Virus record (IMG/VR): IMGVR_UViG_3300035698_012088
Coordinates: 1-64,000 of that record
Direction: 5' to 3' (one strand)
Origin: a virus
DNA length: 64,000 nt
Made by a program: the position numbers and the translations under genes
In this document: positions 1-64,000 of the stretch, one piece after another
How positions within the stretch are numbered: the first letter of the stretch is position 1
Layout: each line of letters opens with the position of its first letter
The notes under the pieces: model-generated
What the model saw: the letters and a program-made list of their open reading frames with translations, nothing else
Database searches by the model: none
What the model was told of the DNA's origin: nothing

Positions 1-141
1 TTTAGAATGTCTGGCTGTAACGTGAATGCCAAGAGAAGTCAACTTATAGCTTGGGCAGAGGGAGCCCCTTATTCAGCAGATGTCTTTGATCATGTATGGG
101 GATACCTTTTGACTCCAGAAGCTAAAAAGAGATTACTATGA
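1..141 (+). CDS. 3' end of an unrecognised protein (partial)
   Basis: An open frame enters from the left edge and ends with TGA at 139-141, giving 46 C-terminal residues that finish in a charged helix (PEAKKRLL). I do not recognise the family. Its stop overlaps the start codon of the next gene (ATGA), so the two are probably translationally coupled. Because the neighbour is a NrdG2-type activase, a ribonucleotide-reductase-related protein was considered, but the visible part has neither the glycyl-radical loop nor the zinc cysteines of NrdD. Function unknown. Confidence 0.6.
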   Translation, partial: FRMSGCNVNAKRSQLIAWAEGAPYSADVFDHVWGYLLTPEAKKRLL

Positions 142-842
142 AATTAGGCGGATACATTTTAGCATCATTAATAGAAACCCCAGGTAAAACATCTGCTGTG
201 ATCTTTACAGCTGGGTGTAACTTAAAATGTGGATACTGCCACGCTCCTGACTTACTCAATACCAATATAGATAAAGATATAGAAACAAGAATACACTCAG
301 ATATAGAGAAGAATATAAACTGGATAGACCATATAGTCATAACAGGTGGAGAACCGACCTTACAAGAAGACTTACCTAGATTTATCAAGAACTTTAGAAA
401 ATATAATAAACCTATAAAAATACATACTAATGGCACAGGCCCCTTTATGTTAAATACACTCATAGAAGATAACTTAATAGATACTATCAGCTTAGACTAT
501 AAAACAACCTTAGACCAAGATAGATACTCAGACATAGCTATTCAAAATATCCATATTACAGACATAAAGAAATCATTCAGCATAGTACAAAATAGTAGCA
601 TAGATCGCGAATATAGAACTACCTTGTGTCCTGCCTACATATCCTTACCTATACTTATTAAAATGGCCAAAACCTTAGATGATACTTACCCCTGGATACT
701 CCAGCAATATAGGCCTAAGAACATATTAGATATTGAGAGGGCAGGGCACAAGGTGTTCACTACAAAAGAAATTACTCCTACAGTTAAAGAGTTAAAAGAG
801 ATATATCCAAACATTAGACTATATGGTAAATTTGGGGACTGA
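138..842 (+). CDS. Radical SAM activase, NrdG2/PflA-like
   Basis: A 234-residue radical SAM protein. Near the N-terminus an L-x-E-T-P-G-K stretch is followed by the [4Fe-4S] motif CNLKCGYC (CxxxCxxC, with a His after it), then an ITGGEPT stretch matching the SAM-binding GGE motif. This order is typical of the anaerobic ribonucleoside-triphosphate reductase activating protein NrdG2 and of pyruvate formate-lyase activases, and the length fits NrdG2. The family cleaves S-adenosylmethionine to place a glycyl radical on a partner enzyme. By inference it activates a class III ribonucleotide reductase encoded outside the window. The start overlaps the upstream stop. The partner is unproven, and another radical SAM function such as QueE is possible but fits less well. 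Confidence 0.75.
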   Translation: MKLGGYILASLIETPGKTSAVIFTAGCNLKCGYCHAPDLLNTNIDKDIETRIHSDIEKNINWIDHIVITGGEPTLQEDLPRFIKNFRKYNKPIKIHTNGTGPFMLNTLIEDNLIDTISLDYKTTLDQDRYSDIAIQNIHITDIKKSFSIVQNSSIDREYRTTLCPAYISLPILIKMAKTLDDTYPWILQQYRPKNILDIERAGHKVFTTKEITPTVKELKEIYPNIRLYGKFGD

Positions 843-843
843 A

Positions 844-1332
844 ATGACTGAAAGAGACTATTTTAAAAGCATGGCAGAGCAGATCTGTGAAGAGACCTTA
901 CAATTTAAATTACCTAAGATGATAAATGTTAGGTTACTAGGCTCACCCACATATAACCTACAAACCTTTTCTGGGGATATAAGTGTCAAAGAAGATAAAG
1001 TACATGCAGAGAATGCTGGAACCTTAGTAGAGGATGGTAAACTTAAGCCAGATGAAGCTAAAGATGCTTCAGGAGCCTTCCCTTTAATTAAGATACATAG
1101 TAGAACCCTAAACTGGGATTTACAGGATATGACTGAAACTAGACTTAGACCTATGTTTAAGATGATAGCAGAAGAACTAACAGAGATATGTGCTGATTAC
1201 TATGGACATATGAAAGAAAAAATAGGAGGCAACGTCATCTTTATAGTAGCTCCTGTAGAAGGACTTATAATGGAGAATACCACAAGATATAGCCTAACAT
1301 ATTTAGTAAAGGCCTGTGTAAAGCAAGCTTAA
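844..1332 (+). CDS. Conserved-looking hypothetical protein
   Basis: A 162-residue acidic protein that I do not recognise. The start at 844 was preferred over an in-frame ATG at 823 because 844 follows the upstream stop by one base and is preceded by a G-rich stretch (GGGGAC), while 823 lies inside the activase gene. The N-terminal half is polar; residues 90-130 look helical (TETRLRPMFKMIAEEL), and the C-terminus is hydrophobic (VIFIVAPVEGLI). No signal peptide, membrane span or catalytic motif is evident. It is the last gene before a strong terminator, so it closes the upstream block. Confidence 0.7.
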   Translation: MTERDYFKSMAEQICEETLQFKLPKMINVRLLGSPTYNLQTFSGDISVKEDKVHAENAGTLVEDGKLKPDEAKDASGAFPLIKIHSRTLNWDLQDMTETRLRPMFKMIAEELTEICADYYGHMKEKIGGNVIFIVAPVEGLIMENTTRYSLTYLVKACVKQA

Positions 1333-1350
1333 TAGATATACCTCATATGC

Positions 1351-1389
1351 AAAGGTGACCTGATTTAATTTGGGTCACCTTTTTCTTTT
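1351..1389 (+). terminator. Rho-independent terminator
   Basis: A 10-bp stem (AAAGGTGACC pairing with GGTCACCTTT) encloses an A/T-rich loop and is followed by a T-rich run (TTTTCTTTT). It lies 19 bases after the stop at 1332 and separates the activase block from the virion-gene block. Confidence 0.9.
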
Positions 1390-1394
1390 GCAGG

Positions 1395-1410
1395 GTGCAT
1401 ACCTGTGCAC
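1395..1410. promoter_or_regulatory. Repeated dyad element, copy 1 (possible operator)
   Basis: GTGCATACCTGTGCAC has 5-bp arms (GTGCA/TGCAC) around a 6-bp spacer. The identical 16-mer occurs at 39431-39446, directly before another gene. Here it follows a terminator and precedes a possible promoter, as an operator or activator site would. The binding protein is unknown. Confidence 0.45.
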
Positions 1411-1411
1411 T

Positions 1412-1439
1412 TTGTTTTTGTATAGTCAAGAAGTATAGT
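1412..1439 (+). promoter_or_regulatory. Possible promoter for the virion block
   Basis: TTGTTT and TATAGT are separated by 16 bases, a sigma70-like arrangement, located after the terminator and upstream of the gene at 1469. The TATAGTATGATAAG stretch also resembles AGTATAG-type strings in other gaps (21987, 42140), so this may instead be a phage-polymerase promoter. Weak evidence from sequence alone. Confidence 0.35.
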
Positions 1440-1468
1440 ATGATAAGTACTTGTAGGAGATTTTAATT

Positions 1469-1975
1469 ATGTCTAAACGATCCACTTATGAAATTTTGCA
1501 TATATTCAACAAAGTTGCAGCAGAGATGATGCCAGGACAACCCCAGGCACCTGAACAGGGACAAGAATTGGATAATCTTAACGAAGAGATTACCAAGGAA
1601 AAACTCACCTCAGCAGAGCTTAGTTACAAAGAGCAGATTTCAAAGATCAGAGCTGACAATCTTAACAGAAAGATTGATAAGCTAAACAAACTACAGAAAA
1701 AGAGAGATGCAGAAGACAAACTTAGAGAAAGAGAAGAAGACGCAGCAGAGAAAGCCCAGCAAAAGCAAAAAGAAGATGAGCAGAAACAGCGCCTTGAACT
1801 TCAGGAAAGAGCAGCGCCACCTGTACCTGCCATGGGAGGAGTACCATCAGGGCAGAACTTAGGAGCCCTTTCCCCAGAAGAACAAAGTACCATGATGAAG
1901 ACAGCGGGTATCTTTAGAAACCAAGCAAGACAACTAAAACATTACATTGTGAGCAGACATGGAAAAGTACGGTGA
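1469..1975 (+). CDS. Coiled-coil virion-module protein
   Basis: A 168-residue protein with a good ribosome site (AGGAGA eight bases before ATG). A short hydrophobic N-terminus ending in KVAAEMM leads into a Pro/Gln-rich hinge. A long, highly charged helix follows at about residues 40-115 (many E, K, Q and R, coiled-coil-like), then a Pro/Gly linker and a C-terminal segment containing MMKTAGIF. I do not recognise the family. It starts the block leading to the portal gene and carries the KxA-type motifs seen across this module, so a structural or scaffold role is inferred. Confidence 0.7.
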   Translation: MSKRSTYEILHIFNKVAAEMMPGQPQAPEQGQELDNLNEEITKEKLTSAELSYKEQISKIRADNLNRKIDKLNKLQKKRDAEDKLREREEDAAEKAQQKQKEDEQKQRLELQERAAPPVPAMGGVPSGQNLGALSPEEQSTMMKTAGIFRNQARQLKHYIVSRHGKVR

Positions 1976-2144
1976 ATATTTGGAAGGTCTTAGAGAGATC
2001 TCAGACAGATTCAAGCAGAGAATATTGAAAAGAAAAGAGGAACAGAAACTACATGGCATCATCAACTCGAAACTTAAGAGGGGTCTTCATAAGCAGAGAA
2101 GAAGTGGAAAATCCCAAGGGGACAAGGAAACACCCAAAGAATAG
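1959..2144 (+). CDS. Small basic protein overlapping its neighbours
   Basis: A 61-residue, very basic and charged frame (MEKYGEYLEGLREISDRF at the start). It overlaps the end of the upstream gene by 17 bases and the start of the downstream frame by about 90 bases. The first 35 residues look like a normal amphipathic helix; the last 25 are Lys/Arg-rich and less convincing. Its ribosome site is weak (GTGAG). It may be a real small gene, or the two overlapping frames could be one gene joined by a frameshift. No function can be given. Confidence 0.45.
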   Translation: MEKYGEYLEGLREISDRFKQRILKRKEEQKLHGIINSKLKRGLHKQRRSGKSQGDKETPKE

Positions 2145-2763
2145 ACATTTTCAAATAGACGATGAAGAAGAGGCTGATAAAGGTGAATATAAGTTTGGTG
2201 CCATCAGAAACGGAATGCAGGGAACATTGATCCCTTTAACTGGTGACAGAGGCGGGCCTGAAGGAGAACAGTCTGTATATGGTAGAATAGTAATAGGTAA
2301 AGTTTATTCAGGAGAAGACTGGGATGTAGTAGAAGATCTATTACCGGACTGCCTCTTAGAAGACGCAGATATAGAGCTATCTGAAGAAGGCACTGCAACT
2401 CTCATAGACTCCCTAGAGGACGCTAAGGCAGTCCAGGATAGGGAAGTACAGGAAAAGGCCCTTGAGCAGCAGCTACAAGCCTTAGAAGAGCAGAAGAAAA
2501 AAGAAGACTGTAGTAAAAAGATCAAGATTACTACAAAGTATGGCACCTATAAAGGTAAATGTGTAGATATTGTTAGAGACGGAGAGTACGTCATTTTAGT
2601 ATACAGCGAAGACGCAGCCATATTCACCCCTCCTGTATCTGATGAGAAAATCTCATTATGTTGTGAGGGACACACCTGTGAAGTATATTATAAGGGAGTA
2701 GAAGTATCACTCTCCAGCTTCAACATCTGTTTACAGATTATGGAACTAGTTAAGGACAAGTAA
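2053..2763 (+). CDS. Acidic hypothetical protein before the portal
   Basis: 236 residues as called from 2053. The first 30 residues are basic, overlap the preceding small frame and may not be translated; the true start is uncertain. The body is acidic with a Glu/Gln-rich helix (about 125-155), then a Lys-rich beta-like domain with several Cys near the C-terminus (CCEGHTCEVYY). The stop overlaps the portal start (TAATG), so it is co-transcribed and probably coupled with it. Family not recognised. Confidence 0.65.
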   Translation: MASSTRNLRGVFISREEVENPKGTRKHPKNRHFQIDDEEEADKGEYKFGAIRNGMQGTLIPLTGDRGGPEGEQSVYGRIVIGKVYSGEDWDVVEDLLPDCLLEDADIELSEEGTATLIDSLEDAKAVQDREVQEKALEQQLQALEEQKKKEDCSKKIKITTKYGTYKGKCVDIVRDGEYVILVYSEDAAIFTPPVSDEKISLCCEGHTCEVYYKGVEVSLSSFNICLQIMELVKDK

Positions 2764-4661
2764 TGGCATATAACGCTGCATTTACAAATACCCCAGGCAC
2801 TGGGCAGGTAACATCCCCTTTCAAGACATTAACTAGATCCTTATTCCCAAGGACTATGAAAGACATCCTCAGTTGGGGTGAGGAATTATGGTTACATCAT
2901 GGCATTTATTCACAGGCTATTAAGAAAGCTGTGAGATACTTTATGACTGAGTTGGAAATAGAGGGTGATGCAGATCTCTCCTATGATACTAGAAAGAACT
3001 ATAGAGATGTCATTCAAAACAACTATGACATCATGACAGAGCTGTCCACTATAGGAGATGATTATATTGCATTTGGTAATTCTTTTACTTCTCTTTATAT
3101 ACCTTTCATTAGAAATATAGTGTGTCCAGACTGTGGATTCAGATTCCCATTTGAGAAGGGAAGAGAGTTTGTGCAGTGGAAAGAGTTTAAGTTTGTTGGG
3201 ACCTGTCCTAATGCAACATGTAACTTCAAAGGGCAGTTCAAGAGAAAAGATTTGAGAAAACCTGAAGAAGAGTTAAAGCCTACTATTATTAGATGGCCCC
3301 CTCAATACATGAGGATTAAACATCATCCTATCTCAGGTAAGTCAAAATACTACTTAGAAGTAACCAAGTATACAGAGCTTATAGAAGGACTAGAGTCTGG
3401 AGACTCAGTTTTTGTTAACGAGACTCCTTGGGAGATTATTGAAGCTCTCAGAGATGCTAAACACTTTGAATTTGCTGATGATGAGATCTATCACATGAGA
3501 AATCCTATTATTGCCTATACTAATCCAGAGATGAGAGGTTGGGGATTACCTAAGTTTATGTCTGAGTTTGAAACTGCAGTTCTTATTGTACTGTTAGATA
3601 AATACAATGAGTCAATTATAACAGACTATCTCATGCCATTTAGAGTTATTGCTCCACCACAAACAGGTTCAGGGGCAAATGGTAACTCTGCAGACCCCAT
3701 GCTTAATGTATCTTTAGGTAACTTTGTATCTAAAGCTAAGCAGATGCTTAATGCCCATAGAAAGAACCCTACTGGTTGGAACTTCTTCCCTTTCCCTCTA
3801 GAATATCAAATACTAGGTGGAGAGGCTAAAGACTTAACCCCAGTAGATTTAATGGAGCATTTTGAGAGCAGACTGTTGAACTCTATGGGCATCCCTCAAG
3901 AGTTTTATACAGGAACCGTAACTGACTCAGCAGGACCTATTATTGGTTTTAAGATGTTTGAGAGAACCTGGCAGCACTTTACCAAAGAGTTGGATAGATG
4001 GTTGGACTGGTTCATCAATAAGCAGGGTACACTAATGCAGTGGGAGAAGGTTACAGCTACTTTAGTTCCTGTATCCATCTATGAAGATCCAGAGATTAGA
4101 CAGTTAAAGTTAGACTTAGCTGCTTCTAAACAGATATCTAGAACTACGGCCTTTAGAAGTCTTGGTATTGATGTTGAATATGAAGACAAGAGAATTGAAG
4201 AAGAAGAGGATGAGTATAACAAGAGAATGGAAGAGAAGCAAATAAAAGACGCTGAGAAACAGAATGTTCTCGGTGCTACCTATGCTCCATCAGCAGCTGA
4301 AGAAATGCTTCAACAGCAAGAACAAGCTGCAGCAGCCCAACAAGGTGGAGCAGCCCCAGCACCAGCACCAGGAGGAGCAGGAGCAGGAGCAGGACCTCCC
4401 TCTTTGGGTGGGTCAGTGGACCAAGGAGCAGGATCAGGTGGCAGCTTAGATGAGATAATGAATCAAGCTGATCAAATAGCCCAGCAACTATTGACTATGG
4501 AGCCTTCTCAGAGGAAGAGTGAATTGATCAACCTTAAGAAGACCAATGAAGCTCTCCATGCACAGGTTAAGGCTAGATTAGAGACATTAGAACAACAAGC
4601 AGCCCAAACAGGAGTCCAGTTAACAAGAGCTGGAGAATTACCCCCTCCAGGACAAGGATAA
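2763..4661 (+). CDS. Portal protein with a zinc-ribbon insertion
   Basis: A 632-residue protein with portal-like layout. Portals form the dodecameric ring at the head vertex through which DNA passes and to which the terminase docks. The recognisable core lies at about residues 360-420 (LLNSMGIPQEFYTG...GFKMFERTW), the usual portal pattern of a conserved Gly-Ile-Pro before the long crown helices. Around residues 120-160 an inserted segment has CPDCG and CPNATC, a four-Cys zinc ribbon not typical of portals. The C-terminus (about 500-632) is Gln/Ala/Gly/Pro-rich and low in complexity. The start overlaps the preceding stop. Identified by motif and synteny only. Confidence 0.75.
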   Translation: MAYNAAFTNTPGTGQVTSPFKTLTRSLFPRTMKDILSWGEELWLHHGIYSQAIKKAVRYFMTELEIEGDADLSYDTRKNYRDVIQNNYDIMTELSTIGDDYIAFGNSFTSLYIPFIRNIVCPDCGFRFPFEKGREFVQWKEFKFVGTCPNATCNFKGQFKRKDLRKPEEELKPTIIRWPPQYMRIKHHPISGKSKYYLEVTKYTELIEGLESGDSVFVNETPWEIIEALRDAKHFEFADDEIYHMRNPIIAYTNPEMRGWGLPKFMSEFETAVLIVLLDKYNESIITDYLMPFRVIAPPQTGSGANGNSADPMLNVSLGNFVSKAKQMLNAHRKNPTGWNFFPFPLEYQILGGEAKDLTPVDLMEHFESRLLNSMGIPQEFYTGTVTDSAGPIIGFKMFERTWQHFTKELDRWLDWFINKQGTLMQWEKVTATLVPVSIYEDPEIRQLKLDLAASKQISRTTAFRSLGIDVEYEDKRIEEEEDEYNKRMEEKQIKDAEKQNVLGATYAPSAAEEMLQQQEQAAAAQQGGAAPAPAPGGAGAGAGPPSLGGSVDQGAGSGGSLDEIMNQADQIAQQLLTMEPSQRKSELINLKKTNEALHAQVKARLETLEQQAAQTGVQLTRAGELPPPGQG

Positions 4662-4665
4662 AATA

Positions 4666-5178
4666 ATGAGTCAAAAATATTTAGATAAAGACGCTTTCTT
4701 TGAAGGATACGGTCAAATGGAGAAGGAAGCTAAATATAAGATGTTGCTTGCAGGCTTAGCCGCAGCAGGTCTAGGTGGGGCAGCTTATGCAGGGCGAGAT
4801 CAAATTGGGAAAGGAGTGGGTAAAGCTCTCAACTCTGATATGGGAGCCGACCTAACAGGTAAGTTCCTTAATACACAATCTGGTCAAAAGGTAATGGGCT
4901 CTCTAGCCGAAATGGAAGGTGGAGGTAAAGCCTTAGGTACACCTGCTGGCCAAGATGCCATGAAGAAGTTTATTACTAACCCGGATAATGTTGGTTCTAT
5001 GTTTACAGCAGGAAAGAATATGGCCACTCAGGGAGCCAGTTCTCTTTGGGAGAAGCTTAAGACTATGCCTCAGGATCATCCATATGCTACTACTGCAGCT
5101 ATAGCTATTCCACTAATGCTTGCTATGTATAGAATGGGCCAAAGTGGACAGCAACAGCCTAGAGGATATTACAGATAA
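4666..5178 (+). CDS. Glycine-rich membrane-like virion protein with N-terminal A-F-x-x-G-Y tag
   Basis: 170 residues. The first 22 carry a tag (DKDAFFEGYGQMEKEA) closely resembling the N-termini of the proteins at 5965 and 18462. A hydrophobic Ala/Gly segment follows (LLAGLAAAGLGGAAYAG, about 25-42), then a Gly/Met-rich middle and a second hydrophobic segment near the C-terminus (AIAIPLMLAMY). The layout suggests a small membrane-active or internal virion protein, perhaps ejected with the DNA. It abuts the portal gene (4-bp gap) and overlaps the next start by one base. No family recognised. Confidence 0.7.
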   Translation: MSQKYLDKDAFFEGYGQMEKEAKYKMLLAGLAAAGLGGAAYAGRDQIGKGVGKALNSDMGADLTGKFLNTQSGQKVMGSLAEMEGGGKALGTPAGQDAMKKFITNPDNVGSMFTAGKNMATQGASSLWEKLKTMPQDHPYATTAAIAIPLMLAMYRMGQSGQQQPRGYYR

Positions 5179-5954
5179 TGCCAGATCTTGAGAGGTTCGA
5201 TCCATTTAAACTCTACAGAAAACATATAGGCCAGGATCCTAGAATAGAGATCCCAGCCTTAGCTGTTGGTGGAGCAATGGCTGGTAGAGCCTTGTCAGGT
5301 GGAGTTACTAAATTAGCAATGAGGTTACTGTTTGCTGATCTAGCTCCTGAGAAAAGAGCAGACCTTATGTCAAGACTAGACCATAGTAAGATAAAGACTT
5401 TAGGTACAATAGCTGGAGCCCTCTTAGGTGGAGGATATGGTGCCATGAAACATATGGATACAGGTATGGGATTAAAAGGAATGTTTAAGAGTATTTCTGA
5501 CCCCGGCTACTATAATAAGAACCAAGATAGAGATATATTTAGAGATGAAGGTAGAAGAGAGAAATTAGATAATATGTCATATCAGTCTAAAGAGTCTCCC
5601 TTTGAGATGAACCCTTTAAAGAAGTTTGCTAGCTTAGGTACAGATCCTTTTGATAGAGAGGTTATTCCTATTAGACATAGTATGAGATTAATGGAGAATG
5701 ATAGATATCTTGATGCTGCGCAGAGGCAGTTTACTTCTGATATCATATATGGTGCAGACAATAGCAGCTCTGGCTTAACTAGTAAACATAACTTAGCTAG
5801 AAGTGCTGTGAAGATGGGCATAGGGTTTGGAGCAGCATATACTTTTGGACAAGCAGTTGGAGGTATTTTAGCAATGCCCCCCAGAATAACAAATAGAGTG
5901 AGTAAGATAGGTGGCATAGCAGCTGCCATAGGCAATTCAGGAATTTTTAACTAG
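5178..5954 (+). CDS. Putative virion protein with hydrophobic segments
   Basis: 258 residues, starting at the A of the preceding TAA (TAATG). Two Gly/Ala-rich hydrophobic stretches occur near the N-terminus (about 25-45 and 73-90) and one near the C-terminus (about 210-235). Between them is a charged region with many Asp, Arg and Met. It contains TKLAMRLL and LKKFASLG, matching the recurring hydrophobic-x-K-x-A pattern of this module. Not recognised. Its place in the portal-to-polymerase run of membrane-like small genes suggests an internal virion or ejection role (inference). Confidence 0.65.
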   Translation: MPDLERFDPFKLYRKHIGQDPRIEIPALAVGGAMAGRALSGGVTKLAMRLLFADLAPEKRADLMSRLDHSKIKTLGTIAGALLGGGYGAMKHMDTGMGLKGMFKSISDPGYYNKNQDRDIFRDEGRREKLDNMSYQSKESPFEMNPLKKFASLGTDPFDREVIPIRHSMRLMENDRYLDAAQRQFTSDIIYGADNSSSGLTSKHNLARSAVKMGIGFGAAYTFGQAVGGILAMPPRITNRVSKIGGIAAAIGNSGIFN

Positions 5955-5964
5955 GGACTACACT

Positions 5965-6342
5965 ATGAATAATGAAGCTTTTATGTTAGGGTATATTGAG
6001 AAATACGGTGCTGCACCAATTGTTCCTGGAGGACCGGGAAGAGGTGGGGGTAACATTATTAGTAATATAGTCATGGGTGGAGCAGAGGTGTCTTTCCAGA
6101 TTTTGGATAGACTTAAAACTGCAGCTCTATTAGCTCCTATTTTAGCAGGAGCGGCTGGGGGCATGGCAGCTTCCATGGTAACAAGTCCTGGTAAGAGAGA
6201 TATGGACACACTAGGTCAAGAGATTGTGAATGCAGAATTGAAGCAGTCTTTAGCTCAAACTAAGAGAAGAAGATCGCTATCAATGGAAGAAGATAATGCC
6301 CCAGAGAAGGGCAAAGAAAGAGAGGTTTTTCTAGGTGCATGA
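5965..6342 (+). CDS. Small membrane-like protein with N-terminal A-F-x-x-G-Y tag
   Basis: 125 residues, preceded by an AGGGA ribosome site. It begins NNEAFMLGYIEKYGAAP, the same tag type as in the proteins at 4666 and 18462. A Gly-rich loop and a hydrophobic Ala/Gly helix (about 50-72) follow, then a charged C-terminal tail rich in Lys, Arg and Glu. The size, tag and single hydrophobic helix make it a probable paralogue in architecture of the other two tagged proteins. Function unknown. Confidence 0.65.
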   Translation: MNNEAFMLGYIEKYGAAPIVPGGPGRGGGNIISNIVMGGAEVSFQILDRLKTAALLAPILAGAAGGMAASMVTSPGKRDMDTLGQEIVNAELKQSLAQTKRRRSLSMEEDNAPEKGKEREVFLGA

Positions 6343-6631
6343 CGGAATGATGTATGAAGGGCTTCCTTACAGAGGTCCCACAATATCCCTAAAGAAGGAT
6401 GATCCTGAATCCAGGCAACCTTTTTTAACATATACAGCTCATGCTAGGGTATTTGACCTTAGCGATGATCTGCAATTAAAAGATTACGAGCAGGTCTGGA
6501 CATCTATAGTTGTAGGCAACTGCGCTATGGGAATTGAAGAAGTTAACTTCAATGCTGTTACAGGAGTCTATTTAGTATTTATGAGATGGACAGAGCAGTT
6601 CTATACTGCCCCGCCTAAGCAGGAGATATAA
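6335..6631 (+). CDS. Small hypothetical protein
   Basis: 98 residues if started at 6335, which overlaps the upstream stop by 8 bases with AGG close before it. ATG codons at 6347 and 6350 are alternatives. The protein is soluble, beta-like, rich in aromatic residues (GYLVFMRWTEQFY-type C-terminus) and lacks the Ala/Gly hydrophobic helices of its neighbours. The stop overlaps the next start (TAATG). No family recognised; a small head-tail or structural component is a guess from context. Confidence 0.6.
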   Translation: MHDGMMYEGLPYRGPTISLKKDDPESRQPFLTYTAHARVFDLSDDLQLKDYEQVWTSIVVGNCAMGIEEVNFNAVTGVYLVFMRWTEQFYTAPPKQEI

Positions 6632-7551
6632 TGAGTATTAGAGATACAGTAGAGAAGTGGGTAAGCCCTTTTGATACACAGGATATGCCAGATATTGGGT
6701 CTGACTTAACTGATTACCAGAAATGGGAGTCTAAGGTTGAGAACAAAAGAGCTGTAGGTAAAGCCGCTAAGGTTGGAGCCTCATGGGCTGCATTAGCATT
6801 TGCTGCTAAGTGGCTGATTAATCAGGGAAGCTCAGGAAAGAGAGACAAAGAGAGAGCAAACCTCCAATCTCTTATTAATGCTAAGTATCCCTCTATTACC
6901 CCTGATACTGATACCTCAGATTCTGAAGAAGAAGTAGAGAGAAGAGCTGTAGGTTTAGGTAAGACTGCTGAAGAAGAGTCTACCATTATAAGTCCCTTTA
7001 CTAAAGCCATGAAGTCTATAATGAGGACAGATGTAGCTCCTTGGCAATTAGCCTTAACAGTTGCTGCTATGGTTGGAGGAGCTAAAGGTGGATGGAGTTT
7101 AGCTAGTTCTTTAGGTGAATCCCAAGAAAAGAATGACCTAGAACAGAGCACTACAGACACCAGGAATGAGTTAGATAAGATCACAGCCCAGGAATATGAG
7201 AGATTACACAAGACTGGGGCAGAGAAGAAAGATGTTCCTACAAGTTTAGCAAGACTGCCTTTTGCTTTATATCCAGTTTATGTTGCTGCTGCTTTAGCAG
7301 TATCTTATGCTTCAGCCAAGAAGTACTCGGATAGTAAAGATCCTAATAGAATAGCTAAAAAAGAATTAGAGACCTATCTCAAGGATAAGGCTAAACTAGA
7401 GTCAACCCCTCAGATAATTAATCCAGAAAAGTTTAAGTTTATACCAAAAGAGATGGGAATAAAAGGCTCTACTAATAAAGGTAAAGCTTCTGTAGATGTT
7501 GGAGATAAACCCGCTTTTGCGGAGAATGACCCTTATGCTGGAATTATATAA
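6631..7551 (+). CDS. Putative virion protein with three hydrophobic segments
   Basis: 306 residues with a strong ribosome site (AGGAGA). Hydrophobic Ala-rich segments lie at about residues 50-67, 138-158 and 207-225, separated by charged linkers containing Asp/Ser/Glu runs and GLGKTAEEE. It ends 10 bases before the polymerase gene. The charged/hydrophobic alternation and location resemble internal head proteins ejected with DNA, but no named family is recognised. Its closeness to the RNA polymerase genes makes it a candidate partner for packaging or delivering the enzyme (inference). Confidence 0.65.
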   Translation: MSIRDTVEKWVSPFDTQDMPDIGSDLTDYQKWESKVENKRAVGKAAKVGASWAALAFAAKWLINQGSSGKRDKERANLQSLINAKYPSITPDTDTSDSEEEVERRAVGLGKTAEEESTIISPFTKAMKSIMRTDVAPWQLALTVAAMVGGAKGGWSLASSLGESQEKNDLEQSTTDTRNELDKITAQEYERLHKTGAEKKDVPTSLARLPFALYPVYVAAALAVSYASAKKYSDSKDPNRIAKKELETYLKDKAKLESTPQIINPEKFKFIPKEMGIKGSTNKGKASVDVGDKPAFAENDPYAGII

Positions 7552-7561
7552 GAGGTAGGTT

Positions 7562-10500
7562 ATGTCCCTATTAATGGAAGTCCTAAAAGAGGCAGGGATG
7601 CCAATTAAAGGATCTATACTCTCAGAGGTTTTAACTGCTCCTCAACCACCATCAGAAGAGATTGGTGTGTCTGAAGATCAGCTTTTGGACTTTGATGACT
7701 ATACTTCAGCTAGACTACAGCTCTTTGATAAGACTCAAATTGCTGTTCAAGAAGCATTCCCCTTAGAGAATGATCAGTATAGCTTATCTGTACAGGATGT
7801 AAAATATAGAGATCCTGACAAATACACCTTATCTGATGAGAAGAAGGCTGTTTCAGAGGGACAGACTTTAGGTAGAAGATTAGTAGGTAGATATGTCGTT
7901 ACAGATAAAGTTACGGGCAAAGTAGCTAATACCTCTGGACTCAGAACTCTTATCAATGTACCCTATTTTACACAGAGAGGGACTTTTATTAGAAATGGGA
8001 CTGAGTATGCTATTCCTAAGCAGCTTAGACTTATTCCTAATGTGTATACAAGACACACTGCTGATGGTAAAGTAGAATCCCAATTTAATGTAGCTCCTAG
8101 AACAGGACCCTCCTTTAGAATACAGATGGATCCTGCTACTTCTCTTTTCTATATGAAAGTATCTAATAGAAAGATTCCGCTATATCCTGTGTTAAGGAAG
8201 ATGGGTGTTTCAGATGAAGACCTTAAGAACACTTGGGGAGGGGGAGTCTTCAAAGTAAACCAGGCCCAGAGAGTATCCCCACATGCTATCAACTGGATGA
8301 GAGACTCCATTGAGAGAGGCGAAGCCATGTTGGAGAAGCAAGGAGAGGAGAATACAGAGCCTGATGAACAGGACAGTGCCAAATTAAGGGCTTACTTCAA
8401 TAATATGGGGTTAGACCCAGAGGCTACTACTTTAACTCTAGGAAAGCCTTATTCTAATGTTACACCGGAGACACTATTAGATTCTACTTCTAAGATCCTA
8501 AAGGTATCTAGAGGACAGGCAGAGACAGATGATAGAGATTCTTTAGCTTTCCAGACTGTACATGATGTTTCAGACTTCCTTCCAGAGAAGATACGACATG
8601 ACCAGAATAGAGTTATGAGAAATTACTTATGGAAGCTAACAGGTAAAGGAGGAGACCCTTCTGTTATTCCTTCTGCTGCCTTGGACAAACACTCAGCTCA
8701 TCTATTTAATACTGCTAAAATTGCACAAGCTATTGAGGAGATATCTCCTTTAGATATATACAATCAGAATCACAGAGTTGTGAGACTAGGAGAGGGAGCA
8801 CTACCCTCTATAGAATCTGCGCCAAGAGAGGCCAGAAATGTGCAACCAAGTTATCTTAACTTCATAGATCCAATCAGGTCACCTGAATCGCTTAGAATTG
8901 GACTGGATCTATTCTTCTCTAGACAGGTGAGAAAGGGCCCAAAGAATCTATTGTACTCTAAGTTTCTTGATCCTAAATCAGGAAAATTACAGTGGGTGAG
9001 TTCTAGGAAAGCAGCTAATGCTATTATAGGATTTCCCGATGCGTTAAAGACTAAAGACAGATATGTTCCAGCTATGTATAAATCTAAAGGTATCTACTAC
9101 GTTCCTAGGGAAAAGGTAGATATGTTTGTACATTCCGGGGATGACCTCTTAAGTGTTGGGGGTACAACAGTACCTTTAGCTTCTGGTATTAAGGGAATGA
9201 GATTCTTGATGGGATCTAAGTATCCCTCTCAATCTCTTCCTCTAGTAAATAGAGAAGCGCCCAATGTACAGAGTCTTGCTAAAAATGGACAGCCTCTATA
9301 CGAATACCTGAGTAAATTCATGGGAGTTAAGAGAGCAGAGGCAGCAGGTGTTGTGACTAAAGTGGGTAAAGAGTCTATGACCATAAAATATGACAACGGT
9401 GAGACTAAAAATGTAGATCTCTACAATACTTTCCCGTTTAGTAGAAAGACCTTCATGCATAATTATCCTACTGTAAAGCTAGGAGATAGGGTTGAGAAGG
9501 ATGGACTATTAGCTACAAGTAACTTCTCCACAGATACCGGAACTGGAGCCCCAGGCAGAAACCTTAGGGTTGCCTACATGGGATATAGAGGTAAGAACTT
9601 TGAAGACGCTACTGTAATCTCAGAAGAAGCCGCTAAGAAGTTAACCTCAGAGCAGATGTATGTAGAGAAAAAGGAAGAGCAAGAGGGACTTAGGTTTAGT
9701 AAGAATACTTTTAGAAATCTATTCCCAACTAAGTTTAAAAAAGACCAATTAGAGAACATTGGGGATAATGGAATAGTAAAACCGGGAACTGTATTAAACT
9801 ACGGTGATCCTATGATCTTAGCCTCCAAAGAGAGAATACCATCCTTGTCTACTCTAGGCAGAAGGGTAAGTACAGATGAATCAAAGGTATGGGAACATTA
9901 TTCTCCAGGAGTTGTGACCAGTGTATCTAAGACTAAGAAGGGCCATTCTGTCTTTGTTAGAAGTAACTCTCCTATGCAAGTTGGAGATAAACTAGCCTTA
10001 CCTTGGGGAGCCAAAGGGATTATCTCAGAGATAGTAAAACAAGAAGATATGCCCAGGGATGCTCAAGGAAAAGCCTTAGAGGTTCTATTAAGTCCTCTAG
10101 GCATTATCTCTAGAACAAATAGTGCTCAATTGGTTGCTGCAGCATTAGGTAAAGTAGCTGCTAAAACAGGTAAGCCTTATGTCCTCCCAGGATTCATGAA
10201 TGAGAACATGGTTGACTTTGCTATGAAAGAATTAGCAGACAATGGTTTAACTGATACAGAAGAATTATATGACCCTTTACTAAAGAAGAGTATACCTAAG
10301 GTTTTTGTAGGTAACACTTATGTGTATAAGCTACAACAAATAGCAGAGTCTAAAGGTAAAGCTAGATCAACAGGATCTTACTCACAAGATGAAGACCCAA
10401 GTAGAGGTGGAAAGTCAGGCTCTAAGCATGTAGGATCTCTGGATCTACAGGCACTACTATCTCATGGAGCTACAGAGGTTATCAAAGACCTTAAGCTCAT

Positions 10501-13500
10501 CAAGGGACAAAAGAATGATGACTTCTGGAGACAGGTTAAATTAGGGAAGACTCCAGTCTCTCCCAAGTCTACCTTTGTATATGACAAGTTTAAAGCACTA
10601 CTTAGGTCTGGAGGAATTAACCTACAAGAGACCTCAACAGCAGATTCTATATATGGTATGACTAATACCCAGATGGTTAAACTTAGTGGGAATAGACAGA
10701 TTAAGACAGGTCAAACTTTCTCAGCTAAGCATCTTAAACCTATCCCAGGTGGTTTATTTGATCCACAGGCAACAGGTTCCTTAGCTGGAGGAGATAGATT
10801 TTCTTATATCCAATTACCCGATCCTTTGCCTAACCCTATGATGGAGAATGCTTTAAGGGTTATCTTAAGTAAGACTCAGAAAGAGTTTGATGAAGTCCTA
10901 GAAGGTGGTTTATCAGTGGACGGTAAAACTGGTGGACAAGCTATGAAGGCCCTATTAGACAAGGTATCCTTACCTCAACTAAAAGCTCAAGCAGAAAATG
11001 AAATCAGATTTGGGTCAGCATCTAGAAAAGACGCTGCTGTTAAGAGATTTGGATTTCTCACTGCTATGGAGAAACATGGGGTGAAGCCTTCTGACTTTAT
11101 GATGGATAGAGTTCTTGTGCTACCTCCTAAATATAGACCAGTAACTAGACAAGGTGGGCTAACCATGTCTAATGATATGAATTATATGTATAAGGCTTTA
11201 ACTGAAGCTATAGAAGACTATAATGATTCTGAAGGATTACCTGAACCAGTAAGAAAAGAAGCTAGGTCCAATTTGGTAAACATCCATAGAGCCACTATTG
11301 GAATGATAGACCCAGCTCATCCTAAACTAGTACAAAAGAACATAGGTGGGATTTTAAAACAACTATTTGGTAAAGGCTCCCCAAAAGCTTCCTTTGTACA
11401 AAGAAAGGTTATGGAAACCAATATGGATATATCAGGTTTAGCTGTAGTATCTCCTAATCCTAATCTAAAGTTAAATGAAGTAGGGCTCCCTATAGAAAAA
11501 GCTTGGGAGTTATATGAACCTTGGATTATAAGACATATGGTTAGAAACAATACTCCAGCTACAGCAGCTGCTAAAGCAGTCAAGAATAAAGACAGGTCTG
11601 CTCTAGCCGCACTTCAAGAGGTAGTGAAGCAAAGACCTGTGATAGTAAACAGGGCTCCAACACTACATAAATATAGTATGATGGCCTTTAAACCTAAACT
11701 AGTTAAAGGGGAAACGCTACAAGTATCTCCTGCTATTGTAGGACCTTTTACTATGGACTTTGATGGGGATTCAATAAGTGGTTGCGTTGCAGTGAGTTAT
11801 GACTTTTTTATAGATAATATAGAAAAAACAGTTGAAAAAAGCAAAGGGGATAGTATAGTAGTTAATACGAAAAAGGAGGCAAATATGCCAATTTCAAAAA
11901 CTGCTAAGCTGTCAACAAATGTGAGTATTATTCCTATAGAGAATATGCCTAGAATAGAAGCGTCTAAAATAGAGAAATCAGATAATGTTTCAGAATGGGA
12001 TGTTCCATTAGGGGTGAATGTATGTGCTTTAGATAGAGAAACTAGAGAACTCAAACATTATGCTGTGACTAAGTTTTCAGAACACAGAAACCTAAAGATG
12101 TTTGATGTAACCTTAGGTAAATGGTACTCCAAGGTAATAACTGTATCTGAGGACCACTCCCTGGTTGGATATGTAGATGGAGTTTTAGAACTACTTAAGC
12201 CAGAAGAGGCCCTACATAAAATGGTACCTGTGTCTAAAGCTCTACAGCACTATTCCTCTGAAGACACTATATATAACATGTCTAATGGAGAAGTAGATAT
12301 CTATTTAAATAAAGAGTCGGGTATTGTTTTAGGTGCTCTTATAGGAGATGGTTGGGTGGATGTAGGGAATACCTGCTATTTAACTTCTGCTTATCCTGAA
12401 TTCATAGACTACATAGAAGGATGTTTAATTCAAGGAGCTATTCCTTTACACAATAAAGATAAAGTACTCTCCTCCCACTATTATGATAGAAAAAATATTG
12501 AAGGTGTGGTAAAACCTGTTAATAAGACTACTTTTTCTTTAACAGCTAAAGCAAAAGAACTAATAGGTCAAAAAATAGGAAAAGGGTTTGATAAGAAAGT
12601 TATTCCACAAGAGTGTTTAAGAGCACAAAGATCTCATCTTATAGGTTTACTCATAGGCCTTATGTCTACAGATGGTTCTATTTTCTGTAAGAAGGGATTA
12701 AAGAGAAATAAAGAATTTTGGAACTGCGGAGCTAGTTATTGTACTCTTTCTACTAATTTAAGAGATTCTTTTGTACATCTTTGTAAACTATTGGGTATTA
12801 GAACCACAGTGTCTATGTTTATAACTAAACTTAAAGGTAATACCGGGTATACAATTACTCTATGTAAGCCTGACTTTGTTAAGTTCTGTAGAGAGAATGA
12901 AGCTTTCCATATGCCTATTGCACATAAACAAGACGCACTAGAGTTATTCTTAAGTAAGGTAGATATGGAATCAAACACAGCCCTAGCTGTAGATAAAGTG
13001 CCGTATCCTAAAAATCTGCACTCTGTGTTTTTACAGTTAAATAAACAAGGTACTCCTGTGCTAAGCCCTTCTGGACTAAGTAAAGTCAATAAAGATGGAT
13101 TTATTTCTAGAATAAAGGCTTTAGAGTTTTCTAAAAAGCATTTACAGGATCTACCAGAAGATACTGTACATAGTTTTAAAGAATGGAGAACTTTAGTAAA
13201 AGATACAGAGGTTAATTGGGAGAGAGTAGAGAATGTATCAAAAAGAGAAGGACTAGAGACAGCTTATGATATAACAGTTCCAGGCCCTTTTACCTTTGCT
13301 ACTTCTGATGGAATAATTGTCCAAGATACTGCCTCTTATTCAGTTCCAGTATCTAAAGCAGCTGTTAAAGAGGCAATGGAAAAGATGTTACCGGAGAAGA
13401 ACTTATTATCAGTAAGAAATGACCTGCCTCACTATGTTCCGAGCCAAGAGTACATTCAGGGGCTATATTACAGTACTAAAGAGCCTACTAACAAAAAACC

Positions 13501-13591
13501 AGTTATATTCTTAACCAGAGCAGATGCTATGGCTGCATATAAGTCCGGTGAGATTAGAGTTGATGACCCTATTATTATAAAGGGCGAATAG
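7562..13591 (+). CDS. RNA polymerase: beta fused to the N-terminal half of beta', with an intein
   Basis: 2009 residues, the largest gene in the window. Residues 1 to about 1020 match bacterial RpoB in order: a GTFIRNGTEYA stretch near residue 140, YRGKNFEDATVISEE near 680, GDKLALPWGAKG at 808-819 with active-site lysines K810 and K818 spaced as in E. coli K1065/K1073, and RSTGSYS near 935. From about 1040 it continues as RpoC: GLFDPQ, VLPPKYRP, NRAPTLHKY and the Mg-binding D-F-D-G-D at 1399-1403. The four-Cys zinc finger usual near the RpoC N-terminus is missing. An intein (1404-1922) interrupts the sequence right after DFDGD. The final 87 residues resume RpoC (ASYSVPVS, VPSQEYIQGLYY). Mature length without intein is 1490. 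Good ribosome site (AGAGGTAGG). The rest of beta' is at 14809. Confidence 0.93.
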   Translation: MSLLMEVLKEAGMPIKGSILSEVLTAPQPPSEEIGVSEDQLLDFDDYTSARLQLFDKTQIAVQEAFPLENDQYSLSVQDVKYRDPDKYTLSDEKKAVSEGQTLGRRLVGRYVVTDKVTGKVANTSGLRTLINVPYFTQRGTFIRNGTEYAIPKQLRLIPNVYTRHTADGKVESQFNVAPRTGPSFRIQMDPATSLFYMKVSNRKIPLYPVLRKMGVSDEDLKNTWGGGVFKVNQAQRVSPHAINWMRDSIERGEAMLEKQGEENTEPDEQDSAKLRAYFNNMGLDPEATTLTLGKPYSNVTPETLLDSTSKILKVSRGQAETDDRDSLAFQTVHDVSDFLPEKIRHDQNRVMRNYLWKLTGKGGDPSVIPSAALDKHSAHLFNTAKIAQAIEEISPLDIYNQNHRVVRLGEGALPSIESAPREARNVQPSYLNFIDPIRSPESLRIGLDLFFSRQVRKGPKNLLYSKFLDPKSGKLQWVSSRKAANAIIGFPDALKTKDRYVPAMYKSKGIYYVPREKVDMFVHSGDDLLSVGGTTVPLASGIKGMRFLMGSKYPSQSLPLVNREAPNVQSLAKNGQPLYEYLSKFMGVKRAEAAGVVTKVGKESMTIKYDNGETKNVDLYNTFPFSRKTFMHNYPTVKLGDRVEKDGLLATSNFSTDTGTGAPGRNLRVAYMGYRGKNFEDATVISEEAAKKLTSEQMYVEKKEEQEGLRFSKNTFRNLFPTKFKKDQLENIGDNGIVKPGTVLNYGDPMILASKERIPSLSTLGRRVSTDESKVWEHYSPGVVTSVSKTKKGHSVFVRSNSPMQVGDKLALPWGAKGIISEIVKQEDMPRDAQGKALEVLLSPLGIISRTNSAQLVAAALGKVAAKTGKPYVLPGFMNENMVDFAMKELADNGLTDTEELYDPLLKKSIPKVFVGNTYVYKLQQIAESKGKARSTGSYSQDEDPSRGGKSGSKHVGSLDLQALLSHGATEVIKDLKLIKGQKNDDFWRQVKLGKTPVSPKSTFVYDKFKALLRSGGINLQETSTADSIYGMTNTQMVKLSGNRQIKTGQTFSAKHLKPIPGGLFDPQATGSLAGGDRFSYIQLPDPLPNPMMENALRVILSKTQKEFDEVLEGGLSVDGKTGGQAMKALLDKVSLPQLKAQAENEIRFGSASRKDAAVKRFGFLTAMEKHGVKPSDFMMDRVLVLPPKYRPVTRQGGLTMSNDMNYMYKALTEAIEDYNDSEGLPEPVRKEARSNLVNIHRATIGMIDPAHPKLVQKNIGGILKQLFGKGSPKASFVQRKVMETNMDISGLAVVSPNPNLKLNEVGLPIEKAWELYEPWIIRHMVRNNTPATAAAKAVKNKDRSALAALQEVVKQRPVIVNRAPTLHKYSMMAFKPKLVKGETLQVSPAIVGPFTMDFDGDSISGCVAVSYDFFIDNIEKTVEKSKGDSIVVNTKKEANMPISKTAKLSTNVSIIPIENMPRIEASKIEKSDNVSEWDVPLGVNVCALDRETRELKHYAVTKFSEHRNLKMFDVTLGKWYSKVITVSEDHSLVGYVDGVLELLKPEEALHKMVPVSKALQHYSSEDTIYNMSNGEVDIYLNKESGIVLGALIGDGWVDVGNTCYLTSAYPEFIDYIEGCLIQGAIPLHNKDKVLSSHYYDRKNIEGVVKPVNKTTFSLTAKAKELIGQKIGKGFDKKVIPQECLRAQRSHLIGLLIGLMSTDGSIFCKKGLKRNKEFWNCGASYCTLSTNLRDSFVHLCKLLGIRTTVSMFITKLKGNTGYTITLCKPDFVKFCRENEAFHMPIAHKQDALELFLSKVDMESNTALAVDKVPYPKNLHSVFLQLNKQGTPVLSPSGLSKVNKDGFISRIKALEFSKKHLQDLPEDTVHSFKEWRTLVKDTEVNWERVENVSKREGLETAYDITVPGPFTFATSDGIIVQDTASYSVPVSKAAVKEAMEKMLPEKNLLSVRNDLPHYVPSQEYIQGLYYSTKEPTNKKPVIFLTRADAMAAYKSGEIRVDDPIIIKGE
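11771..13327 (+). other. Intein 1, in the beta' catalytic loop
   Basis: Residues 1404-1922 (519 aa) of the preceding gene have no RpoC counterpart, and removing them joins DFDGD to TASYSVPVS as in RpoC. The intein begins with Ser (SISGCVAVS) and ends GIIVQD before Thr. LAGLIDADG endonuclease motifs are visible (VLGALIGDGW and LLIGLMSTDGSI), so it may home. A C-terminal Asp with Gln before it is unusual, since most inteins end His-Asn. Splicing would be essential for polymerase activity. Boundaries are inferred by comparison with the RpoC consensus. Confidence 0.9.
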
Positions 13592-13613
13592 ATTAAACTA
13601 TTAGGAGTAGAAT

Positions 13614-14279
13614 ATGTTAGATAAAGAGAGTTTACTAAGTAGTATCAGAAGTGCCATGGAGAAAGAGGCATATGCTCCTCCAGCTCCTATGCCTATGGAC
13701 CCAGCAATGGGAGCAGCTCCCCCAATGGATCCTGCAATGATGGGAGCACCCCCTATGGATCCTGCAATGATGGGAGCACCCCCTATGGATCCTATGGCAG
13801 GAGGAATGCCTCCAATGGACCCAATGGCTGGTGGAATGCCTCCAATGGACCCAATGATGGATCCAGCTATGGGTGGAATGCCTCCTATGGACCCTGCTGC
13901 AGTAATGGATCCAGCTATGGGTGGAATGCCCCCAGTTGATCCCGCAGTTGCAGACCCTCTAACTCCTGGTTCAGAAGCTGAAGCAGCCTCTACAGAGGCC
14001 ATTGAAAAGCTTATTGATACAGTGGAAAAGTTGGATAAAAAGGTTGGCTCATTAGAAGAAGGTGTTGTTCAGGCTTTAGATGCTCAAGGTATTATGCCCC
14101 CAGAACAAGCTCTAAATGATCCTCAAGAAGTACCTGAAGAAGAAGTTACTCCTGAGGAAGTTGGCTTTTCCGATGAAGTTCAGAAGTTAGCATCAAACCA
14201 AGCCCTTTGGGAAAAAGATCTAGCCTCTAGGAGAGAACCTCTACTTAATACCTTAAGAGATATTAGAAAGATGCTCTAA
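13614..14279 (+). CDS. Pro/Met-rich repeat protein between polymerase genes
   Basis: 221 residues; AGGAG ribosome site. The N-terminus (LLSSIRSAMEKEAYAPP) carries the KEA motif. Residues about 22-115 are repeats of P-P-M-D-P and M-G-A/G-x units, followed by a helical coiled-coil segment (EKLIDTVEKLDKKVGSLEE) and an acidic helical tail containing VQKLAS. It separates the two polymerase genes and resembles the acidic Gly/Met-rich protein at 25196 in composition, so a scaffold-like or linker role is plausible. No known family. It is not a missing RpoC piece: nothing in it matches the beta' consensus. Confidence 0.7.
   Translation: MLDKESLLSSIRSAMEKEAYAPPAPMPMDPAMGAAPPMDPAMMGAPPMDPAMMGAPPMDPMAGGMPPMDPMAGGMPPMDPMMDPAMGGMPPMDPAAVMDPAMGGMPPVDPAVADPLTPGSEAEAASTEAIEKLIDTVEKLDKKVGSLEEGVVQALDAQGIMPPEQALNDPQEVPEEEVTPEEVGFSDEVQKLASNQALWEKDLASRREPLLNTLRDIRKML
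13677..13960 (+). repeat. Tandem Pro-Met-Asp-Pro coding repeats
   Basis: In-gene tandem repeats encode PPMDPAMMGA- and PPMDPMAGGM-type units. A 30-base unit is present in two identical consecutive copies around 13728-13790, and a related unit is repeated just after. Such exact copies suggest recent slippage or recombination and a length-variable linker. Confidence 0.8.
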
Positions 14280-14289
14280 GGAGGGTATA

Positions 14290-14805
14290 ATGCCAGTAGA
14301 TTTTAATCAATTAAAAGATAGAGCCGGATCCTTCTTAGGAGATGTTGGAGAAAAGATTAAGAAGAATCCTGAATATGTCACCACTCCTGGTGGAGCAGCT
14401 ATTGCTCATTTACTAGGTGCTGGAGCAGGTGGAGTGGCTTTAGGGGCTGCAGGTGGATATGGAGCAGGTAAAGTACTTGGCTCTGCCATCAACCAAGAAC
14501 CTATTGGCCCCGCCCCAGATAAAGTTTTGAGTGATATGGGGGGCCGAAGTGATCTCAACCCTCTTATAGACAGCACTATTGATACTGGTGCTGGAATTAT
14601 GGGGGACGCTGCCAAAGGCGTAGCTAATCAAACACTACAACATCCTATTATTGCTACAATCTTAGCCATCCTTCTTTTTAAGAGTAAAGGTGGCAGAGCA
14701 GTAGGAAGAGGTTTACGCGGAGCAGCAGGTGGAGCCATGGATCTCGGTAAGAACATTCTTAAAAGAAAACCTAACCTACATGTTGCGCCACCCAAAGTAC
14801 CATAA
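14290..14805 (+). CDS. Glycine-rich membrane-like protein
   Basis: 171 residues, ribosome site AAGGAGGG. A hydrophobic Ala/Gly helix lies at about 36-62 (HLLGAGAGGVALGAAGG), and a second (HPIIATILAILLF) at about 116-130 is followed by a basic Gly-rich tail. Similar in composition to the proteins at 4666 and 5178 but without their N-terminal tag. It lies between the two polymerase genes, four bases before the second one. Candidate internal virion or membrane-pore protein. Family not recognised. Confidence 0.65.
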   Translation: MPVDFNQLKDRAGSFLGDVGEKIKKNPEYVTTPGGAAIAHLLGAGAGGVALGAAGGYGAGKVLGSAINQEPIGPAPDKVLSDMGGRSDLNPLIDSTIDTGAGIMGDAAKGVANQTLQHPIIATILAILLFKSKGGRAVGRGLRGAAGGAMDLGKNILKRKPNLHVAPPKVP

Positions 14806-14808
14806 TAC

Positions 14809-17736
14809 ATGCCAAAAGTTCAGACAATAGGTCAAGTCTTAATAAAGAATGCCTTACCTGAAAATCTAAAGGAGTTTGAAGGCACCTTAGATAAGAAGGG
14901 TACCCAAAGGTTACTAGAGAGACTTGCTAAAGAAAACCCAGAAGAATATGTGGATACCTTGAAGAAGTTATCTGACATAGCTGCTGTGGTGTCTACTGAA
15001 TATGGAGGGGCAGCTTCTGTTGATTTAGCTTCACTTAGAACTCCCCCTTCTGTGGAAAGATATAAAGAGACAGTGAATGCAAAGGTTAGGTCTATATCCC
15101 AAAGCTCTAGTATCCCCATGGAAAAGAAGAGTGAGATGATTGTAACCTATCTTAGAAAGGTTAACCAAGAAGCACAGAAAAGAGTTTTAAATGCAGGAGC
15201 TGAGGTAGACAATATCTTCATCAATGCTATTAACCATGGATTTAGAGGTTCCCCCACTCAGGCTAAACAGCTTCTCTTTGGAGATGTCCTTAATGCTGAC
15301 CATAGAGGTAGAGCAATTCCTATTCCTGGGCTTAGTAGCTATGCTGGAGGAGTATCTCCCTTAGAATACTGGGCAGGGGCCTATGGTTCTAGAAAGGGAT
15401 ATGCTGATGTACAGTTTGCCACAGCAGATACTGGATACTTCGGTAAACAGATGGCCCTTATGGGTAATAGAGCTAGGATTACAGGAGAAGACTGCGGAGC
15501 AGATGATGTAGGTTTAGTAAGAGATGGGGATGATCCTGAGATTATAGGCACTATCCTCTCTAGAGATGTAGGGCCCTTTAAGAAAGGACATGAGCTAGAG
15601 AAACAAGATCTATCTGTTCTTAGAGATAAGAATGTAGTAACAAGATCCTTAGTAACTTGTCAACAAGATGAAGGTATTTGTCAGAAGTGTGCGGGCAAAA
15701 GAGAGAATAATGAGTATCCTCCTATGGGAGCCTTTGTAGGAATTACTGCAGCCAGAACAGTATCAGAACCAATGACCCAGGAGCTAGGGTTATGTCTTTG
15801 CGCCGCAACGACTTATGTAACAATGGCAGACCACAGCACCAAGCTTTTAAAGGACATCAAGTTAGGTGATTATGTACTTGGAGCTGATAAAAAAGGAAAC
15901 ACTTTTCCAACAAAAGTGCTTAATATTTTCAATCAGGGAGAGAAGGAAGTTTCAGAGATTGTATTTAAAGGGGCTTCTAGAGAAGAGAGGTCTATGGTAG
16001 CTACTTTAGATCATAAAATATTATCTAGAACTAGAAGTAACAGTAAAACAAAACTAGATATAAACCCCTGCGGATACAAAAATTCTAGATTTGGGGCGGT
16101 ACTCCCCTCTAAGTTTAAGGATAGTGGATTTACAGATAATAGCTATGATTTACTATTGGGGCTACTATTAGGAGATGGGGGATACTCTAAAGGAACACAT
16201 CAGGTAGCTTTTTCCTGCGACGACTCTACTCTATTAGAAGATATCAAAGACTATATGGGCTCTCTAGGACTGTACCTAAAGAAAAACAGCATCTGTAAAT
16301 ATATGGTAAACAGTTTAGAAGGCAAGGATAAAAAAGGCTGGAATAAACCTAATCCTTGTAAACAGTATTTACAGAAAACGGGACACTGGGGACAGATGTC
16401 TTATGAGAAATACATCCACCCCGAAGTATTAAATTCTTGGTCTAATGTTTCAGTAGCTAGACTTTTAAGTGGGCTATTTATAACTGATGGCAGTATTGGT
16501 TTCTCTAAACAAAGTGACTACCCTACTATAGAGTTCTGCAGCACTTCTGAAAGATTAGTGGAACAGGTTAAGCACTTATTGGAAAAGAGATTCGGTATCT
16601 ACAGTGGAGTGGTCTATGAGCAGGATAACACTAGAGGGTATGGAAAAAGAAATTTATATAGAGTAATTATAAGCAGAAAAGAATCCGTGTCTAAATTTAA
16701 AAATAATATTCCATTATTCGGCAAAAAGAAGAAACTATTGGATACTTGGAATAATTCTAACCTACAGGACGAGGCATATGTTATAAAAAGGGTATCTATG
16801 GAGAGTTTAGGAAAAAGACATACCATGGATATAGAAGTAGAACATCAGGATCACTTATTTGTTCTATCTAATGGTCTAATTGTATCAAATTCAGCTAAAC
16901 ATACTGGGGGTAATATTGGGAAAGATATTAAAGAGATAGAGGGGTTTGCAGAGATTAACCAATTCCTCCAAGTTCCTGAAAGATTTATTGGAGCTGCTAT
17001 ACTTGCCCCAGCAGATGGTAAAGTAACTAAAAAAGAGAAGGCCCCTCAGGGAGGGCAATATCTATATATTGGACAAGACAAAGTATATATTCCTCTGAGT
17101 AGGAAGTTGGATGTAGAAGTTGGAGATATGGTTGAAGCTGGGGACGCTATGACAGATGGAACACCTAACCCAGCAGAGATTGCCAGACATAAGGGATTAG
17201 GAGAGGGAAGGAAATACTTTGTACATAGATTCAGGAAGATGTTAGAAGATAATGGTATTCCACAGATGGTTAGAAATATAGAACCACTAGCTAGGAACTT
17301 CTTTGATAGAGTTAAAATAACAGATCCAGATGGAGTGGGAGGGTATGAGATAGGGGAAAGAATACCTTATTCTATGCTACAGAGAGAATATACTCCTAGG
17401 GTAGACTCTGAGACTATGTCTTTAAATAGAAGTGTGAACAAGTATCTAGAGAAACCAGTATTGCATTACACAATAGGCACAAAGATTACTCCTAAGATGG
17501 TTAAGTCCTTAAAAGAGATTGGATATGATAAGATATTAGTTAATGCTGAAGCTCCTGGTTTTGTTCCTGATGTAGTAAGATTGGCTGACAATACTTCTAC
17601 TGATCCAGATTGGAAAACAAGGTTGGCCAGTTTTGGACTAAAGAGATCCTTATTAGATTCAGTAACTCATGGCTCAACAAGTAAGCATGATTCTGCCTCA
17701 TTTGTCCCTAGTTTAATGAATCCGAGTACCCTATAA
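14809..17736 (+). CDS. RNA polymerase beta' C-terminal half, with an intein
   Basis: 975 residues continuing RpoC where the fused gene at 7562 stops. The start (TIGQVLIKNALPENL) matches RpoC just after the catalytic region. Later come RGSPTQAKQL, the YGSRKGYAD block, and a four-Cys zinc site: C229 (GEDCG), C284, C291 and C294 (CQQDEGICQKC). These are followed by the bridge/trigger-loop region GITAARTVSEPMTQE. An intein occupies 329-694. The remaining RpoC C-terminus includes RHKGLGEGRKYFVHRFRKML. Extein length is about 609. The start has no clear ribosome site and follows the previous stop by three bases, so it may depend on coupling. Catalysis would need assembly with the beta-beta'N protein. 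Confidence 0.92.
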   Translation: MPKVQTIGQVLIKNALPENLKEFEGTLDKKGTQRLLERLAKENPEEYVDTLKKLSDIAAVVSTEYGGAASVDLASLRTPPSVERYKETVNAKVRSISQSSSIPMEKKSEMIVTYLRKVNQEAQKRVLNAGAEVDNIFINAINHGFRGSPTQAKQLLFGDVLNADHRGRAIPIPGLSSYAGGVSPLEYWAGAYGSRKGYADVQFATADTGYFGKQMALMGNRARITGEDCGADDVGLVRDGDDPEIIGTILSRDVGPFKKGHELEKQDLSVLRDKNVVTRSLVTCQQDEGICQKCAGKRENNEYPPMGAFVGITAARTVSEPMTQELGLCLCAATTYVTMADHSTKLLKDIKLGDYVLGADKKGNTFPTKVLNIFNQGEKEVSEIVFKGASREERSMVATLDHKILSRTRSNSKTKLDINPCGYKNSRFGAVLPSKFKDSGFTDNSYDLLLGLLLGDGGYSKGTHQVAFSCDDSTLLEDIKDYMGSLGLYLKKNSICKYMVNSLEGKDKKGWNKPNPCKQYLQKTGHWGQMSYEKYIHPEVLNSWSNVSVARLLSGLFITDGSIGFSKQSDYPTIEFCSTSERLVEQVKHLLEKRFGIYSGVVYEQDNTRGYGKRNLYRVIISRKESVSKFKNNIPLFGKKKKLLDTWNNSNLQDEAYVIKRVSMESLGKRHTMDIEVEHQDHLFVLSNGLIVSNSAKHTGGNIGKDIKEIEGFAEINQFLQVPERFIGAAILAPADGKVTKKEKAPQGGQYLYIGQDKVYIPLSRKLDVEVGDMVEAGDAMTDGTPNPAEIARHKGLGEGRKYFVHRFRKMLEDNGIPQMVRNIEPLARNFFDRVKITDPDGVGGYEIGERIPYSMLQREYTPRVDSETMSLNRSVNKYLEKPVLHYTIGTKITPKMVKSLKEIGYDKILVNAEAPGFVPDVVRLADNTSTDPDWKTRLASFGLKRSLLDSVTHGSTSKHDSASFVPSLMNPSTL
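15793..16890 (+). other. Intein 2, in the beta' trigger-loop region
   Basis: Residues 329-694 (366 aa). Begins with Cys (CLCAATTYVTMADHS), ends GLIVSN, and the following extein residue is Ser. Excision joins TQELGL to SAKHTGG, matching the RpoC EPGTQ...GG stretch. Endonuclease-type motifs LLLGLLLGDGG and LLSGLFITDGSI are present. The second Cys at 331 is an alternative first residue but gives a poorer extein match. The penultimate residue is Ser instead of His. Confidence 0.88.
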
Positions 17737-18465
17737 ATGCCAATAGATAAAAGACAAGATGATGATGGGCAGAGAAGGAAGAAAATGGCTCTTTGGGCTG
17801 TTGCTGGAATGGGGGCTGCAGCAGCTGGTGGCATTGGCTATATGATGTACAAGAACAAGGATAAGTTCCCTAAAGCCCAAGAAAACTTTAGTGCACCCTT
17901 TGGTATATCCTCAAAACAACAAAAATCTATTTTAGGTGGAAAAGATTTAAGTAAGAAGTTTAGTCCTGAGCAATGGGGATCCCTACAGGCTTGGAAAGGA
18001 CTCCACATCGCAGCATCTAAATTAAAATCTGGAGGTCATGATGTTCCTTTCCAGTCAGGCCTACACAGGAAGAAGGTTGCTTATAAAGACTTCTCCCCTA
18101 AGATATTAGAACAACTAGGATTTCAGAAGTCCATGATTGCTGTTCCAGAAAGGGGGCAAACTCAATGGACAACCTATAGACACCCCAAGACATTCCATCA
18201 CTTACACAAGCATAAGAAGGATTGGTATATGCATAGAGATAAATTCTTAGCACTTCAATTAGCTATGCAGAGGATTGTTGGAAGAGATATTGGAGCAGGA
18301 CTGGGGGCTGTAGGGTCAGGAATCCACCATCTTGCTACAGAAGGTATTCCTGGTGGAACGAGGTATATTAAGAATAAGTTGTCCGGTGCTCCCAATTTTG
18401 AGGATATAAGCAATGACCTTAAAGGGGACTATCCTTTGATCTTGAAGATAAAGAACCTATTATGA
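17737..18465 (+). CDS. Hypothetical protein with N-terminal membrane helix
   Basis: 242 residues, starting right after the polymerase stop without a visible ribosome site, so probably coupled. A basic N-terminus (KRQDDDGQRRKK) is followed by one hydrophobic Ala/Gly helix (about 17-38), then a soluble His/Lys-rich domain (HHLHKHKKDWYMHRDKF at about 150-167). The topology resembles a single-pass inner-membrane or ejected internal protein. Its stop overlaps the next start (ATGA). Family not recognised. Confidence 0.65.
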   Translation: MPIDKRQDDDGQRRKKMALWAVAGMGAAAAGGIGYMMYKNKDKFPKAQENFSAPFGISSKQQKSILGGKDLSKKFSPEQWGSLQAWKGLHIAASKLKSGGHDVPFQSGLHRKKVAYKDFSPKILEQLGFQKSMIAVPERGQTQWTTYRHPKTFHHLHKHKKDWYMHRDKFLALQLAMQRIVGRDIGAGLGAVGSGIHHLATEGIPGGTRYIKNKLSGAPNFEDISNDLKGDYPLILKIKNLL

Positions 18466-18926
18466 ACAAAAGAGCTTATATAGAAGGATATTTGAGTAAG
18501 GAAGCTTCAGGGGATAACATGTTTACTGAAGATGCTGACATGACAAAACTGTTTGATGACTTCTCAAAGAACCCTAGAATCAAAATGTCTAAATTTATCC
18601 ACCCTATTTCTACTATACTTGGAGCAGGGCTGGGGACTTATGTAGGACATAGATGGAATAAACATGATCCCAGGAATGAAGATACTAAGAAAATGATTCT
18701 AGGAGGTACCGCTGGAGGTATGGCTGGATCATTTATAGGGTCCGTTGCCAAAGATAAAATGAGATGGCCCGAAGTAATAAACTTGATTAAGAATGTCAAG
18801 AACGTGCAGAAAAAGAGAAAACCTCTTAGAGCTATACTTGCTAGTCTGTTATCCGATGTAGCAGATTTAAAAGCAAGACCCGCTACTAAATTAACACCAG
18901 ATCCAGGTGATCTGTTGAATATATAG
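18462..18926 (+). CDS. Small membrane-like protein with N-terminal A-Y-x-x-G-Y tag
   Basis: 154 residues beginning NKRAYIEGYLSKEASGD, the third example of the A-[FY]-x-x-G-Y...KEA N-terminus seen at 4666 and 5965. A Gly-rich hydrophobic segment (about 48-60) and a second one (about 83-97) are followed by a basic helix. Overlaps the previous gene by 4 bases. The shared N-terminus on otherwise dissimilar small Gly-rich proteins suggests a common targeting or maturation signal. Function unknown. Confidence 0.65.
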   Translation: MNKRAYIEGYLSKEASGDNMFTEDADMTKLFDDFSKNPRIKMSKFIHPISTILGAGLGTYVGHRWNKHDPRNEDTKKMILGGTAGGMAGSFIGSVAKDKMRWPEVINLIKNVKNVQKKRKPLRAILASLLSDVADLKARPATKLTPDPGDLLNI

Positions 18927-18971
18927 TGTTTAGCTTATAAATTAGTAAAGAAACTTTTATAGGAGATTAAA

Positions 18972-21128
18972 ATGCCTGAGAATTCCTTTGAACAAAAATT
19001 TGGGCAGCTTGTGGACAACCAGTTGAAGGAAAAAGTTCCTGGGCTGTTAGAATATCGTGTAGGCTTTCAAGTAATAGACAAGAATGAAGAAGAAACAAGA
19101 GCAGTAGGAGTCTCTGCTTTTATCGTTAATAATGTATGGGCATATATTCCTGTATTCTTCCTAGAGGGAGAGTTAAAAGGAATGGATCTCTTTTACCTTA
19201 AACAGAGCGATATCTTTGTTCCTTCTAGAGACAACTGGATTACTACCTTCAAAGAAAAGGGTTCCCAGACTTTAGGTAAATCTGTAGATATTGGTGAAGA
19301 CGATGAAGACGGAGAAAATATGGAGCAAGCATATGCTCCTGAATCTGTCTCTATTGAAGAAGGTCCCGATTCAAACATAGAGAAAGAATCTATGTCTGAT
19401 AGATTTGGGGCTAATGCTATAATCTCTATAGAAGATATGCAGAAGATGGCAGCAAGAGCTATGCAAGATGTAGACTTTGACTTTGCCTCTCAATTGACCA
19501 AATTGGGAGCAGATGCTCAGATTACTTTTGCGAACACTCTTATGCACAATGCAGAATTTGCCAATGCTGCCTTTTCAGTACATGATCCTTCAGAGTTACA
19601 AAAAATTGCTTCTGTAGTTAAAGAAGCTGCCATGTTACAAGAAGATGATGATATGGACGAGGTCTCAGTAACCTTTATTAGTAAGGTTGATTCAGCTGCG
19701 GCAAAGAGCCTAAAAGACTCAGAAAAGAAAGCTCTAGTCCAACAGGGAGTTTTTGTTAAGGATGAGAGGACTAACTTCTCAAAGGTCTTCCATACTCAAG
19801 TAGACTCAGATGTTGTAGAAAACCCCACTACTAGTGGAATCTATGATGTGTTTATGAGAGACGGGTCCTTTAGAACAATGCTAGTTCTTTTCATTGATAG
19901 TGGAGATGGTTCCTTCTGTTCCTATAAAAACAACACACCTGCCAAGAAGGTGGGCCTTGTTGATCTAAAGACACCCACCAAGTATTACAAGAGAGACAGT
20001 AACTCTGTATTCACTAGACCTCCAAGAGATCTAAAATCAGAAGTTGGTAAAAGTGTCAAAGCTGGAGTTAAAGCATCCAGAAGAGGAATTAGAGATAAGA
20101 AAGAATGGGATAGAGTTCTTTTATCTCAGGAAATGAAGTATTGTGTAGAAGCTAGAATAGATGACAAGTTTACTGATCCTGAAGGAAAGGTACAAGTTTA
20201 CTTAGCCAATGATAGTGTTTATACTCCCTATGATTCTCCTGCAATTATGGATGCCCCTACAAGTCTATATCTAGAGTTCACTGATGAAGAAGCAGGTAAA
20301 CTGTGTGTCTTCAGTGACAAGATTTATGTACCAAGTAATGCCAGAATGTTCTTCCCCTATGAGTGGAAAGAAGACAAGGACTTAGCTTTAGGTACTATAG
20401 AGACTGTATATAGAGTTATGTCTAAAGAAGCCTCTTTTGAACCAATGAGAATTTATGCTTCTGGGGGAACAGCTCAAATTGTTATTGGAGATTGTGATAC
20501 AGGCCTAGTAGAAAAAGAAGCTGCCCTAAAAACACTAGTCTTAGGTGCAGGTATCTATGCTGGCCAAGCACAACAACTTCTAAAGGAAGCTTCTAGAAAC
20601 AGCCACGGCGTTCTAGATATGTTCATTAAGTTAGCAGCTCCTTATGATGTAGATAAGTATCAAGGTTCACAGTTGAAGCCATTCCAAGGAGGTCCAGCAG
20701 CCAAAGAAGAAGACGCTGTATTGGAAGAAGAATCTACTACAGAAGGGAAGAAATTACTTCCTGCAGATGCTGTAGCTAAAGCAACTAAAGCCTCCAAGGC
20801 AGGAATCAAAGAAGTCTTTGACCTCTCTGTTTTACAAAGTCTAGTAGAAGTAGCTGATCTCTCCGAACTTAGAAAAGACTATATCTCTGATATGATTCAA
20901 GGTATGGATAAAGTTGGTAGAATGTTATTTCTATATTACTGGCACAATGATGAGTTCGAAGATAGATATGGAAAAGAGGACATGATACAGTTGGAAGAGA
21001 CATTGAAACAGGTATTTGTTAGTACTGGAGACTTAGTTCTATTCTTGAAAGAGAAGACAGCTTATAATCCAGATACAGCAGAGTCCCTCTTTGGTGATCT
21101 TTCAGAGGACGTCGCCGAGTCGGAATAA
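18972..21128 (+). CDS. Large virion-module protein rich in KEA motifs
   Basis: 718 residues, strong ribosome site (TAGGAGATTAAA). Mostly soluble and acidic, mixing helical and beta-like segments. It carries many hydrophobic-x-K-x-A motifs: MQKMAARAM, LQKIASVVKEAAML, MSKEASFEP, LVEKEAALKT, LLKEASRN and FIKLAAPYD. The C-terminal 80 residues are helical with a FLYYWH stretch. Not assigned to a family; the length and position between polymerase and capsid genes suggest a structural or internal head protein. The repeated motif could mark processing sites (inference). Confidence 0.7.
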   Translation: MPENSFEQKFGQLVDNQLKEKVPGLLEYRVGFQVIDKNEEETRAVGVSAFIVNNVWAYIPVFFLEGELKGMDLFYLKQSDIFVPSRDNWITTFKEKGSQTLGKSVDIGEDDEDGENMEQAYAPESVSIEEGPDSNIEKESMSDRFGANAIISIEDMQKMAARAMQDVDFDFASQLTKLGADAQITFANTLMHNAEFANAAFSVHDPSELQKIASVVKEAAMLQEDDDMDEVSVTFISKVDSAAAKSLKDSEKKALVQQGVFVKDERTNFSKVFHTQVDSDVVENPTTSGIYDVFMRDGSFRTMLVLFIDSGDGSFCSYKNNTPAKKVGLVDLKTPTKYYKRDSNSVFTRPPRDLKSEVGKSVKAGVKASRRGIRDKKEWDRVLLSQEMKYCVEARIDDKFTDPEGKVQVYLANDSVYTPYDSPAIMDAPTSLYLEFTDEEAGKLCVFSDKIYVPSNARMFFPYEWKEDKDLALGTIETVYRVMSKEASFEPMRIYASGGTAQIVIGDCDTGLVEKEAALKTLVLGAGIYAGQAQQLLKEASRNSHGVLDMFIKLAAPYDVDKYQGSQLKPFQGGPAAKEEDAVLEEESTTEGKKLLPADAVAKATKASKAGIKEVFDLSVLQSLVEVADLSELRKDYISDMIQGMDKVGRMLFLYYWHNDEFEDRYGKEDMIQLEETLKQVFVSTGDLVLFLKEKTAYNPDTAESLFGDLSEDVAESE

Positions 21129-21973
21129 TGAACTTTACTCTACAGGACATAAGCCTGAAACCAGATTGGATGCAGTCTCCTTCTTGGAGATGGTGCACAT
21201 CTATGCACTTTTTGGCAGATCCCTCAACACCTTTAAAGAGTGTAAGTAAAGATAGATTTCTATTTACTGGTGCAAAGTTCTATAGAGATAGAAAGAAAGT
21301 TGATAAACAGTATACCTACTATAAGAGCAAGTTTCCTTATATAACTCCAGCCTTTGAGATCTATACACATAATAGAATGGATGGTTGGAGATGGTTTATT
21401 GAAGCTCTGTTGATGACACCTTTAACTGATGCTGAGATAGTTGATGCGTTGAAGATAAAGTGTTCACCAGAAGTGATCAAAGCTTATAGAAAACTGTTCT
21501 TCGATATAGATGCGTTTAGAGAATCCCCTGCAGCAGTGACAGCTAATATTTTAAGTACTAGTAGAGCAGCAGCAATGGACTTTAACAACTGCGACTATAC
21601 TTGGAAGATCTTTGCATATACCTGGGGAGCAGAAGCTTTCCTAGATCAGTTTAGTTGTAATAAGCAGAAGATCAATAAGAAATATAAGACTTGGTTTAAA
21701 GACTTAACTAATGATAGACTAACAGTTCACTCATTTCAGATAACCTCTGATTTGAGATTGATGTATAATAATCAAGCTATGGATGTTCTGAGACTAGCCA
21801 GAGAATACTGGACTATCCCCTCAGAGTCAATGGAAAAAGGCGAGAATATAGCTAAGCAAGATTTTGTGGATTCTATATTAGGACATGTAGATATGTGTCT
21901 AATGTCAGCATCAGAGAAACTGGGTTCAGTAGAAGCTAGACCAAACTTTAACTATGCTTTGTTAGATAAATGA
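21128..21973 (+). CDS. Hypothetical protein with helix-turn-helix-like segment
   Basis: 281 residues, start overlapping the previous stop (TAATG). Rich in aromatics. Around residues 98-125 a segment (TDAEIVDALKIKCSPEVIKAYRKLFFDID) has the spacing of a small helix-turn-helix followed by a V/I-x-x-Y-x-x-x-F-F-D pattern, which I associate with phage DNA-packaging or regulatory proteins. That link is recalled from general pattern knowledge and not proven. No KEA motifs, unlike its neighbours, so it may be non-virion. A small-terminase-like or regulatory role is one possibility. Confidence 0.6.
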   Translation: MNFTLQDISLKPDWMQSPSWRWCTSMHFLADPSTPLKSVSKDRFLFTGAKFYRDRKKVDKQYTYYKSKFPYITPAFEIYTHNRMDGWRWFIEALLMTPLTDAEIVDALKIKCSPEVIKAYRKLFFDIDAFRESPAAVTANILSTSRAAAMDFNNCDYTWKIFAYTWGAEAFLDQFSCNKQKINKKYKTWFKDLTNDRLTVHSFQITSDLRLMYNNQAMDVLRLAREYWTIPSESMEKGENIAKQDFVDSILGHVDMCLMSASEKLGSVEARPNFNYALLDK

Positions 21974-21976
21974 TTG

Positions 21977-21994
21977 TATACTTTTTAAAGTATA
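21977..21994. promoter_or_regulatory. Perfect palindrome in a 72-bp gap
   Basis: TATACTTTTTAAAGTATA: 8-bp arms around TT, placed 4 bases after a stop codon. It runs directly into AGTATAGGTATATTATTA, an AT-rich stretch resembling promoter-like strings in other gaps. It could be an operator, a phage promoter core or a weak terminator (no clear T run after it). Confidence 0.4.
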
Positions 21995-22045
21995 GGTATA
22001 TTATTAGCAAAGGCATTTACTTTTAAGGATAGGTATTAACACATT

Positions 22046-23752
22046 ATGAATAAAATGACATCTAAAGAAGAAGCACAACTCATTAACGCAGTAGAGGAAT
22101 CTATTCTCGAAGCCAACAACGGTGCTTCTGCAAATGATGCAATTCAAAAGACAGCAGAGAAGTATGGACTAGGTCCTGCCCACATTGAAGCTATGGTTGG
22201 AGCATTTAATAAGTCTAAGTCTGTCCACATCATGAAAGAGGCTGAAGAAAAGGCCGCAACATTTGAGATAGCAGATGCTTCAGTAATTGTTAAAAATATC
22301 TATTCCCCTACAGAGCAGAAGGAAGCTTCCTTCTCTCTACCTTATAGAAACATGTCAACTATAGATATGGAATCTACAGGTACCCAAAAAGAAGCGATGC
22401 AGAAAGAAGCTGTTAGAAAGACTGTTAACTTAGTAGATAAACCTTGGAACCAACCTAAGACAAAAGCTTCTGTCCTCAGTATCCTAGACAAACAAGCTGC
22501 TTTCCAGAAGAGAGTGAAGATCGGTCTAGACAATGAAGCCAAGTATTCAAGACATAAGATGATTGAAGCTATAGACAAAGTAGCTGAAGAGTTACTCAGC
22601 TATTCTCCAAAACAATACAAGAAAACATGTCAGATGTTGGTTAATGGTTATTCAGGCACAGGTGCAACTCTTGTTAAATATGCTTCAGCCAAATGTAGAA
22701 AAGAACTCCCCAGCTTAGAGAAGACAGCTTCTGCTGTAGTGTTTCCTCCAAAGGAACCTTTCATTTCTGCTTTAGCTGCTCATGAGTTTGCTGAAAAGGT
22801 TGCCAAAGCAGAGAATGCTTTAAAGAGATTTGAGAAGGAGTCAGCAGATTCTTTTCTGCAAGACTTCTTAGCTAATGTATCAGCTGATTCACTGGCCAAG
22901 AAGAACCTATCTTACCAGGGCTTACATTCAATGCTTAGATCTGACCAACCTGATAAAAAAAAAATAGAAGATAATTTGAGTCCCGATATCTCTAACCAAT
23001 TAAGAGAGATTGAGACAACTAACCAATTCAGAGACTTAGCTCTCTACGACAACGATCTTAAAGAATACGACTTTGATTCACTTGTCACTGCCTTCAATAC
23101 CGCGAAGCAAGAAGTTCCCTCTGGTAATCAGCATATAGTCAAGAACCTTATGATGAGAAACCTAGAACAGGGTTCTGTTAGAGATCCATTTGAAATGGCT
23201 TCTTCAGCTACCTTAGAGAAGACCTTGAGTGAGATGCAGAACAAGAAGAAAGAATTTGCAATCAAGTCTCAAGAGCTAGGTAAACAAGCACCAACTGCCC
23301 CTTATACCTCTCCTGTTACTCCAGATGAAGGAATGGGAAGATCTATTTCTAAGATTCTTGGAAACAGAGCAGAAAATATTCTAAAGGGAGTACCCTCTGA
23401 TAAGGATAAACAAAGAGACGCTTTTGATAAAAAGAGAAATGACCCCGCACTTAAAGCAAAAGAAGACAGCATCAATGCTCAGTTTGCAGAAATGAACTTA
23501 AATGGCATGTCGGCCATTGGTGTAAGGCCAGATGAAGTTAGAGATATTATTGGGGCCGCATATGATGGTAAAGTAGACCCAGGGGTTCTAAAGACTGAAT
23601 TAGCGAATCACAAAAACGGTAGGGTAGAAGGTGGCTCTAAAATGGATAACGAATATAGGCCTAAACTAAGCAATGATGCGCTTCAGACTCCAGAAGGCCT
23701 GGCCATGGCATATGCAGCTATCTTAGAAATGAGTGATCAGAATCCTTACTAG
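22046..23752 (+). CDS. Large helical protein with dense KEA motifs (scaffold or internal head protein)
   Basis: 568 residues, strongly helical and charged, without membrane spans. The first 270 residues hold a dense series of hydrophobic-x-K-x-A sites: IQKTAEKYG, HIMKEAEEKAA, EQKEASFSL, TQKEAMQKEAV, LDKQAAFQ, IDKVAEEL, LVKYASAK and LEKTASAV. The C-terminal half is polar with Asn/Asp-rich linkers. The position immediately upstream of the protease and scaffold-like genes supports a head-interior or core role. The KEA density could reflect multiple protease cuts, as in phage core proteins that are processed to peptides. No named family recognised. Confidence 0.65.
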   Translation: MNKMTSKEEAQLINAVEESILEANNGASANDAIQKTAEKYGLGPAHIEAMVGAFNKSKSVHIMKEAEEKAATFEIADASVIVKNIYSPTEQKEASFSLPYRNMSTIDMESTGTQKEAMQKEAVRKTVNLVDKPWNQPKTKASVLSILDKQAAFQKRVKIGLDNEAKYSRHKMIEAIDKVAEELLSYSPKQYKKTCQMLVNGYSGTGATLVKYASAKCRKELPSLEKTASAVVFPPKEPFISALAAHEFAEKVAKAENALKRFEKESADSFLQDFLANVSADSLAKKNLSYQGLHSMLRSDQPDKKKIEDNLSPDISNQLREIETTNQFRDLALYDNDLKEYDFDSLVTAFNTAKQEVPSGNQHIVKNLMMRNLEQGSVRDPFEMASSATLEKTLSEMQNKKKEFAIKSQELGKQAPTAPYTSPVTPDEGMGRSISKILGNRAENILKGVPSDKDKQRDAFDKKRNDPALKAKEDSINAQFAEMNLNGMSAIGVRPDEVRDIIGAAYDGKVDPGVLKTELANHKNGRVEGGSKMDNEYRPKLSNDALQTPEGLAMAYAAILEMSDQNPY

Positions 23753-23760
23753 GAGAAATT

Positions 23761-25188
23761 ATGATATCCAAAAGAATAAGAGCAGGCTTCTGGAATAATG
23801 ATAGACCAGCTGCATCTCTGTTACATATCTATGCTAATAAAGGTTTTGATAAAGACCAACTGCAGAAGATAGCTTCAGCTATTAGTCTAACCTTTGAAGA
23901 TATTAAACCAGAGAAGGGTAGTTCATTTGTACACCTTATTACTACTGGTTCAGGAGAGTTCTACGGACCAAACAGTAATGCTGACTGGTTCAATGAATCT
24001 AACAGATCCTTTACTTTCTCTGAGGGGTTGTTCAAATCAGCTCAATTACAGGGAGGTTTGACTGGCTTCCATAAGACTTATAGAGAGTTTGGGGGAGTAT
24101 ATAGAAACCATAACAACAGTAAAAAAGGCTTTGATAAAGAAGGTGAGGTAGTCTGGGAAGGTTACAATGAACCTATGCATAGAGGGGAACTAGTAGTTAA
24201 ACTGAAGGATGACCTTTGGCATGATGACTTAGAGAAACTAGCCTCTGGTGAGCCAGTATTCTGGTCCCAAGGTTGTGGAGTACCTGAAGATATCTGTTCT
24301 ATCTGTGGCAATAGAGCCAAGACAAGGCAGAACTACTGTGAACATCTTAAGTATGCTAAGCTAGAAATGGATAAAGAGGGTCACCAGGTATTTGCCATCA
24401 ATGACAGACCCCACTTCCATGATATCTCTAGAGTTACAGTCCCTGCTGATAAGATTGCTTTTACTTTAGGAAAGATTGCTTCAGAAGGTGTAGATGAAAC
24501 TATCATGTTTGAGACAGATGATTCAGGGATGTACCTCCCCCTTAGTCTTATTAACAAGTTAGCATCTAGGAAAGAAGCTAGTAGAGCAGAGCTTATTTAT
24601 AAGTTAGCTAAGATAGAGAAAGAAGTAGACCTAAAACCTGAAGGGATGTTTAAAGACTTAGCAGAAGCCTTTGATCTTCCAGAAGGTACTGAGGATGAAA
24701 TTGTTGGAAAACTTAAGGATATTCCAGAAAATAAGCTGTTTTCTTCCCTTTCCAATAATAACAGCATGTTGACACCGAACAGTTTTATACGTATAGTAGT
24801 TAAAAGAGAACCTGAGGATTTCCCAGGTTTACCTAAAGAGTTAGAAAGTATCTTTTCAAACCTTAAGGATAATGGAGACCTAAACGAGTTAATGGAGGAT
24901 GGTAGTTATTCCTCTTGTGGTCGCGCAGATAGGAAGTCAGAAGAAAGTGTTAAAGGGTTGTCTGATAGCATCTCTCTTGATCCAGAGCCAGTAGAGCACA
25001 GAATCATAAAGATCTCTATAACTGGTGGAAAACAAAAAGAAATGGATAAAGAGTCTGCATCTTATGAACCTACTTCAGCAACTAGATACATAGCAAAAGA
25101 ATACGCTAAGTACCAGTTGTCGTTTTTAGCCAACAGTGGCAAAGAAGAAAATCTAAAGTATGCTGTGTTACAAAACAGAGTAGGCTAA
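23761..25188 (+). CDS. Candidate prohead protease with cysteine-rich insert
   Basis: 475 residues, AGGAG ribosome site. The N-terminal 250 residues resemble the capsid maturation protease fold (HK97/S78-like): a hydrophobic strand (VHLITTGSGEFYG), a conserved His in YRNHNNSKKG that would be the catalytic base, GELVVKL strands, and a Ser in VFWSQGCGV, placed like the S-x-G nucleophile of that family. Right after this comes CSICGNRAKTRQNYCEH, a Cys/His cluster typical of a zinc finger. The C-terminal half is acidic and carries several KEA-type motifs (INKLASRKEAS), possibly a removable scaffold portion. Its place just before scaffold and capsid genes is classic for this enzyme. Catalytic residues are inferred, not aligned. 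Confidence 0.65.
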   Translation: MISKRIRAGFWNNDRPAASLLHIYANKGFDKDQLQKIASAISLTFEDIKPEKGSSFVHLITTGSGEFYGPNSNADWFNESNRSFTFSEGLFKSAQLQGGLTGFHKTYREFGGVYRNHNNSKKGFDKEGEVVWEGYNEPMHRGELVVKLKDDLWHDDLEKLASGEPVFWSQGCGVPEDICSICGNRAKTRQNYCEHLKYAKLEMDKEGHQVFAINDRPHFHDISRVTVPADKIAFTLGKIASEGVDETIMFETDDSGMYLPLSLINKLASRKEASRAELIYKLAKIEKEVDLKPEGMFKDLAEAFDLPEGTEDEIVGKLKDIPENKLFSSLSNNNSMLTPNSFIRIVVKREPEDFPGLPKELESIFSNLKDNGDLNELMEDGSYSSCGRADRKSEESVKGLSDSISLDPEPVEHRIIKISITGGKQKEMDKESASYEPTSATRYIAKEYAKYQLSFLANSGKEENLKYAVLQNRVG

Positions 25189-25195
25189 GGAGACA

Positions 25196-26335
25196 ATGAT
25201 GAGTAAGAAAATGAGTGTTGTAGACACCATGGAATTGATTGATCAGTTCCTCACACCTTTTTCAGAGAAAGAGGCTGCGGAGCAAGGAACCTCAAATCAG
25301 GATTCTGTCCAGATTAAAGACCTTGAAATGAATGATGATGTCTCTGCTGACCAGACTAATCTTGGTAAAGAGCAGAAGCAAGATGCCAAAGATGGTGGAA
25401 TGAACATCGAAGATCAGCCAGCTAACACTGATGCTGACAAAGAAGACGACTATGACAAAGAGACTCCCAAGAAATTGGATGTTGACCAAACTACAGTTGG
25501 TAACTCAGAGTCTATTGGTAATGTTCAAAAACAAGAGATCGGTATGGAACAGAAGACTGCAGAACTAGAAAAACTAGGTAATGCTGTACTCGCCTTCCTA
25601 GAGAAAGATCTCGTTCAGGAAAAAGAAGCTTCCCAATCAACAGACCCCGCAGATGAAATCCTTCAGAAATTAGCAGCTGTCTCAGCAGAGAAAGCCCAAG
25701 ATTTTTATGAAAGTCATTTACTAGGTCAGATTAAAAGACTTCAAGACACTGCAGAAGTTAGCTCTTTAGGTCTCGCACCTGAAGTCCTTAATAAGTATGG
25801 TGGAATTGATGGCCTTTTAGACAAAATGGCAATGGGAGAAGACCCCGCCATGCTGCCTGAAATGGGTTTAGAAGAAGGTCTCCCTCCAGCAGCTCCAGCT
25901 GAAGAAGCTCTAGGTCTCCCAGCTGAAGGCGCAATGCCAGCAGGTCCAGAAATGGGTGGAGAAATGGGTGGAGAAATGGGTGGAGAAATGGGTGGTGGAG
26001 AAGATCTTGAAGGTTTAGCAGCTCAGCTTGAAGAAGCTGGTGTTACTCCAGAAGACCTCCAGCAAGCTTTTGAAGATGTTGCAGCACTAGAAGAAGCAGG
26101 AGTTAATCCTGAAGAACTAGCCGCAGCTCTTGAAGAACTCAATGCAGAGGGTGGTGGAATGGAAGCAGGACCTGAAATGGTCGGTGCACCAGAAGCAATG
26201 CCTGAACCTGCCCCAGAAGAAGCTCCTATGGAATATCCAGAACCTGCCCCAGAAGCAGCTCCAGAAGAAATTCCTAAGCTTGCTGCTGACAGATCTAGAA
26301 TTGAAGCCATTAAGCAATACTTAAAGGACGTTTAA
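25196..26335 (+). CDS. Acidic repeat protein, probable scaffold
   Basis: 379 residues; GGAGA precedes two adjacent ATGs (25196 or 25199). Highly acidic, with helical segments and KEA sites (FSEKEAAEQ, LVQEKEASQS, LQKLAAVS), then an Ala/Glu/Pro/Gly-rich region containing tandem GGEM units (about 245-265) and Pro-Glu-rich repeats near 320-355. The C-terminus (KLAADRSRIEAIKQYL) is a basic helix, as in scaffolds that bind the capsid through a basic C-terminal helix. Position between protease and capsid genes supports a scaffold role. Scaffolds diverge strongly, so this rests on composition and synteny. Confidence 0.6.
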   Translation: MMSKKMSVVDTMELIDQFLTPFSEKEAAEQGTSNQDSVQIKDLEMNDDVSADQTNLGKEQKQDAKDGGMNIEDQPANTDADKEDDYDKETPKKLDVDQTTVGNSESIGNVQKQEIGMEQKTAELEKLGNAVLAFLEKDLVQEKEASQSTDPADEILQKLAAVSAEKAQDFYESHLLGQIKRLQDTAEVSSLGLAPEVLNKYGGIDGLLDKMAMGEDPAMLPEMGLEEGLPPAAPAEEALGLPAEGAMPAGPEMGGEMGGEMGGEMGGGEDLEGLAAQLEEAGVTPEDLQQAFEDVAALEEAGVNPEELAAALEELNAEGGGMEAGPEMVGAPEAMPEPAPEEAPMEYPEPAPEAAPEEIPKLAADRSRIEAIKQYLKDV

Positions 26336-26347
26336 GGAGAACTTATT

Positions 26348-26776
26348 ATGAGTACAGAAAATACTAAAAACGTTGCAGAATATGTTCAGAAAAGTGCTGC
26401 CCTGATTGATAGCCTCCAGAATCAAGTGACTGCTCTAGCCGCTGAAAAAGAAAATCTAGAGAAGTTGGCTGTTCAGGAAAAGGAAGCTTCGGCTCCCTCT
26501 ACCTTAGATACTGAGAAGGTTACTAAGACAGTTAGTGCATTAGTAAAAGCCGGTTTTGTTAAAGAAGCGGAGCAGGAGTTAGCAGTAGAGAAATTTACTA
26601 AAGACCCATCAACTGTTCTAAACTTTCTTAGCAAGGTGGCAGAGAGAGAAATAGAGGCTGCGGATCTCGCACCACTAGGACGTGCCAGTGATATGTCACA
26701 GAGTCCTGTTGCAGGTGTCCGTGAGTCAGATGAGGTTTTTGAAAGAACCTTTAGCAATTTAGCTACAAGAATTTAA
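26348..26776 (+). CDS. Small helical protein of the capsid operon
   Basis: 142 residues, ribosome site AAGGAGAAC. Begins with a long helix (VAEYVQKSAALIDSLQNQV) containing heptad-like hydrophobics, then LEKLAVQEKEAS and further KxA motifs, and ends with a polar tail. It may be an accessory scaffold or core protein. Adjacent to the acidic protein upstream and the decoration-like protein downstream, with gaps of 12 bases on each side. Family not recognised. Confidence 0.6.
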   Translation: MSTENTKNVAEYVQKSAALIDSLQNQVTALAAEKENLEKLAVQEKEASAPSTLDTEKVTKTVSALVKAGFVKEAEQELAVEKFTKDPSTVLNFLSKVAEREIEAADLAPLGRASDMSQSPVAGVRESDEVFERTFSNLATRI

Positions 26777-26788
26777 AGGAGATATACA

Positions 26789-27298
26789 ATGGGAACACTC
26801 ACTCCAGCACAATACTACGACAATGTTATCACTATTGTTAGTGGTAGTAATGGAATGCACGACCTTCAGTACAGAGCCGCTCCAGCAACTGGTGAAACAT
26901 TTGACAGAGGAAGTCTTGTTTCATTAGATGGTAGCGGAAACCTAATTGCAGGCTGTGCCGGTACCGCAATGCCAATGTGGGCATTAAACTCAGTAGATGA
27001 CTTCGATGTCAACGCAGATGTCGGAAACTTTTCAGGTGGGTTCATCGCCACTATTCCAGCCACAGGGGGCTATGAGATCTTTACTACCGAGTTTGACACT
27101 GGTGGTACTTATACTTATAACACACTGTTGACTGCCGCACTAACCACTGATGTTGGTTTAGTTACACCCGCCGCTGGCGCAAACTATAATGATTTGATCA
27201 TTGTTGGTATTGTAAGTCAAGGCGAGACCACAGGGATCTATGACCAAGCAATTCTTTATTTCTGGCCATTATTCATCCCAGCAATTGACATCACATAA
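26789..27298 (+). CDS. Probable capsid decoration/stabilisation protein
   Basis: 169 residues, ribosome site AAGGAGATATA. Gly/Thr/Ala-rich and predicted beta-structured, with no helical charge clusters and no KEA motifs. Codon choice here (GCC, ACC, CGC more frequent) resembles the capsid gene and differs from the AT-rich neighbours, as expected for a highly expressed virion protein. Its place immediately before the major capsid gene matches the usual decoration-protein slot. Assignment by position and composition. Confidence 0.5.
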   Translation: MGTLTPAQYYDNVITIVSGSNGMHDLQYRAAPATGETFDRGSLVSLDGSGNLIAGCAGTAMPMWALNSVDDFDVNADVGNFSGGFIATIPATGGYEIFTTEFDTGGTYTYNTLLTAALTTDVGLVTPAAGANYNDLIIVGIVSQGETTGIYDQAILYFWPLFIPAIDIT

Positions 27299-27321
27299 AC
27301 AAGATATAAGGAGATTATACA

Positions 27322-28272
27322 ATGATAGAACCTAAAGTTAGGGCAATGAATGAAGCCGTCATAAACGGTCTCACATCAGACGATCCTTATATCCAGAAAG
27401 AAGCACAGAATGGAGTCAATGACTTCCTCCGCATTAGAGCCCGTGAAGACGGTTTCTGCAGAAGAATTCAGCCTCCTGTCCCTGTGACTCCTGCTGATCT
27501 AGACCGTCAAGTTGATACTGTTAAGCCAGTTATCGTTAAGGACATGGAGCCAAACACTCCTAGTGCTTATACGGTTCCCTTTGGTGCAGTGCCAATGAAC
27601 CATTATATGGACGCACCTAGATACCGTGTCATGTTTGACCGTATTCTCAGTCATAGATTTACTGCAGATGTGGCCAACCTTTTGACATATGATCTGGATA
27701 TCAGACAAGTCTTTAACGACCTCATGCTTAAAGACATTCTCGCAGAAGAAGACAGAAAGTATATCGCAGTTGTGGATACTGTCTGTGGAACACTTAATGC
27801 AGCTGTCCGTAGTGAAGTTGCATCCAAAGGCTATGTTACTGTTGGTGGCTTGGACAGACAAGCTCTTGCTGAAGCAATGAAGGGTATTCCTTCAACTAAC
27901 CGTCACCTCAGCCCTGCTGTTGCACTTATCAATAACATTACCATCTGGGACGTTGTTGCATTAGTCAGAGAGCAAGTTGGTGGAGACCTATCTGAAGAAC
28001 TCTTCGTTAATGGCTTCGCTGAGAGACAGATCATGGGTCTTAAGTGGTTTATCACCATCAAGACTGATCTAGTCGCAACCAATGACCTCTATATGTTTGC
28101 AGCTCCTAAGTTCCTCGGGGACTTCTACGTCCTTGAAGACGTGACTGTAAGCACAAAACATGAGAACTATATGTTTGAAATGTTTGCTTATGAGATGATT
28201 GGCGGAACCGTCAAGAACACTGCTGCTGCTGCCAAAGCCGCATTCAGTGGTTCACTAGTTGCTTGGGTGTAA
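27322..28272 (+). CDS. Major capsid protein
   Basis: 316 residues, strong ribosome site (AAGGAGATTATAC). It shows the layout of an HK97-fold shell protein: a helical N-arm (residues 1-40), an extended loop region, a long spine-helix candidate around 150-175, and a beta-rich C-terminal part (FITIKTDLVA, FYVLEDVTVSTKHENYMFEMFAYEMIG) like the P-domain of large-phage capsid proteins. Codon use is richer in GC-ending codons than the neighbours, suggesting high expression. It is the last gene before a strong terminator, and protease and scaffold candidates precede it. Fold inferred; no alignment was possible. Confidence 0.75.
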   Translation: MIEPKVRAMNEAVINGLTSDDPYIQKEAQNGVNDFLRIRAREDGFCRRIQPPVPVTPADLDRQVDTVKPVIVKDMEPNTPSAYTVPFGAVPMNHYMDAPRYRVMFDRILSHRFTADVANLLTYDLDIRQVFNDLMLKDILAEEDRKYIAVVDTVCGTLNAAVRSEVASKGYVTVGGLDRQALAEAMKGIPSTNRHLSPAVALINNITIWDVVALVREQVGGDLSEELFVNGFAERQIMGLKWFITIKTDLVATNDLYMFAAPKFLGDFYVLEDVTVSTKHENYMFEMFAYEMIGGTVKNTAAAAKAAFSGSLVAWV

Positions 28273-28296
28273 ACCTTAGTCGATTAGTTTAATTAG

Positions 28297-28334
28297 AAAA
28301 GAGGAAGGCCTAAACCACCTTCCTCTTTTCTTTT
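28297..28334 (+). terminator. Strong rho-independent terminator after the capsid gene
   Basis: A perfect 12-bp stem (AAAAGAGGAAGG with CCTTCCTCTTTT) and 9-base loop run into TTTTCTTTT, 24 bases after the capsid stop. The AT-rich stretch after it (TATATT at 28348) may hold the next promoter. Confidence 0.93.
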
Positions 28335-28387
28335 GTATATACCGGGTTATATTGTAATTATGGATTCTACCCATAAAAAGGACATAA

Positions 28388-28546
28388 ATGCAACTACATC
28401 TCCCCGGTAAAACAGTAGAAATAGAGACAGCATCGGAGCACTTATCAAAGCATCTATTTCACTTTACTGCTTTTGAAGAAATAGGGACGGTCTCATTGAA
28501 CAGAAGATGCTTCAATGTAAAGCAAAAACAAGGAAAAAGAAAATGA
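28388..28546 (+). CDS. Small hypothetical protein (52 aa)
   Basis: A 52-codon frame from ATG at 28388 to TGA at 28544-28546, reading MQLHLPGKTVEIETAS at the start and ending Lys/Arg-rich. It starts about 54 bases after the capsid terminator, and its stop overlaps the next start as ATGA. That overlap supports both this gene and the choice of 28543 for the next one. Upstream AAAAAGGACATAA gives an AAGGA ribosome site. The N-terminal strand pattern resembles small beta-sandwich virion proteins, but no family can be named. Confidence 0.6.
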   Translation: MQLHLPGKTVEIETASEHLSKHLFHFTAFEEIGTVSLNRRCFNVKQKQGKRK

Positions 28547-29064
28547 TTCTCAAGACTAAAGTAATGAATCTAAAAGAAGAGACAATCAAGTGTAAGTGGA
28601 TTGGTATTGCAGGGATGGAAATCCCAGCAGGAGAATTTGTTATATTAGAGGGAGCTTATCCAACAGCTTGTACTAATAAGAGACAGATCGAGAAAATGAA
28701 TGTAGAGATTGGTATGGGTATGGTAAAGGTTTCACTTGTCACAGATATGAATGTGGAATGCCCAGAAGAAGAAGTTCCCAAGCAGACACCTAAAGCCAAA
28801 GCTAAAAGAGGCAGACCTAAGAAGTCAAAGTCCAAGTCGACAATGATGGAAACTGTTAGAGTAGGGGACAAGAAGTCAAAGGCTACAGCTCAACTAGATA
28901 AAGATATCTTAGCTGTTGGCCCCATAGAGTCTTTTAGACCAGAGGCCAAATCTATTGATGGAGAGGCTACTCCACAACCTGAAGTTGTTGAAATCTTTAA
29001 AGATTCCATGGGTACAGGTGTAGAAAAGGGTGTCAAACTGGAAGATGTGTTTAAGAGAGTGTAG
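28543..29064 (+). CDS. AT-hook-containing hypothetical protein
   Basis: 173 residues from 28543. An earlier in-frame ATG at 28507 lies inside the preceding small gene and lacks a ribosome site, while AAGGA precedes 28543 with an ATGA overlap. Residues 1-70 look beta-rich. A basic linker (KAKAKRGRPKKSKSKS, about 85-100) contains RGRPKK, the core of the AT-hook minor-groove DNA-binding motif. The C-terminus is acidic. It could bind packaged or replicating AT-rich DNA, or the basic linker could be a simple charged spacer. It follows the capsid gene, so a head-associated role is possible. Confidence 0.6.
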   Translation: MILKTKVMNLKEETIKCKWIGIAGMEIPAGEFVILEGAYPTACTNKRQIEKMNVEIGMGMVKVSLVTDMNVECPEEEVPKQTPKAKAKRGRPKKSKSKSTMMETVRVGDKKSKATAQLDKDILAVGPIESFRPEAKSIDGEATPQPEVVEIFKDSMGTGVEKGVKLEDVFKRV

Positions 29065-29097
29065 TTATCGTGTATATTACATATAGAGGAATAGATA

Positions 29098-29397
29098 ATG
29101 GCTAATTTTGATATTGTTTTTGGTGGTGGTTCAGTAGATAACGCTGTTGTAGGAGACACAAGTACTCAAGTCCAGGCTGAGGATGCTCCTAGGAAGTATC
29201 TTATTTTAAGAAACTTAAGTACTACTGCTACTGTGTTTTTAGCCATTGGTGCCACTGCCGAGTTGAATAAGGGAATCCCTGTGTATCCTAGAGAGTTCTA
29301 TGAGATCACTTTGGACAACCTGTCTTCAGCAGCAATTAATGGTATTTGTGAGGCAGGAAAGACTGCCATTGTAGCTATACAGATCGGTTACAAGTAA
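29098..29397 (+). CDS. Small beta-rich virion-like protein
   Basis: 99 residues, ribosome site AGAGGAATAGAT. A Gly/Val-rich, beta-structured protein (YLILRNLS, TVFLAIGA, FYEITLDNLSS) like small fibre-attachment or decoration proteins. The leader before it (ATAGAGGAATAG) is repeated almost exactly before the fibre gene at 29439, suggesting matched expression. Short domains of this type often cap or attach fibres. Not otherwise recognised. Confidence 0.55.
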   Translation: MANFDIVFGGGSVDNAVVGDTSTQVQAEDAPRKYLILRNLSTTATVFLAIGATAELNKGIPVYPREFYEITLDNLSSAAINGICEAGKTAIVAIQIGYK

Positions 29398-29438
29398 TAC
29401 ATAGAGTTATAGCTTACTTTAAATAGAGGAATAGTATT

Positions 29439-32066
29439 ATGCCTTTAGGCGGTTCAACCCTATATTCGTTTATAGATGCAGTCAACGCTGCACTAGAGAT
29501 TCAAGCATCAGATGACCATTGGGCTTTTTCAGAAGATACTGGAGTAGTTCTAGGTAAGGTGATAAACGCCAAAACCTTGTCTATTTCAGAACCAGATACT
29601 CAATTTGCAGTATCTCCCTATATCACTCTATTAACAACTGATGCCCATCTATTCCCTAATGGTATAGTGTTGGACGAGCTTATTGTTAAAGCCACTGCAG
29701 ATATCACAGAAGATGTTATACTGGAGATCTGGACAGACCCTCAGAACTTCCTCTCTACTGTTGTCACAGCCTCCTTTTTAGCTTCTGATGAGACATCTGC
29801 TTTAATTACAGGAAGTCTAGGAAGGGTTCCTCCTAATGCAGTAGTTAAAATAAGTATTCCTAATGTTAATATAGATGAAATGCATGTTGCTATTCTATAC
29901 CATGAAGAATTGGCTTATTCTTCTAGTGCATCTAGCTCAAGTATTAGCTCTAGCTCAAGTATTAGTTCTTCTTCCAGCTCAATCTCCAGTAGTAGTTCTA
30001 TCTCAAGTAGTGCAACTTCATCTGGATCATCTGGGTCAAGTGGATCTTCAGGGTCCTCTAAGAGTTCAGAGTCTAGTAGTTCTAGTTTCTCAAGCAGTAG
30101 TTCTGAGAGTAGTTCTGTAAGTTCTAGTGTCTCTAGTAGCTCTGTAAGTTCAAGCAGTATTTCAAGTAGTATCTCAAGTTCAAGCAGTATCTCAAGTTCT
30201 ATATCTAGTTCTAGTAGCATTTCTAGTTCTATATCCAGTTCTAGCAGTATCTCAAGTTCTATAAGCAGCTCAAGTATTAGTTCTAGTTCTAGCATAAGCT
30301 CTAGTTCTATATCTAGTTCTAGCATAAGCTCTAGTTCTATTAGCAGTTCTAGCATCTCTAGTAGTTCAATATCTAGTTCAGTTTCTAGTAGTAGTTCAGA
30401 ATCTAGTTCTGTAAGTTCTAGTTCTGAATCCAGTTCAATATCTAGTGCTTCAAGTTCAATCTCTAGTAGCAGTTCAGGGAGCAGTTCTGTTTCTAGTTCT
30501 ATTACTTCTTCTAATTCCTCTGGGTCTAGTGGGTCAAGTGGATCAAGTGGGTCATCTGCCAGTTCTGAATCTAGTAGCTCTAGTTACTCTAGTTCCAGTA
30601 TTTCCAGTTCTTCAATTAGTTCCATATCTAGTTCAATTTCTAGCATAAGTTCTGGGTCTAGTTCTGTGAGTTCTAGTTCAGTATCTAGTTCAATATCTAG
30701 TGCTTCAAGTTCTATCACATCTTCTAATTCCTCAGGATCTTCAGGATCTTCAGGATCTTCTGCTAGAGTATCCTCTGTGAGTAGCAGTAGTATTTCTAGT
30801 AGTAGTTCTATTTCAAGCAGTTCAAGTATAAGTTCTTCTGTTTCTAGCTCTTCAAGTATCTCTAGTTCTATAAGTAGTTCTTCCTCTGTTAGTTCAGTAT
30901 CTAGTTCTGTTTCAAGTAGCTCTATCAGTTCTAGTTCTATAAGTAGTTCTTCTTCTACTAGTTCTTCAGTATCTAGCATAAGCAGTTCTGTTTCAAGCAG
31001 TTCCAGCATAAGCAGTTCTAGCATAAGCTCTTCAAGTTCTAGCAGCATAAGCAGTTCTGTTTCAAGTAGCTCTATCAGTTCTAGTTCTATAAGTAGTTCT
31101 TCTTCTATAAGTTCAGTATCTAGCTCAAGTATCTCTAGTAGCTCTATAAGCAGCTCAAGTATTTCTAGTAGCTCTATAAGCAGCTCAAGTATTTCTAGTA
31201 GCTCTATAAGCAGTTCTGTTTCTAGTAGTAGTTCAGAATCTAGTTCTGTGAGTTCTAGTTCTAGTTCTGTTTCAAGTAGCTCTACAAGCTCTAGTTCTAT
31301 AAGTAGTTCTTCAATAAGCAGTGCGTCAAGCAGTTCTGTTTCTAGCTCTAGTTCAGTATCTAGTTCTAGTTCTGTTTCAAGCAGCTCTATCAGTTCTAGC
31401 ATCTCTAGTAGTTCTGTTTCTAGCTCTAGTGTTTCAAGTAGTTCTATAAGTAGTTCTGTAAGCTCTAGTGTCTCTAGCAGTTCAGTATCTAGCTCAAGTA
31501 TTTCAAGTAGTTCTGTTTCTAGCTCAAGTATTTCTAGTAGTTCCATTTCTTCATCAATAAACAGCAGCTCTTCTATATCTAGTTCTATAAGTTCGAGTTC
31601 TTCTATATCTAGTTCCAGTTCTATTTCTAGTTCAACATCAAGTTCAAGTACATCAAGTGACTCCAGTTCATCAAGTTCTATTTCTTCAGAGAGCAGCGCT
31701 TCATCAAGTGCCACCTCTAGTGGATCTTCTGGGTCTAGTGGATCAAGTGGATCTTCTGCAAGAGTCTCTTCTGTGAGTAGCTCTAGTGTTTCAAGTAGCT
31801 ATAGCAGTTCAGTATCTAGCTCAAGTATTTCTAGTGTATCTAGCAGTAGTTCCTCTGTGTCTAGTACTAGTTCAGCAAGTTCTATCAGTTCTTCAGTCTC
31901 TAGTTCTAGTTCAGACTCTAGCTCTATAAGCTCTAGTTCAAGCAATTCATCTTCTATAAGCTCCAGTTCTTCAGAATCTAGTTCTAGAAGTTCTGTTTCA
32001 AGTAGTACTAGTAGTGCAAGTAGTAAAAGTTCCTCTAGCTCAAGTGGTGAAGTTCAGCCCGATTAA
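29439..32066 (+). CDS. Serine-rich tail fibre-like protein
   Basis: 875 residues, ribosome site AGAGGAATAG. Residues 1 to about 160 form a normal beta-rich domain (ITLLTTDAHLFPNG, VAILYHEEL) that probably anchors the protein to the tail or capsid. The remaining 710 residues are almost pure serine, broken mainly by Ile or Val about every fifth or sixth position, with rare Glu, Asn, Tyr and Arg. Four (G-S-S)n cassettes punctuate the tract (near 30010, 30510, 30730 and 31715). Both serine codon families (AGY and TCN) are mixed. It ends in a short GEVQPD tail. Likely a long surface stalk and possible glycan acceptor (inference). No enzyme or binding domain visible at the tip. Confidence 0.75.
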   Translation: MPLGGSTLYSFIDAVNAALEIQASDDHWAFSEDTGVVLGKVINAKTLSISEPDTQFAVSPYITLLTTDAHLFPNGIVLDELIVKATADITEDVILEIWTDPQNFLSTVVTASFLASDETSALITGSLGRVPPNAVVKISIPNVNIDEMHVAILYHEELAYSSSASSSSISSSSSISSSSSSISSSSSISSSATSSGSSGSSGSSGSSKSSESSSSSFSSSSSESSSVSSSVSSSSVSSSSISSSISSSSSISSSISSSSSISSSISSSSSISSSISSSSISSSSSISSSSISSSSISSSSISSSSISSSSISSSVSSSSSESSSVSSSSESSSISSASSSISSSSSGSSSVSSSITSSNSSGSSGSSGSSGSSASSESSSSSYSSSSISSSSISSISSSISSISSGSSSVSSSSVSSSISSASSSITSSNSSGSSGSSGSSARVSSVSSSSISSSSSISSSSSISSSVSSSSSISSSISSSSSVSSVSSSVSSSSISSSSISSSSSTSSSVSSISSSVSSSSSISSSSISSSSSSSISSSVSSSSISSSSISSSSSISSVSSSSISSSSISSSSISSSSISSSSISSSSISSSVSSSSSESSSVSSSSSSVSSSSTSSSSISSSSISSASSSSVSSSSSVSSSSSVSSSSISSSISSSSVSSSSVSSSSISSSVSSSVSSSSVSSSSISSSSVSSSSISSSSISSSINSSSSISSSISSSSSISSSSSISSSTSSSSTSSDSSSSSSISSESSASSSATSSGSSGSSGSSGSSARVSSVSSSSVSSSYSSSVSSSSISSVSSSSSSVSSTSSASSISSSVSSSSSDSSSISSSSSNSSSISSSSSESSSRSSVSSSTSSASSKSSSSSSGEVQPD
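29919..32048 (+). repeat. Poly-serine coding tract 1
   Basis: About 2.1 kb encoding Ser-rich repeats with an [I/V]-S-S-S-S register. At DNA level it is an irregular mosaic of AGT, AGC, TCT, TCA and TCC codons, giving very many CTAG tetranucleotides (TCTAGT). Reading the opposite strand gives Glu/Leu-rich open frames that are artefacts. Confidence 0.95.
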
Positions 32067-32082
32067 TTTTGAGGATATATAA

Positions 32083-32535
32083 ATGGCAATAAAACAACCC
32101 ATAGGCACAGATCCCCTAAGTAATCCAGATCATGGTCTATCACATAGAATCATAGCTGTTGATGAAGCTGCCCCAGTTAAAACAGTCACTGTAGATGAGA
32201 ATGGAACCACAAGGATTGGGGATCAATCTGGCCCAGACTATCTAAAAATAGACTCTGCAGGTAATGTTACCTTTTTAGGAGATGCTACTATAGCGCTACC
32301 CTATGCTAATATTCTCATGGTAGCCACTGCAGGAGCACCCTTTTCCAGTATCAAAGCTGCTAATGACTCTATTGGGGATGCCTCAGTGTCTAATAGATAC
32401 TGCATTCTTGTGAATCCAGGTACTTATGTCGAAGATCCTATTATTATGCAAGACTATGTAGACATTAAAGCTATTGGGAGTGCTTGGTCCACTGTAGTTA
32501 CTCCAACTGCAATAGGCGATACGTATGTCTTCTAG
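32083..32535 (+). CDS. Short beta-helix-type fibre protein, ends at a serine-tract junction
   Basis: 150 residues, ribosome site GAGGATATAA. The first 65 residues look like a tail-fibre N-terminal adapter. Residues 85-140 (AGAPFSSIKAANDSIGD, CILVNPGTYVEDPIIM) follow the start of a pectate-lyase/right-handed beta-helix pattern (x-V-x-P-G-T-Y). The frame then stops after only about two coils, exactly where a Ser tract begins in the +1 frame at 32525. It is either a genuinely short fibre adapter or the first half of one fibre gene interrupted by a frameshift. Confidence 0.65.
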   Translation: MAIKQPIGTDPLSNPDHGLSHRIIAVDEAAPVKTVTVDENGTTRIGDQSGPDYLKIDSAGNVTFLGDATIALPYANILMVATAGAPFSSIKAANDSIGDASVSNRYCILVNPGTYVEDPIIMQDYVDIKAIGSAWSTVVTPTAIGDTYVF

Positions 32536-33553
32536 TACTTCCTCCAGTAGTTCCATATCCAGTTCTAGTTCTACTTCTTCTAGCTCTTCCTCAGTATCTT
32601 CTTCTGTAAGTTCTTCTAGTTCTATATCTAGTAGTTCTGAGTCTAGTTCTAGTAGTGATAGCAGTTCTAGTAGTATCTCTAGCTCCAGTAGTATTTCCAG
32701 CAGCAGTTCAGTATCTTCTAGTTCTAGCAGCAGCTCTATATCCAGTTCTAGTTCTATATCTAGTAGTTCTTCTGAGTCCAGCAGTTCCTCTACATCTAGT
32801 AGCTCTATATCTAGCAGTTCCTCTATATCTAGTTCAGCATTTAGTAGTCACTCTAGTGCATCTAGCTCTATATCTAGTAGCTCTTCTATATCTAGTTCTG
32901 TTTCTAGTAGTAGTTCTAATTCATCCTCAAGTTCAGAGTCCAGTAGTTCTATATCTTCTTCTGTAAGTTCTTCTAGTTCTATATCTAGTAGTTCTATATC
33001 TTCTTCTGTAAGTTCTTCTAGTAGTAGTTCTACTTCTTCTAGCTCTTCCTCAAGATCTTCTAGTTCTACTTCTAGTTCTTCTGAATCATCCTCTAGTATC
33101 AGCAGTAGGAGCAGTAGTTCTACTAGTTCTTCTAAGTCCAGTAGTTCTAGTTCATCTGCCAATGACTGGGGGTCTGTTTCTATAAAAGTTACAAGAAGAG
33201 TAAGCCAAGTAGGAGAGGAATTTAGACTTCAGGCCTGGGTGACTTCAACAAGTCTAAACATCCCTGGAGAGGTTTTCTTGTTTAGGGATACTCCTAATTA
33301 CCCAGAGAACAGTCCTCTACCTTTCTATGTATTCCTTAAAACATGCTCTTATGCAGACATGATAAACTATCCTACTATAGATTCAACTTATGACACTATC
33401 TTCTATAGACAAAGAGGTCTAGATCTAACCTTTAAATCTCTAAATCAATTAAACACAGATTGGGAAGTCATAGATACTGCGCTACAGGCCCTTATAGAAG
33501 ATATAGTAGAGACAAATGGAGCTACACCTACAACAACAGTGTATAATTACTAA
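32525..33553 (+). CDS. Serine-rich protein with C-terminal beta domain
   Basis: 342 residues starting directly with Ser codons (MSSSTSSSSS), overlapping the preceding gene by 11 bases in the +1 frame. Residues 1 to about 210 are poly-serine with Ile/Val punctuation. Residues 212-342 form a normal domain (VSIKVTRRVSQVGEEFRLQ, followed by an aromatic-rich segment) that could be a fibre tip or an attachment domain. A weak ribosome site (AGG nine bases upstream) exists. Starting in the middle of a low-complexity tract is odd and supports either +1 frameshifting from the upstream gene or a recent indel. Confidence 0.65.
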   Translation: MSSSTSSSSSISSSSSTSSSSSSVSSSVSSSSSISSSSESSSSSDSSSSSISSSSSISSSSSVSSSSSSSSISSSSSISSSSSESSSSSTSSSSISSSSSISSSAFSSHSSASSSISSSSSISSSVSSSSSNSSSSSESSSSISSSVSSSSSISSSSISSSVSSSSSSSTSSSSSSRSSSSTSSSSESSSSISSRSSSSTSSSKSSSSSSSANDWGSVSIKVTRRVSQVGEEFRLQAWVTSTSLNIPGEVFLFRDTPNYPENSPLPFYVFLKTCSYADMINYPTIDSTYDTIFYRQRGLDLTFKSLNQLNTDWEVIDTALQALIEDIVETNGATPTTTVYNY

Positions 33554-34116
33554 TGCTACAAACCACAGTACAAAAATTTAATGTAGGAGCTGCTTATAGT
33601 ACTAAGCTAGTTCTCACAGTAGTAGCAACTGCTGGAGAGGACCCTAATGTATTTGTGGTAAGTAAAGTACAGATAGCGGGGTCATCCTCTTATGAGGAGA
33701 CTTTTGAAAGTGTTGCATCTAAGGCAGACTATATAGAATATGGGACTACTCCCTCCACAACTGTCTTTTATAGAAAAGCCACTATAACTTTACTATTCAC
33801 TCCAGGTACCGATGAGACTGAAGTATTAACTGAGATCTTATCTGAGATTGAAATCACCTCAACCCTACAAGATACAGATATAGTTATAGGGACTAGTTCA
33901 TATACGTACACAGCTTCTGGGCATATTCCTTCCAGTTTTTACTTCCCCAATTTTGCATCATCAAGTGCTTCTTCTGTATCTAGCTCCAGTAGATCCAGTA
34001 GTTCTTCTAGAAGTAGCAGCTCCTCTATAAGCAGTAGCTCATCTAGTACTTCTAGTTCTAGCTCAAGTATTAGTTCAAGATCTAGTTCTAGTAGCTCTAG
34101 CTCTAGTTCTACATAG
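33553..34116 (+). CDS. Virion-like protein with C-terminal serine tail
   Basis: 187 residues, start overlapping the preceding stop (TAATG). Residues 1 to about 135 form a beta-rich domain (TKLVLTVVATAGEDP, ATITLLFTPGTDE) and the last 50 are almost all serine with a few Arg, Ile and Thr. This domain-then-serine order matches the 29439 protein, and the globular part pairs in style with the C-terminal domain of the preceding protein. Probably part of the same fibre complex. Not assigned to a known family. Confidence 0.6.
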   Translation: MLQTTVQKFNVGAAYSTKLVLTVVATAGEDPNVFVVSKVQIAGSSSYEETFESVASKADYIEYGTTPSTTVFYRKATITLLFTPGTDETEVLTEILSEIEITSTLQDTDIVIGTSSYTYTASGHIPSSFYFPNFASSSASSVSSSSRSSSSSRSSSSSISSSSSSTSSSSSSISSRSSSSSSSSSST

Positions 34117-34126
34117 GAATAAGACA

Positions 34127-34825
34127 ATGAGATATTTAATAGCAGTAGCTTTGGTTTGTTTAGTAGGATGTACCTCAACTAATAGGAACCTTTTTGGGGA
34201 TAATATAGCAGGACAGAACGCTGAACTAGGAAAGAAGTCTGTAGAAGCCTCTATGCTGCTCTATAGGGACGCTGTAGCGACCTCTGAGGCCTCACAGCAT
34301 ATCCAAACAGCCACACAGTGTTTAAACCAGTCAGGCACCCTCCTAGGCTCTCTAGAGCAGACTGTACAAGTAGAAGCTCCTCAGACACATGAGAAGATAG
34401 TTCCACAGATAAGGCAAATAGATGCCTTATTAGGTAATACATCAGAAGAACTAGATCTTTTGGGTATAAAATTAGAAGCTCATAAACAGGCTATGGAGGA
34501 ATTGGCTGCGTTCACACAGTTCACTGCAAAGGCAGCTCAAGGTAAAACTTATAGAAGTAAGACCAAGATCTTGATGTACCAGATCCTAGGTATTTCCATT
34601 ATTCTATTCATCGCGGCTATAGCTTTAGCAGCATTTGGTCTCTTAGCTCCAGTTAGGACATTCCTTGGAGGACTTTTTGGCCTAGCCGCTAATCTCTCTA
34701 ATGGAGGATTTAAAGCTATGCAAGAAACAGTAGCTGAGATGGCACATAAGGATGACTCAATTCCTTCTGAGAAATTGCATCCCTCTCTTAAGGCAGCTAT
34801 AGTAAGCAAGAATTTGAAAAGTTAG
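34127..34825 (+). CDS. Lipoprotein with internal membrane helix
   Basis: 232 residues, ribosome site AGGAATAAG. The N-terminus is a lipoprotein signal (basic start, hydrophobic core, lipobox LVGC with Cys15). A helical, Gln/Glu-rich middle (about 30-135) could be a coiled coil. It is followed by one strong transmembrane helix (IILFIAAIALAAFGLL, about 155-172) and a short Gly-rich hydrophobic patch. Lipidation plus a separate membrane helix could link outer and inner membranes, as in unimolecular spanins, but the order (lipobox first, helix near the C-terminus) also fits a superinfection or envelope protein. It lies between fibre genes and modification genes and is expected to act in the host envelope. 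Confidence 0.65.
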   Translation: MRYLIAVALVCLVGCTSTNRNLFGDNIAGQNAELGKKSVEASMLLYRDAVATSEASQHIQTATQCLNQSGTLLGSLEQTVQVEAPQTHEKIVPQIRQIDALLGNTSEELDLLGIKLEAHKQAMEELAAFTQFTAKAAQGKTYRSKTKILMYQILGISIILFIAAIALAAFGLLAPVRTFLGGLFGLAANLSNGGFKAMQETVAEMAHKDDSIPSEKLHPSLKAAIVSKNLKS

Positions 34826-34849
34826 TCGGTACCTAAGAGTGAGATGTTT

Positions 34850-35536
34850 ATGAAACTCTCTATTGTAATGCCTTGTGAAAAAGATAGAGTGCCTCTATTA
34901 GAAAAAACCTTACAGAGATATTCTGAAATCATTGAATCAACAGAAGTAGAATTTATTCTTCCCTCCAGATCCCTTACAGAGATGTCCGCCCCTGGCTTTA
35001 ATATAAAAGTTATACCATATATTTATGATGAGGGTGTGTTCAATTGTTCTATGGCTCTGAACCTGGGGGTTAAAAACAGTTCCTATGAGAATATAATTAT
35101 TACTTGTCCTGAAGTAATACCTGCTCCAAATGTGTTAAAGGTTTTCAAAGAGAAGGGAAGAGGCAATTATCTCTGTACTGCATATGATTTAATGCCAGAT
35201 GGCTCTATAGGGCCTTTACTTGTATCTAAGGACTTTAGGGGAGAGACTCCAGGATTATACTTCTTAGCTTTGTTTAAAAAGGAAGATATAGAATTTATAA
35301 ATGGATGGGATGAGGGGTTCATGGGAGGGTATGCTTGGGAGGATAGTGAATATGGGGATAGATTTATCAGGGCCGGCCTATCCTTTGAGATATTAGAAGA
35401 GGCCTTGGCTTACCATCAGTATCACAAAAGAGGTATAGGGGATACTAAAATGTACTATGTAAATGAAACAAAGAAGCTGAAAAACGATTACAACGAGATT
35501 ATAAGACCTAAGAAAGGACTACATTATGAAAAGTAA
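34850..35536 (+). CDS. Glycosyltransferase, GT-A fold (GT2-like)
   Basis: 228 residues from ATG 34850, preferred over 34844 because GAG sits at workable spacing only for 34850. The N-terminal strand (KLSIVMPCEKDRVPLLEKTL) is the GT2 nucleotide-sugar binding start. MALNLGVKNSSYENIIITCPE occupies the usual position before the DxD, though a canonical DxD is replaced by CPE. The C-terminal GGYAWEDSEYGDRFIRAG fits the acceptor-side ED-x-x-x-G-x-R motif. Sugar and acceptor are unknown. It overlaps the SPASM gene by 11 bases, suggesting the two act together. Loss of a clear DxD could mean altered metal dependence. Confidence 0.75.
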   Translation: MKLSIVMPCEKDRVPLLEKTLQRYSEIIESTEVEFILPSRSLTEMSAPGFNIKVIPYIYDEGVFNCSMALNLGVKNSSYENIIITCPEVIPAPNVLKVFKEKGRGNYLCTAYDLMPDGSIGPLLVSKDFRGETPGLYFLALFKKEDIEFINGWDEGFMGGYAWEDSEYGDRFIRAGLSFEILEEALAYHQYHKRGIGDTKMYYVNETKKLKNDYNEIIRPKKGLHYEK

Positions 35537-37715
35537 AGATGTATACAGCCCCTATAAATTTGCTCATTTTTTACCTAAGCTAAAAAGTATAAAAAAGGGA
35601 GAGATAGCCTCTCCTGTGAATATGCAGATAGATTTAACTAATAAATGCACCAACAAGTGTATTTGGTGTTATTACTTGATTCATGAACACTTAGATGACT
35701 TTAGTACACAGGACATTATACCATATAAAGATGCCATAAGAATCCTATCTCAATTTAAAGGTGCTGGAGGAAAGAGTGTGGAGTTTAGTCTTAAAGGGGA
35801 TGAGTTAATACCTCTCTATACAGATCAAGATGGATTAACCCTAAAACCTATACAAGAAGTCATAGAGAATAAAATTGAGAAAAACTCTTTTACAATCCAA
35901 GATAATGGAAATGTTTCACAAGACGCCATAACCGATTTTATAAAACATAAACAAACAGAGCCGTTATGGAAAGTGACTTTAGATAGTGGTAGACATATAA
36001 CAGTTACAAAATCTCACAGTATCTTTTTCTGGGAAAAGGGTAAAATTACATATAAGCCTCTAAAAGAAGCAAAGATAGGAGATAAAGTAGTATTATCTAA
36101 TGAAAAATACCCTACTAAACATATCTCTATAAACTCAGATTGGGCCAGACTACTGGGATATTTTGTAGCAGAAGGGTGTTTTTCATTTCAAAGAAAGCAT
36201 GTTCCACATGGCATACATTTTACTTTTGGATTTAATGCCCAGGAGCAAAAATATATCTCTGATGTGGCCAACATACTGACCACTAATGGATATAAAGCAG
36301 TAATTAGAAAATTTGATAATAAGACTAAGATTTCTGTTTGCAATAAAGAACTTACTGAAGATTTTTTAAAATTAGGTATAGGGGAAGGATCTAGGAACAA
36401 AAGAGTACCAGATTGTATTTTTAATGCAAATAAATCTGCTCAAATCAATTTTCTTACAGGGTTGTTTGCAGGAGATGGTAATTTTAGAGACACTCTGTAT
36501 AGACAGTGTTCTAGAAACTCTTTGCATTTAAAAACCTCTTCTGTCCTTCTACAGAGAACTGTAGAATTTTTGTTATCTCAATTAGATATCTGGTGTACCC
36601 TATATGAAGGTATAAATTGTCCTAGAAGTATTGAGGGAAGATCTTTACCCGAAACTACATATTGTACCGTTAACATTCAAGGGAAAGATGAATTATTAAA
36701 ATTAGAATCAATAATTAAATTTATGGGCAAAGAGCTTAAGTACAAAGACAGTAAGTATTCTCATACAACAAAACATAAAAAAATAGAACATATTAGTGAG
36801 AATGTTATTGTCTTGCCCATTAAAAAAATAGAAGAGGTAGATAAAGAAAAGTATGTCTATGATATAAGTGTAGGAGAGTCTCATAGATTTATCTCTAGTT
36901 TTGGGATTCTATGTCATAACACAGGAGGAGGGGAGCCTTTACTACATCCTAATTTCATAGATATAAGCTCCCATGCTAGAGATCTAAACCTAGAGAGAGC
37001 TTTAGTTACTAATGGCCAATTATTGACAGAGCCTTATGCAGAAGAAGTTTCAGATTATGCATGGGTTAGGGTATCTCTTGACTCTGCTACAGAAGAGTCA
37101 TATGCTAAAATACACTGTTCCCCTAAAGAAAACTTTCATAAAGTACTAAGGAACATTAAATTATACATGACGAAGAAGCAGCCAGATTGTGTGTTTGGTA
37201 TCTCAGCTATTGCAGATGAGAACAATGCCGGTGAGTTATCTCAAATTGCAGAGATAGCTAAAGATCTAGGTGCTGATAATTTAAGGATTAGTTTAGCCCA
37301 CACTCCAAAGAAGGGATCAATCTTTGAGAACTGTTGGGATACTTTATTAGAGGAGATAGATAAAGCTAAGTCTCTAGAAGATGATAGTTTTAAAGTGTTC
37401 TCTTTTTCAAATAGAATAGCGGAGATAGAAAGGAAATCAAAAGGTGGTTTTTGTTATTATCATCACCTAACAACAGCAGTAGGAGCCAATGGAGCTGTTT
37501 ACCCCTGCTGCTACTTTAAATACATCAACAAGTATAACTTGGGAAATCTACACGAGAACTCTTTTGAAGAGATCTGGAATGGAGATACAAGAAAAGACTT
37601 TATTGATAATGTAGCTTGTGATTGTACAGGGAGTTGTTGGATGGTTGAGAAGAATGCATTTTGCAGATATTTAATGCTAGATGAGACAGAGATACCACAT
37701 TTGAATTTTCCATAA
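35526..37715 (+). CDS. Radical SAM/SPASM enzyme containing an intein
   Basis: 729 residues as encoded, 351 after intein removal. The [4Fe-4S] motif CTNKCIWC (CxxxCxxC) lies near residues 38-45, followed by SVEF and, after the intein (88-465), TGGGEPLLHP, the SAM-binding GGE motif. The C-terminus has a SPASM-type Cys cluster (VYPCCYFKYINKYNLGNL, then CDCTGSC and FCRYL) that binds auxiliary clusters. SPASM enzymes modify peptides or sugars by radical chemistry; the substrate is unknown. The ribosome site is AAAGGA within the upstream glycosyltransferase gene. The pairing suggests a modified glycan or peptide on virion proteins (inference). Confidence 0.88.
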   Translation: MKSKDVYSPYKFAHFLPKLKSIKKGEIASPVNMQIDLTNKCTNKCIWCYYLIHEHLDDFSTQDIIPYKDAIRILSQFKGAGGKSVEFSLKGDELIPLYTDQDGLTLKPIQEVIENKIEKNSFTIQDNGNVSQDAITDFIKHKQTEPLWKVTLDSGRHITVTKSHSIFFWEKGKITYKPLKEAKIGDKVVLSNEKYPTKHISINSDWARLLGYFVAEGCFSFQRKHVPHGIHFTFGFNAQEQKYISDVANILTTNGYKAVIRKFDNKTKISVCNKELTEDFLKLGIGEGSRNKRVPDCIFNANKSAQINFLTGLFAGDGNFRDTLYRQCSRNSLHLKTSSVLLQRTVEFLLSQLDIWCTLYEGINCPRSIEGRSLPETTYCTVNIQGKDELLKLESIIKFMGKELKYKDSKYSHTTKHKKIEHISENVIVLPIKKIEEVDKEKYVYDISVGESHRFISSFGILCHNTGGGEPLLHPNFIDISSHARDLNLERALVTNGQLLTEPYAEEVSDYAWVRVSLDSATEESYAKIHCSPKENFHKVLRNIKLYMTKKQPDCVFGISAIADENNAGELSQIAEIAKDLGADNLRISLAHTPKKGSIFENCWDTLLEEIDKAKSLEDDSFKVFSFSNRIAEIERKSKGGFCYYHHLTTAVGANGAVYPCCYFKYINKYNLGNLHENSFEEIWNGDTRKDFIDNVACDCTGSCWMVEKNAFCRYLMLDETEIPHLNFP
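35787..36920 (+). other. Intein 3, at the GGE motif of the radical SAM enzyme
   Basis: Residues 88-465 (378 aa). Begins with Ser in the typical SLKGDELIPL form and ends ILCHN, with Thr as the next extein residue. Removal creates VEFTGGGEPLLHP, a standard radical SAM strand-2 motif. Endonuclease-type motifs LLGYFVAEGC and FLTGLFAGDGN are visible. The domestic context is AT-rich, like the flanks. Boundaries are strongly supported by the extein match. Confidence 0.93.
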
Positions 37716-37724
37716 GGAGTTAAA

Positions 37725-38567
37725 ATGGCTTTACCAGACACATGTGTTTTAGTTGATACAGATACTTCAGCAGCATCAGGAGGATACGTTCATACACCTA
37801 ATGAGTGGCCAACTATATTCTTTAGTGAGTCAACAGAGGGTTCAGCCACTGTTACACTTAAAGATAGAAGTGGGGATGACTATGATTTAACAGCAGGTAC
37901 CTATACCGTTACCTTAAATGTTAAAGAATTCTGTACAGATGCCGGTCCACAAATAACCAAAGAATGTACTATTACACCTCCAAGTACTGTTTCTGTAACT
38001 CTAGAGGCCGATGACTTACCCTTTGCAGGAGTATGGATTGGAGAATTTACTGTTACAGATGATGATTCCTCAGATAAAGTGATTGCCAGATTTAGAATGT
38101 ATTTAGATGTATCTTTAAATTACACATCTACAAATGCTAGTTACTGCCCCTTAACTGTGGCTGAGATCCGACTTCTAATAAGAGATAGACATCCTGAAGA
38201 GAATACCTTCCTAGAAGAAGTAGAGTTCTCGGATACAGAGATAGCTTTCTCTATCAGGAGACCTGTTGATATCTGGAATGAATCCCTTCCCCCTATTATG
38301 AAAACATATACACCTTTGACTTTTCCCTATAGATATCACTGGTCTGAGGGAGTAATTGGAGAACTATATAGAATGGCCTCCTTTAATCTGAATAGAAATG
38401 ATGTAGATGTAGCAACAGGGGGAGTAACAGTAGATGACAAAAGAGCTGATATCTATCTAAAGCTCTCTGAAGAATATATTAGTAGGTATAAACAATGGGT
38501 CATGAGTACTAAGTATTCTGTTAACATAGGAGAAGGCTTTGGGAGAACTTCCATAGGTTATTTTTAA
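37725..38567 (+). CDS. Tail/neck structural protein
   Basis: 280 residues, ribosome site AAGGAGTTAAA. Residues 1-130 form a beta domain (TVTLKDRSGDDYDLTAGTYTVTLNV) reminiscent of immunoglobulin-like or baseplate upper-protein N-domains. Residues 135-280 are helical with a charged WSEGVIGELYRMASFNLNR segment, like head-tail connector proteins. The stop overlaps the next start (TAATG). It leads a run of likely neck and tail genes. The combination is not a named family I can place with confidence. Confidence 0.55.
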   Translation: MALPDTCVLVDTDTSAASGGYVHTPNEWPTIFFSESTEGSATVTLKDRSGDDYDLTAGTYTVTLNVKEFCTDAGPQITKECTITPPSTVSVTLEADDLPFAGVWIGEFTVTDDDSSDKVIARFRMYLDVSLNYTSTNASYCPLTVAEIRLLIRDRHPEENTFLEEVEFSDTEIAFSIRRPVDIWNESLPPIMKTYTPLTFPYRYHWSEGVIGELYRMASFNLNRNDVDVATGGVTVDDKRADIYLKLSEEYISRYKQWVMSTKYSVNIGEGFGRTSIGYF

Positions 38568-39430
38568 TGAGCACCAACCCTATTACAAAAGTATATGTCA
38601 CAGAATCTCCAACAGATAGGTCTAAACTTATACAATGGAAACTGGATCCTTCTTTCCCTGAGCTTACTAGTTATAGTTTCTATATAGAGACTGCTAGGGC
38701 AACTGATCCAAGTTGGACTAGGTTAAATCCTTCAGCGCCTATTGTAGATATGTGTTGGTATAGTGACCCTACTGTGTATAGATACAACTATAGACATGAC
38801 CTCTACTATAGAGTTGTCTTGGATGATGGAGGAACAGAGTACATCTCAGAGGCCAGTAATGTGAGAGGTACTTTGGATAAAACAGAGAGAAGAATGGTTA
38901 GAGCTGCTCTTGTTAATGAATATGAGAGATTTACTAAGTGGCATGTAGGAACTATAGGCTGGCTTCTAAAGAAGAGGATATATGGTACTGCTTGTACAGT
39001 ATGTGCAGATTTTGATCTACCCAATGATGGAGGATTAGCTTCTTGCTCTACCTGTTATGGTACTGGGATTGTAGGAGGGTACTACCAAGGTTATCCTTAT
39101 TATGTAGACTTCACAAAACTAGATGTACATGACAAAGATATAGTGATCCCTTTTGGTACAGAGGATAATCCTGAACTATTGGGTAGATGTATAGCGTATC
39201 CTATATTGTCATCTCAAGACCTATGGGTAGAAAAAGACACCAACAAGAGATACGTTATAAGGCAAATCCAGACACTGGCAAGAATAAGAGATACTGTTAT
39301 ATCTTATACAGCAGTTTTTAAAGAGTTGCCTGGAACAAGAGTGGAATATGACGTACCCGTTTATGGAGATACAGCTCTGGTAAGCGATGTAGAAACAGAG
39401 TGGCGAAATGCAGTAGACTATAATCTGTAA
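38567..39430 (+). CDS. Tail/neck protein with a CxxC zinc-finger-like segment
   Basis: 287 residues. The N-terminal 100 residues resemble a fibronectin-III-like beta domain (KLIQWKLDPSFPELTSYSFYIE, ending in a YYRVVLDDGG strand). A central segment has CTVC then CSTCYGTG, a four-Cys pattern like the DnaJ zinc finger, followed by a beta-rich C-terminus with KRYVIRQIQTL. Phage neck or baseplate proteins with internal zinc sites are known in general, so a structural zinc is likely. It is followed by the repeated dyad element at 39431. Confidence 0.6.
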   Translation: MSTNPITKVYVTESPTDRSKLIQWKLDPSFPELTSYSFYIETARATDPSWTRLNPSAPIVDMCWYSDPTVYRYNYRHDLYYRVVLDDGGTEYISEASNVRGTLDKTERRMVRAALVNEYERFTKWHVGTIGWLLKKRIYGTACTVCADFDLPNDGGLASCSTCYGTGIVGGYYQGYPYYVDFTKLDVHDKDIVIPFGTEDNPELLGRCIAYPILSSQDLWVEKDTNKRYVIRQIQTLARIRDTVISYTAVFKELPGTRVEYDVPVYGDTALVSDVETEWRNAVDYNL

Positions 39431-39446
39431 GTGCATACCTGTGCAC
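39431..39446. promoter_or_regulatory. Repeated dyad element, copy 2 (possible operator)
   Basis: GTGCATACCTGTGCAC, identical to 1395-1410, starts directly after a TAA stop and ends 13 bases before the start of the glycosyltransferase gene, very close to its ribosome site. In RNA it could form a 5-bp hairpin near the start codon, so both DNA-binding and translational control are possible. A 13-of-16 match to its reverse complement lies inside a gene at 59123-59138. Confidence 0.45.
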
Positions 39447-39459
39447 CTGAAAGGATAAT

Positions 39460-41481
39460 ATGAAAAACTTCCCAAAAGTAACTGTGGTTACTTTAGTAAA
39501 AGACAACACTGAACTGACCTTTAACTTCCTAGACTCTCTTAACAAATACACAAAGTATCCCAACTTCAATGTACTTTTAGGAGATACCGGGTCTACTAAA
39601 GAGAATCTAGAAGCCCTCAAGGGCACTGTCTCTATTTCAGAAGCCTTAGATATTTCTATAGTTGAACTAGGGGAATACTCTTATGGCAAAAACATGAACA
39701 AGCTGGTAAGAAACCATTTGCCCGATGACACTCAGTATGTGTGTTTCATGGATAATGATATAGACTTATGTAATGACTGTATCTCAATTTTCATGGATGT
39801 GGAGAGAAGGGAAGAGAAAGTGGCTACATACACCCCTTGTCTTCTATTTAAAACAGGAGAGGTGCAGTGTACCGGTTATATGGTAGAAGCCTATGAAGAT
39901 AAATCTCATAGACTTATGTTCCAAAATTTCAATGTACATAACTCAGATGTCCACACTCAATTTGAAGTATTATCTGGTTGTGGTTCTTTGATGATGGTGA
40001 ATAGAGACATCTTTGAAGACCTTGGTGGTTTTAACCTAGGGTATAAACACTGCTTATACGATGTAGATCTATGTATTAGAGCTGCAATAGCAGGATATAA
40101 GAACTTATGTCCGGGATATGCCTCGGCAAAACATTTCTTAGCTCAAACCAGAGGTAAAGAGAATCTGGAGGAAGAGTTCTCATTTGATATGACAAGGCTG
40201 TCTAATCTAATATATGCTTTTCCTGATGAATTAAATCCATTACTAACACATAAAGAGAGAGTTCTAAATAAAGCTGATTGGGGCATTTATAATACTTCAG
40301 AGTTAAGCTCTAATTATGAGGGACCTCAAATCTTCCATTTCCAAGATATCTCTATTGCAGAGAATATGGAAAAACAAATGGACTTTGAAACACGGTATAA
40401 TTTAAAGAGTAATGATGGGAAATTACATATAGTAGGATTTGGACATGATAATGGATGCGGGTATGTGAGACTAGATCTCCCAGCCAAGTATATCAATAGA
40501 AGACCAGATATGGAAATGTTCACTACACAAAAGATGTGTCCTGAATTAGCAAACTGGGGACATGTGTTTGTATGGGAAGCTCCTCCACCAAATGACTTCT
40601 CTCCTATGAGAGATATCTTTGCAGAGTATAGTGTCCCGCAGATGGTGGAGATTGATGACAATTACCTAGAGATAGATAAGTTTAATAAAGCTAAATATAT
40701 GATTCCAGAGGAACTAGTTTCAGAATGGTTCAATAAGTGTGGAGTATTTACAACTACTAGAGATAGTCTAAGAGACTTCTATATTTCTAAGTATCCTGAT
40801 ATGGAAGGACATACTCTACCAAACTGTGTAGACCATGAAGTGTTCTTGAATGCCTTGTATGACACTTCGGACACAGGCCCTCTCAAATTGGGATGGATGG
40901 GATGTGATTCTCACTTCTCTGATTTATTAGTAGTAACCCCTGTCTTAAAGAGACTACAAGAAGAGTATGGTAGAGAGTTAGATATTACCTTATTTGGCTG
41001 GGATGGTAAATTACCCAACAATGTACCTTTCAAATATAATGGTACTGATAATGTTATGGATGGAATAAGATTTACACATATCCCTTATGTACCTATTCAA
41101 GAGTATCATAGTTTTATCCAGACTCTAGGCTTAGATGTAATGTTTCTCCCCTTAGCAGATATAAACTTCAACAACAATGGTAAAAGCCCTGTTAAGTTCT
41201 TAGAAGCCGCATCAGCTAAGATGCCATGTGTTGTCTCAGATAGCTCTGTATTTAACTTCTTAACCCATGGAGAAGATGCTTTACTTTGTAAAACAGAAGA
41301 AGATTGGTATACTAATATTAAAGCTATGCTGGATAATGCAGAGCTAAGAAGAAAGATCAGTGCTAATGGATATAACACAGTCATGAATAAGTTCTCTATG
41401 GAGAATAATGTAGACAAGTGGGTAGATGTTTATACTCAATTAGCTACAAGTAAGTACAAACAATATAAGAGAGAAGACTAA
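39460..41481 (+). CDS. Bifunctional glycosyltransferase: GT2-like plus GT4-like domains
   Basis: 673 residues, ribosome site AAGGATAAT. Residues 1 to about 260 are a GT-A domain: VTVVTLVKDNTELT start, VCFMDNDIDL as the DxD-type metal site, and YDVDLCIRAAIAGY as the C-terminal ED-type motif. Residues about 320-670 are GT-B like GT4: LKLGWMGCDSHFSD opening the second Rossmann half, and NGKSPVKFLEAASAKMPCVVSD in the nucleotide-sugar binding position. Two-domain enzymes of this type add two sugars in sequence. It sits among tail genes, not host-like genes, which points to a virion or cell-surface glycan. Sugars and acceptor are unknown. Confidence 0.85.
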   Translation: MKNFPKVTVVTLVKDNTELTFNFLDSLNKYTKYPNFNVLLGDTGSTKENLEALKGTVSISEALDISIVELGEYSYGKNMNKLVRNHLPDDTQYVCFMDNDIDLCNDCISIFMDVERREEKVATYTPCLLFKTGEVQCTGYMVEAYEDKSHRLMFQNFNVHNSDVHTQFEVLSGCGSLMMVNRDIFEDLGGFNLGYKHCLYDVDLCIRAAIAGYKNLCPGYASAKHFLAQTRGKENLEEEFSFDMTRLSNLIYAFPDELNPLLTHKERVLNKADWGIYNTSELSSNYEGPQIFHFQDISIAENMEKQMDFETRYNLKSNDGKLHIVGFGHDNGCGYVRLDLPAKYINRRPDMEMFTTQKMCPELANWGHVFVWEAPPPNDFSPMRDIFAEYSVPQMVEIDDNYLEIDKFNKAKYMIPEELVSEWFNKCGVFTTTRDSLRDFYISKYPDMEGHTLPNCVDHEVFLNALYDTSDTGPLKLGWMGCDSHFSDLLVVTPVLKRLQEEYGRELDITLFGWDGKLPNNVPFKYNGTDNVMDGIRFTHIPYVPIQEYHSFIQTLGLDVMFLPLADINFNNNGKSPVKFLEAASAKMPCVVSDSSVFNFLTHGEDALLCKTEEDWYTNIKAMLDNAELRRKISANGYNTVMNKFSMENNVDKWVDVYTQLATSKYKQYKRED

Positions 41482-42110
41482 TGCCTTTATTCGCAGAACC
41501 AACATGGTCAGGAAGTATACAAGCCTATCCTGAGAGTTTTTTTGATAATGAGGATATAACTCCGTTTCAGATAACTGGAGCTATAGTGAGATTACTTCAA
41601 TATCAGTTTGGATATGTAGATAATATAGATAACCCCTTACTTAAGGGATATATATGGACAAATAATGGAGCAACTTCAAAGATACTAATAGGCCCTTCCT
41701 TTATGCGCAACGACGAGACTACTTCTGCTAAACCTGGAATCTTTGTAGAAAGACAGGATCTAGAGGCTACTACTATAGGGGTAAGGTATTTGAATGTTCA
41801 AGCAGAGTCCTTATCTACTCCTTTTGCAACAGGAAACTACAATAAGCATTTAACAGGAAAACATCTTATACTATGTGAAGGCATCTCAGGCACAGAAGCA
41901 GAGTTATTAGCTGAAGAGGTATTTACTAGGTTTATGCTAATGTCTCCTATATTAACATCTGATTTCAATTTAGACACAATAGATGTCAAGGGATTGGGGA
42001 AACAAGTGCCTAAGCCTAAACAAGCTTCTACCACTTTTGTCTCTTCAGTAGTTATAGCCTGGCAGAAGACATATAACTGGTCTATTGTAAATGAAGAACC
42101 GGAGCAATAA
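41481..42110 (+). CDS. Tail completion/neck protein candidate
   Basis: 209 residues, start overlapping the previous stop (TAATG). An amphipathic N-terminal helix (PFQITGAIVRLLQYQFG) is followed by a beta-rich core (KPGIFVERQDLEA) and ends VVIAWQKTYNWSIVNEEPEQ. The size and position immediately upstream of tail tube candidates match tail-terminator or neck proteins in other phages, but the sequence match is not certain. No enzymatic motif. Confidence 0.5.
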   Translation: MPLFAEPTWSGSIQAYPESFFDNEDITPFQITGAIVRLLQYQFGYVDNIDNPLLKGYIWTNNGATSKILIGPSFMRNDETTSAKPGIFVERQDLEATTIGVRYLNVQAESLSTPFATGNYNKHLTGKHLILCEGISGTEAELLAEEVFTRFMLMSPILTSDFNLDTIDVKGLGKQVPKPKQASTTFVSSVVIAWQKTYNWSIVNEEPEQ

Positions 42111-42114
42111 AGTT

Positions 42115-42171
42115 GTTGAATAGTTCAACTAAAGAATATATAGTATAGGTAGATAGTCTGAAATATAGACT
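42115..42171. promoter_or_regulatory. AT-rich gap with two inverted repeats and promoter-like sequence
   Basis: The 81-base gap before the tail tube candidates holds GTTGAA-TAG-TTCAAC (42115-42129) and AGTCT-7-AGACT (42155-42171), with AATATATAGTATAGGTAG between. The shared AGTATAGGTA string also occurs at 21988. A promoter controlled by symmetric sites is plausible. No T-rich tail follows, so a terminator is less likely. Confidence 0.35.
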
Positions 42172-42191
42172 AAACAATAGGAGATTACATT

Positions 42192-42617
42192 ATGGCTTTA
42201 TCAGTTGAAGGATATTGCGGCGTTCAAATTGAATTTGATCAAGATGGCGCTGGAGCAAAAGACGTGGCCACTGCTTCCTCAGTAGAGGCTAGTTGGCAAA
42301 CACCTGCATCTCTATGGGATGATGGGGTATCAAAGTATATTTTCTGGGGAGACACCACAGGGCAATTCCAGGCATTTGACTTACAAACTACTGCTGAATA
42401 TGGAACTGCTTCTACAGTCTATTCAGCATTCAGTTCTGGAGCAACAGGGGGAACAGGTACTGTTTTCTTCCCCAAGGGAGCAGCAAAGATTGTCTGGCAT
42501 TTCGTAGCCAACTTATTTGACATGAATGTTAAAGCACGGAGACTTAAACAGCTTGGTGACATTTATGCTATGGAAGGTGCTTGGCAGTGGCAGATCTTAG
42601 AAGCTAATGCAGGCTAA
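42192..42617 (+). CDS. Tail structural protein (tube-like)
   Basis: 141 residues, strong ribosome site (AGGAGATTACATT). Ala/Gly/Thr-rich beta protein with aromatics (VSKYIFWGDTTGQFQAF) and no long helices, as expected for a tube or tail-terminator fold. The next gene has the same leader (AAGGAGATTATTTAA) and similar composition, so the two may form one tail substructure. Tube identity is inferred from place, size and strong translation signals. Confidence 0.5.
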   Translation: MALSVEGYCGVQIEFDQDGAGAKDVATASSVEASWQTPASLWDDGVSKYIFWGDTTGQFQAFDLQTTAEYGTASTVYSAFSSGATGGTGTVFFPKGAAKIVWHFVANLFDMNVKARRLKQLGDIYAMEGAWQWQILEANAG

Positions 42618-42643
42618 TACTGGACAATAAGGAGATTATTTAA

Positions 42644-43018
42644 ATGGCATATACAATTGTTAGTTCAAATCCATCAGTCACTAGTGATGACTTTCCACAG
42701 ACTGGATATATTGTTGGTGTAAACCTTCAGTGGTCTAATAACCTGAGAAAGATCCCTACACTTGGTGGATCTAAAAATGTACCCGACATTCCAAAGGGTC
42801 AGATTTCTGTTACTTTCCTAGTACCCCCAACAGGGCTATGGTCAGGATATACAGATCTCTGCGTCACCGGCTCAACCAAAGTCGTGGATATTAATGGAGC
42901 TAAATACAACAACACCTATAGAACAGGTGGGTCTTTAGCTACCCAGGAATTCGGAGAAGGTCTTAAAACAGTTGCTGTTACACTAGTTTATAGTGTATTC
43001 GGTGAGTGCTCTGGCTAA
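42644..43018 (+). CDS. Tail structural protein (tube-like)
   Basis: 124 residues, ribosome site AAGGAGATT. Beta-rich (YIVGVNLQWSNNLRKIP, GQISVTFLVPPTG, LKTVAVTLVYSVFG), Gly/Thr-rich, no charged helices. Similar in style and expression signals to the preceding gene. Candidates are a second tube subunit or tube-cap protein. Codon choice includes more GC-ending codons than genes of the modification island, consistent with high expression. Confidence 0.5.
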   Translation: MAYTIVSSNPSVTSDDFPQTGYIVGVNLQWSNNLRKIPTLGGSKNVPDIPKGQISVTFLVPPTGLWSGYTDLCVTGSTKVVDINGAKYNNTYRTGGSLATQEFGEGLKTVAVTLVYSVFGECSG

Positions 43019-43042
43019 TAGCTAGAAAATTAAATGAGGAAT

Positions 43043-43080
43043 AGTGAGGTTGTTATTTGTAATATAGTAGCAACCTCACT
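43043..43080 (+). promoter_or_regulatory. Long stem-loop between tail genes
   Basis: A perfect 10-bp inverted repeat (AGTGAGGTTG with CAACCTCACT) with an 18-base AT-rich loop lies 25 bases after a stop and 17 bases before the next start. No T-rich run follows, so it is probably not a simple terminator. An mRNA-processing or stabilising hairpin that sets tail gene dosage is a possible role. Confidence 0.55.
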
Positions 43081-43097
43081 TCCACATAAGGGAAAGC

Positions 43098-43652
43098 ATG
43101 GCATTATATACAGGTACTTTAGGATTCACTTTAGCAAATGTAGAAGGACCTACTGCTGATCCCACTCCCTTTAGCGTAGTAATTCCTATTTTTTTAGAAT
43201 CATTAGCTATTAAAAGTGACATTTCTTTTAGATCTATTCCTTATGTGGAAAAGGTAGGATCTTATGCTCCATCCTTAGAGTTTTATCAGGCAGCAGTCCC
43301 TGGAGGGGGTTCTATAGCTTTATCGGGACTATTTGCAGCAGATCCAACTACAGCATCCCCAGCTACAGCAGCAGGAGCCAAGAAGGAATCTAGAGCTAGG
43401 GCTTTTGCTGCCTTAAAAATAGTAGGGCAGGAATATACTCCGCACCCAACCTCAAAACCAGCTGGTATGTATAAGATGACTTTAACAGTAACAGATTCTA
43501 CAGGGGAATCTGGAGCCCAAACTCTTACAAAAAACATGTATGGAGCCTTTTGTACTGGAGCTACTTTAGTGGCAGAGCAATTTGGTGGATGTATGTTATA
43601 CAGAGGAACTTTAGTATATAAGTTCAAGTTTATGAGAAATGTAGCAATCTAG
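43098..43652 (+). CDS. Tail structural protein
   Basis: 184 residues, ribosome site AAGGGAAAGC, read just after the hairpin. Beta-rich with an Ala/Thr-rich central loop (PTTASPATAAGAKKES) and hydrophobic strand ends (GTLVYKFKFMRNVAI). Resembles a major tail protein in length and amino-acid style and immediately precedes the tail chaperone genes, which is the usual slot for the major tail protein. Not verified by alignment. Confidence 0.55.
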   Translation: MALYTGTLGFTLANVEGPTADPTPFSVVIPIFLESLAIKSDISFRSIPYVEKVGSYAPSLEFYQAAVPGGGSIALSGLFAADPTTASPATAAGAKKESRARAFAALKIVGQEYTPHPTSKPAGMYKMTLTVTDSTGESGAQTLTKNMYGAFCTGATLVAEQFGGCMLYRGTLVYKFKFMRNVAI

Positions 43653-43661
43653 GAGAATTAA

Positions 43662-44180
43662 ATGGAAACAGAAGAAGAAGAAGTGGAAAAAGAGATCAAG
43701 TGTGAAATTTGTGAGCATGTATTAGGTAAAGATACTGTGGTAGATGAAGACGATGTTAAAGAGTATGTGAGGAGCATATTAGGAAATACTACATTTACAA
43801 AGAAGTATTCTGTTTTCAAGGGAACACTGGATGTTACTTTTAAATCCTTAACAGCTATGCAGACAGAGAATCTTAATTCAGCTTTATCTTCTATATTCAA
43901 AAATACAGAAGCTGGAGATGAGGCTATACATATAGACAAAGGTGCCAAGTATAAGCTAGTTTATTACTTAGCTGAATATGGTGACAAGAAGTTTGAACCT
44001 GTGCCCCCTAGTATTAAGGTGGAAGATTTAGAGAAGTTATACCAAGAGAGACTTGGAGGAGTCAACTCTAATCTTGTAGAGCTTTTTATAAAGGTGCTTA
44101 TAGAATTTGTTAGATTACAGAAACTCTTAGTAGAGACTGGACTTGACTCAAATTTTTGGAAGGGCGCTGGACTTCATTAG
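43662..44180 (+). CDS. Tail assembly chaperone, short form (G-like)
   Basis: 172 residues, ribosome site AGGAG. An acidic N-terminus (TEEEEVEKEIKCEICEHVLG) is followed by a helical body with charged surface. At codons 163-165 (tcA AAT TTT) lies a canonical -1 slippery heptamer, after which the zero frame continues only seven codons (WKGAGLH) to the stop. This is the classic arrangement of tail chaperone G, where a minority of ribosomes shift to make a G-T fusion needed to assemble the tail around the tape measure. The gene sits between the major tail protein candidate and the probable tape-measure gene, as expected. Confidence 0.75.
   Translation: METEEEEVEKEIKCEICEHVLGKDTVVDEDDVKEYVRSILGNTTFTKKYSVFKGTLDVTFKSLTAMQTENLNSALSSIFKNTEAGDEAIHIDKGAKYKLVYYLAEYGDKKFEPVPPSIKVEDLEKLYQERLGGVNSNLVELFIKVLIEFVRLQKLLVETGLDSNFWKGAGLH
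44150..44156 (+). promoter_or_regulatory. Programmed -1 ribosomal frameshift site
   Basis: AAATTTT read as A-AAT-TTT in the zero frame fits the X-XXY-YYZ rule. After a one-base backward slip the next codon is TTG at 44156, exactly the first codon of the following open frame. Downstream GGAAGGGCGC/GGCGCC sequence may provide a stimulatory structure. Confidence 0.85.
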
Positions 44181-44521
44181 TTTTAGGCGCCCTGTCTCGC
44201 AATATGATTGACTTTTCCAGTATAACTAGAGACGATCCATCTAGTATACTAAGAGAGTCTCTAATATTGAAGTCTACAGAGATAGAGAAGAGATTGGCTT
44301 TTAAGCAATTTAAGATGTCATGTCAGATAGCTAATTTTTTGGACTCTTCTTCTAATTTAACGGATAGTGAAGTAGATACAGCTTGTAATGAGTATTTGGA
44401 TTTACAGCTTCCTTGGCAACATGAGCTAAGAGAGGCTTCTCTAGAGCAGAAGAATCCAGGATTGGCATCGTTTCTAGATCAATTTAAACAGGTTCAAAAT
44501 GAAGAATCTCCTGAAGGATAG
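44156..44521 (+). CDS. Tail assembly chaperone, frameshift extension (T-like)
   Basis: 121 codons in the -1 frame relative to the chaperone at 43662, entered at 44156 without any ATG or ribosome site. It is therefore made as the C-terminal part of a fusion of about 286 residues (165 from the first frame plus 121). Helical and polar (LKSTEIEKRLAFKQFKMSCQ), ending in acidic residues. Such T domains recruit major tail protein to the tape-measure-bound chaperone. It overlaps the next gene start by 23 bases. Confidence 0.8.
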   Translation: MEGRWTSLVLGALSRNMIDFSSITRDDPSSILRESLILKSTEIEKRLAFKQFKMSCQIANFLDSSSNLTDSEVDTACNEYLDLQLPWQHELREASLEQKNPGLASFLDQFKQVQNEESPEG

Positions 44522-46502
44522 TTTAAAGTTTTTGTTCTCTGAGCAGGAACTTGCTTTATTCATCCTACTTTTAGCAGAATCACTTTTGTCCTCTACCTTA
44601 TCTGAAGATGCTGAATTACTTAGGGCTAAGAAACAGCTTTTAACAGAAGAGTTTGAAGAGTCCCTCCCTTTAGAGGACTACATCCTATCTAGTAGGAAGA
44701 ATTTAACTTCTCAGAGAATCCCCCAGCTTACAACTGTCCTTCCATTCATAGAAGATGACATAACTACCCATAGCATCTTCACAGAGATGCCAGAGAGATC
44801 TTTACAGAAGGTTAAGGAGCTTTATAGAGGCTTGAGCCCCACTGGTAAGAAAAACTCCTTAGAGGCCTTTAAAACAAGGCTCACCAGAACTCCCTTATCA
44901 AAAGACTCTACCAAGATAAAAATAGATACATCTATTACAAATGTGGATCTTTTTTCAGCTCTATTAGATCCTACAGAAGATAGTTCTCTTTTTGATAGAT
45001 ATAAATCTGCAAAAGAATTCTCAAAAAGCCCTTACTATGCTTTATTTGATGAGAGAGAGTTAGAGTCTAGTAAGATAAGTGTCCCAGCATTTCATCCACA
45101 AGTATCTGTAGCTGGGGAGTTACCTTTGTTTTCTCAGAGTGAGCAGCAGATCAAAAGAGAGGTACTACTTATGGAAGTTATTGCTGCATCTTTTGTACAG
45201 GCTATATCAATACCTCCTATAAACACTACCCCTATAGAGGACATAGTTCCAGATCTAGATATATTTACATTTGATGAAGCAGAAAACTATGAATCTCTAA
45301 TTCCTGAAATTTCTAAAAGAGTTGATATAGAGGATACTGAAGATATAGAGTTTGTAGAAGAAGAATCTCTGTATCTTCCAGAGTATATAGAAATAGAGAA
45401 TTATAAGAAAGATATCTACAAAGCCTCTGAAAGAAAAGATAAGCAGCCTAGAAAAAACTTAGATCTTCAAAAAGAGATAGTATCTGATACTTTCTTTGAA
45501 GACCTCCTTGTGGAAGGTTCTGAGTTAATGGACTTAGACGAGAATTTAACAGATAGCTCTAGACTCCTAAGGGAAGGATTAAGAACTTTATCTCCAGAAC
45601 CTACTGTGTATAAGGTACCTTTCTTAGCTAAGATTGTTCCAGAAGATGAATACCTGCTACTGAAGTCTGTTGAATATATGGGAAAGAAAACAGATTTGAA
45701 TAGACTTCCTAATCCTGACTATTTAGATATAGCTACTCCAGAAACAGTGTTTACTTCTACACAGATGTCTTCTATTCTATCTTCAACCGGTCCCTCAACA
45801 ATCTCTAATATACCTATTACTAGTAGAGATCCTAAAAAGACATATAAAGGTATTGCTGGTGTAGCAGCAGAGAAAGAAGTAGTTATTGGAGAGAGTAAAA
45901 GAGAAGTTGTTATTCCCTTTGGGATCTCTAAGCAGCAGACAAGAGAAATTCTAAAACTCGCCAATTCAAGAGTTGAGGCTAAATTATTCCAGACAGCCAT
46001 TAATACAGGTAGAGTAGGGGGAGTAGATATAGTTGATGTGGGAACCTCAGGTCTAACAAAAAAAGATCTATTAGACAATTCCAATAAGGAAGCCAGGAAA
46101 CTATTAAATGATAAAGTAGAAAAGGCTCAAGTTTCCACTTTAAGTTCTTTATCCAAAGAAGATCTGGCCTCTGCAGTAAATATAAATCAATTAGAAGATA
46201 TAAAGAAAGGTATCCCAAAGAAACCTTCCCCAGAAGAACAACTACTAGCCACGGAGATCTCGGATATTCAAGAAATTGTAGAGAAGAATCCCCAATTGTC
46301 TTATGATCAGGCTGTGGATGAGAACTTTGAAGATAGACCTAGAGCTAAGCTACAATATGAAGAAGAGATACAAGAGAGAGCCACTAAGAAGCAAACCGTG
46401 AATGCAACTGCAGTTTTGTCAGATGGTTCTGAAGAAGGAGTAATTGAGAGCAGATTAGCAATGGTTGAAAAGAAGATAGAAAGATTAGCAGGTAACGAAT
46501 AA
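44499..46502 (+). CDS. Probable tape-measure or large tail protein
   Basis: 667 residues following the tail chaperones, the usual tape-measure slot. Residues 1-40 are hydrophobic helical (LALFILLLAESLL), residues 40-300 are charged with several Ile/Pro-rich segments, and the C-terminus is helical with repeated heptad-like charge (SRLAMVEKKIERLAG). It lacks the long hydrophobic stretches of many tape measures and is short for one, so it could instead be an accessory tail protein with the tape measure elsewhere. If it is the tape measure, 667 residues would predict a tail near 100 nm. The overlap with the T frame supports the assignment. Confidence 0.45.
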   Translation: MKNLLKDSLKFLFSEQELALFILLLAESLLSSTLSEDAELLRAKKQLLTEEFEESLPLEDYILSSRKNLTSQRIPQLTTVLPFIEDDITTHSIFTEMPERSLQKVKELYRGLSPTGKKNSLEAFKTRLTRTPLSKDSTKIKIDTSITNVDLFSALLDPTEDSSLFDRYKSAKEFSKSPYYALFDERELESSKISVPAFHPQVSVAGELPLFSQSEQQIKREVLLMEVIAASFVQAISIPPINTTPIEDIVPDLDIFTFDEAENYESLIPEISKRVDIEDTEDIEFVEEESLYLPEYIEIENYKKDIYKASERKDKQPRKNLDLQKEIVSDTFFEDLLVEGSELMDLDENLTDSSRLLREGLRTLSPEPTVYKVPFLAKIVPEDEYLLLKSVEYMGKKTDLNRLPNPDYLDIATPETVFTSTQMSSILSSTGPSTISNIPITSRDPKKTYKGIAGVAAEKEVVIGESKREVVIPFGISKQQTREILKLANSRVEAKLFQTAINTGRVGGVDIVDVGTSGLTKKDLLDNSNKEARKLLNDKVEKAQVSTLSSLSKEDLASAVNINQLEDIKKGIPKKPSPEEQLLATEISDIQEIVEKNPQLSYDQAVDENFEDRPRAKLQYEEEIQERATKKQTVNATAVLSDGSEEGVIESRLAMVEKKIERLAGNE

Positions 46503-46957
46503 TGGGATGGTCATTAAAACAATCCGGTAAGAAGTGGATACTTAAGTATTTAACAGCTGAGTATAAATACGAAGATGTAGACCTGGTCCCCTCTTCTCCA
46601 GATGGTAAAACTAAACTAGTGGCAAGGTATCTTAGAATGGCGTATACTATGACTTTATATTTAGATGAGGAGAATACTGATGTGGCCCCAGGAAAGGTAG
46701 GAAAAGATCTTGCAGATAACATATGTATAGTAGATGCCAAAGGAAATATAAAAGCAACAAAGAAACCGGGCTTAAGACCTATAATTAGACCTACTGATGT
46801 AACTATAGATTATGAAGAGGGTGGAGAGTGGTACGTGGACTCTGTAAGTATAGACTATGATTTATTTAGAGATGGTTGGACAACTACAATGGTATTATAT
46901 GGTTCCTGGAACAAGAAGATAAGAAAAGGCATCTATACAAAGATAAGGGGTATATAA
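46502..46957 (+). CDS. Distal tail protein candidate
   Basis: 151 residues, start overlapping the upstream stop (TAATG). Beta-rich with a basic N-terminus (SLKQSGKKWILKYLTAEYK) and aromatic-rich end (WTTTMVLYGSWNKK). In tailed phages the two or three small genes after the tape-measure gene usually encode distal tail or baseplate hub proteins. No peptidase, lysozyme or LysM motif is seen. Assignment by position only. Confidence 0.5.
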   Translation: MGWSLKQSGKKWILKYLTAEYKYEDVDLVPSSPDGKTKLVARYLRMAYTMTLYLDEENTDVAPGKVGKDLADNICIVDAKGNIKATKKPGLRPIIRPTDVTIDYEEGGEWYVDSVSIDYDLFRDGWTTTMVLYGSWNKKIRKGIYTKIRGI

Positions 46958-47343
46958 TGGCTTCAGCAGAGTTTACAGGAGATTGGTATTTGATCAAAAC
47001 AGAAAAAGAGTATGAATATGATCAAAGAACCACACATAGAAAAAATGAATATAGATCTCGGGTAGCTAGAAGAAAACTAACAAAGTATACCTGGTTTAGA
47101 AGAACAGATGCTTTTGTACTAGCCGGAACTAAAGAAGAAGGGATCATGATAGAGGCTTTAAAAGGTCTAGTTAATGATACCTCCCCCTCTGAGGAATATG
47201 GGGCTAGAATAGAAGATTTAAGAATTGGATTTGATGCAGCAACAGGTGTTACAGAAATGTTAGCTGTGATAAAAGAAAGAGGTGGAACTTGGCAACCTTA
47301 TGGGGAAGAGACGGTTACAATTATAGGGGCTCCTAATGGCTGA
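46957..47343 (+). CDS. Small tail/baseplate protein
   Basis: 128 residues from ATG 46957, chosen over an upstream in-frame ATG at 46876 because AAGGGG lies eight bases before 46957 and the start overlaps the preceding stop. Charged, tyrosine-rich N-terminus (TEKEYEYDQRTTHRKNEYRSR), then a mixed alpha/beta region. The stop overlaps the next start by 8 bases. No family recognised; its place suggests a baseplate wedge or hub component. Confidence 0.55.
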   Translation: MASAEFTGDWYLIKTEKEYEYDQRTTHRKNEYRSRVARRKLTKYTWFRRTDAFVLAGTKEEGIMIEALKGLVNDTSPSEEYGARIEDLRIGFDAATGVTEMLAVIKERGGTWQPYGEETVTIIGAPNG

Positions 47344-48286
47344 GATACCCAAACCAGATGGTCTAAATGTAGGAAAAGGCTATGGAGGAAGAGTAGCTCC
47401 TGAGATAGACTGGATAAAAAGAATGGATGGGCTTGTTAATAAGGCACATTCTAAAACTTTATCTATGACTATTCCTGAAGACCCCGCTCAAGGACTTCAA
47501 ATAGAAGATACAGAATCTGACTTTAATGGAGGTCCTTTTTATCCTTTTGTTAGAACAACAGCGGGATGGGGTACTAATGATATGCTATGGATTGGTGATT
47601 CAGGTTTAGAAGCTCCAGAAGATTCTAAAGTTAGAGTTTCTAAAAGAAGCGCTACTTCTCCTGGAGTTCTTATGATTAACAAAGCTGTAAGAACCTTTAC
47701 TGAGAAAGATATAGTGGATATAACTAGTGACGCTGTTTGGGCACCAGATGGACCTGCACCAGGAGTTCCTGAAGATCCTGGTCCGCCTATAGTCCCGGCA
47801 ATCTCAGCTGACTTAACCAGATTACTTCTCATGAGAGTAGATTCTGTTGATCCTGGGGCTGCCTTAGAAGTTAATAGAGTTGTCATATCCTTTCATGCAA
47901 TTCTCCCAGCAAGTTTAGCAGTTATGCCTGATTGGAAAGATACTTCTAGTAGAATTCATTTTCCTTTAGGGTGGATAACAATTGGATCAGCCAGTAGTGG
48001 GGAAGACTCTAAATTAGTTGTTGAGGATATAACTTGGGGGAATGAGTCTTGGATACTACAGGGAGGAAGTAGCCCCAATCAAGCTATAGTCCAAATCACA
48101 AGTGGTACAGGAGATACCTATGAAGGAAATGTTTTTGGGGATGGACCTGATGAAACAGCTACAATAACAGGTGTAGTTATAAAAGTTGTTCAAATAAGTG
48201 CTTCAGACACACTACCAGTAGGTGCTTGGGGATCTGCTCTCTTGATAGATGACGTATATTGGATGGAGGCTCCAATATGCCTCTAG
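47336..48286 (+). CDS. Baseplate/tail protein
   Basis: 316 residues, ribosome site AGGGG. The first 130 residues include a Pro/Gly-rich stretch (PDGPAPGVPEDPGPPIVPA) bridging two beta-rich regions. The C-terminal half has alternating Val/Ile strands (IHFPLGWITIGSASSGED, ATITGVVIKVVQI). No catalytic motif is visible. It overlaps the next gene, so the two are translated together. Likely a structural baseplate or receptor-adapter protein. Not recognised as a known family. Confidence 0.5.
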   Translation: MAEIPKPDGLNVGKGYGGRVAPEIDWIKRMDGLVNKAHSKTLSMTIPEDPAQGLQIEDTESDFNGGPFYPFVRTTAGWGTNDMLWIGDSGLEAPEDSKVRVSKRSATSPGVLMINKAVRTFTEKDIVDITSDAVWAPDGPAPGVPEDPGPPIVPAISADLTRLLLMRVDSVDPGAALEVNRVVISFHAILPASLAVMPDWKDTSSRIHFPLGWITIGSASSGEDSKLVVEDITWGNESWILQGGSSPNQAIVQITSGTGDTYEGNVFGDGPDETATITGVVIKVVQISASDTLPVGAWGSALLIDDVYWMEAPICL

Positions 48287-49878
48287 AAACCAGTATGAGA
48301 TGGGAGTTTAGTGATTGGGAGACATATGAAGAGTTTGCCTTTGATGCAGATCCGACCCCAGTAACAAAGACTATGTCTTGGGCAAGTTCTTCTGTATTAA
48401 AGGGTAAGTTAAGAGGTATAGTTTTTACGGCATTACTTCAGGCACTACGGGAAAGAGATGCTGTTACTGACCTTACAAACTTTGCCCTCCCAGATGCCGG
48501 TATTATCCCATCTATTTTAGGAGATATAACATATCCTACAAATTCTGGTGCAACTATAATTGCAGACTGGGTAGAAGCATTTGATACATTCTTTTTTAAT
48601 CTAGTAGGTAGTTATATAAACCACACAGATGAGGGAGGAGATTGGGATGGAAAGATTGACATTGACTATACTTGGAGGCCTCCTGTATGGACACCGGAAA
48701 CCTTATTAGTAGAACTAGGTGATTCTGAATGGGTAGATACTGATCTCCCCTTAGCCTCTTGGGCTCACCAGAGATATAGGGCTATAAATCTTTTAAGATG
48801 GGGGTATGATACCAGTTCTATACACTTTAGGAAACAGAATGAAGAACTTTTTGGAGAGCTTTATCTGCCTTGGGCTACAGGGGAAGGAATTGGTGAGTTC
48901 AGAGATGACAAACCCCCCACACTCACAGACCCTCTGGTCTACCCTTTTGCTGGGCCAGGATCAGCTGCAGCAGAATTTGAATATGCTGATGTCTTACATG
49001 AAATTGAGGATGTTGGTGGGACATCTAGTTGGTGGCTTGCTAGTTTCTCTTGTGGTACAGCCTTAGGCGAGCCGGCCAACAACTCAATTGCTACTCTAAC
49101 CACCTCCGTTGACTATACTGGAAATACAAATATTTATGTTGGTGCATCAATAAAGATAAATAATAACCCTGCCTGGGTGCCCCCACCAGGTCAGTTGATG
49201 CCCTTCCCGGATATACGTGGACATATTATTGAAGTAACCCCTACTAAAATAACTTTTGTAAGGAGATCCGGGAACGGAACGTATCTAGACCCTAACTATT
49301 TATCAGGTACTTTCCAAACACTTGTATATACTTATCCCTGGGAAGAGATGCTTGATTGGAGGAATGATGACCTAGTAACATACCCTGACCCAGACCTTAC
49401 TCTTGGAGGAGAGACAGCTTCATCTACTATGGAGAATCTGGCGGCAAAGCAAGTCAGAAGGTGGAATGATAATGCCCCTATAAAGAGCTGGCACCACTCT
49501 ACACCTACTACTTGGTTAAAAGACCAGGCCGCTGAGTTATCTGAGACCATCCAGTATACCTCAGGTTTTACTTTTAAAGTCTGTGTGGGGTTTGTTCCAG
49601 AAACGCTAACACCAGGAAGTCAAGCCACACTGCCAGAAAGATATGATGAAGGAGTACTTAGAATAACCTCTTCCGACACAACCTTGACAGTTCCTGCAGT
49701 TCTCCCTACAGATCTTGTTCCATATATAGGTATATCGAATTTCTCTGAACCCTCTCTCCCTTTTCAACCCCCTCTTTTAGCAACTACTTATGCATATACT
49801 GGATACAGGAATTGGGGCCTTAGGAATATTCTAGTCTATTACAAGTTTAATGTTCCAGATGGATTTAAGTTTCAATAA
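48277..49878 (+). CDS. Large tail/baseplate protein
   Basis: 533 residues from ATG 48277, chosen because GGAGG lies seven bases before it; an in-frame TTG at 48259 is less likely. Rich in Trp, Asp and Pro (DIDYTWRPPVWTPETLL, WLASFSCGTALGEP). It mixes beta segments with acidic loops, such as those that chelate metals or carbohydrates. Phage baseplate or tip proteins often have this style. No hydrolase family can be named. It is the last gene before a 75-bp AT-rich gap. Confidence 0.5.
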   Translation: MPLETSMRWEFSDWETYEEFAFDADPTPVTKTMSWASSSVLKGKLRGIVFTALLQALRERDAVTDLTNFALPDAGIIPSILGDITYPTNSGATIIADWVEAFDTFFFNLVGSYINHTDEGGDWDGKIDIDYTWRPPVWTPETLLVELGDSEWVDTDLPLASWAHQRYRAINLLRWGYDTSSIHFRKQNEELFGELYLPWATGEGIGEFRDDKPPTLTDPLVYPFAGPGSAAAEFEYADVLHEIEDVGGTSSWWLASFSCGTALGEPANNSIATLTTSVDYTGNTNIYVGASIKINNNPAWVPPPGQLMPFPDIRGHIIEVTPTKITFVRRSGNGTYLDPNYLSGTFQTLVYTYPWEEMLDWRNDDLVTYPDPDLTLGGETASSTMENLAAKQVRRWNDNAPIKSWHHSTPTTWLKDQAAELSETIQYTSGFTFKVCVGFVPETLTPGSQATLPERYDEGVLRITSSDTTLTVPAVLPTDLVPYIGISNFSEPSLPFQPPLLATTYAYTGYRNWGLRNILVYYKFNVPDGFKFQ

Positions 49879-49953
49879 CCCTCTGAAAAAAGCCTTTAAC
49901 TATTTTTAAGTAGAATTGGAGATATATTATTAGAATAACAGGACTATATACTT

Positions 49954-50772
49954 ATGGCTAGACGAAATGTAGATATACATTACAGCTTAACAGAAAAGAA
50001 AATCATTTCAGATTCTCTAGAGCCTTACTCTGATGGATCGACCCCCTCTATTTCTTATAAAGAGGAAGTTCTATTCAGACTATATCTATATAATCTGTCA
50101 GACACGGGATACATTGCTGTTACAGATTTTGACTCTACAGATGCTTATTCTGTGGCTGCAGATGATGACTATGATGCAGTGAGCCCAGTTTGGCTAAGAA
50201 CTCCTAATTCTGAGATAAACCAGGTAGCTGATTGGGCAGCTGTTGACCCGGCTAATGGTAAATTCTGTTTTGTTATAGATGCTAACTCAAATGATTTAAA
50301 CACTGCACTAGGTACCTTATCTAGTATTGAAGGTGTTGTTGAAATGCAGATATTGGCAGGGGGATTGGGGTATGTAATTGGAGCCTTTTCTTTTCCAGCT
50401 ATATTCACAAACCTAATAGACTCTGTTGCCTATACTACTATTGATCCCGCTAACTACAGCGACACAGCTTTAAATGCTACAACAATTCAAATGTTGCTTG
50501 ATTTTACAAGCTCTATCCAAGTGGGGGCGATAATAGGAGTAGACATAAGTGGAACCTGGGCCTATGGGTATGCAACTTCAGTAACAGCTGGAACCTTAGT
50601 GGTCTCTGGGATTACACTTACCTTAGGGGCTGGGGATATACAGGGATTAAAGTTTGAACAACTACCTCCAAATGTAGGTAGTCTATTTTATCAAAAAATA
50701 GAAGTTGATGCCTTGGTAGCAGATAAAGCTACATATGAGGCTGCAGTTAAATATGCAATGGCATACAGTTAA
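49954..50772 (+). CDS. Fibre-attachment/upper baseplate-like protein
   Basis: 272 residues with AGGA ten bases upstream, read after an AT-rich gap that may hold a promoter (GATATATTATTAGAAT). The start (RRNVDIHYSLTEKK) leads into a beta-rich domain with Asp/Ser/Thr-rich loops (YNLSDTGYIAVTDFDSTD) similar in style to the first part of the protein at 37725. The C-terminal part is Ala/Val-rich and ends in a helix (ATYEAAVKYAMAYS). Likely links the serine-rich fibre to the tail (inference). Confidence 0.5.
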   Translation: MARRNVDIHYSLTEKKIISDSLEPYSDGSTPSISYKEEVLFRLYLYNLSDTGYIAVTDFDSTDAYSVAADDDYDAVSPVWLRTPNSEINQVADWAAVDPANGKFCFVIDANSNDLNTALGTLSSIEGVVEMQILAGGLGYVIGAFSFPAIFTNLIDSVAYTTIDPANYSDTALNATTIQMLLDFTSSIQVGAIIGVDISGTWAYGYATSVTAGTLVVSGITLTLGAGDIQGLKFEQLPPNVGSLFYQKIEVDALVADKATYEAAVKYAMAYS

Positions 50773-50782
50773 GGAGTTTTAG

Positions 50783-51130
50783 ATGGCAGTACCAGAGATG
50801 TCCAGATTAGTTGAAATTAGAGCTATACCTAGTGCTAACACAACATTATACACACATGGGGCTTCAGAGACAAGGTCTTTAAGGCTTATCACCTTGACCA
50901 GTACTTCAGTTTCTGCGGTTACAGTGTCTTTGTGGAAAGTCCCTGATGGGGATGCAGCAGCAGATGTGAATAGAATATTTAATAGCTCGATCCCAGCTGG
51001 AGATTTTATAATTATAGAGTTTGCAACCCCAGGTCTTTTATTCATAGATTCAGGAGAGACATTGGTTTCTCTAGCTACAGTTAACAATGAGGTAAATATA
51101 GAAGTCACGGGGTTTAAGGAGACTCTCTAA
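50783..51130 (+). CDS. Small fibre-associated beta protein
   Basis: 115 residues, strong ribosome site (AAGGAGTTTTAG). A compact beta protein (SLRLITLTSTSVSAVTVSLW, DFIIIEFATPGLLFIDSG) like the small protein at 29098, which also stands directly upstream of a serine-rich fibre gene. The parallel suggests the two are paired attachment subunits for their respective fibres. The stop overlaps the fibre start (TAATG). No family recognised. Confidence 0.55.
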   Translation: MAVPEMSRLVEIRAIPSANTTLYTHGASETRSLRLITLTSTSVSAVTVSLWKVPDGDAAADVNRIFNSSIPAGDFIIIEFATPGLLFIDSGETLVSLATVNNEVNIEVTGFKETL

Positions 51131-54100
51131 TGGTCCTAAGAGCCGGAGCCCTTACACAAGCTAAGGGTCTCAGATCTTTTACTAAACTTTCAAGTACTGC
51201 GGTTTATAAGAAGATGAGAAGGTATAGTAACCTTACTGATCTTTTTGCTAGTAGTTCTTCTACTGTGTCTTCTGCCTCCAGCTCAGCTTCTTCTGTTTCT
51301 AGTTCTAGTAGTAGTATTAGTTCTAGATCTAGTAGTTCAAGCTCTATAAGCAGTAGAAGTAGTATAAGCTCTAGTATAAGTAGCTCTTCTTCTACAAGCT
51401 CTAGTGTTAGTAGCTCTTCCTCTACAAGCTCAAGTATAAGTAGTTCTTCCTCTATAAGCTCTAGTTCTATTAGTTCTATAAGTAGCAGTAGTAGCAGCAG
51501 CTCTAGATCTAGTAGTGATAGTTCTTGGAGTTCCCAGTCTTCTATATCTTCTTCAATCTCTTCTATATCTAGTAGCAGTTCTAGTGAGAGTAGTCTATCT
51601 AGTAGTTCAGAATCTAGCTCTAGTAGTAGTGTAAGTTCAAGTAGTTCTATTAGTTCTAGTAGTAGTGTAAGTTCTATAAGTTCTAGTTCTTCTCAGAGCA
51701 GTTCTTCTTCTTCTATCAGCTCCAGTTCTATATCCTCTAGCAGTTCTAGTATAAGTTCAGGAAGTTCTTCTACAAGCTCCACATCTTCTAGTATAACTTC
51801 TTCCAGTATCTCCTCTAGTAGCTCTTCTATATCTAGTTCTAGTTCTATTAGCTCTAGCTCTTCTATATCTAGTTCTAGTTCTTCTATATCTAGTTCAAGT
51901 TCATCTGTATCAAGTAGCTCATCTAATAGTTCTTCTGCTACTTCTTCAAGTACCAGTTCTTCTGCTAGCTCAACTAGTTCTAGTATAAGCTCTATATCTA
52001 GTAGTTCTTCTATATCTAGTTCTTCTATAAGCTCTAGTTCTTCTATATCTAGCTCTAGTATAAGCTCAAGTTCTTCTATATCTAGCTCAGTATCGAGTTC
52101 CACGAGTTCTAGTTCTAGTTCAGCACCCCCTGGGGTTTTAACCTATATAGACACCGATGACCAAGGCGATGCTTATTATGCTGTTGAAGCTGATGGAACA
52201 TTTATTTATGTAGCCTGTCAAGATAGTGGTCTGAGATCCTATAGTGTAGATGGATCAGGAAATTTAACCTATATAGATACTGATGACCAAGGGGATCAGT
52301 ATAATGATGTTTGGGGCGATGGAACATTTATTTATGCAGCCTGTGGGGCAGGGGGTCTGAGATCCTATAGTGTAGATGGATCAGGTAATTTAACTTATAT
52401 AGATTCCGATGACCAAGGTGAGGATTATCTGGGTGTTTGGGGTGATGGAACATTTATTTATGCAGCCTGCCAGGGCGGCGGACTAAGATCCTATAGTGTA
52501 GATGGATCAGGAAATTTAACCTATATAAACACTGATGACCAAGGGGGTAATTATCGGCGTGTTTGGGGCGATGGAACATTTATTTATGCAGCTTGTCTAT
52601 TGGATGGCCTTAGATCGTATAGTGTAGACGGAGCAGGTGTCTTAACCTATATAGACGCTGATGACCAAGATGGTAATTATTATGATGTTTGGGGGGATGG
52701 AACATTTATTTATGCAGTCTGTCAGGGTAGTGGTCTGAGATCCTATAGTGTAGATGGAGTAGGCGCTTTAACCTATATAGACACTGATGACCAAGGTGAT
52801 AATTATTTGGGTGTTTGGGGGGATGGAACATTTATTTATGTAGCCTGTCAAGATAGTGGTCTGAGATCGTATAGTGTAGATGGAGCAGGAAATTTAACCT
52901 ATATAGATTCCGATGACAGAGGCGGTATTTATTATGGTGTTGAAGGTGATGGAACATTTATTTATGCAGCCTGTGGTTTGAGCGGCCTCAGATCCTATAG
53001 TGTTTCGCCCCCCCAACCAAGTAGTTCTTCTGGTTCTTCTATAAGCTCTAGTTCTATATCTAGTTCTTCTCAATCCAGCACGTCAAGTTCTAGCTCTACA
53101 TCTAGTAGTTCAATATCAAGTAGTATATCTAGTTCTGTTTCTAGCTCTAGCTATAGTAGTTCTATCAGCTCTAGTTCTTCAGACTCTAGTTCCTCTATAT
53201 CTAGCTCTTCTATATCTAGTAGTTCAATATCAAGTAGTCTATCCAGCTCAGTATCTAGTTCTAGCTATAGTAGCTCTATAAGCTCTAGTTCTTCAGTATC
53301 TAGTTCTTCTGTAAGCTCTAGTTCTTCTATATCTAGTTCTTCTATAAGCTCTAGTTCTTCTATATCTAGTAGTTCTATAAGCTCCTCTAGTAGTTCAACT
53401 AGCAGCTCAATATCTTCTAGTTCCAGTTCAGTATCTAGTTCTATATCTAGCATCAGTAGTTCTTCAGAGTCTAGTAGTTCTTCTGTATCCTCTAGTTCAA
53501 GTTCTTCTGTATCCTCTAGTTCAAGTTCTGACTCAAGTTCTAGCTCTAGTTATTCTAGTTCTATGAGTTCGAGTTTGAGTTCTTCCTCTGAATCCAGCAG
53601 TTCTGAGTCTAGCAGTAGCTCCTCTATGTCTAGTTCTTCATCAGAGTCAAGTAGCTCTAGTAGTTCTGTTTCTTCCTCTATAAGCTCTAGTAGTTCCAGT
53701 ATGAGTAGTTCAAGTAGCTCAGAATCAAGTAGCTCTTCAAATTCCTCTAGCAGCTCAGAGTCAAGTTCAGACACTTCTTCCAGCAGTGTAAGTAGTTCTA
53801 GTAGTGTAAGTAGTTCAAACAGCTCTGAGTCCAGTTCTTCTAGTGTATCGAGTAGCTCTGAGTCCAGTTCTAGCTCAAGCAGTATAAGTTCTTCTAGTTC
53901 TTCAATATCAAGCTCCTCAAGTGAATCTAGTAGTTCTAGGAGTAGTTCTTCTTCTTCTGAATCAAGCAGTTCTAACAGTTCAGTATCTAGCTCTAGTAGT
54001 TCTTCAGAGTCCAGTTCTTCTATATCTAGCTCCTCTATATCTAGTTCTTCTACATCTAGTTCTAGTTCAGAATCTGCTAGCTCAAGTATTAGTTCCAGTT

Positions 54101-54969
54101 CCTCTACATCTAGTTCTTCTGTATCTAGTTCAAGCTCTATATCCTCTAGTTCTTCTATCTCTAGCTCTTCTACAAGTTCTAGTTCTATATCTAGCTCTAG
54201 TTCAGAATCTAGTAGTTCTAGTGCCTCTAGTAGTTCTGTAAGCAGTTCTTCTATATCTAGTTCTAGTTCCATATCATCTAGTTCTTCTAGTTCTACATCT
54301 AGTTCTTCAGAATCCTCTAGCTCCTCTGCATCTAGTTCTTCTATATCTAGTTCTTCTATATCTAGTTCTTCTAGCTCTACCTCTAGTTCTTCTATTTCTA
54401 GTTCTATTTCTAGTTCTTCTACTTCTAGTTCCAGTTCTACATCTAGTACCAGCTCCTCTGCATCTAGTTCTTCTGCAGCTGGATATACAGGGGATAACCC
54501 TGCTATTAATATCACCTTATCTGGTTGGGGAGGAGGAACAAAGAGTTACCTTGGGGAGACCTTTACAGATGGAGAGACTAAATCTATAGAGAGTGATTAT
54601 AGTACTAATAATGGTGGTGAACAGGCAGGGATCTCTATATCTAGTTTTAGTCGTATCCTCTTATCTGCCAATACAGCAACTTCCCAGAACAGGGCCTTGT
54701 TGATCTATGGCGATTCCTTCAGATGGACAGGGTTCATGACCACAGCCTCTAATTATGGGTATACTTTCAACTCTAGCTGTGCTTATGACATTGATAGCAC
54801 ATATATATCTGACAATTGGGCTCCAGGTGCAGCTACAGCAATAACCGATGCCCAGTTTGGATTAGGATTAGGTGGAGGGACTGTGACTCCTACTGCTGGA
54901 TCATTAAGTGGCGTAACTATTAAATGGGAACGTGGACCTGATGGCACTGTGAATCAATGGAAGGCTTAG
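51130..54969 (+). CDS. Giant serine-rich tail fibre with a seven-repeat propeller
   Basis: 1279 residues. A short basic N-terminus (about 1-38) may attach to the tail. A Ser tract (about 40-330) leads to seven near-identical 42-residue repeats (335-628) ending in L-R-S-Y-S-V-D-G. A second Ser tract (about 630-1115) follows, then a C-terminal beta-rich, Gly-rich domain of about 164 residues. The repeat spacing, W/V-x-x-D-G-T-F-I-Y core and closing strand resemble LVIVD/beta-propeller repeats, and seven copies would close a seven-bladed ring. The C-terminal domain probably caps the fibre and may bind the receptor. The two Ser tracts are likely extended stalks and possible glycan acceptors. The GGAG ribosome site lies inside the previous gene. 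Confidence 0.8.
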   Translation: MVLRAGALTQAKGLRSFTKLSSTAVYKKMRRYSNLTDLFASSSSTVSSASSSASSVSSSSSSISSRSSSSSSISSRSSISSSISSSSSTSSSVSSSSSTSSSISSSSSISSSSISSISSSSSSSSRSSSDSSWSSQSSISSSISSISSSSSSESSLSSSSESSSSSSVSSSSSISSSSSVSSISSSSSQSSSSSSISSSSISSSSSSISSGSSSTSSTSSSITSSSISSSSSSISSSSSISSSSSISSSSSSISSSSSSVSSSSSNSSSATSSSTSSSASSTSSSISSISSSSSISSSSISSSSSISSSSISSSSSISSSVSSSTSSSSSSAPPGVLTYIDTDDQGDAYYAVEADGTFIYVACQDSGLRSYSVDGSGNLTYIDTDDQGDQYNDVWGDGTFIYAACGAGGLRSYSVDGSGNLTYIDSDDQGEDYLGVWGDGTFIYAACQGGGLRSYSVDGSGNLTYINTDDQGGNYRRVWGDGTFIYAACLLDGLRSYSVDGAGVLTYIDADDQDGNYYDVWGDGTFIYAVCQGSGLRSYSVDGVGALTYIDTDDQGDNYLGVWGDGTFIYVACQDSGLRSYSVDGAGNLTYIDSDDRGGIYYGVEGDGTFIYAACGLSGLRSYSVSPPQPSSSSGSSISSSSISSSSQSSTSSSSSTSSSSISSSISSSVSSSSYSSSISSSSSDSSSSISSSSISSSSISSSLSSSVSSSSYSSSISSSSSVSSSSVSSSSSISSSSISSSSSISSSSISSSSSSTSSSISSSSSSVSSSISSISSSSESSSSSVSSSSSSSVSSSSSSDSSSSSSYSSSMSSSLSSSSESSSSESSSSSSMSSSSSESSSSSSSVSSSISSSSSSMSSSSSSESSSSSNSSSSSESSSDTSSSSVSSSSSVSSSNSSESSSSSVSSSSESSSSSSSISSSSSSISSSSSESSSSRSSSSSSESSSSNSSVSSSSSSSESSSSISSSSISSSSTSSSSSESASSSISSSSSTSSSSVSSSSSISSSSSISSSSTSSSSISSSSSESSSSSASSSSVSSSSISSSSSISSSSSSSTSSSSESSSSSASSSSISSSSISSSSSSTSSSSISSSISSSSTSSSSSTSSTSSSASSSSAAGYTGDNPAINITLSGWGGGTKSYLGETFTDGETKSIESDYSTNNGGEQAGISISSFSRILLSANTATSQNRALLIYGDSFRWTGFMTTASNYGYTFNSSCAYDIDSTYISDNWAPGAATAITDAQFGLGLGGGTVTPTAGSLSGVTIKWERGPDGTVNQWKA
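51249..52122 (+). repeat. Poly-serine coding tract 2
   Basis: About 0.9 kb encoding Ser with Ile, Val, Thr or Arg at every fifth or sixth position, using mixed AGY and TCN codons with frequent CTAG. Joins the tail-attachment end of the fibre to its propeller. Confidence 0.95.
52132..53013 (+). repeat. Seven 126-bp tandem repeats (beta-propeller)
   Basis: Seven in-frame units of 42 codons, each containing TYI-[DN]-x-DD, then DGTFIY, AC and GLRSYSV. DNA identity between neighbours is high (the segment for DGTFIY is nearly unchanged), so the array expanded recently or is under homogenisation. Seven units match a seven-bladed ring. Confidence 0.9.
53023..54480 (+). repeat. Poly-serine coding tract 3
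   Basis: About 1.45 kb encoding a Ser stalk between the propeller and the C-terminal domain. Compared with tract 2, Glu (and some Met and Asp) is more frequent among the spacer residues, especially at 53460-54060, giving a more acidic stalk. Confidence 0.95.
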
Positions 54970-55011
54970 TGATTCTAAAGGGTAACCTATAATATTTAAT
55001 ACAATAACAAG

Positions 55012-55040
55012 TTGACTTTTCTAGGTTAGGCAGATATCTT
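55012..55040 (+). promoter_or_regulatory. Sigma70-like promoter before the modification island
   Basis: TTGACT, 17-base spacer, TATCTT: five of six matches to each consensus hexamer at optimal spacing, 26 bases before the sulfotransferase start. It lies in the 97-bp gap after the giant fibre gene. If real, this island can be read by host polymerase independently of the phage enzyme. Confidence 0.55.
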
Positions 55041-55066
55041 ACTTCTACCTAAATGAAAGGATTTTT

Positions 55067-56119
55067 ATGATTGTTGTAACAGGTTGCCCAAGAAGCGGCA
55101 CAAGTCTCATGATGGATTGCTTAAGACACGCCCTAGGGGATGAGAGAATCTTAGGATTTAAATTCCCCCAAGAAGCTCGATTTGAAGCTGCCCAGAAAAA
55201 AGGGGAAGATGAGACAGACATCCACTTTGAGTCTAGACAATATGCTTTGGAGAAATTTAGACCTTCCCATGAAAAAAAGATTAAGTTATCTAAAGAAATG
55301 AACCCCAATGGCTTTTGGGAGTGTGGCTATACTGTCAGAGGTATGTCTTGGCATTTAGGAATGGAACACAAGAGTAACCAAGTTGTAAAGATTGTTTCTC
55401 AAGGTCTTATAAGGACAGATCCTAAATATGTAGATAAGATGATCTGTATGTGTAGACATCCCAGGGCAGTTGCTAAGTCCCAAGAGAACCTTAGAAGACT
55501 GCCTTTTATGAAACAAGAGGAAGAGAGGAAACTTAAGGTACATACTCCAGAGCAGTTTCTTAGAGTGACTGCTAGAGCAGCTAAATGGCTCATAGAGAAT
55601 CCTAATACAGAGCTTCTACTTGTTCAATTTGATAATCTTATCTCAGCACCTCAGGCTACACTCAAAAGTGTGGCCGATTTTATTGGGGAAGGAGACTTCT
55701 CTGACAACCCCGTAGACGCTAAATTAAAAAGATCTTATCCAAACATCAAGATTGATAGTCTCTTGTGGGAGCCCTCAGAAGAAATCTACGAGGCTTTACT
55801 TAATAAAGATTGGGAAAAGCTCTGGACTACTTTTGAAGCTGCCCAGGACGCATTAATTAAAGAGAACTCCAGGTCTGTTTGTTTTCGGACAGGCAAGAGA
55901 ATGGCGTATAAAGAATGTATTAGCTGTAAAACCAGGGCAGTTACAAGAGATAACTTCAGAACTACAGCTTCTAAGGATGAAGTAGACTGGTGGAATGAAC
56001 CCTGTATGTTTGAATGCCTCTATGATAAAGACAATGAATCTATCACTATTAAGGAATCTATTAAGAATAATTTCTGGAAAGAGAATACGAGTTCAATAAA
56101 ACCTAGAAGGAATAAGTAA
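55067..56119 (+). CDS. PAPS-dependent sulfotransferase (type 1-like)
   Basis: 350 residues, ribosome site AAAGGA. The N-terminus carries the 5'-phosphosulfate-binding loop (VTGCPRSGTSLMMD, residues 4-17). The 3'-phosphate site R-x7-S follows (CRHPRAVAKSQENL). The C-terminal 70 residues hold several Cys (CISCKT, CMFECLYD), possibly a zinc site not usual in the family. The family moves sulfate from PAPS to a hydroxyl of a carbohydrate or protein. First gene after the promoter, directly coupled to a GT9 gene. Acceptor unknown; a phage-encoded sugar is the likely target given the neighbours (inference). Confidence 0.85.
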   Translation: MIVVTGCPRSGTSLMMDCLRHALGDERILGFKFPQEARFEAAQKKGEDETDIHFESRQYALEKFRPSHEKKIKLSKEMNPNGFWECGYTVRGMSWHLGMEHKSNQVVKIVSQGLIRTDPKYVDKMICMCRHPRAVAKSQENLRRLPFMKQEEERKLKVHTPEQFLRVTARAAKWLIENPNTELLLVQFDNLISAPQATLKSVADFIGEGDFSDNPVDAKLKRSYPNIKIDSLLWEPSEEIYEALLNKDWEKLWTTFEAAQDALIKENSRSVCFRTGKRMAYKECISCKTRAVTRDNFRTTASKDEVDWWNEPCMFECLYDKDNESITIKESIKNNFWKENTSSIKPRRNK

Positions 56120-57144
56120 TGCAAAAACTAATCTTAACACATCATCTATCTCCAGGAGATGTTTTAATGTTAACCGCCGCTATAAGAGATCTTCATGAAA
56201 ACTACCCAGACCAATTCATTACCGATGTTAGGACTTCTTGTGGAGAACTTTGGGAAAACAATCCATTCATCACCCCTTTAGATGAAAATGATCCCGATGT
56301 AGAAGTTATGAAATGTCAATATGAATTAGTGCACCATAGTAATCAAGGCTCCCATCACTTTATTCACGGCTTTGTGGATTTCTTAAATGATGCCTTAGAC
56401 CTTAAGATTAAACCTGGGAAGTTCAAAGCCGAGATCTACTTAAGCAACGATGAGAAGTGTTGGCTATCTCAGATATATGAAGAGAATAAAAAAGATATTC
56501 CATATTGGTTAGTCAATGCAGGAACTAAATCAGACTATACTGCAAAGGGATGGGGACTACATAATTACCAAGCAGTAGTAGATGCCTTACCGGATATCAC
56601 TTTTGTTCAAGTAGGAGCAGGAGATCATAGACATAAAGACTTAACAGGAAAGAATGTAATAAACTTAGTAGGTAAAACTGAGATGAGACAATACATAAGA
56701 CTCTTCTATCATGCAGCAGGAGTATTAACAGGTGTTTCCTTACCTATGCATTTAGCAGCAGCAGTTCCTATGAAACCCTGTTACTTTAGAGCTAATAGAC
56801 CGTGTATAGTTATGGCAGGAGGAAGGGAACCTAGTGTATGGGAAGCCTATACTAATCATGCTTATATGCACACTTGTGGAATGATGGACTGTTGCGATGA
56901 TGGGGGATGCTGGAAGAGTAGAGCCTATCCTATTGGGGACGGTGATGACAAAGACAAAGATCTATGTGAAAGAACAGTAATTAGAGGTGGAGTAAAGATA
57001 CCTAAGTGTATGGATATGATTACACCTGAGGCAGTGGTACAGAAGATAGATGATTATCTAAGTACCTATGATTACTATGAAAACTGGGATCTAGATAAAG
57101 ACGGTATTGTAAGAGGAAGAAAGGAAAATCATGCAATTTTTTGA
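56119..57144 (+). CDS. Glycosyltransferase family 9 (heptosyltransferase-like)
   Basis: 341 residues, AGGAATAAG ribosome site, start overlapping the upstream stop. The N-terminal SPGDVLMLTAAIRDLHENYP is the GT9 acceptor-domain signature, and the C-terminal half has WLVNAGTKSDYTAKGW and GVLTGVSLPMHLAAAVPMKP in place of the nucleotide-heptose binding D-x-G-x-x-H-x-A pattern, with Leu-Pro-Met replacing Gly-x-x. A Cys-rich insert (CGMMDCCDDGGC) near residue 255 is unusual. GT9 enzymes usually add heptose to lipopolysaccharide core; phage homologues may use other acceptors. It overlaps the next gene. Confidence 0.8.
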   Translation: MQKLILTHHLSPGDVLMLTAAIRDLHENYPDQFITDVRTSCGELWENNPFITPLDENDPDVEVMKCQYELVHHSNQGSHHFIHGFVDFLNDALDLKIKPGKFKAEIYLSNDEKCWLSQIYEENKKDIPYWLVNAGTKSDYTAKGWGLHNYQAVVDALPDITFVQVGAGDHRHKDLTGKNVINLVGKTEMRQYIRLFYHAAGVLTGVSLPMHLAAAVPMKPCYFRANRPCIVMAGGREPSVWEAYTNHAYMHTCGMMDCCDDGGCWKSRAYPIGDGDDKDKDLCERTVIRGGVKIPKCMDMITPEAVVQKIDDYLSTYDYYENWDLDKDGIVRGRKENHAIF

Positions 57145-57739
57145 CCCGACAAATGACTATTTACCAGATGAGATGGGTAGCTTTATAGCCCATTTTGAAA
57201 CAGAAAGTGTAAATGAATACATTAATAGGACTCTAATCCCCACCAGTGGGTGTAGTCTTACAAGTAGTAATACAAGTAGTAGTAGTAGCTCAATGAGTAC
57301 CTGTAGCACCAGTAGTGGGGGGAGCCTCTCTAGTAGGAGTTACAATGGAGGGAAGTTGATCAAGGAGTTTCCAATAGAGTGCTTAAGAGTATACATGCCT
57401 AATGGGTACACTTGGACCAGGGGCTTTAATATGGATGTGAAGTTTACTGTTTTAGAAAATGGTTTTGTCTTTGCACAACTAATAGAAGATAACTATGATC
57501 TTGAGGTGCAGTGGAATGAGAAACTAACTAAACCTCCCCTATTAACTACATTTACAGATATGTCAATTGCTTATGGAGTAGGGATAAACTCTTCTCCAAA
57601 ATACATAGGACCTTTTCAACAAGAAGTAATAAATGGATATGGAGATAGCTTTAAAGTAGAAGCCACCTTATCTGAAGTTTCTTTAGACGAAGAAGTGATT
57701 GAGCAGTTGGAGGTTATATATACAGTGGAGAACTTATAA
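57131..57739 (+). CDS. Virion-like protein with short serine/cysteine linker
   Basis: 202 residues, ribosome site AAAGGAAAA. A helical N-terminus is followed by a short Ser-rich linker (TSSSSSSMSTCSTSSGGS, about 48-68) and a beta-rich domain to the end. It resembles the other serine-containing virion proteins in layout but with a much shorter tract and two or three Cys. Its place inside the modification island could make it a dedicated acceptor or fibre component (inference). Not recognised. Confidence 0.55.
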   Translation: MQFFDPTNDYLPDEMGSFIAHFETESVNEYINRTLIPTSGCSLTSSNTSSSSSSMSTCSTSSGGSLSSRSYNGGKLIKEFPIECLRVYMPNGYTWTRGFNMDVKFTVLENGFVFAQLIEDNYDLEVQWNEKLTKPPLLTTFTDMSIAYGVGINSSPKYIGPFQQEVINGYGDSFKVEATLSEVSLDEEVIEQLEVIYTVENL

Positions 57740-57741
57740 GA

Positions 57742-58098
57742 ATGAATACATTTCTTGACGTTGACTCATTATGCAAAGAAGCAATAGGGCAGTTCAACTA
57801 CTATGAAGTAAGATCTGCTAGAGAGATGGTAGCAAATGGCAAATCTATCCCAGTGATTATAGATAGTAATAGATTTAGATGTCTTTTATTCAAACTGGGT
57901 GAAAAATACTTCGGAGCTAAGTGGAAATTTCAAGAAGAAGCATTAGAGTTTATAAGTGAGAAGGAACTTTCTTCTTGTTATGTAAAAGGTTTAAAAGGTA
58001 CAGACACCCAAGGGTGGACTTACTTCCTAACTGAAATATCATTAACAGAAGATCAAAAGGAATATCTCATACTAAGTGCAACAATAGACAACTTGTAA
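57742..58098 (+). CDS. Small hypothetical protein
   Basis: 118 residues, GGAG eleven bases upstream. A helical first half (SLCKEAIGQFNYYEVRSAREMV) is followed by a beta-rich second half (DTQGWTYFLTEISLTEDQKEYLIL). No catalytic motif or membrane span is visible. It follows the Ser-linker protein by two bases and may be a partner of it. Function unknown. Confidence 0.6.
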   Translation: MNTFLDVDSLCKEAIGQFNYYEVRSAREMVANGKSIPVIIDSNRFRCLLFKLGEKYFGAKWKFQEEALEFISEKELSSCYVKGLKGTDTQGWTYFLTEISLTEDQKEYLILSATIDNL

Positions 58099-58117
58099 AT
58101 GAAGGAGTAAATGTAAA

Positions 58118-58441
58118 GTGTCGTATCACAGCAGTTTTGAATGGAAATTTGAAGATGGCCTAGTAGAGGGCCTAGTAGAAGAACTTGTTACTGGCCTGGA
58201 GTCCAACAGGAGCTATAACAAAGGTTCCTGCAATGAAGACAAGTACATGTCTTGTTATGGCTGTTTCTGCCATATGGACCAACTCATGTATAACATAGGT
58301 ATAGCTTTAGATGCTGGAAAAGACCTATCCGATCCTGAGATAGCTGATGCCCATCTGACTAAGGCCCCAGAGGAATATAAGGAAGGACTTAAGGCTATTC
58401 TTTTAGGTGTAGGGACAGCAATGAAAAAGGAGACAGAGTAA
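58118..58441 (+). CDS. Small cysteine-containing hypothetical protein
   Basis: 107 residues starting with GTG at 58118, supported by GGAG ten bases upstream and no in-frame ATG nearby. An acidic N-terminal half (FEDGLVEGLVEELVTG) is followed by CNEDKYMSCYGCFCHMDQL, a Cys-rich cluster that could bind zinc or an iron-sulfur cluster, and a helical C-terminus. Its stop overlaps the next start (TAATG). No family recognised. Confidence 0.55.
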   Translation: MSYHSSFEWKFEDGLVEGLVEELVTGLESNRSYNKGSCNEDKYMSCYGCFCHMDQLMYNIGIALDAGKDLSDPEIADAHLTKAPEEYKEGLKAILLGVGTAMKKETE

Positions 58442-58758
58442 TGTTTGTGAAAATCGGAAATGAAATATATGACTCAGCAGATGAGATCATTACTATCCAG
58501 CTGGACTCAGGGTTAAAGGCCCATGTAAAGAAAATGGGACCTCAGGATGACCTATTAACTGTAGCTCCAAAGGGAACTTCCAGAGTAAAACTAGAGAAGT
58601 TCAACAGAATCTTCAGATCAGTCTCTAAATTAGCTCCTGTAGATGTAGAACAAAAGGTTCCCCTACAGATGCCTCCAGCAGATATTGAGGATATGGCTAA
58701 AGGTGCCTCTAAACTCTTTGAGGAAGATATCCCTGATTCCTTACTACCTGGAGACTGA
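58441..58758 (+). CDS. Small hypothetical protein
   Basis: 105 residues, strong ribosome site (AAGGAGACAGAG). A small beta-like N-domain (MFVKIGNEIYDSADEIITIQ) is followed by an acidic helical tail with KGASKLFEED. It looks like a single-domain soluble protein. It lies two bases before a GT4 gene with which it is likely co-translated. Function unknown. Confidence 0.6.
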   Translation: MFVKIGNEIYDSADEIITIQLDSGLKAHVKKMGPQDDLLTVAPKGTSRVKLEKFNRIFRSVSKLAPVDVEQKVPLQMPPADIEDMAKGASKLFEEDIPDSLLPGD

Positions 58759-58760
58759 TA

Positions 58761-59819
58761 ATGAAAATTGGTGTATTCAGCAAGTTTAATATGGCTGGGG
58801 GCTCTGAGTTTAGATGTGTAACAATGGCTAATGCTATTGCAAGACATTCAGAGCATGATGCTTATATCCTAACAGAGAGAGGTTTTGCAGATAAGCTCAT
58901 AGAGCATGTAGATCCTGGAGTCTCTCTCATTAGAAGTGTTTTTGCAGAACCCTCTATTTTATATGAAATGGATCATATACTTGTTGTTAACACTGACTCC
59001 AAAGAGTTTACAACAGCCCAATATTGGAAAGACAAGAGAGTAGACTTAAATAAGATAGGTGGATTTACCTTCCTCTTTAACTTCATAGTCTCTCCTGCAA
59101 AGACCTTATATGAAATAGAAAAGTGCACAGGTGTGCGTATTATCACTACTAATAAGAGGTTCTTCGATGAGCTCTCTTATAAAGAAAAGCATGAAAAAGT
59201 TAGACATATAAGAAGAATGATTCTAGAGAGTCCTATAGACCCTACTAAAGTTTCTTCTAAGAAAATAGATACCGGGATCATTAGAATAGGTAAACATTCC
59301 CATCCACTAGGTAATAAATTCAATGAAGAACACTTAGAACTAATACATAGAATAAATAAGAAATATAAAGATAAGGTTATATGGGATTTTATGGGTGTAC
59401 CTAAAGATAGAGAGAAAGAGTTAGAAGGGGTACCCAATATAATTCTAAGGAAGGTATTCTCCATAGATGTAAAAGATTACTTAGAGGGCATACATATTTT
59501 CTTATTCTACCCTAGTTGGAAAAGACAAGAACCTTGGGCAAGAGCAGTAGCAGAAGGACTTATGTCTGGATCTCCTGTAGTAGCAGCAAAGATTGATGGA
59601 GGTACTATTATGCAAGTCATACATGGAAACAACGGATACCTCTGTGAAAACGTAGATGATTTTGAAAAGTACCTGAGCGAACTGATTGAAAACCCTGAGC
59701 TGATTCAGAAGCTAGGAGACAATGCAAGATTCTATGCAAGACAGTTTACTCCTGAAAAAGTAATAGGTAGATTTCTAGATTTCATACAAGAGGAGGATGT
59801 AAAATGGACACTGGCATAA
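58761..59819 (+). CDS. Glycosyltransferase, GT-B fold (GT4-like)
   Basis: 352 residues, ribosome site GGAG at seven bases. The N-terminal Rossmann half starts MKIGVFSKFNMAGGSEFRC, with the Gly-Gly loop common in GT4. The second half has an E-x7-E pattern in EPWARAVAEGLMSGSPVVA, the retaining GT-B donor-site motif, then GNNGYLCENVDDFEKYL. The fold retains sugar configuration on transfer from a nucleotide sugar. Sugar and acceptor are unknown. It overlaps the small gene at 59804. Confidence 0.82.
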   Translation: MKIGVFSKFNMAGGSEFRCVTMANAIARHSEHDAYILTERGFADKLIEHVDPGVSLIRSVFAEPSILYEMDHILVVNTDSKEFTTAQYWKDKRVDLNKIGGFTFLFNFIVSPAKTLYEIEKCTGVRIITTNKRFFDELSYKEKHEKVRHIRRMILESPIDPTKVSSKKIDTGIIRIGKHSHPLGNKFNEEHLELIHRINKKYKDKVIWDFMGVPKDREKELEGVPNIILRKVFSIDVKDYLEGIHIFLFYPSWKRQEPWARAVAEGLMSGSPVVAAKIDGGTIMQVIHGNNGYLCENVDDFEKYLSELIENPELIQKLGDNARFYARQFTPEKVIGRFLDFIQEEDVKWTLA

Positions 59820-59959
59820 CTGAAGAAAAGAAGAATATAACAATACAAGATGATTGGTATAAAATTGATGGTGAGTGGTATCACTGTGTTACCTTAAATC
59901 ACCATAGATATGTAAATGGAGTGCTACAGGAGGAGTCTAGAGATGGGCAAATGGGATAA
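59804..59959 (+). CDS. Small hypothetical protein (51 aa)
   Basis: 51 codons from ATG 59804 to TAA 59957-59959, with a near-ideal ribosome site (AGGAGG, seven bases before the ATG) inside the end of the GT4 gene. The sequence is polar with several aromatics and His (WYKIDGEWYHC). It overlaps both neighbours, and the next gene's AGGAGGAG site lies inside it. Fills an otherwise empty 120-base stretch. No function can be given. Confidence 0.6.
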   Translation: MDTGITEEKKNITIQDDWYKIDGEWYHCVTLNHHRYVNGVLQEESRDGQMG

Positions 59960-60740
59960 ATGGAATTTTTGGGATGGCATAACTTGGAAGAAACCTGTAA
60001 CAGAGTTCAAGAGAATCTCTCTATGTACTACAGTTATGAATAGGCTTCATACCCTTAAAGAGGTATTGCCTAAAAATATAGAAGATAACCTGGACTACCC
60101 CAATGTGGAATTCCTCATTTTAGACTACAATAGTACAGATGGCTTAGAAGACTGGATGAGGGATAACATGGTATCCCATATGGCCACAGGTCTTGTTAGA
60201 TATGTTAGGACAACAGATCCGGAGTTCTATTCTATGACACATTCTAGAAACTTAGCTTTTAAATGTGCAACAGGAGAGATAGTGAACAATGTCGATGCTG
60301 ATAACTATGTCAATAAGAGCTTTGCTTCATTCCTTAATATGTTAGCACATGAACAGCCCAGTAATGCAGTGTTCTGTAAAGGCAAGAGAATGATGCATGG
60401 AAGATGTGGGTTCTACAAAGATGACTTCATTAACCTCTTAGGAGGATATGATGAGGACATAGAAGGATATGGACATGATGACCATGACCTGGTAGAAAGA
60501 GCTATGCTACAGAAGTTCAAGATGATGTGGTATGGATCTAGGTTTTGTGAAAGAATTAAAACCTCAGGTAAAGAAAAAACAGTTAACATGAAAAACAAGA
60601 ATTGGAAAGAGACAGAAACTATCAACAAAAAGATCTCTGCAGATAAGATTGAAAAAGGGATACTTAAGGCTAATGAGGGAAAGATCTGGGGTAGTGCAAA
60701 TGTCACTGTTAACTTTATAAAGGAAATGTTGATCAAATGA
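59943..60740 (+). CDS. Glycosyltransferase, GT-A fold (GT2/galactosyltransferase-like)
   Basis: 265 residues from ATG 59943, chosen over in-frame ATG 59916 because AGGAGGAG lies seven bases before 59943. Motifs: KRISLCTTVMNRLHTLKE at the nucleotide-binding start, FLILDYNSTDG, the DxD site VNNVDADNYV, and GYGHDDHDLVERAM as the C-terminal acceptor motif, close to galactosyltransferase-type C-termini. The basic C-terminal 60 residues may contact an acceptor or membrane. Sugar unknown. The stop overlaps the next start. Confidence 0.82.
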   Translation: MGKWDKWNFWDGITWKKPVTEFKRISLCTTVMNRLHTLKEVLPKNIEDNLDYPNVEFLILDYNSTDGLEDWMRDNMVSHMATGLVRYVRTTDPEFYSMTHSRNLAFKCATGEIVNNVDADNYVNKSFASFLNMLAHEQPSNAVFCKGKRMMHGRCGFYKDDFINLLGGYDEDIEGYGHDDHDLVERAMLQKFKMMWYGSRFCERIKTSGKEKTVNMKNKNWKETETINKKISADKIEKGILKANEGKIWGSANVTVNFIKEMLIK

Positions 60741-61549
60741 AAAATCTAATGGTTGCAAACTTTGTTCCCGGCTCAAGAGCCTCCTTTAAAGATCTAGAGA
60801 CTGCCATGCTAGCTCAAGTGGAGAACTCTCTACAGTTTGGATGGAAGGAAGAGGATATAATCTTACTGACTAACTTTGCATATAAGATAGAAGATACTGA
60901 GATCAAAGCTATACCTATACCTATGAATAACTTTTGTCTAACAGGCTCTAAGATGTTTGCTATGCAGTGGTACTATTCACAACCTGATGCTACAGATGAA
61001 GTAATCTGGGCACATGACTTAGATCTCTGGCAAAACCATGAGATGGAAGAACCTAAGTTTAAAGATGTAGGTATTGCTACCTATTCTAGACCTAAGTTCA
61101 ATGGAGGCTGTGTCTTCTATAGGAAAGCAGCAATTGATATGATTGATGCTGTAGTTGAAGATATCAGTGCCAATAAAGAAGCTAAAGAAGAGCCTACTAT
61201 TAATAAGCTTTGGAGAACAGGGGAGTATAAAGATAGAGTCACTGTTGTAGACCAGACCTATAATGTAGGATGTTCAGGATACAAAGTTAGATATGATAAG
61301 AGTAAGAAACCCTTAAGAGGTCTTCACTTCCACCCTACTAATAGAATAGCTTGGGACACTCATGCTAGAAATAGAAACGGTATCTCTAAGGACGCTACTA
61401 TATCAGATAGACTAAGAGACCTTTTCAAGAAGTACTATGATGATAGAATTAGTAAATATGTCTATGAGGACAAAGAGGACAGAACTCCTTATGAAGTCAG
61501 ACCTGGAGGTATTGACAGGAAGAAGTCGGAAAAGATGGGAATAAACTAA
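60737..61549 (+). CDS. Glycosyltransferase-like protein with DxD motif
   Basis: 270 residues. The DxD-type site is in VIWAHDLDLWQNHEM, and GGCVFYRKAAIDMID is typical of the following acceptor loop in small nucleotide-sugar transferases. HFHPTNRIAWDTHAR may hold the catalytic His. It is less conserved than the other transferases, so the family is uncertain. The start overlaps the previous stop, and its last 30 bases are imitated again at 61870-61904 before the second sulfotransferase. Sugar and acceptor unknown. Confidence 0.65.
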   Translation: MKNLMVANFVPGSRASFKDLETAMLAQVENSLQFGWKEEDIILLTNFAYKIEDTEIKAIPIPMNNFCLTGSKMFAMQWYYSQPDATDEVIWAHDLDLWQNHEMEEPKFKDVGIATYSRPKFNGGCVFYRKAAIDMIDAVVEDISANKEAKEEPTINKLWRTGEYKDRVTVVDQTYNVGCSGYKVRYDKSKKPLRGLHFHPTNRIAWDTHARNRNGISKDATISDRLRDLFKKYYDDRISKYVYEDKEDRTPYEVRPGGIDRKKSEKMGIN

Positions 61550-61857
61550 TGAGCTTATCTCCTAGAAACTTTGCAGAAGCGGCAGGAACAGCTGAAGCAG
61601 CCAGAGGTTCCTGCCTAGTGTATAGAAATCATATAACAGGACTTGGACCTTCTGGGTGTGATGGTTGGACTTTACAAATAAGAGGTAATTTTATGTACGC
61701 CAATGATATGATATTTCCACCCCCACATGATTATAAAGAAGAAACAGATCTAGAGTATAGAAAAGAATGCTCCAAGGACCTAGTAGTGCAAGTTAAAAAG
61801 ATACAAGAAGAAATACATTTAAAAGATATTCTTGAGAATATAGTGGTGGTTAAATGA
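61549..61857 (+). CDS. Small hypothetical protein
   Basis: 102 residues, start overlapping the upstream stop (TAATG). An Ala-rich N-terminal helix (FAEAAGTAEAARGSC) is followed by a Gly-rich turn with GPSGCDGW and a charged helical C-terminus (CSKDLVVQVKKIQEEIHL). It is flanked on both sides by similar sequence (end of the upstream gene and 61870-61904), so it may have been inserted by a duplication. Function unknown. Confidence 0.55.
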   Translation: MSLSPRNFAEAAGTAEAARGSCLVYRNHITGLGPSGCDGWTLQIRGNFMYANDMIFPPPHDYKEETDLEYRKECSKDLVVQVKKIQEEIHLKDILENIVVVK

Positions 61858-61869
61858 TTTATGTACCTT

Positions 61870-61906
61870 GTAGAAGAAGTCAGAAAAGACGGGAATAAAT
61901 TAAATG
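61870..61906 (+). repeat. Partial copy of the upstream gene's 3' end
   Basis: GAAGAAGTCAGAAAAGACGG closely matches the end of the preceding transferase gene (61537-61565, GAAGAAGTCGGAAAAGATGG), and both continue into GGGAATAAA and a start codon. The copy sits in the 46-base gap just before the second sulfotransferase. It looks like a duplication scar that also supplies the translation-start region. Confidence 0.5.
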
Positions 61907-62536
61907 CCTAGACTTCTAAATTCATCTTTATTCTTAATACACATCCCTAAGACTGCGGGAACATCCTTAGTTAATAAATTTGGAAAAGATACCCATGTAA
62001 ACTGGAATAGACTGTCCAGGTCCCATAAAACTCTTCCCGAGATGTGGGATACTGAATGGTTTAAGTATTATAAGAACCAAGATTTAACATATATTACTGT
62101 AGTTAGGAATCCTTGGGATAGGCTTGTATCTGTCTATAAATTTAGCTTCATACATAAGTGGTATAAAAATACTTCTTTGACTTTTAAAGAATGGGTAGAA
62201 AAAGAACCTTTGGATAGATTAGAGGAATACTACCCAAAAGAGGAGTACGTTCTAAAAAGCAAAAAGCTAGGTCAGAGAGGAGACATACTACATCTATATA
62301 GCCCTCAGTACAGATTTGTTTACGACGAAAACATGAACACCCATATGGACCATATACTTAGATATGAAACTTTAGATAGGGATTTGGAGAAAATAGACAC
62401 GACCTTCCTCCCCTTACCTAAAAGCAATATAAGTAAAGATAAAACGCCATATCAGGAATTTTACACAGATGAGTTGAGAGAAAGAGTAGGAGAGATATAC
62501 TCAAAGGATATAGAGGTATTTGACTATGAGTTCTAG
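61904..62536 (+). CDS. Sulfotransferase (type 2, carbohydrate-like)
   Basis: 210 residues. The 5'-phosphosulfate loop FLIHIPKTAGTSLVNKF (about 9-26) and the 3'-phosphate site VVRNPWDRLVSVYKF (about 66-80) match the sulfotransferase-2 family that sulfates carbohydrates. It is shorter than eukaryotic members but complete through the second site. A second, different sulfotransferase in the same island suggests two positions or acceptors. It overlaps the next gene by 11 bases. Confidence 0.85.
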   Translation: MPRLLNSSLFLIHIPKTAGTSLVNKFGKDTHVNWNRLSRSHKTLPEMWDTEWFKYYKNQDLTYITVVRNPWDRLVSVYKFSFIHKWYKNTSLTFKEWVEKEPLDRLEEYYPKEEYVLKSKKLGQRGDILHLYSPQYRFVYDENMNTHMDHILRYETLDRDLEKIDTTFLPLPKSNISKDKTPYQEFYTDELRERVGEIYSKDIEVFDYEF

Positions 62537-63179
62537 TATTTACGCACCATGTGGAAAAGGCTTAGGAGACTGTTGGGCATCTATTAGTTATGCACTGTTG
62601 GAGTCAGAGAAACTAGGAGAACCAGTTAAGTTTTCAGATCACTACTTTAATAGAAAGGGTAAGAGGAGAAATATATCCTATAAGTTACATGAGATAATCC
62701 CTTTATTTGACACTACAGGGGAGATTCTAATAACCCCCCAAGATCCAGATAGATACCTCCTATGGAGTGAGGTATATGCTAGACCTTATCTTCCAACTAA
62801 AAAGAAATGGAATAGAGGCTCTATAGTCACATATCAGTTCGACGGGAAATCACATTCCTGTAAGAACCTACCTAGCTTTGCTATGGAGGAGAGGGTATTG
62901 GGAGTAATAGAAAACATTGGACACAAAGTATATAAACTAGGTGGAGATATGTCTTTAAAAGATGCAATTGTCCTCTTAGCAGGATCAGCCTATTTTGTAG
63001 GAGTAGATTCTGGATTTGCACATATGGCACATAGTGTAAGAGTACCTGTGTATATGATTAGAAATGGAAGAACAGTAGATAACATTACTATGGAATCTCA
63101 TAAGTATAAACCTATGGTCCTAGTAGAAACACCAGAGGAATTCATAGAAGTGATTGGAGACAGTAGATATGGGGTATGA
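62526..63179 (+). CDS. GT9-like glycosyltransferase
   Basis: 217 residues from ATG 62526, preferred over TTG 62520. The N-terminus (CGKGLGDCWASISYALLESE) resembles the GT9 start, and AYFVGVDSGFAHMAHSVRVPVYMI near residue 175 is the D-S-G-x-x-H-x-A nucleotide-sugar site of GT9. It is short for GT9 (about 340 residues usual), lacking part of the acceptor domain, so activity or partner needs are uncertain. The stop overlaps the next start region. Confidence 0.7.
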   Translation: MSSSIYAPCGKGLGDCWASISYALLESEKLGEPVKFSDHYFNRKGKRRNISYKLHEIIPLFDTTGEILITPQDPDRYLLWSEVYARPYLPTKKKWNRGSIVTYQFDGKSHSCKNLPSFAMEERVLGVIENIGHKVYKLGGDMSLKDAIVLLAGSAYFVGVDSGFAHMAHSVRVPVYMIRNGRTVDNITMESHKYKPMVLVETPEEFIEVIGDSRYGV

Positions 63180-63762
63180 TAGAAAATACTACAAGAGACA
63201 CTTAGACCAGTATCATGAGTGGGAGCAAGCTTTAGCCTTGGATTACTTTGTTCACTACGCCCCCAACTCAGTATTAGATCTAGGCTGTGGCATAGGCTCC
63301 TACCTATTAGGATTTAAGAAGTGTGGGCTGGAAGAAGTTAAGGGTATAGAGTATAACTATGAAATAGCTAAAGAGTTTATGGATAAAGACATCATAGACC
63401 ATATAGTCCAAGGGGATGTTACAGAAGATGATGTTATGCATCCCTATAGATGGATACAGTGTATATGGTGTATAGAAGTAGCAGAGCATATTAAGCCAGA
63501 ATCAACAGATAGTTTCTTAGATGTATTAACTAGCCACGCTTTACAGAAGATAGTATTATCCGCAGCGCCTCCTGGACAGAAAGGAACGGGACATATTAAT
63601 TGTAGACCTCGGAACTTCTGGATAAATGAATTAGACAAGAGAGACTTCATATATCTTAAGGATGAGTCAAGGCTTATGGCACTAAGATGGGAAATTCTTG
63701 GAGCACCAGAATATATAGTAGACAATATCATGCTATTTAAAAGGAACATTCATGTCAACTAG
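63169..63762 (+). CDS. Class I SAM-dependent methyltransferase
   Basis: 197 residues from ATG 63169 (GGAG nine bases upstream), with an in-frame TTG at 63154 less likely. Motif I SVLDLGCGIGSYLLGF (about residue 35), acidic strand end GIEYNYEIA, and QGDV mark the SAM pocket. The C-terminal part has an RPRNFWINELDKRDFI segment as in small-molecule or sugar methyltransferases. Methylation of a sugar is plausible in this island, but protein or lipid substrates are possible. Confidence 0.82.
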   Translation: MGYDRKYYKRHLDQYHEWEQALALDYFVHYAPNSVLDLGCGIGSYLLGFKKCGLEEVKGIEYNYEIAKEFMDKDIIDHIVQGDVTEDDVMHPYRWIQCIWCIEVAEHIKPESTDSFLDVLTSHALQKIVLSAAPPGQKGTGHINCRPRNFWINELDKRDFIYLKDESRLMALRWEILGAPEYIVDNIMLFKRNIHVN

Positions 63763-64000
63763 TTTAATTTACATGTCAGGGTTTGGGCCTACACATGCTT
63801 CTATGTGTAATACTTTAGTAAAGTCACTTAGGGTCTTTGGAGAGTATAGTGGAGATATTTTAGTCTTTACAGATATCCCAGATATCTTTGATAAGGACAC
63901 TAGGTTACATGTTAAGAATATACCAGGACTGACCACTAGACATGAGAGAGGTAATTTAAGACTTAAATGTACAGAGCTGTTTCCCTTTGAGAACTATAGA
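63752..64000 (+). CDS. Glycosyltransferase-like protein (5' part)
   Basis: 83 codons from ATG 63752 to the window edge, overlapping the methyltransferase stop. The start SLIYMSGFGPTHASMCNTL then GEYSGDILVFTDIPDIF resembles the N-terminal strand-helix-strand of nucleotide-sugar transferases (GT8-like or related), in which a V-F-T-D element precedes a later metal site. The family is uncertain because the metal site would lie beyond the edge. Confidence 0.55.
   Translation, partial: MSTSLIYMSGFGPTHASMCNTLVKSLRVFGEYSGDILVFTDIPDIFDKDTRLHVKNIPGLTTRHERGNLRLKCTELFPFENYR

What the first reader, a model, noticed from the sequence alone, without database searches (positions are those of the whole stretch)
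7562..17736. RNA polymerase beta fused to the front of beta', with the rest of beta' as a second gene, inside the virion module
The first gene reads through RpoB and then RpoC as far as a few dozen residues past DFDGD; the second continues RpoC from the next region. The break inside beta' after the catalytic loop and the fusion at its front make an unusual two-chain layout. The chains are separated by two structural-looking genes, and the set lies between portal and capsid genes. Known virion-packaged polymerases (phiKZ group) are also split, but not, to my knowledge, in this beta-beta'N plus beta'C form.
Basis: partly seen in the sequence, partly recalled or inferred. Interest (0 to 1): 0.8.

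Follow-up and report, generated by a model that had tools for sequence, protein, structure and literature searches.

The report
Two-chain fused phage virion RNA polymerase
This phage carries a bacterial-type RNA polymerase made of two proteins (all of beta joined to the front of beta', plus the rest of beta') that is probably packed inside the virus particle; the same arrangement occurs in the cultivated Salmonella phage Arash and dozens of uncultivated phages, and single-chain and three-chain relatives show how such polymerases get cut into pieces.

Summary
ORF 7562-13591 encodes complete beta followed directly by beta' up to 87 residues past DFDGD; ORF 14809-17736 encodes the rest of beta'. 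Each chain carries an intein in a catalytic element: one directly after DFDGD, one in the trigger loop. The claim of uniqueness is wrong. Salmonella phage Arash (gp206/gp216) and Vibrio phages D69/D148/D181 have the same layout. In Arash these proteins are the first and fifth most detected virion proteins by spectral counts, so packaging is well supported by homology. Across 119 non-redundant family loci I found 60 single-chain beta-beta' enzymes, 30 two-chain (window included) and 14 three-chain ones (15 incomplete); the portal gene lies upstream in about 90. In an ML tree rooted on bacterial RNAP the single-chain forms are a clade (100), two+three chains a clade (89), three chains nested inside (100). 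That implies one fusion, then two successive fissions. The cut lies between E. coli beta' residues 550 and 572, about 20 residues before the cyanobacterial rpoC1/rpoC2 boundary. No alpha and no second RNAP set were found; a sigma-like gene was. Best reading: a virion-packaged early RNAP, a new variant of a known kind.

The parts
7562..10651 (+). Chain 1, beta part (residues 1-1030, full-length RpoB equivalent)
   Evidence: Pfam PF00562 4e-46; PDB bacterial beta 1.9e-134; boundary set by alignment
10652..11770 (+). Chain 1, beta' N-terminal part up to DFDGD (residues 1031-1403), fused directly to beta
   Evidence: Pfam PF00623 3e-20; catalytic DFDGD at 1399-1403
11771..13327 (+). Intein 1 (residues 1404-1922, 519 aa), inserted directly after DFDGD, ends in Asp before Thr
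   Evidence: PF14890; length-matched extein alignment; same site occupied in L118, L073, L072 and others
13328..13588 (+). Chain 1, end of beta'N (residues 1923-2009), stops at E. coli beta' position 550
   Evidence: Pfam PF04983; mapping
13614..14279 (+). Pro/Met-rich ORF between the chains, function unknown
   Evidence: no Pfam or PHROG match; homologues in 6 two-chain loci
14290..14805 (+). Small Gly/Ala-rich ORF between the chains, function unknown
   Evidence: no Pfam or PHROG match
14809..15792 (+). Chain 2, beta' C-terminal part, first segment (residues 1-328) to the trigger loop
   Evidence: Pfam PF04998; profile match 4.7e-90 to bacterial beta'
15793..16890 (+). Intein 2 (residues 329-694, 366 aa) in the trigger loop, with LAGLIDADG endonuclease
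   Evidence: PF14528 3.6e-17, PF05203, PF01079; edge uncertain by one residue
16891..17733 (+). Chain 2, remainder of beta'C (residues 695-975)
2763..4661 (+). Portal protein homologue
   Evidence: 28% identity to Arash gp204, 5e-66; PHROG 2739
18972..21128 (+). Homologue of Arash virion protein gp218
   Evidence: weak, 4e-5, but same gene order; homologues in 21 two-chain loci
23761..25188 (+). Homologue of Arash virion protein gp222
   Evidence: 30% identity, 2e-31
27322..28272 (+). Major capsid protein homologue
   Evidence: 26% identity to Arash gp226, 1e-26; PHROG 2522 major head protein

Best explanation
The two genes encode one alpha-less, bacterial-type RNA polymerase of two polypeptides: beta-beta'N (1490 aa after splicing) and beta'C (609 aa after splicing). 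Each precursor must first excise an intein that sits inside the active site, one after the Mg-binding DFDGD and one in the trigger loop. The covalent beta-beta'N link probably does part of what the alpha dimer does in bacteria, holding beta and beta' together. The enzyme is packaged in the head during assembly and injected with the DNA to transcribe the first genes, perhaps with the phage's own sigma-like protein. The layout arose by one beta-beta' fusion in the ancestor of the family and a later gene fission of beta' after the catalytic barrel. Shown: layout, inteins, homology, conserved gene order, tree. Inferred from the Arash relatives: virion packaging. Inferred only: early transcription, role of the linker, use of the sigma.
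For: Same two-chain layout and split point in Arash and Vibrio D69. Arash gp206 is the most detected virion protein (3516 spectra) and gp216 has 1210, against 1333 for the major capsid; a sigma (gp10) is in the virion too. Window and Arash share gene order portal - chain 1 - chain 2 - gp218 - gp222 - capsid - gp234, and G000 has a gp10-like sigma homologue. The portal gene is upstream of the RNAP in about 90 family loci of all layouts. DFDGD, the two beta lysines and the trigger-loop His are kept. No alpha in 19 records while 13 of 14 control genomes rang. Single-chain clade 100, two+three-chain clade 89, three-chain nested 100 in the rooted tree.
Against: Packaging was measured in Arash, not in this phage, and at 26-30% identity. 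The Arash authors note that abundant infection proteins might be carried over with particles. No early promoter motif was found. A second, strongly diverged RNAP could have been missed. The tree has only two outgroup sequences, a long stem and moderate support (89) for the two+three group.
Confidence: 0.78

Rival explanations
1. It is a non-virion polymerase, made during infection to transcribe middle or late genes, and found in Arash particles only as carry-over.
For: The Arash authors mention carry-over as a possibility, and other enzymes such as ribonucleotide reductase were also detected. Only one RNAP set was found per genome, so it might serve all stages.
Against: gp206 exceeds every other protein in spectral counts. 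The gene sits next to the portal in the head module in about 90 loci, as expected for a late structural gene.
Confidence: 0.15
2. The two pieces are remnants of an ancient multi-piece RNAP that existed before the cellular beta and beta' were joined; the single-chain forms would be later fusions.
For: This origin has been proposed for phiKZ-type phage RNAPs (PMC7824862).
Against: beta' is continuous in the bacterial outgroup and in the whole single-chain clade, and the three-chain forms nest inside the two-chain group, so the cuts look derived. The family is clearly close to bacterial RNAP in sequence.
Confidence: 0.1
3. The genes are decaying or inactive copies.
For: DFDGD is preceded by TM instead of the usual NA, and both active-site motifs are interrupted.
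Against: Catalytic residues are kept, both inteins are in frame with splice-junction residues, and the layout is conserved in four isolates and 27 contigs.
Confidence: 0.03

Closest known systems
Salmonella phage Arash gp206/gp216 (OQ632216, PMC10585845); Vibrio phages D69, D148, D181
   Same: Identical two-chain layout and split point, portal just upstream, shared head-gene order; Arash chains are in virions
   Different: 26-30% identity; no inteins in Arash or D69; a set of unrelated genes lies between the chains in Arash; annotated only as beta, fusion not remarked
phiKZ/AR9-type virion RNAP (Chimalliviridae and Bacillus jumbo phages; PMC7598289, PMC7824862)
   Same: Bacterial-type RNAP without alpha, packaged in the head; beta' cut after the catalytic barrel
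   Different: phiKZ-type beta and beta' lie in five or more pieces, two RNAP sets, no sigma; here beta is whole and fused to beta'N, one set found, sigma-like gene present
mReC, multi-subunit RNAP-encoding Caudovirales (PMC7481178)
   Same: Uncultivated tailed phages from metagenomes with RNAP close enough to bacterial RNAP to align
   Different: Published criteria need beta and beta' matches of 800 aa or more with NADxDGD; the window has TMDFDGD and a 609-aa beta'C; the paper reports no fusion or split in the group. Overlap with the family is possible but was not tested
Cyanobacterial and plastid rpoC1/rpoC2
   Same: beta' cut into two genes after the catalytic barrel
   Different: Cut about 20 residues further on; beta not fused to beta'
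Single-chain crAss-like phi14:2 gp66, YonO and P23-45 RNAPs (PMC10770324)
   Same: beta- and beta'-type barrels in one chain; some are in virions
   Different: Those are far diverged; this family keeps near-complete bacterial beta and beta' recognisable by sequence

Membership tests
Arash-type two-chain RNAP group (as defined here) | Complete beta fused to beta'N, beta'C separate, cut at E. coli beta' 550/572 | tested here: met
Arash-type two-chain RNAP group (as defined here) | Common descent of the RNAP | tested here: met
   Window groups within the two-chain forms; two+three-chain clade support 89 in ML, 0.999 in FastTree
Arash-type two-chain RNAP group (as defined here) | RNAP downstream of portal in the head module | tested here: met
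Arash-type two-chain RNAP group (as defined here) | Both chains present in virions | not testable with these tools
   Known for Arash only (PMC10585845)
phiKZ-type virion RNAP | beta and beta' each cut into several polypeptides | tested here: not met
   beta is whole and fused to beta'N
phiKZ-type virion RNAP | Two RNAP sets per genome | tested here: inconclusive
   One set found in G000 and 22 others; strongly diverged sets could be missed
phiKZ-type virion RNAP | No alpha and no sigma | tested here: not met
   No alpha found, but a sigma-like gene is present
mReC (PMC7481178) | beta' match with NADxDGD and at least 800 aa | tested here: not met
   Window motif is TMDFDGD; chain 2 is 609 aa without intein
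mReC (PMC7481178) | Placement in the mReC clade of the RNAP tree | not tested
Cyanobacterial rpoC1/rpoC2 | beta' cut at the rpoC1/rpoC2 boundary | tested here: not met
   RpoC2 chains start matching at profile position 23, not 1
Intein | Hint/splicing domain, endonuclease motif, nucleophile at the junctions, insertion-free relatives | tested here: met
   splicing itself not tested; intein 1 ends in Asp instead of Asn

The most novel reading that the evidence does not exclude
A largely undescribed family of tailed phages carries an alpha-less virion RNAP that began as a single giant beta-beta' chain and was then cut twice in succession. That would be a directly visible case of phage RNAP fragmentation by secondary gene fission, with the active site repeatedly invaded by inteins, contrary to the view that split phage RNAPs are relics older than cells.
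Probability: 0.65. Interest if true: 0.7.

Novelty: new variant of a known kind. Interest (0 to 1): 0.52.

Why it matters
Whether the fragmented RNA polymerases of phages are ancient pieces or broken-up cellular enzymes is an open argument (PMC7598289, PMC7824862). This family has one-, two- and three-chain members in a resolved order, so the argument can be tested within one lineage. Arash is cultivated and intein-free in these genes, and offers a two-polypeptide alpha-less RNAP that could be purified and studied. The active-site inteins suggest that the enzyme made in the window phage stays inactive until splicing.

Tried and rejected
A single-sequence scan of IMG/VR found nothing; alignment-based scans worked. 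The unannotated record OR844998 (L093), which at first looked like a phage with separate beta and beta', is bacterial in sequence and was used only as outgroup. A T7-type RNAP search in G000 gave nothing, but no control genome rang either, so it shows nothing. The search for promoter motifs gave only a ribosome-binding motif, and sigma70-like sites in 144001-159412 were fewer than in shuffles (29 against 42), which coding constraint may explain. A shared N-terminal tag in head proteins was looked for and seen clearly in only three. Structure prediction was not used: the intein-free chain 1 would be a changed sequence and is too long, no complex mode exists, and sequence matches to solved RNAPs are already at 1e-83 to 1e-134. 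Paper searches for a described beta-beta'N fusion found none. An origin of the split at an intein site was considered and rejected for the window: the cut is about 90 residues from the DFDGD intein.

Full report
Observation. The window belongs to a 159,412-base virus record. ORF1, 7562-13591 (2009 aa), matches RpoB domain 6 and the RpoC catalytic domain. ORF2, 14809-17736 (975 aa), matches the RpoC C-terminal domain. Both contain inteins. Intein 1 is residues 1404-1922 of ORF1, directly after DFDGD; relatives L118 and L073 carry insertions ending in WD|T at the same site, which supports the unusual Asp end. Intein 2 is residues 329-694 of ORF2, inside the trigger loop; its left edge may be off by one residue, because the spliced loop is one residue longer than in L020. 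After removal the chains are 1490 and 609 aa.

Where the cut lies. Mapped on the Salmonella beta' sequence (used here as E. coli numbering), chain 1 ends at residue 550 and chain 2 resumes at 572. Profile searches of the PDB agree: chain 1 matches bacterial beta along its length and beta' up to about 550, and chain 2 matches from about 572. Cyanobacterial RpoC2 begins about 20 residues further on, so the cut is near, but not at, the cyanobacterial one. The review PMC7598289 states that the phiKZ-type cut coincides with the cyanobacterial one.

Known relatives. Searching 50,697 phage records with each chain gave Vibrio phages D69, D148, D181 and Salmonella phage Arash as the only records covering 80% or more of chain 1, and the same four hold chain 2 homologues downstream. 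Alignment shows that Arash gp206 and D69_0261 end, and gp216 and D69_0264 begin, at the same place as the window proteins. The Arash paper reports gp206 as the most detected virion protein (3516 spectra) and gp216 with 1210, against 1333 for the major capsid; a sigma factor (gp10) was also detected. Gene order is shared between window and Arash: portal, chain 1, chain 2, gp218, gp222, major capsid, gp234; terminase and gp10-like sigma homologues lie elsewhere in the record.

Family survey. Two alignment-based scans of IMG/VR found 120 and 253 relatives; the best 80 of each were fetched. Classifying open frames with profiles for beta, beta'N and beta'C gave, after removing duplicates, 60 loci with all three in one chain (about 2050-2200 aa, more with inteins), 30 with the two-chain layout (window, Arash and D69 included), 14 with three chains (extra cut near E. 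coli beta' 170), and 15 where part lay outside the fetched stretch. The portal gene is upstream of the RNAP in about 90 of these loci, within 600 bases in about half. No phage member with separate beta and complete beta' was seen, but the scans were not designed to find such forms.

Tree. An IQ-TREE maximum-likelihood tree (LG+F+G4, 72 sequences, 1966 columns, ultrafast bootstrap) rooted on two bacterial RNAPs gives: all phage sequences 100, one-chain forms 100 (43 tips), two+three-chain forms 89 (27 tips), three-chain forms 100 nested inside. FastTree on an earlier set agrees. Since beta' is continuous in bacteria and in the one-chain clade, the economical history is: beta-beta' fusion at the base, one fission at the base of the two-chain group, and a second fission in the three-chain group. 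Limits: only two outgroup sequences, a long stem, and no mReC or phiKZ RNAP in the tree.

Other components. No RNAP alpha was found in G000 or 18 relatives although the control rang. Only one RNAP set was found in G000 and in each of 22 relatives. A sigma-like protein is encoded at G000 67417-68136, and sigma region 2 is found in 10 of 19 records (in G000 itself not by that model). Active-site residues are kept, while the bacterial zinc ribbon of beta' is missing in the family.

Mechanism. The best reading is a virion RNAP that is packaged and injected to start transcription. For the window phage, packaging is inferred from Arash and from gene order, and the early role from the analogy with other virion RNAPs. 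The beta-beta'N tether may stand in for alpha in holding the large subunits together; this is a proposal. Because both inteins interrupt catalytic elements, the enzyme should be inactive before splicing; this is inferred from position.

Relation to the literature. Papers read or searched describe multi-piece phiKZ-type RNAPs, single-chain crAss and P23-45 RNAPs, and the mReC group, but I found no description of a beta-beta'N plus beta'C phage enzyme or of the one-two-three series. Only open-licence papers could be searched.

Verdict. Observation confirmed, packaging well supported by homology, uniqueness refuted. What appears new is the extent and order of the layouts across the family.

Noticed in passing
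window 35526-37715: Radical SAM/SPASM protein that is itself interrupted by an intein with a LAGLIDADG endonuclease, inside the structural region.
   Followed up: no
L011, L017, L025, L045, L051, L072, L075, L132, L158, L160, L162, L170, L177 (RNAP genes): The RNAP genes of this family carry insertions of intein size at many sites, several in active-site elements (E. coli beta near 605, 807, 1105; beta' after DFDGD; trigger loop); up to three in one gene.
   Followed up: partly
L054:13305-13321; L080:11557-12487: beta is broken in two further relatives: in L054 at the end of an intein-like insert (possible frameshift or split intein), in L080 by a 930-base gap; Vibrio phage D181 has a homing endonuclease gene in the same gene.
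   Followed up: no
window 4666-5178, 5965-6342, 18462-18926: Three small proteins of the head region share a similar N-terminus (AFFEGYGQMEKEA, AFMLGYIEKYGAA, AYIEGYLSKEA), perhaps a packaging or protease-processing signal.
   Followed up: partly
OR844998 (L093) and similar unverified wastewater records: Record filed as a Staphylococcus phage whose RNAP genes read as bacterial; likely contamination in the phage collection.
   Followed up: partly
G000 144001-159412 (L088): Fewer sigma70-like promoter matches than in shuffled sequence (29 against 42, sd 4.8), which would fit independence from host RNAP but may reflect coding constraint.
   Followed up: no
window 138-842: ORF with a CNLKCGYCH motif, reads like a radical SAM activating enzyme; from reading only.
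   Followed up: no
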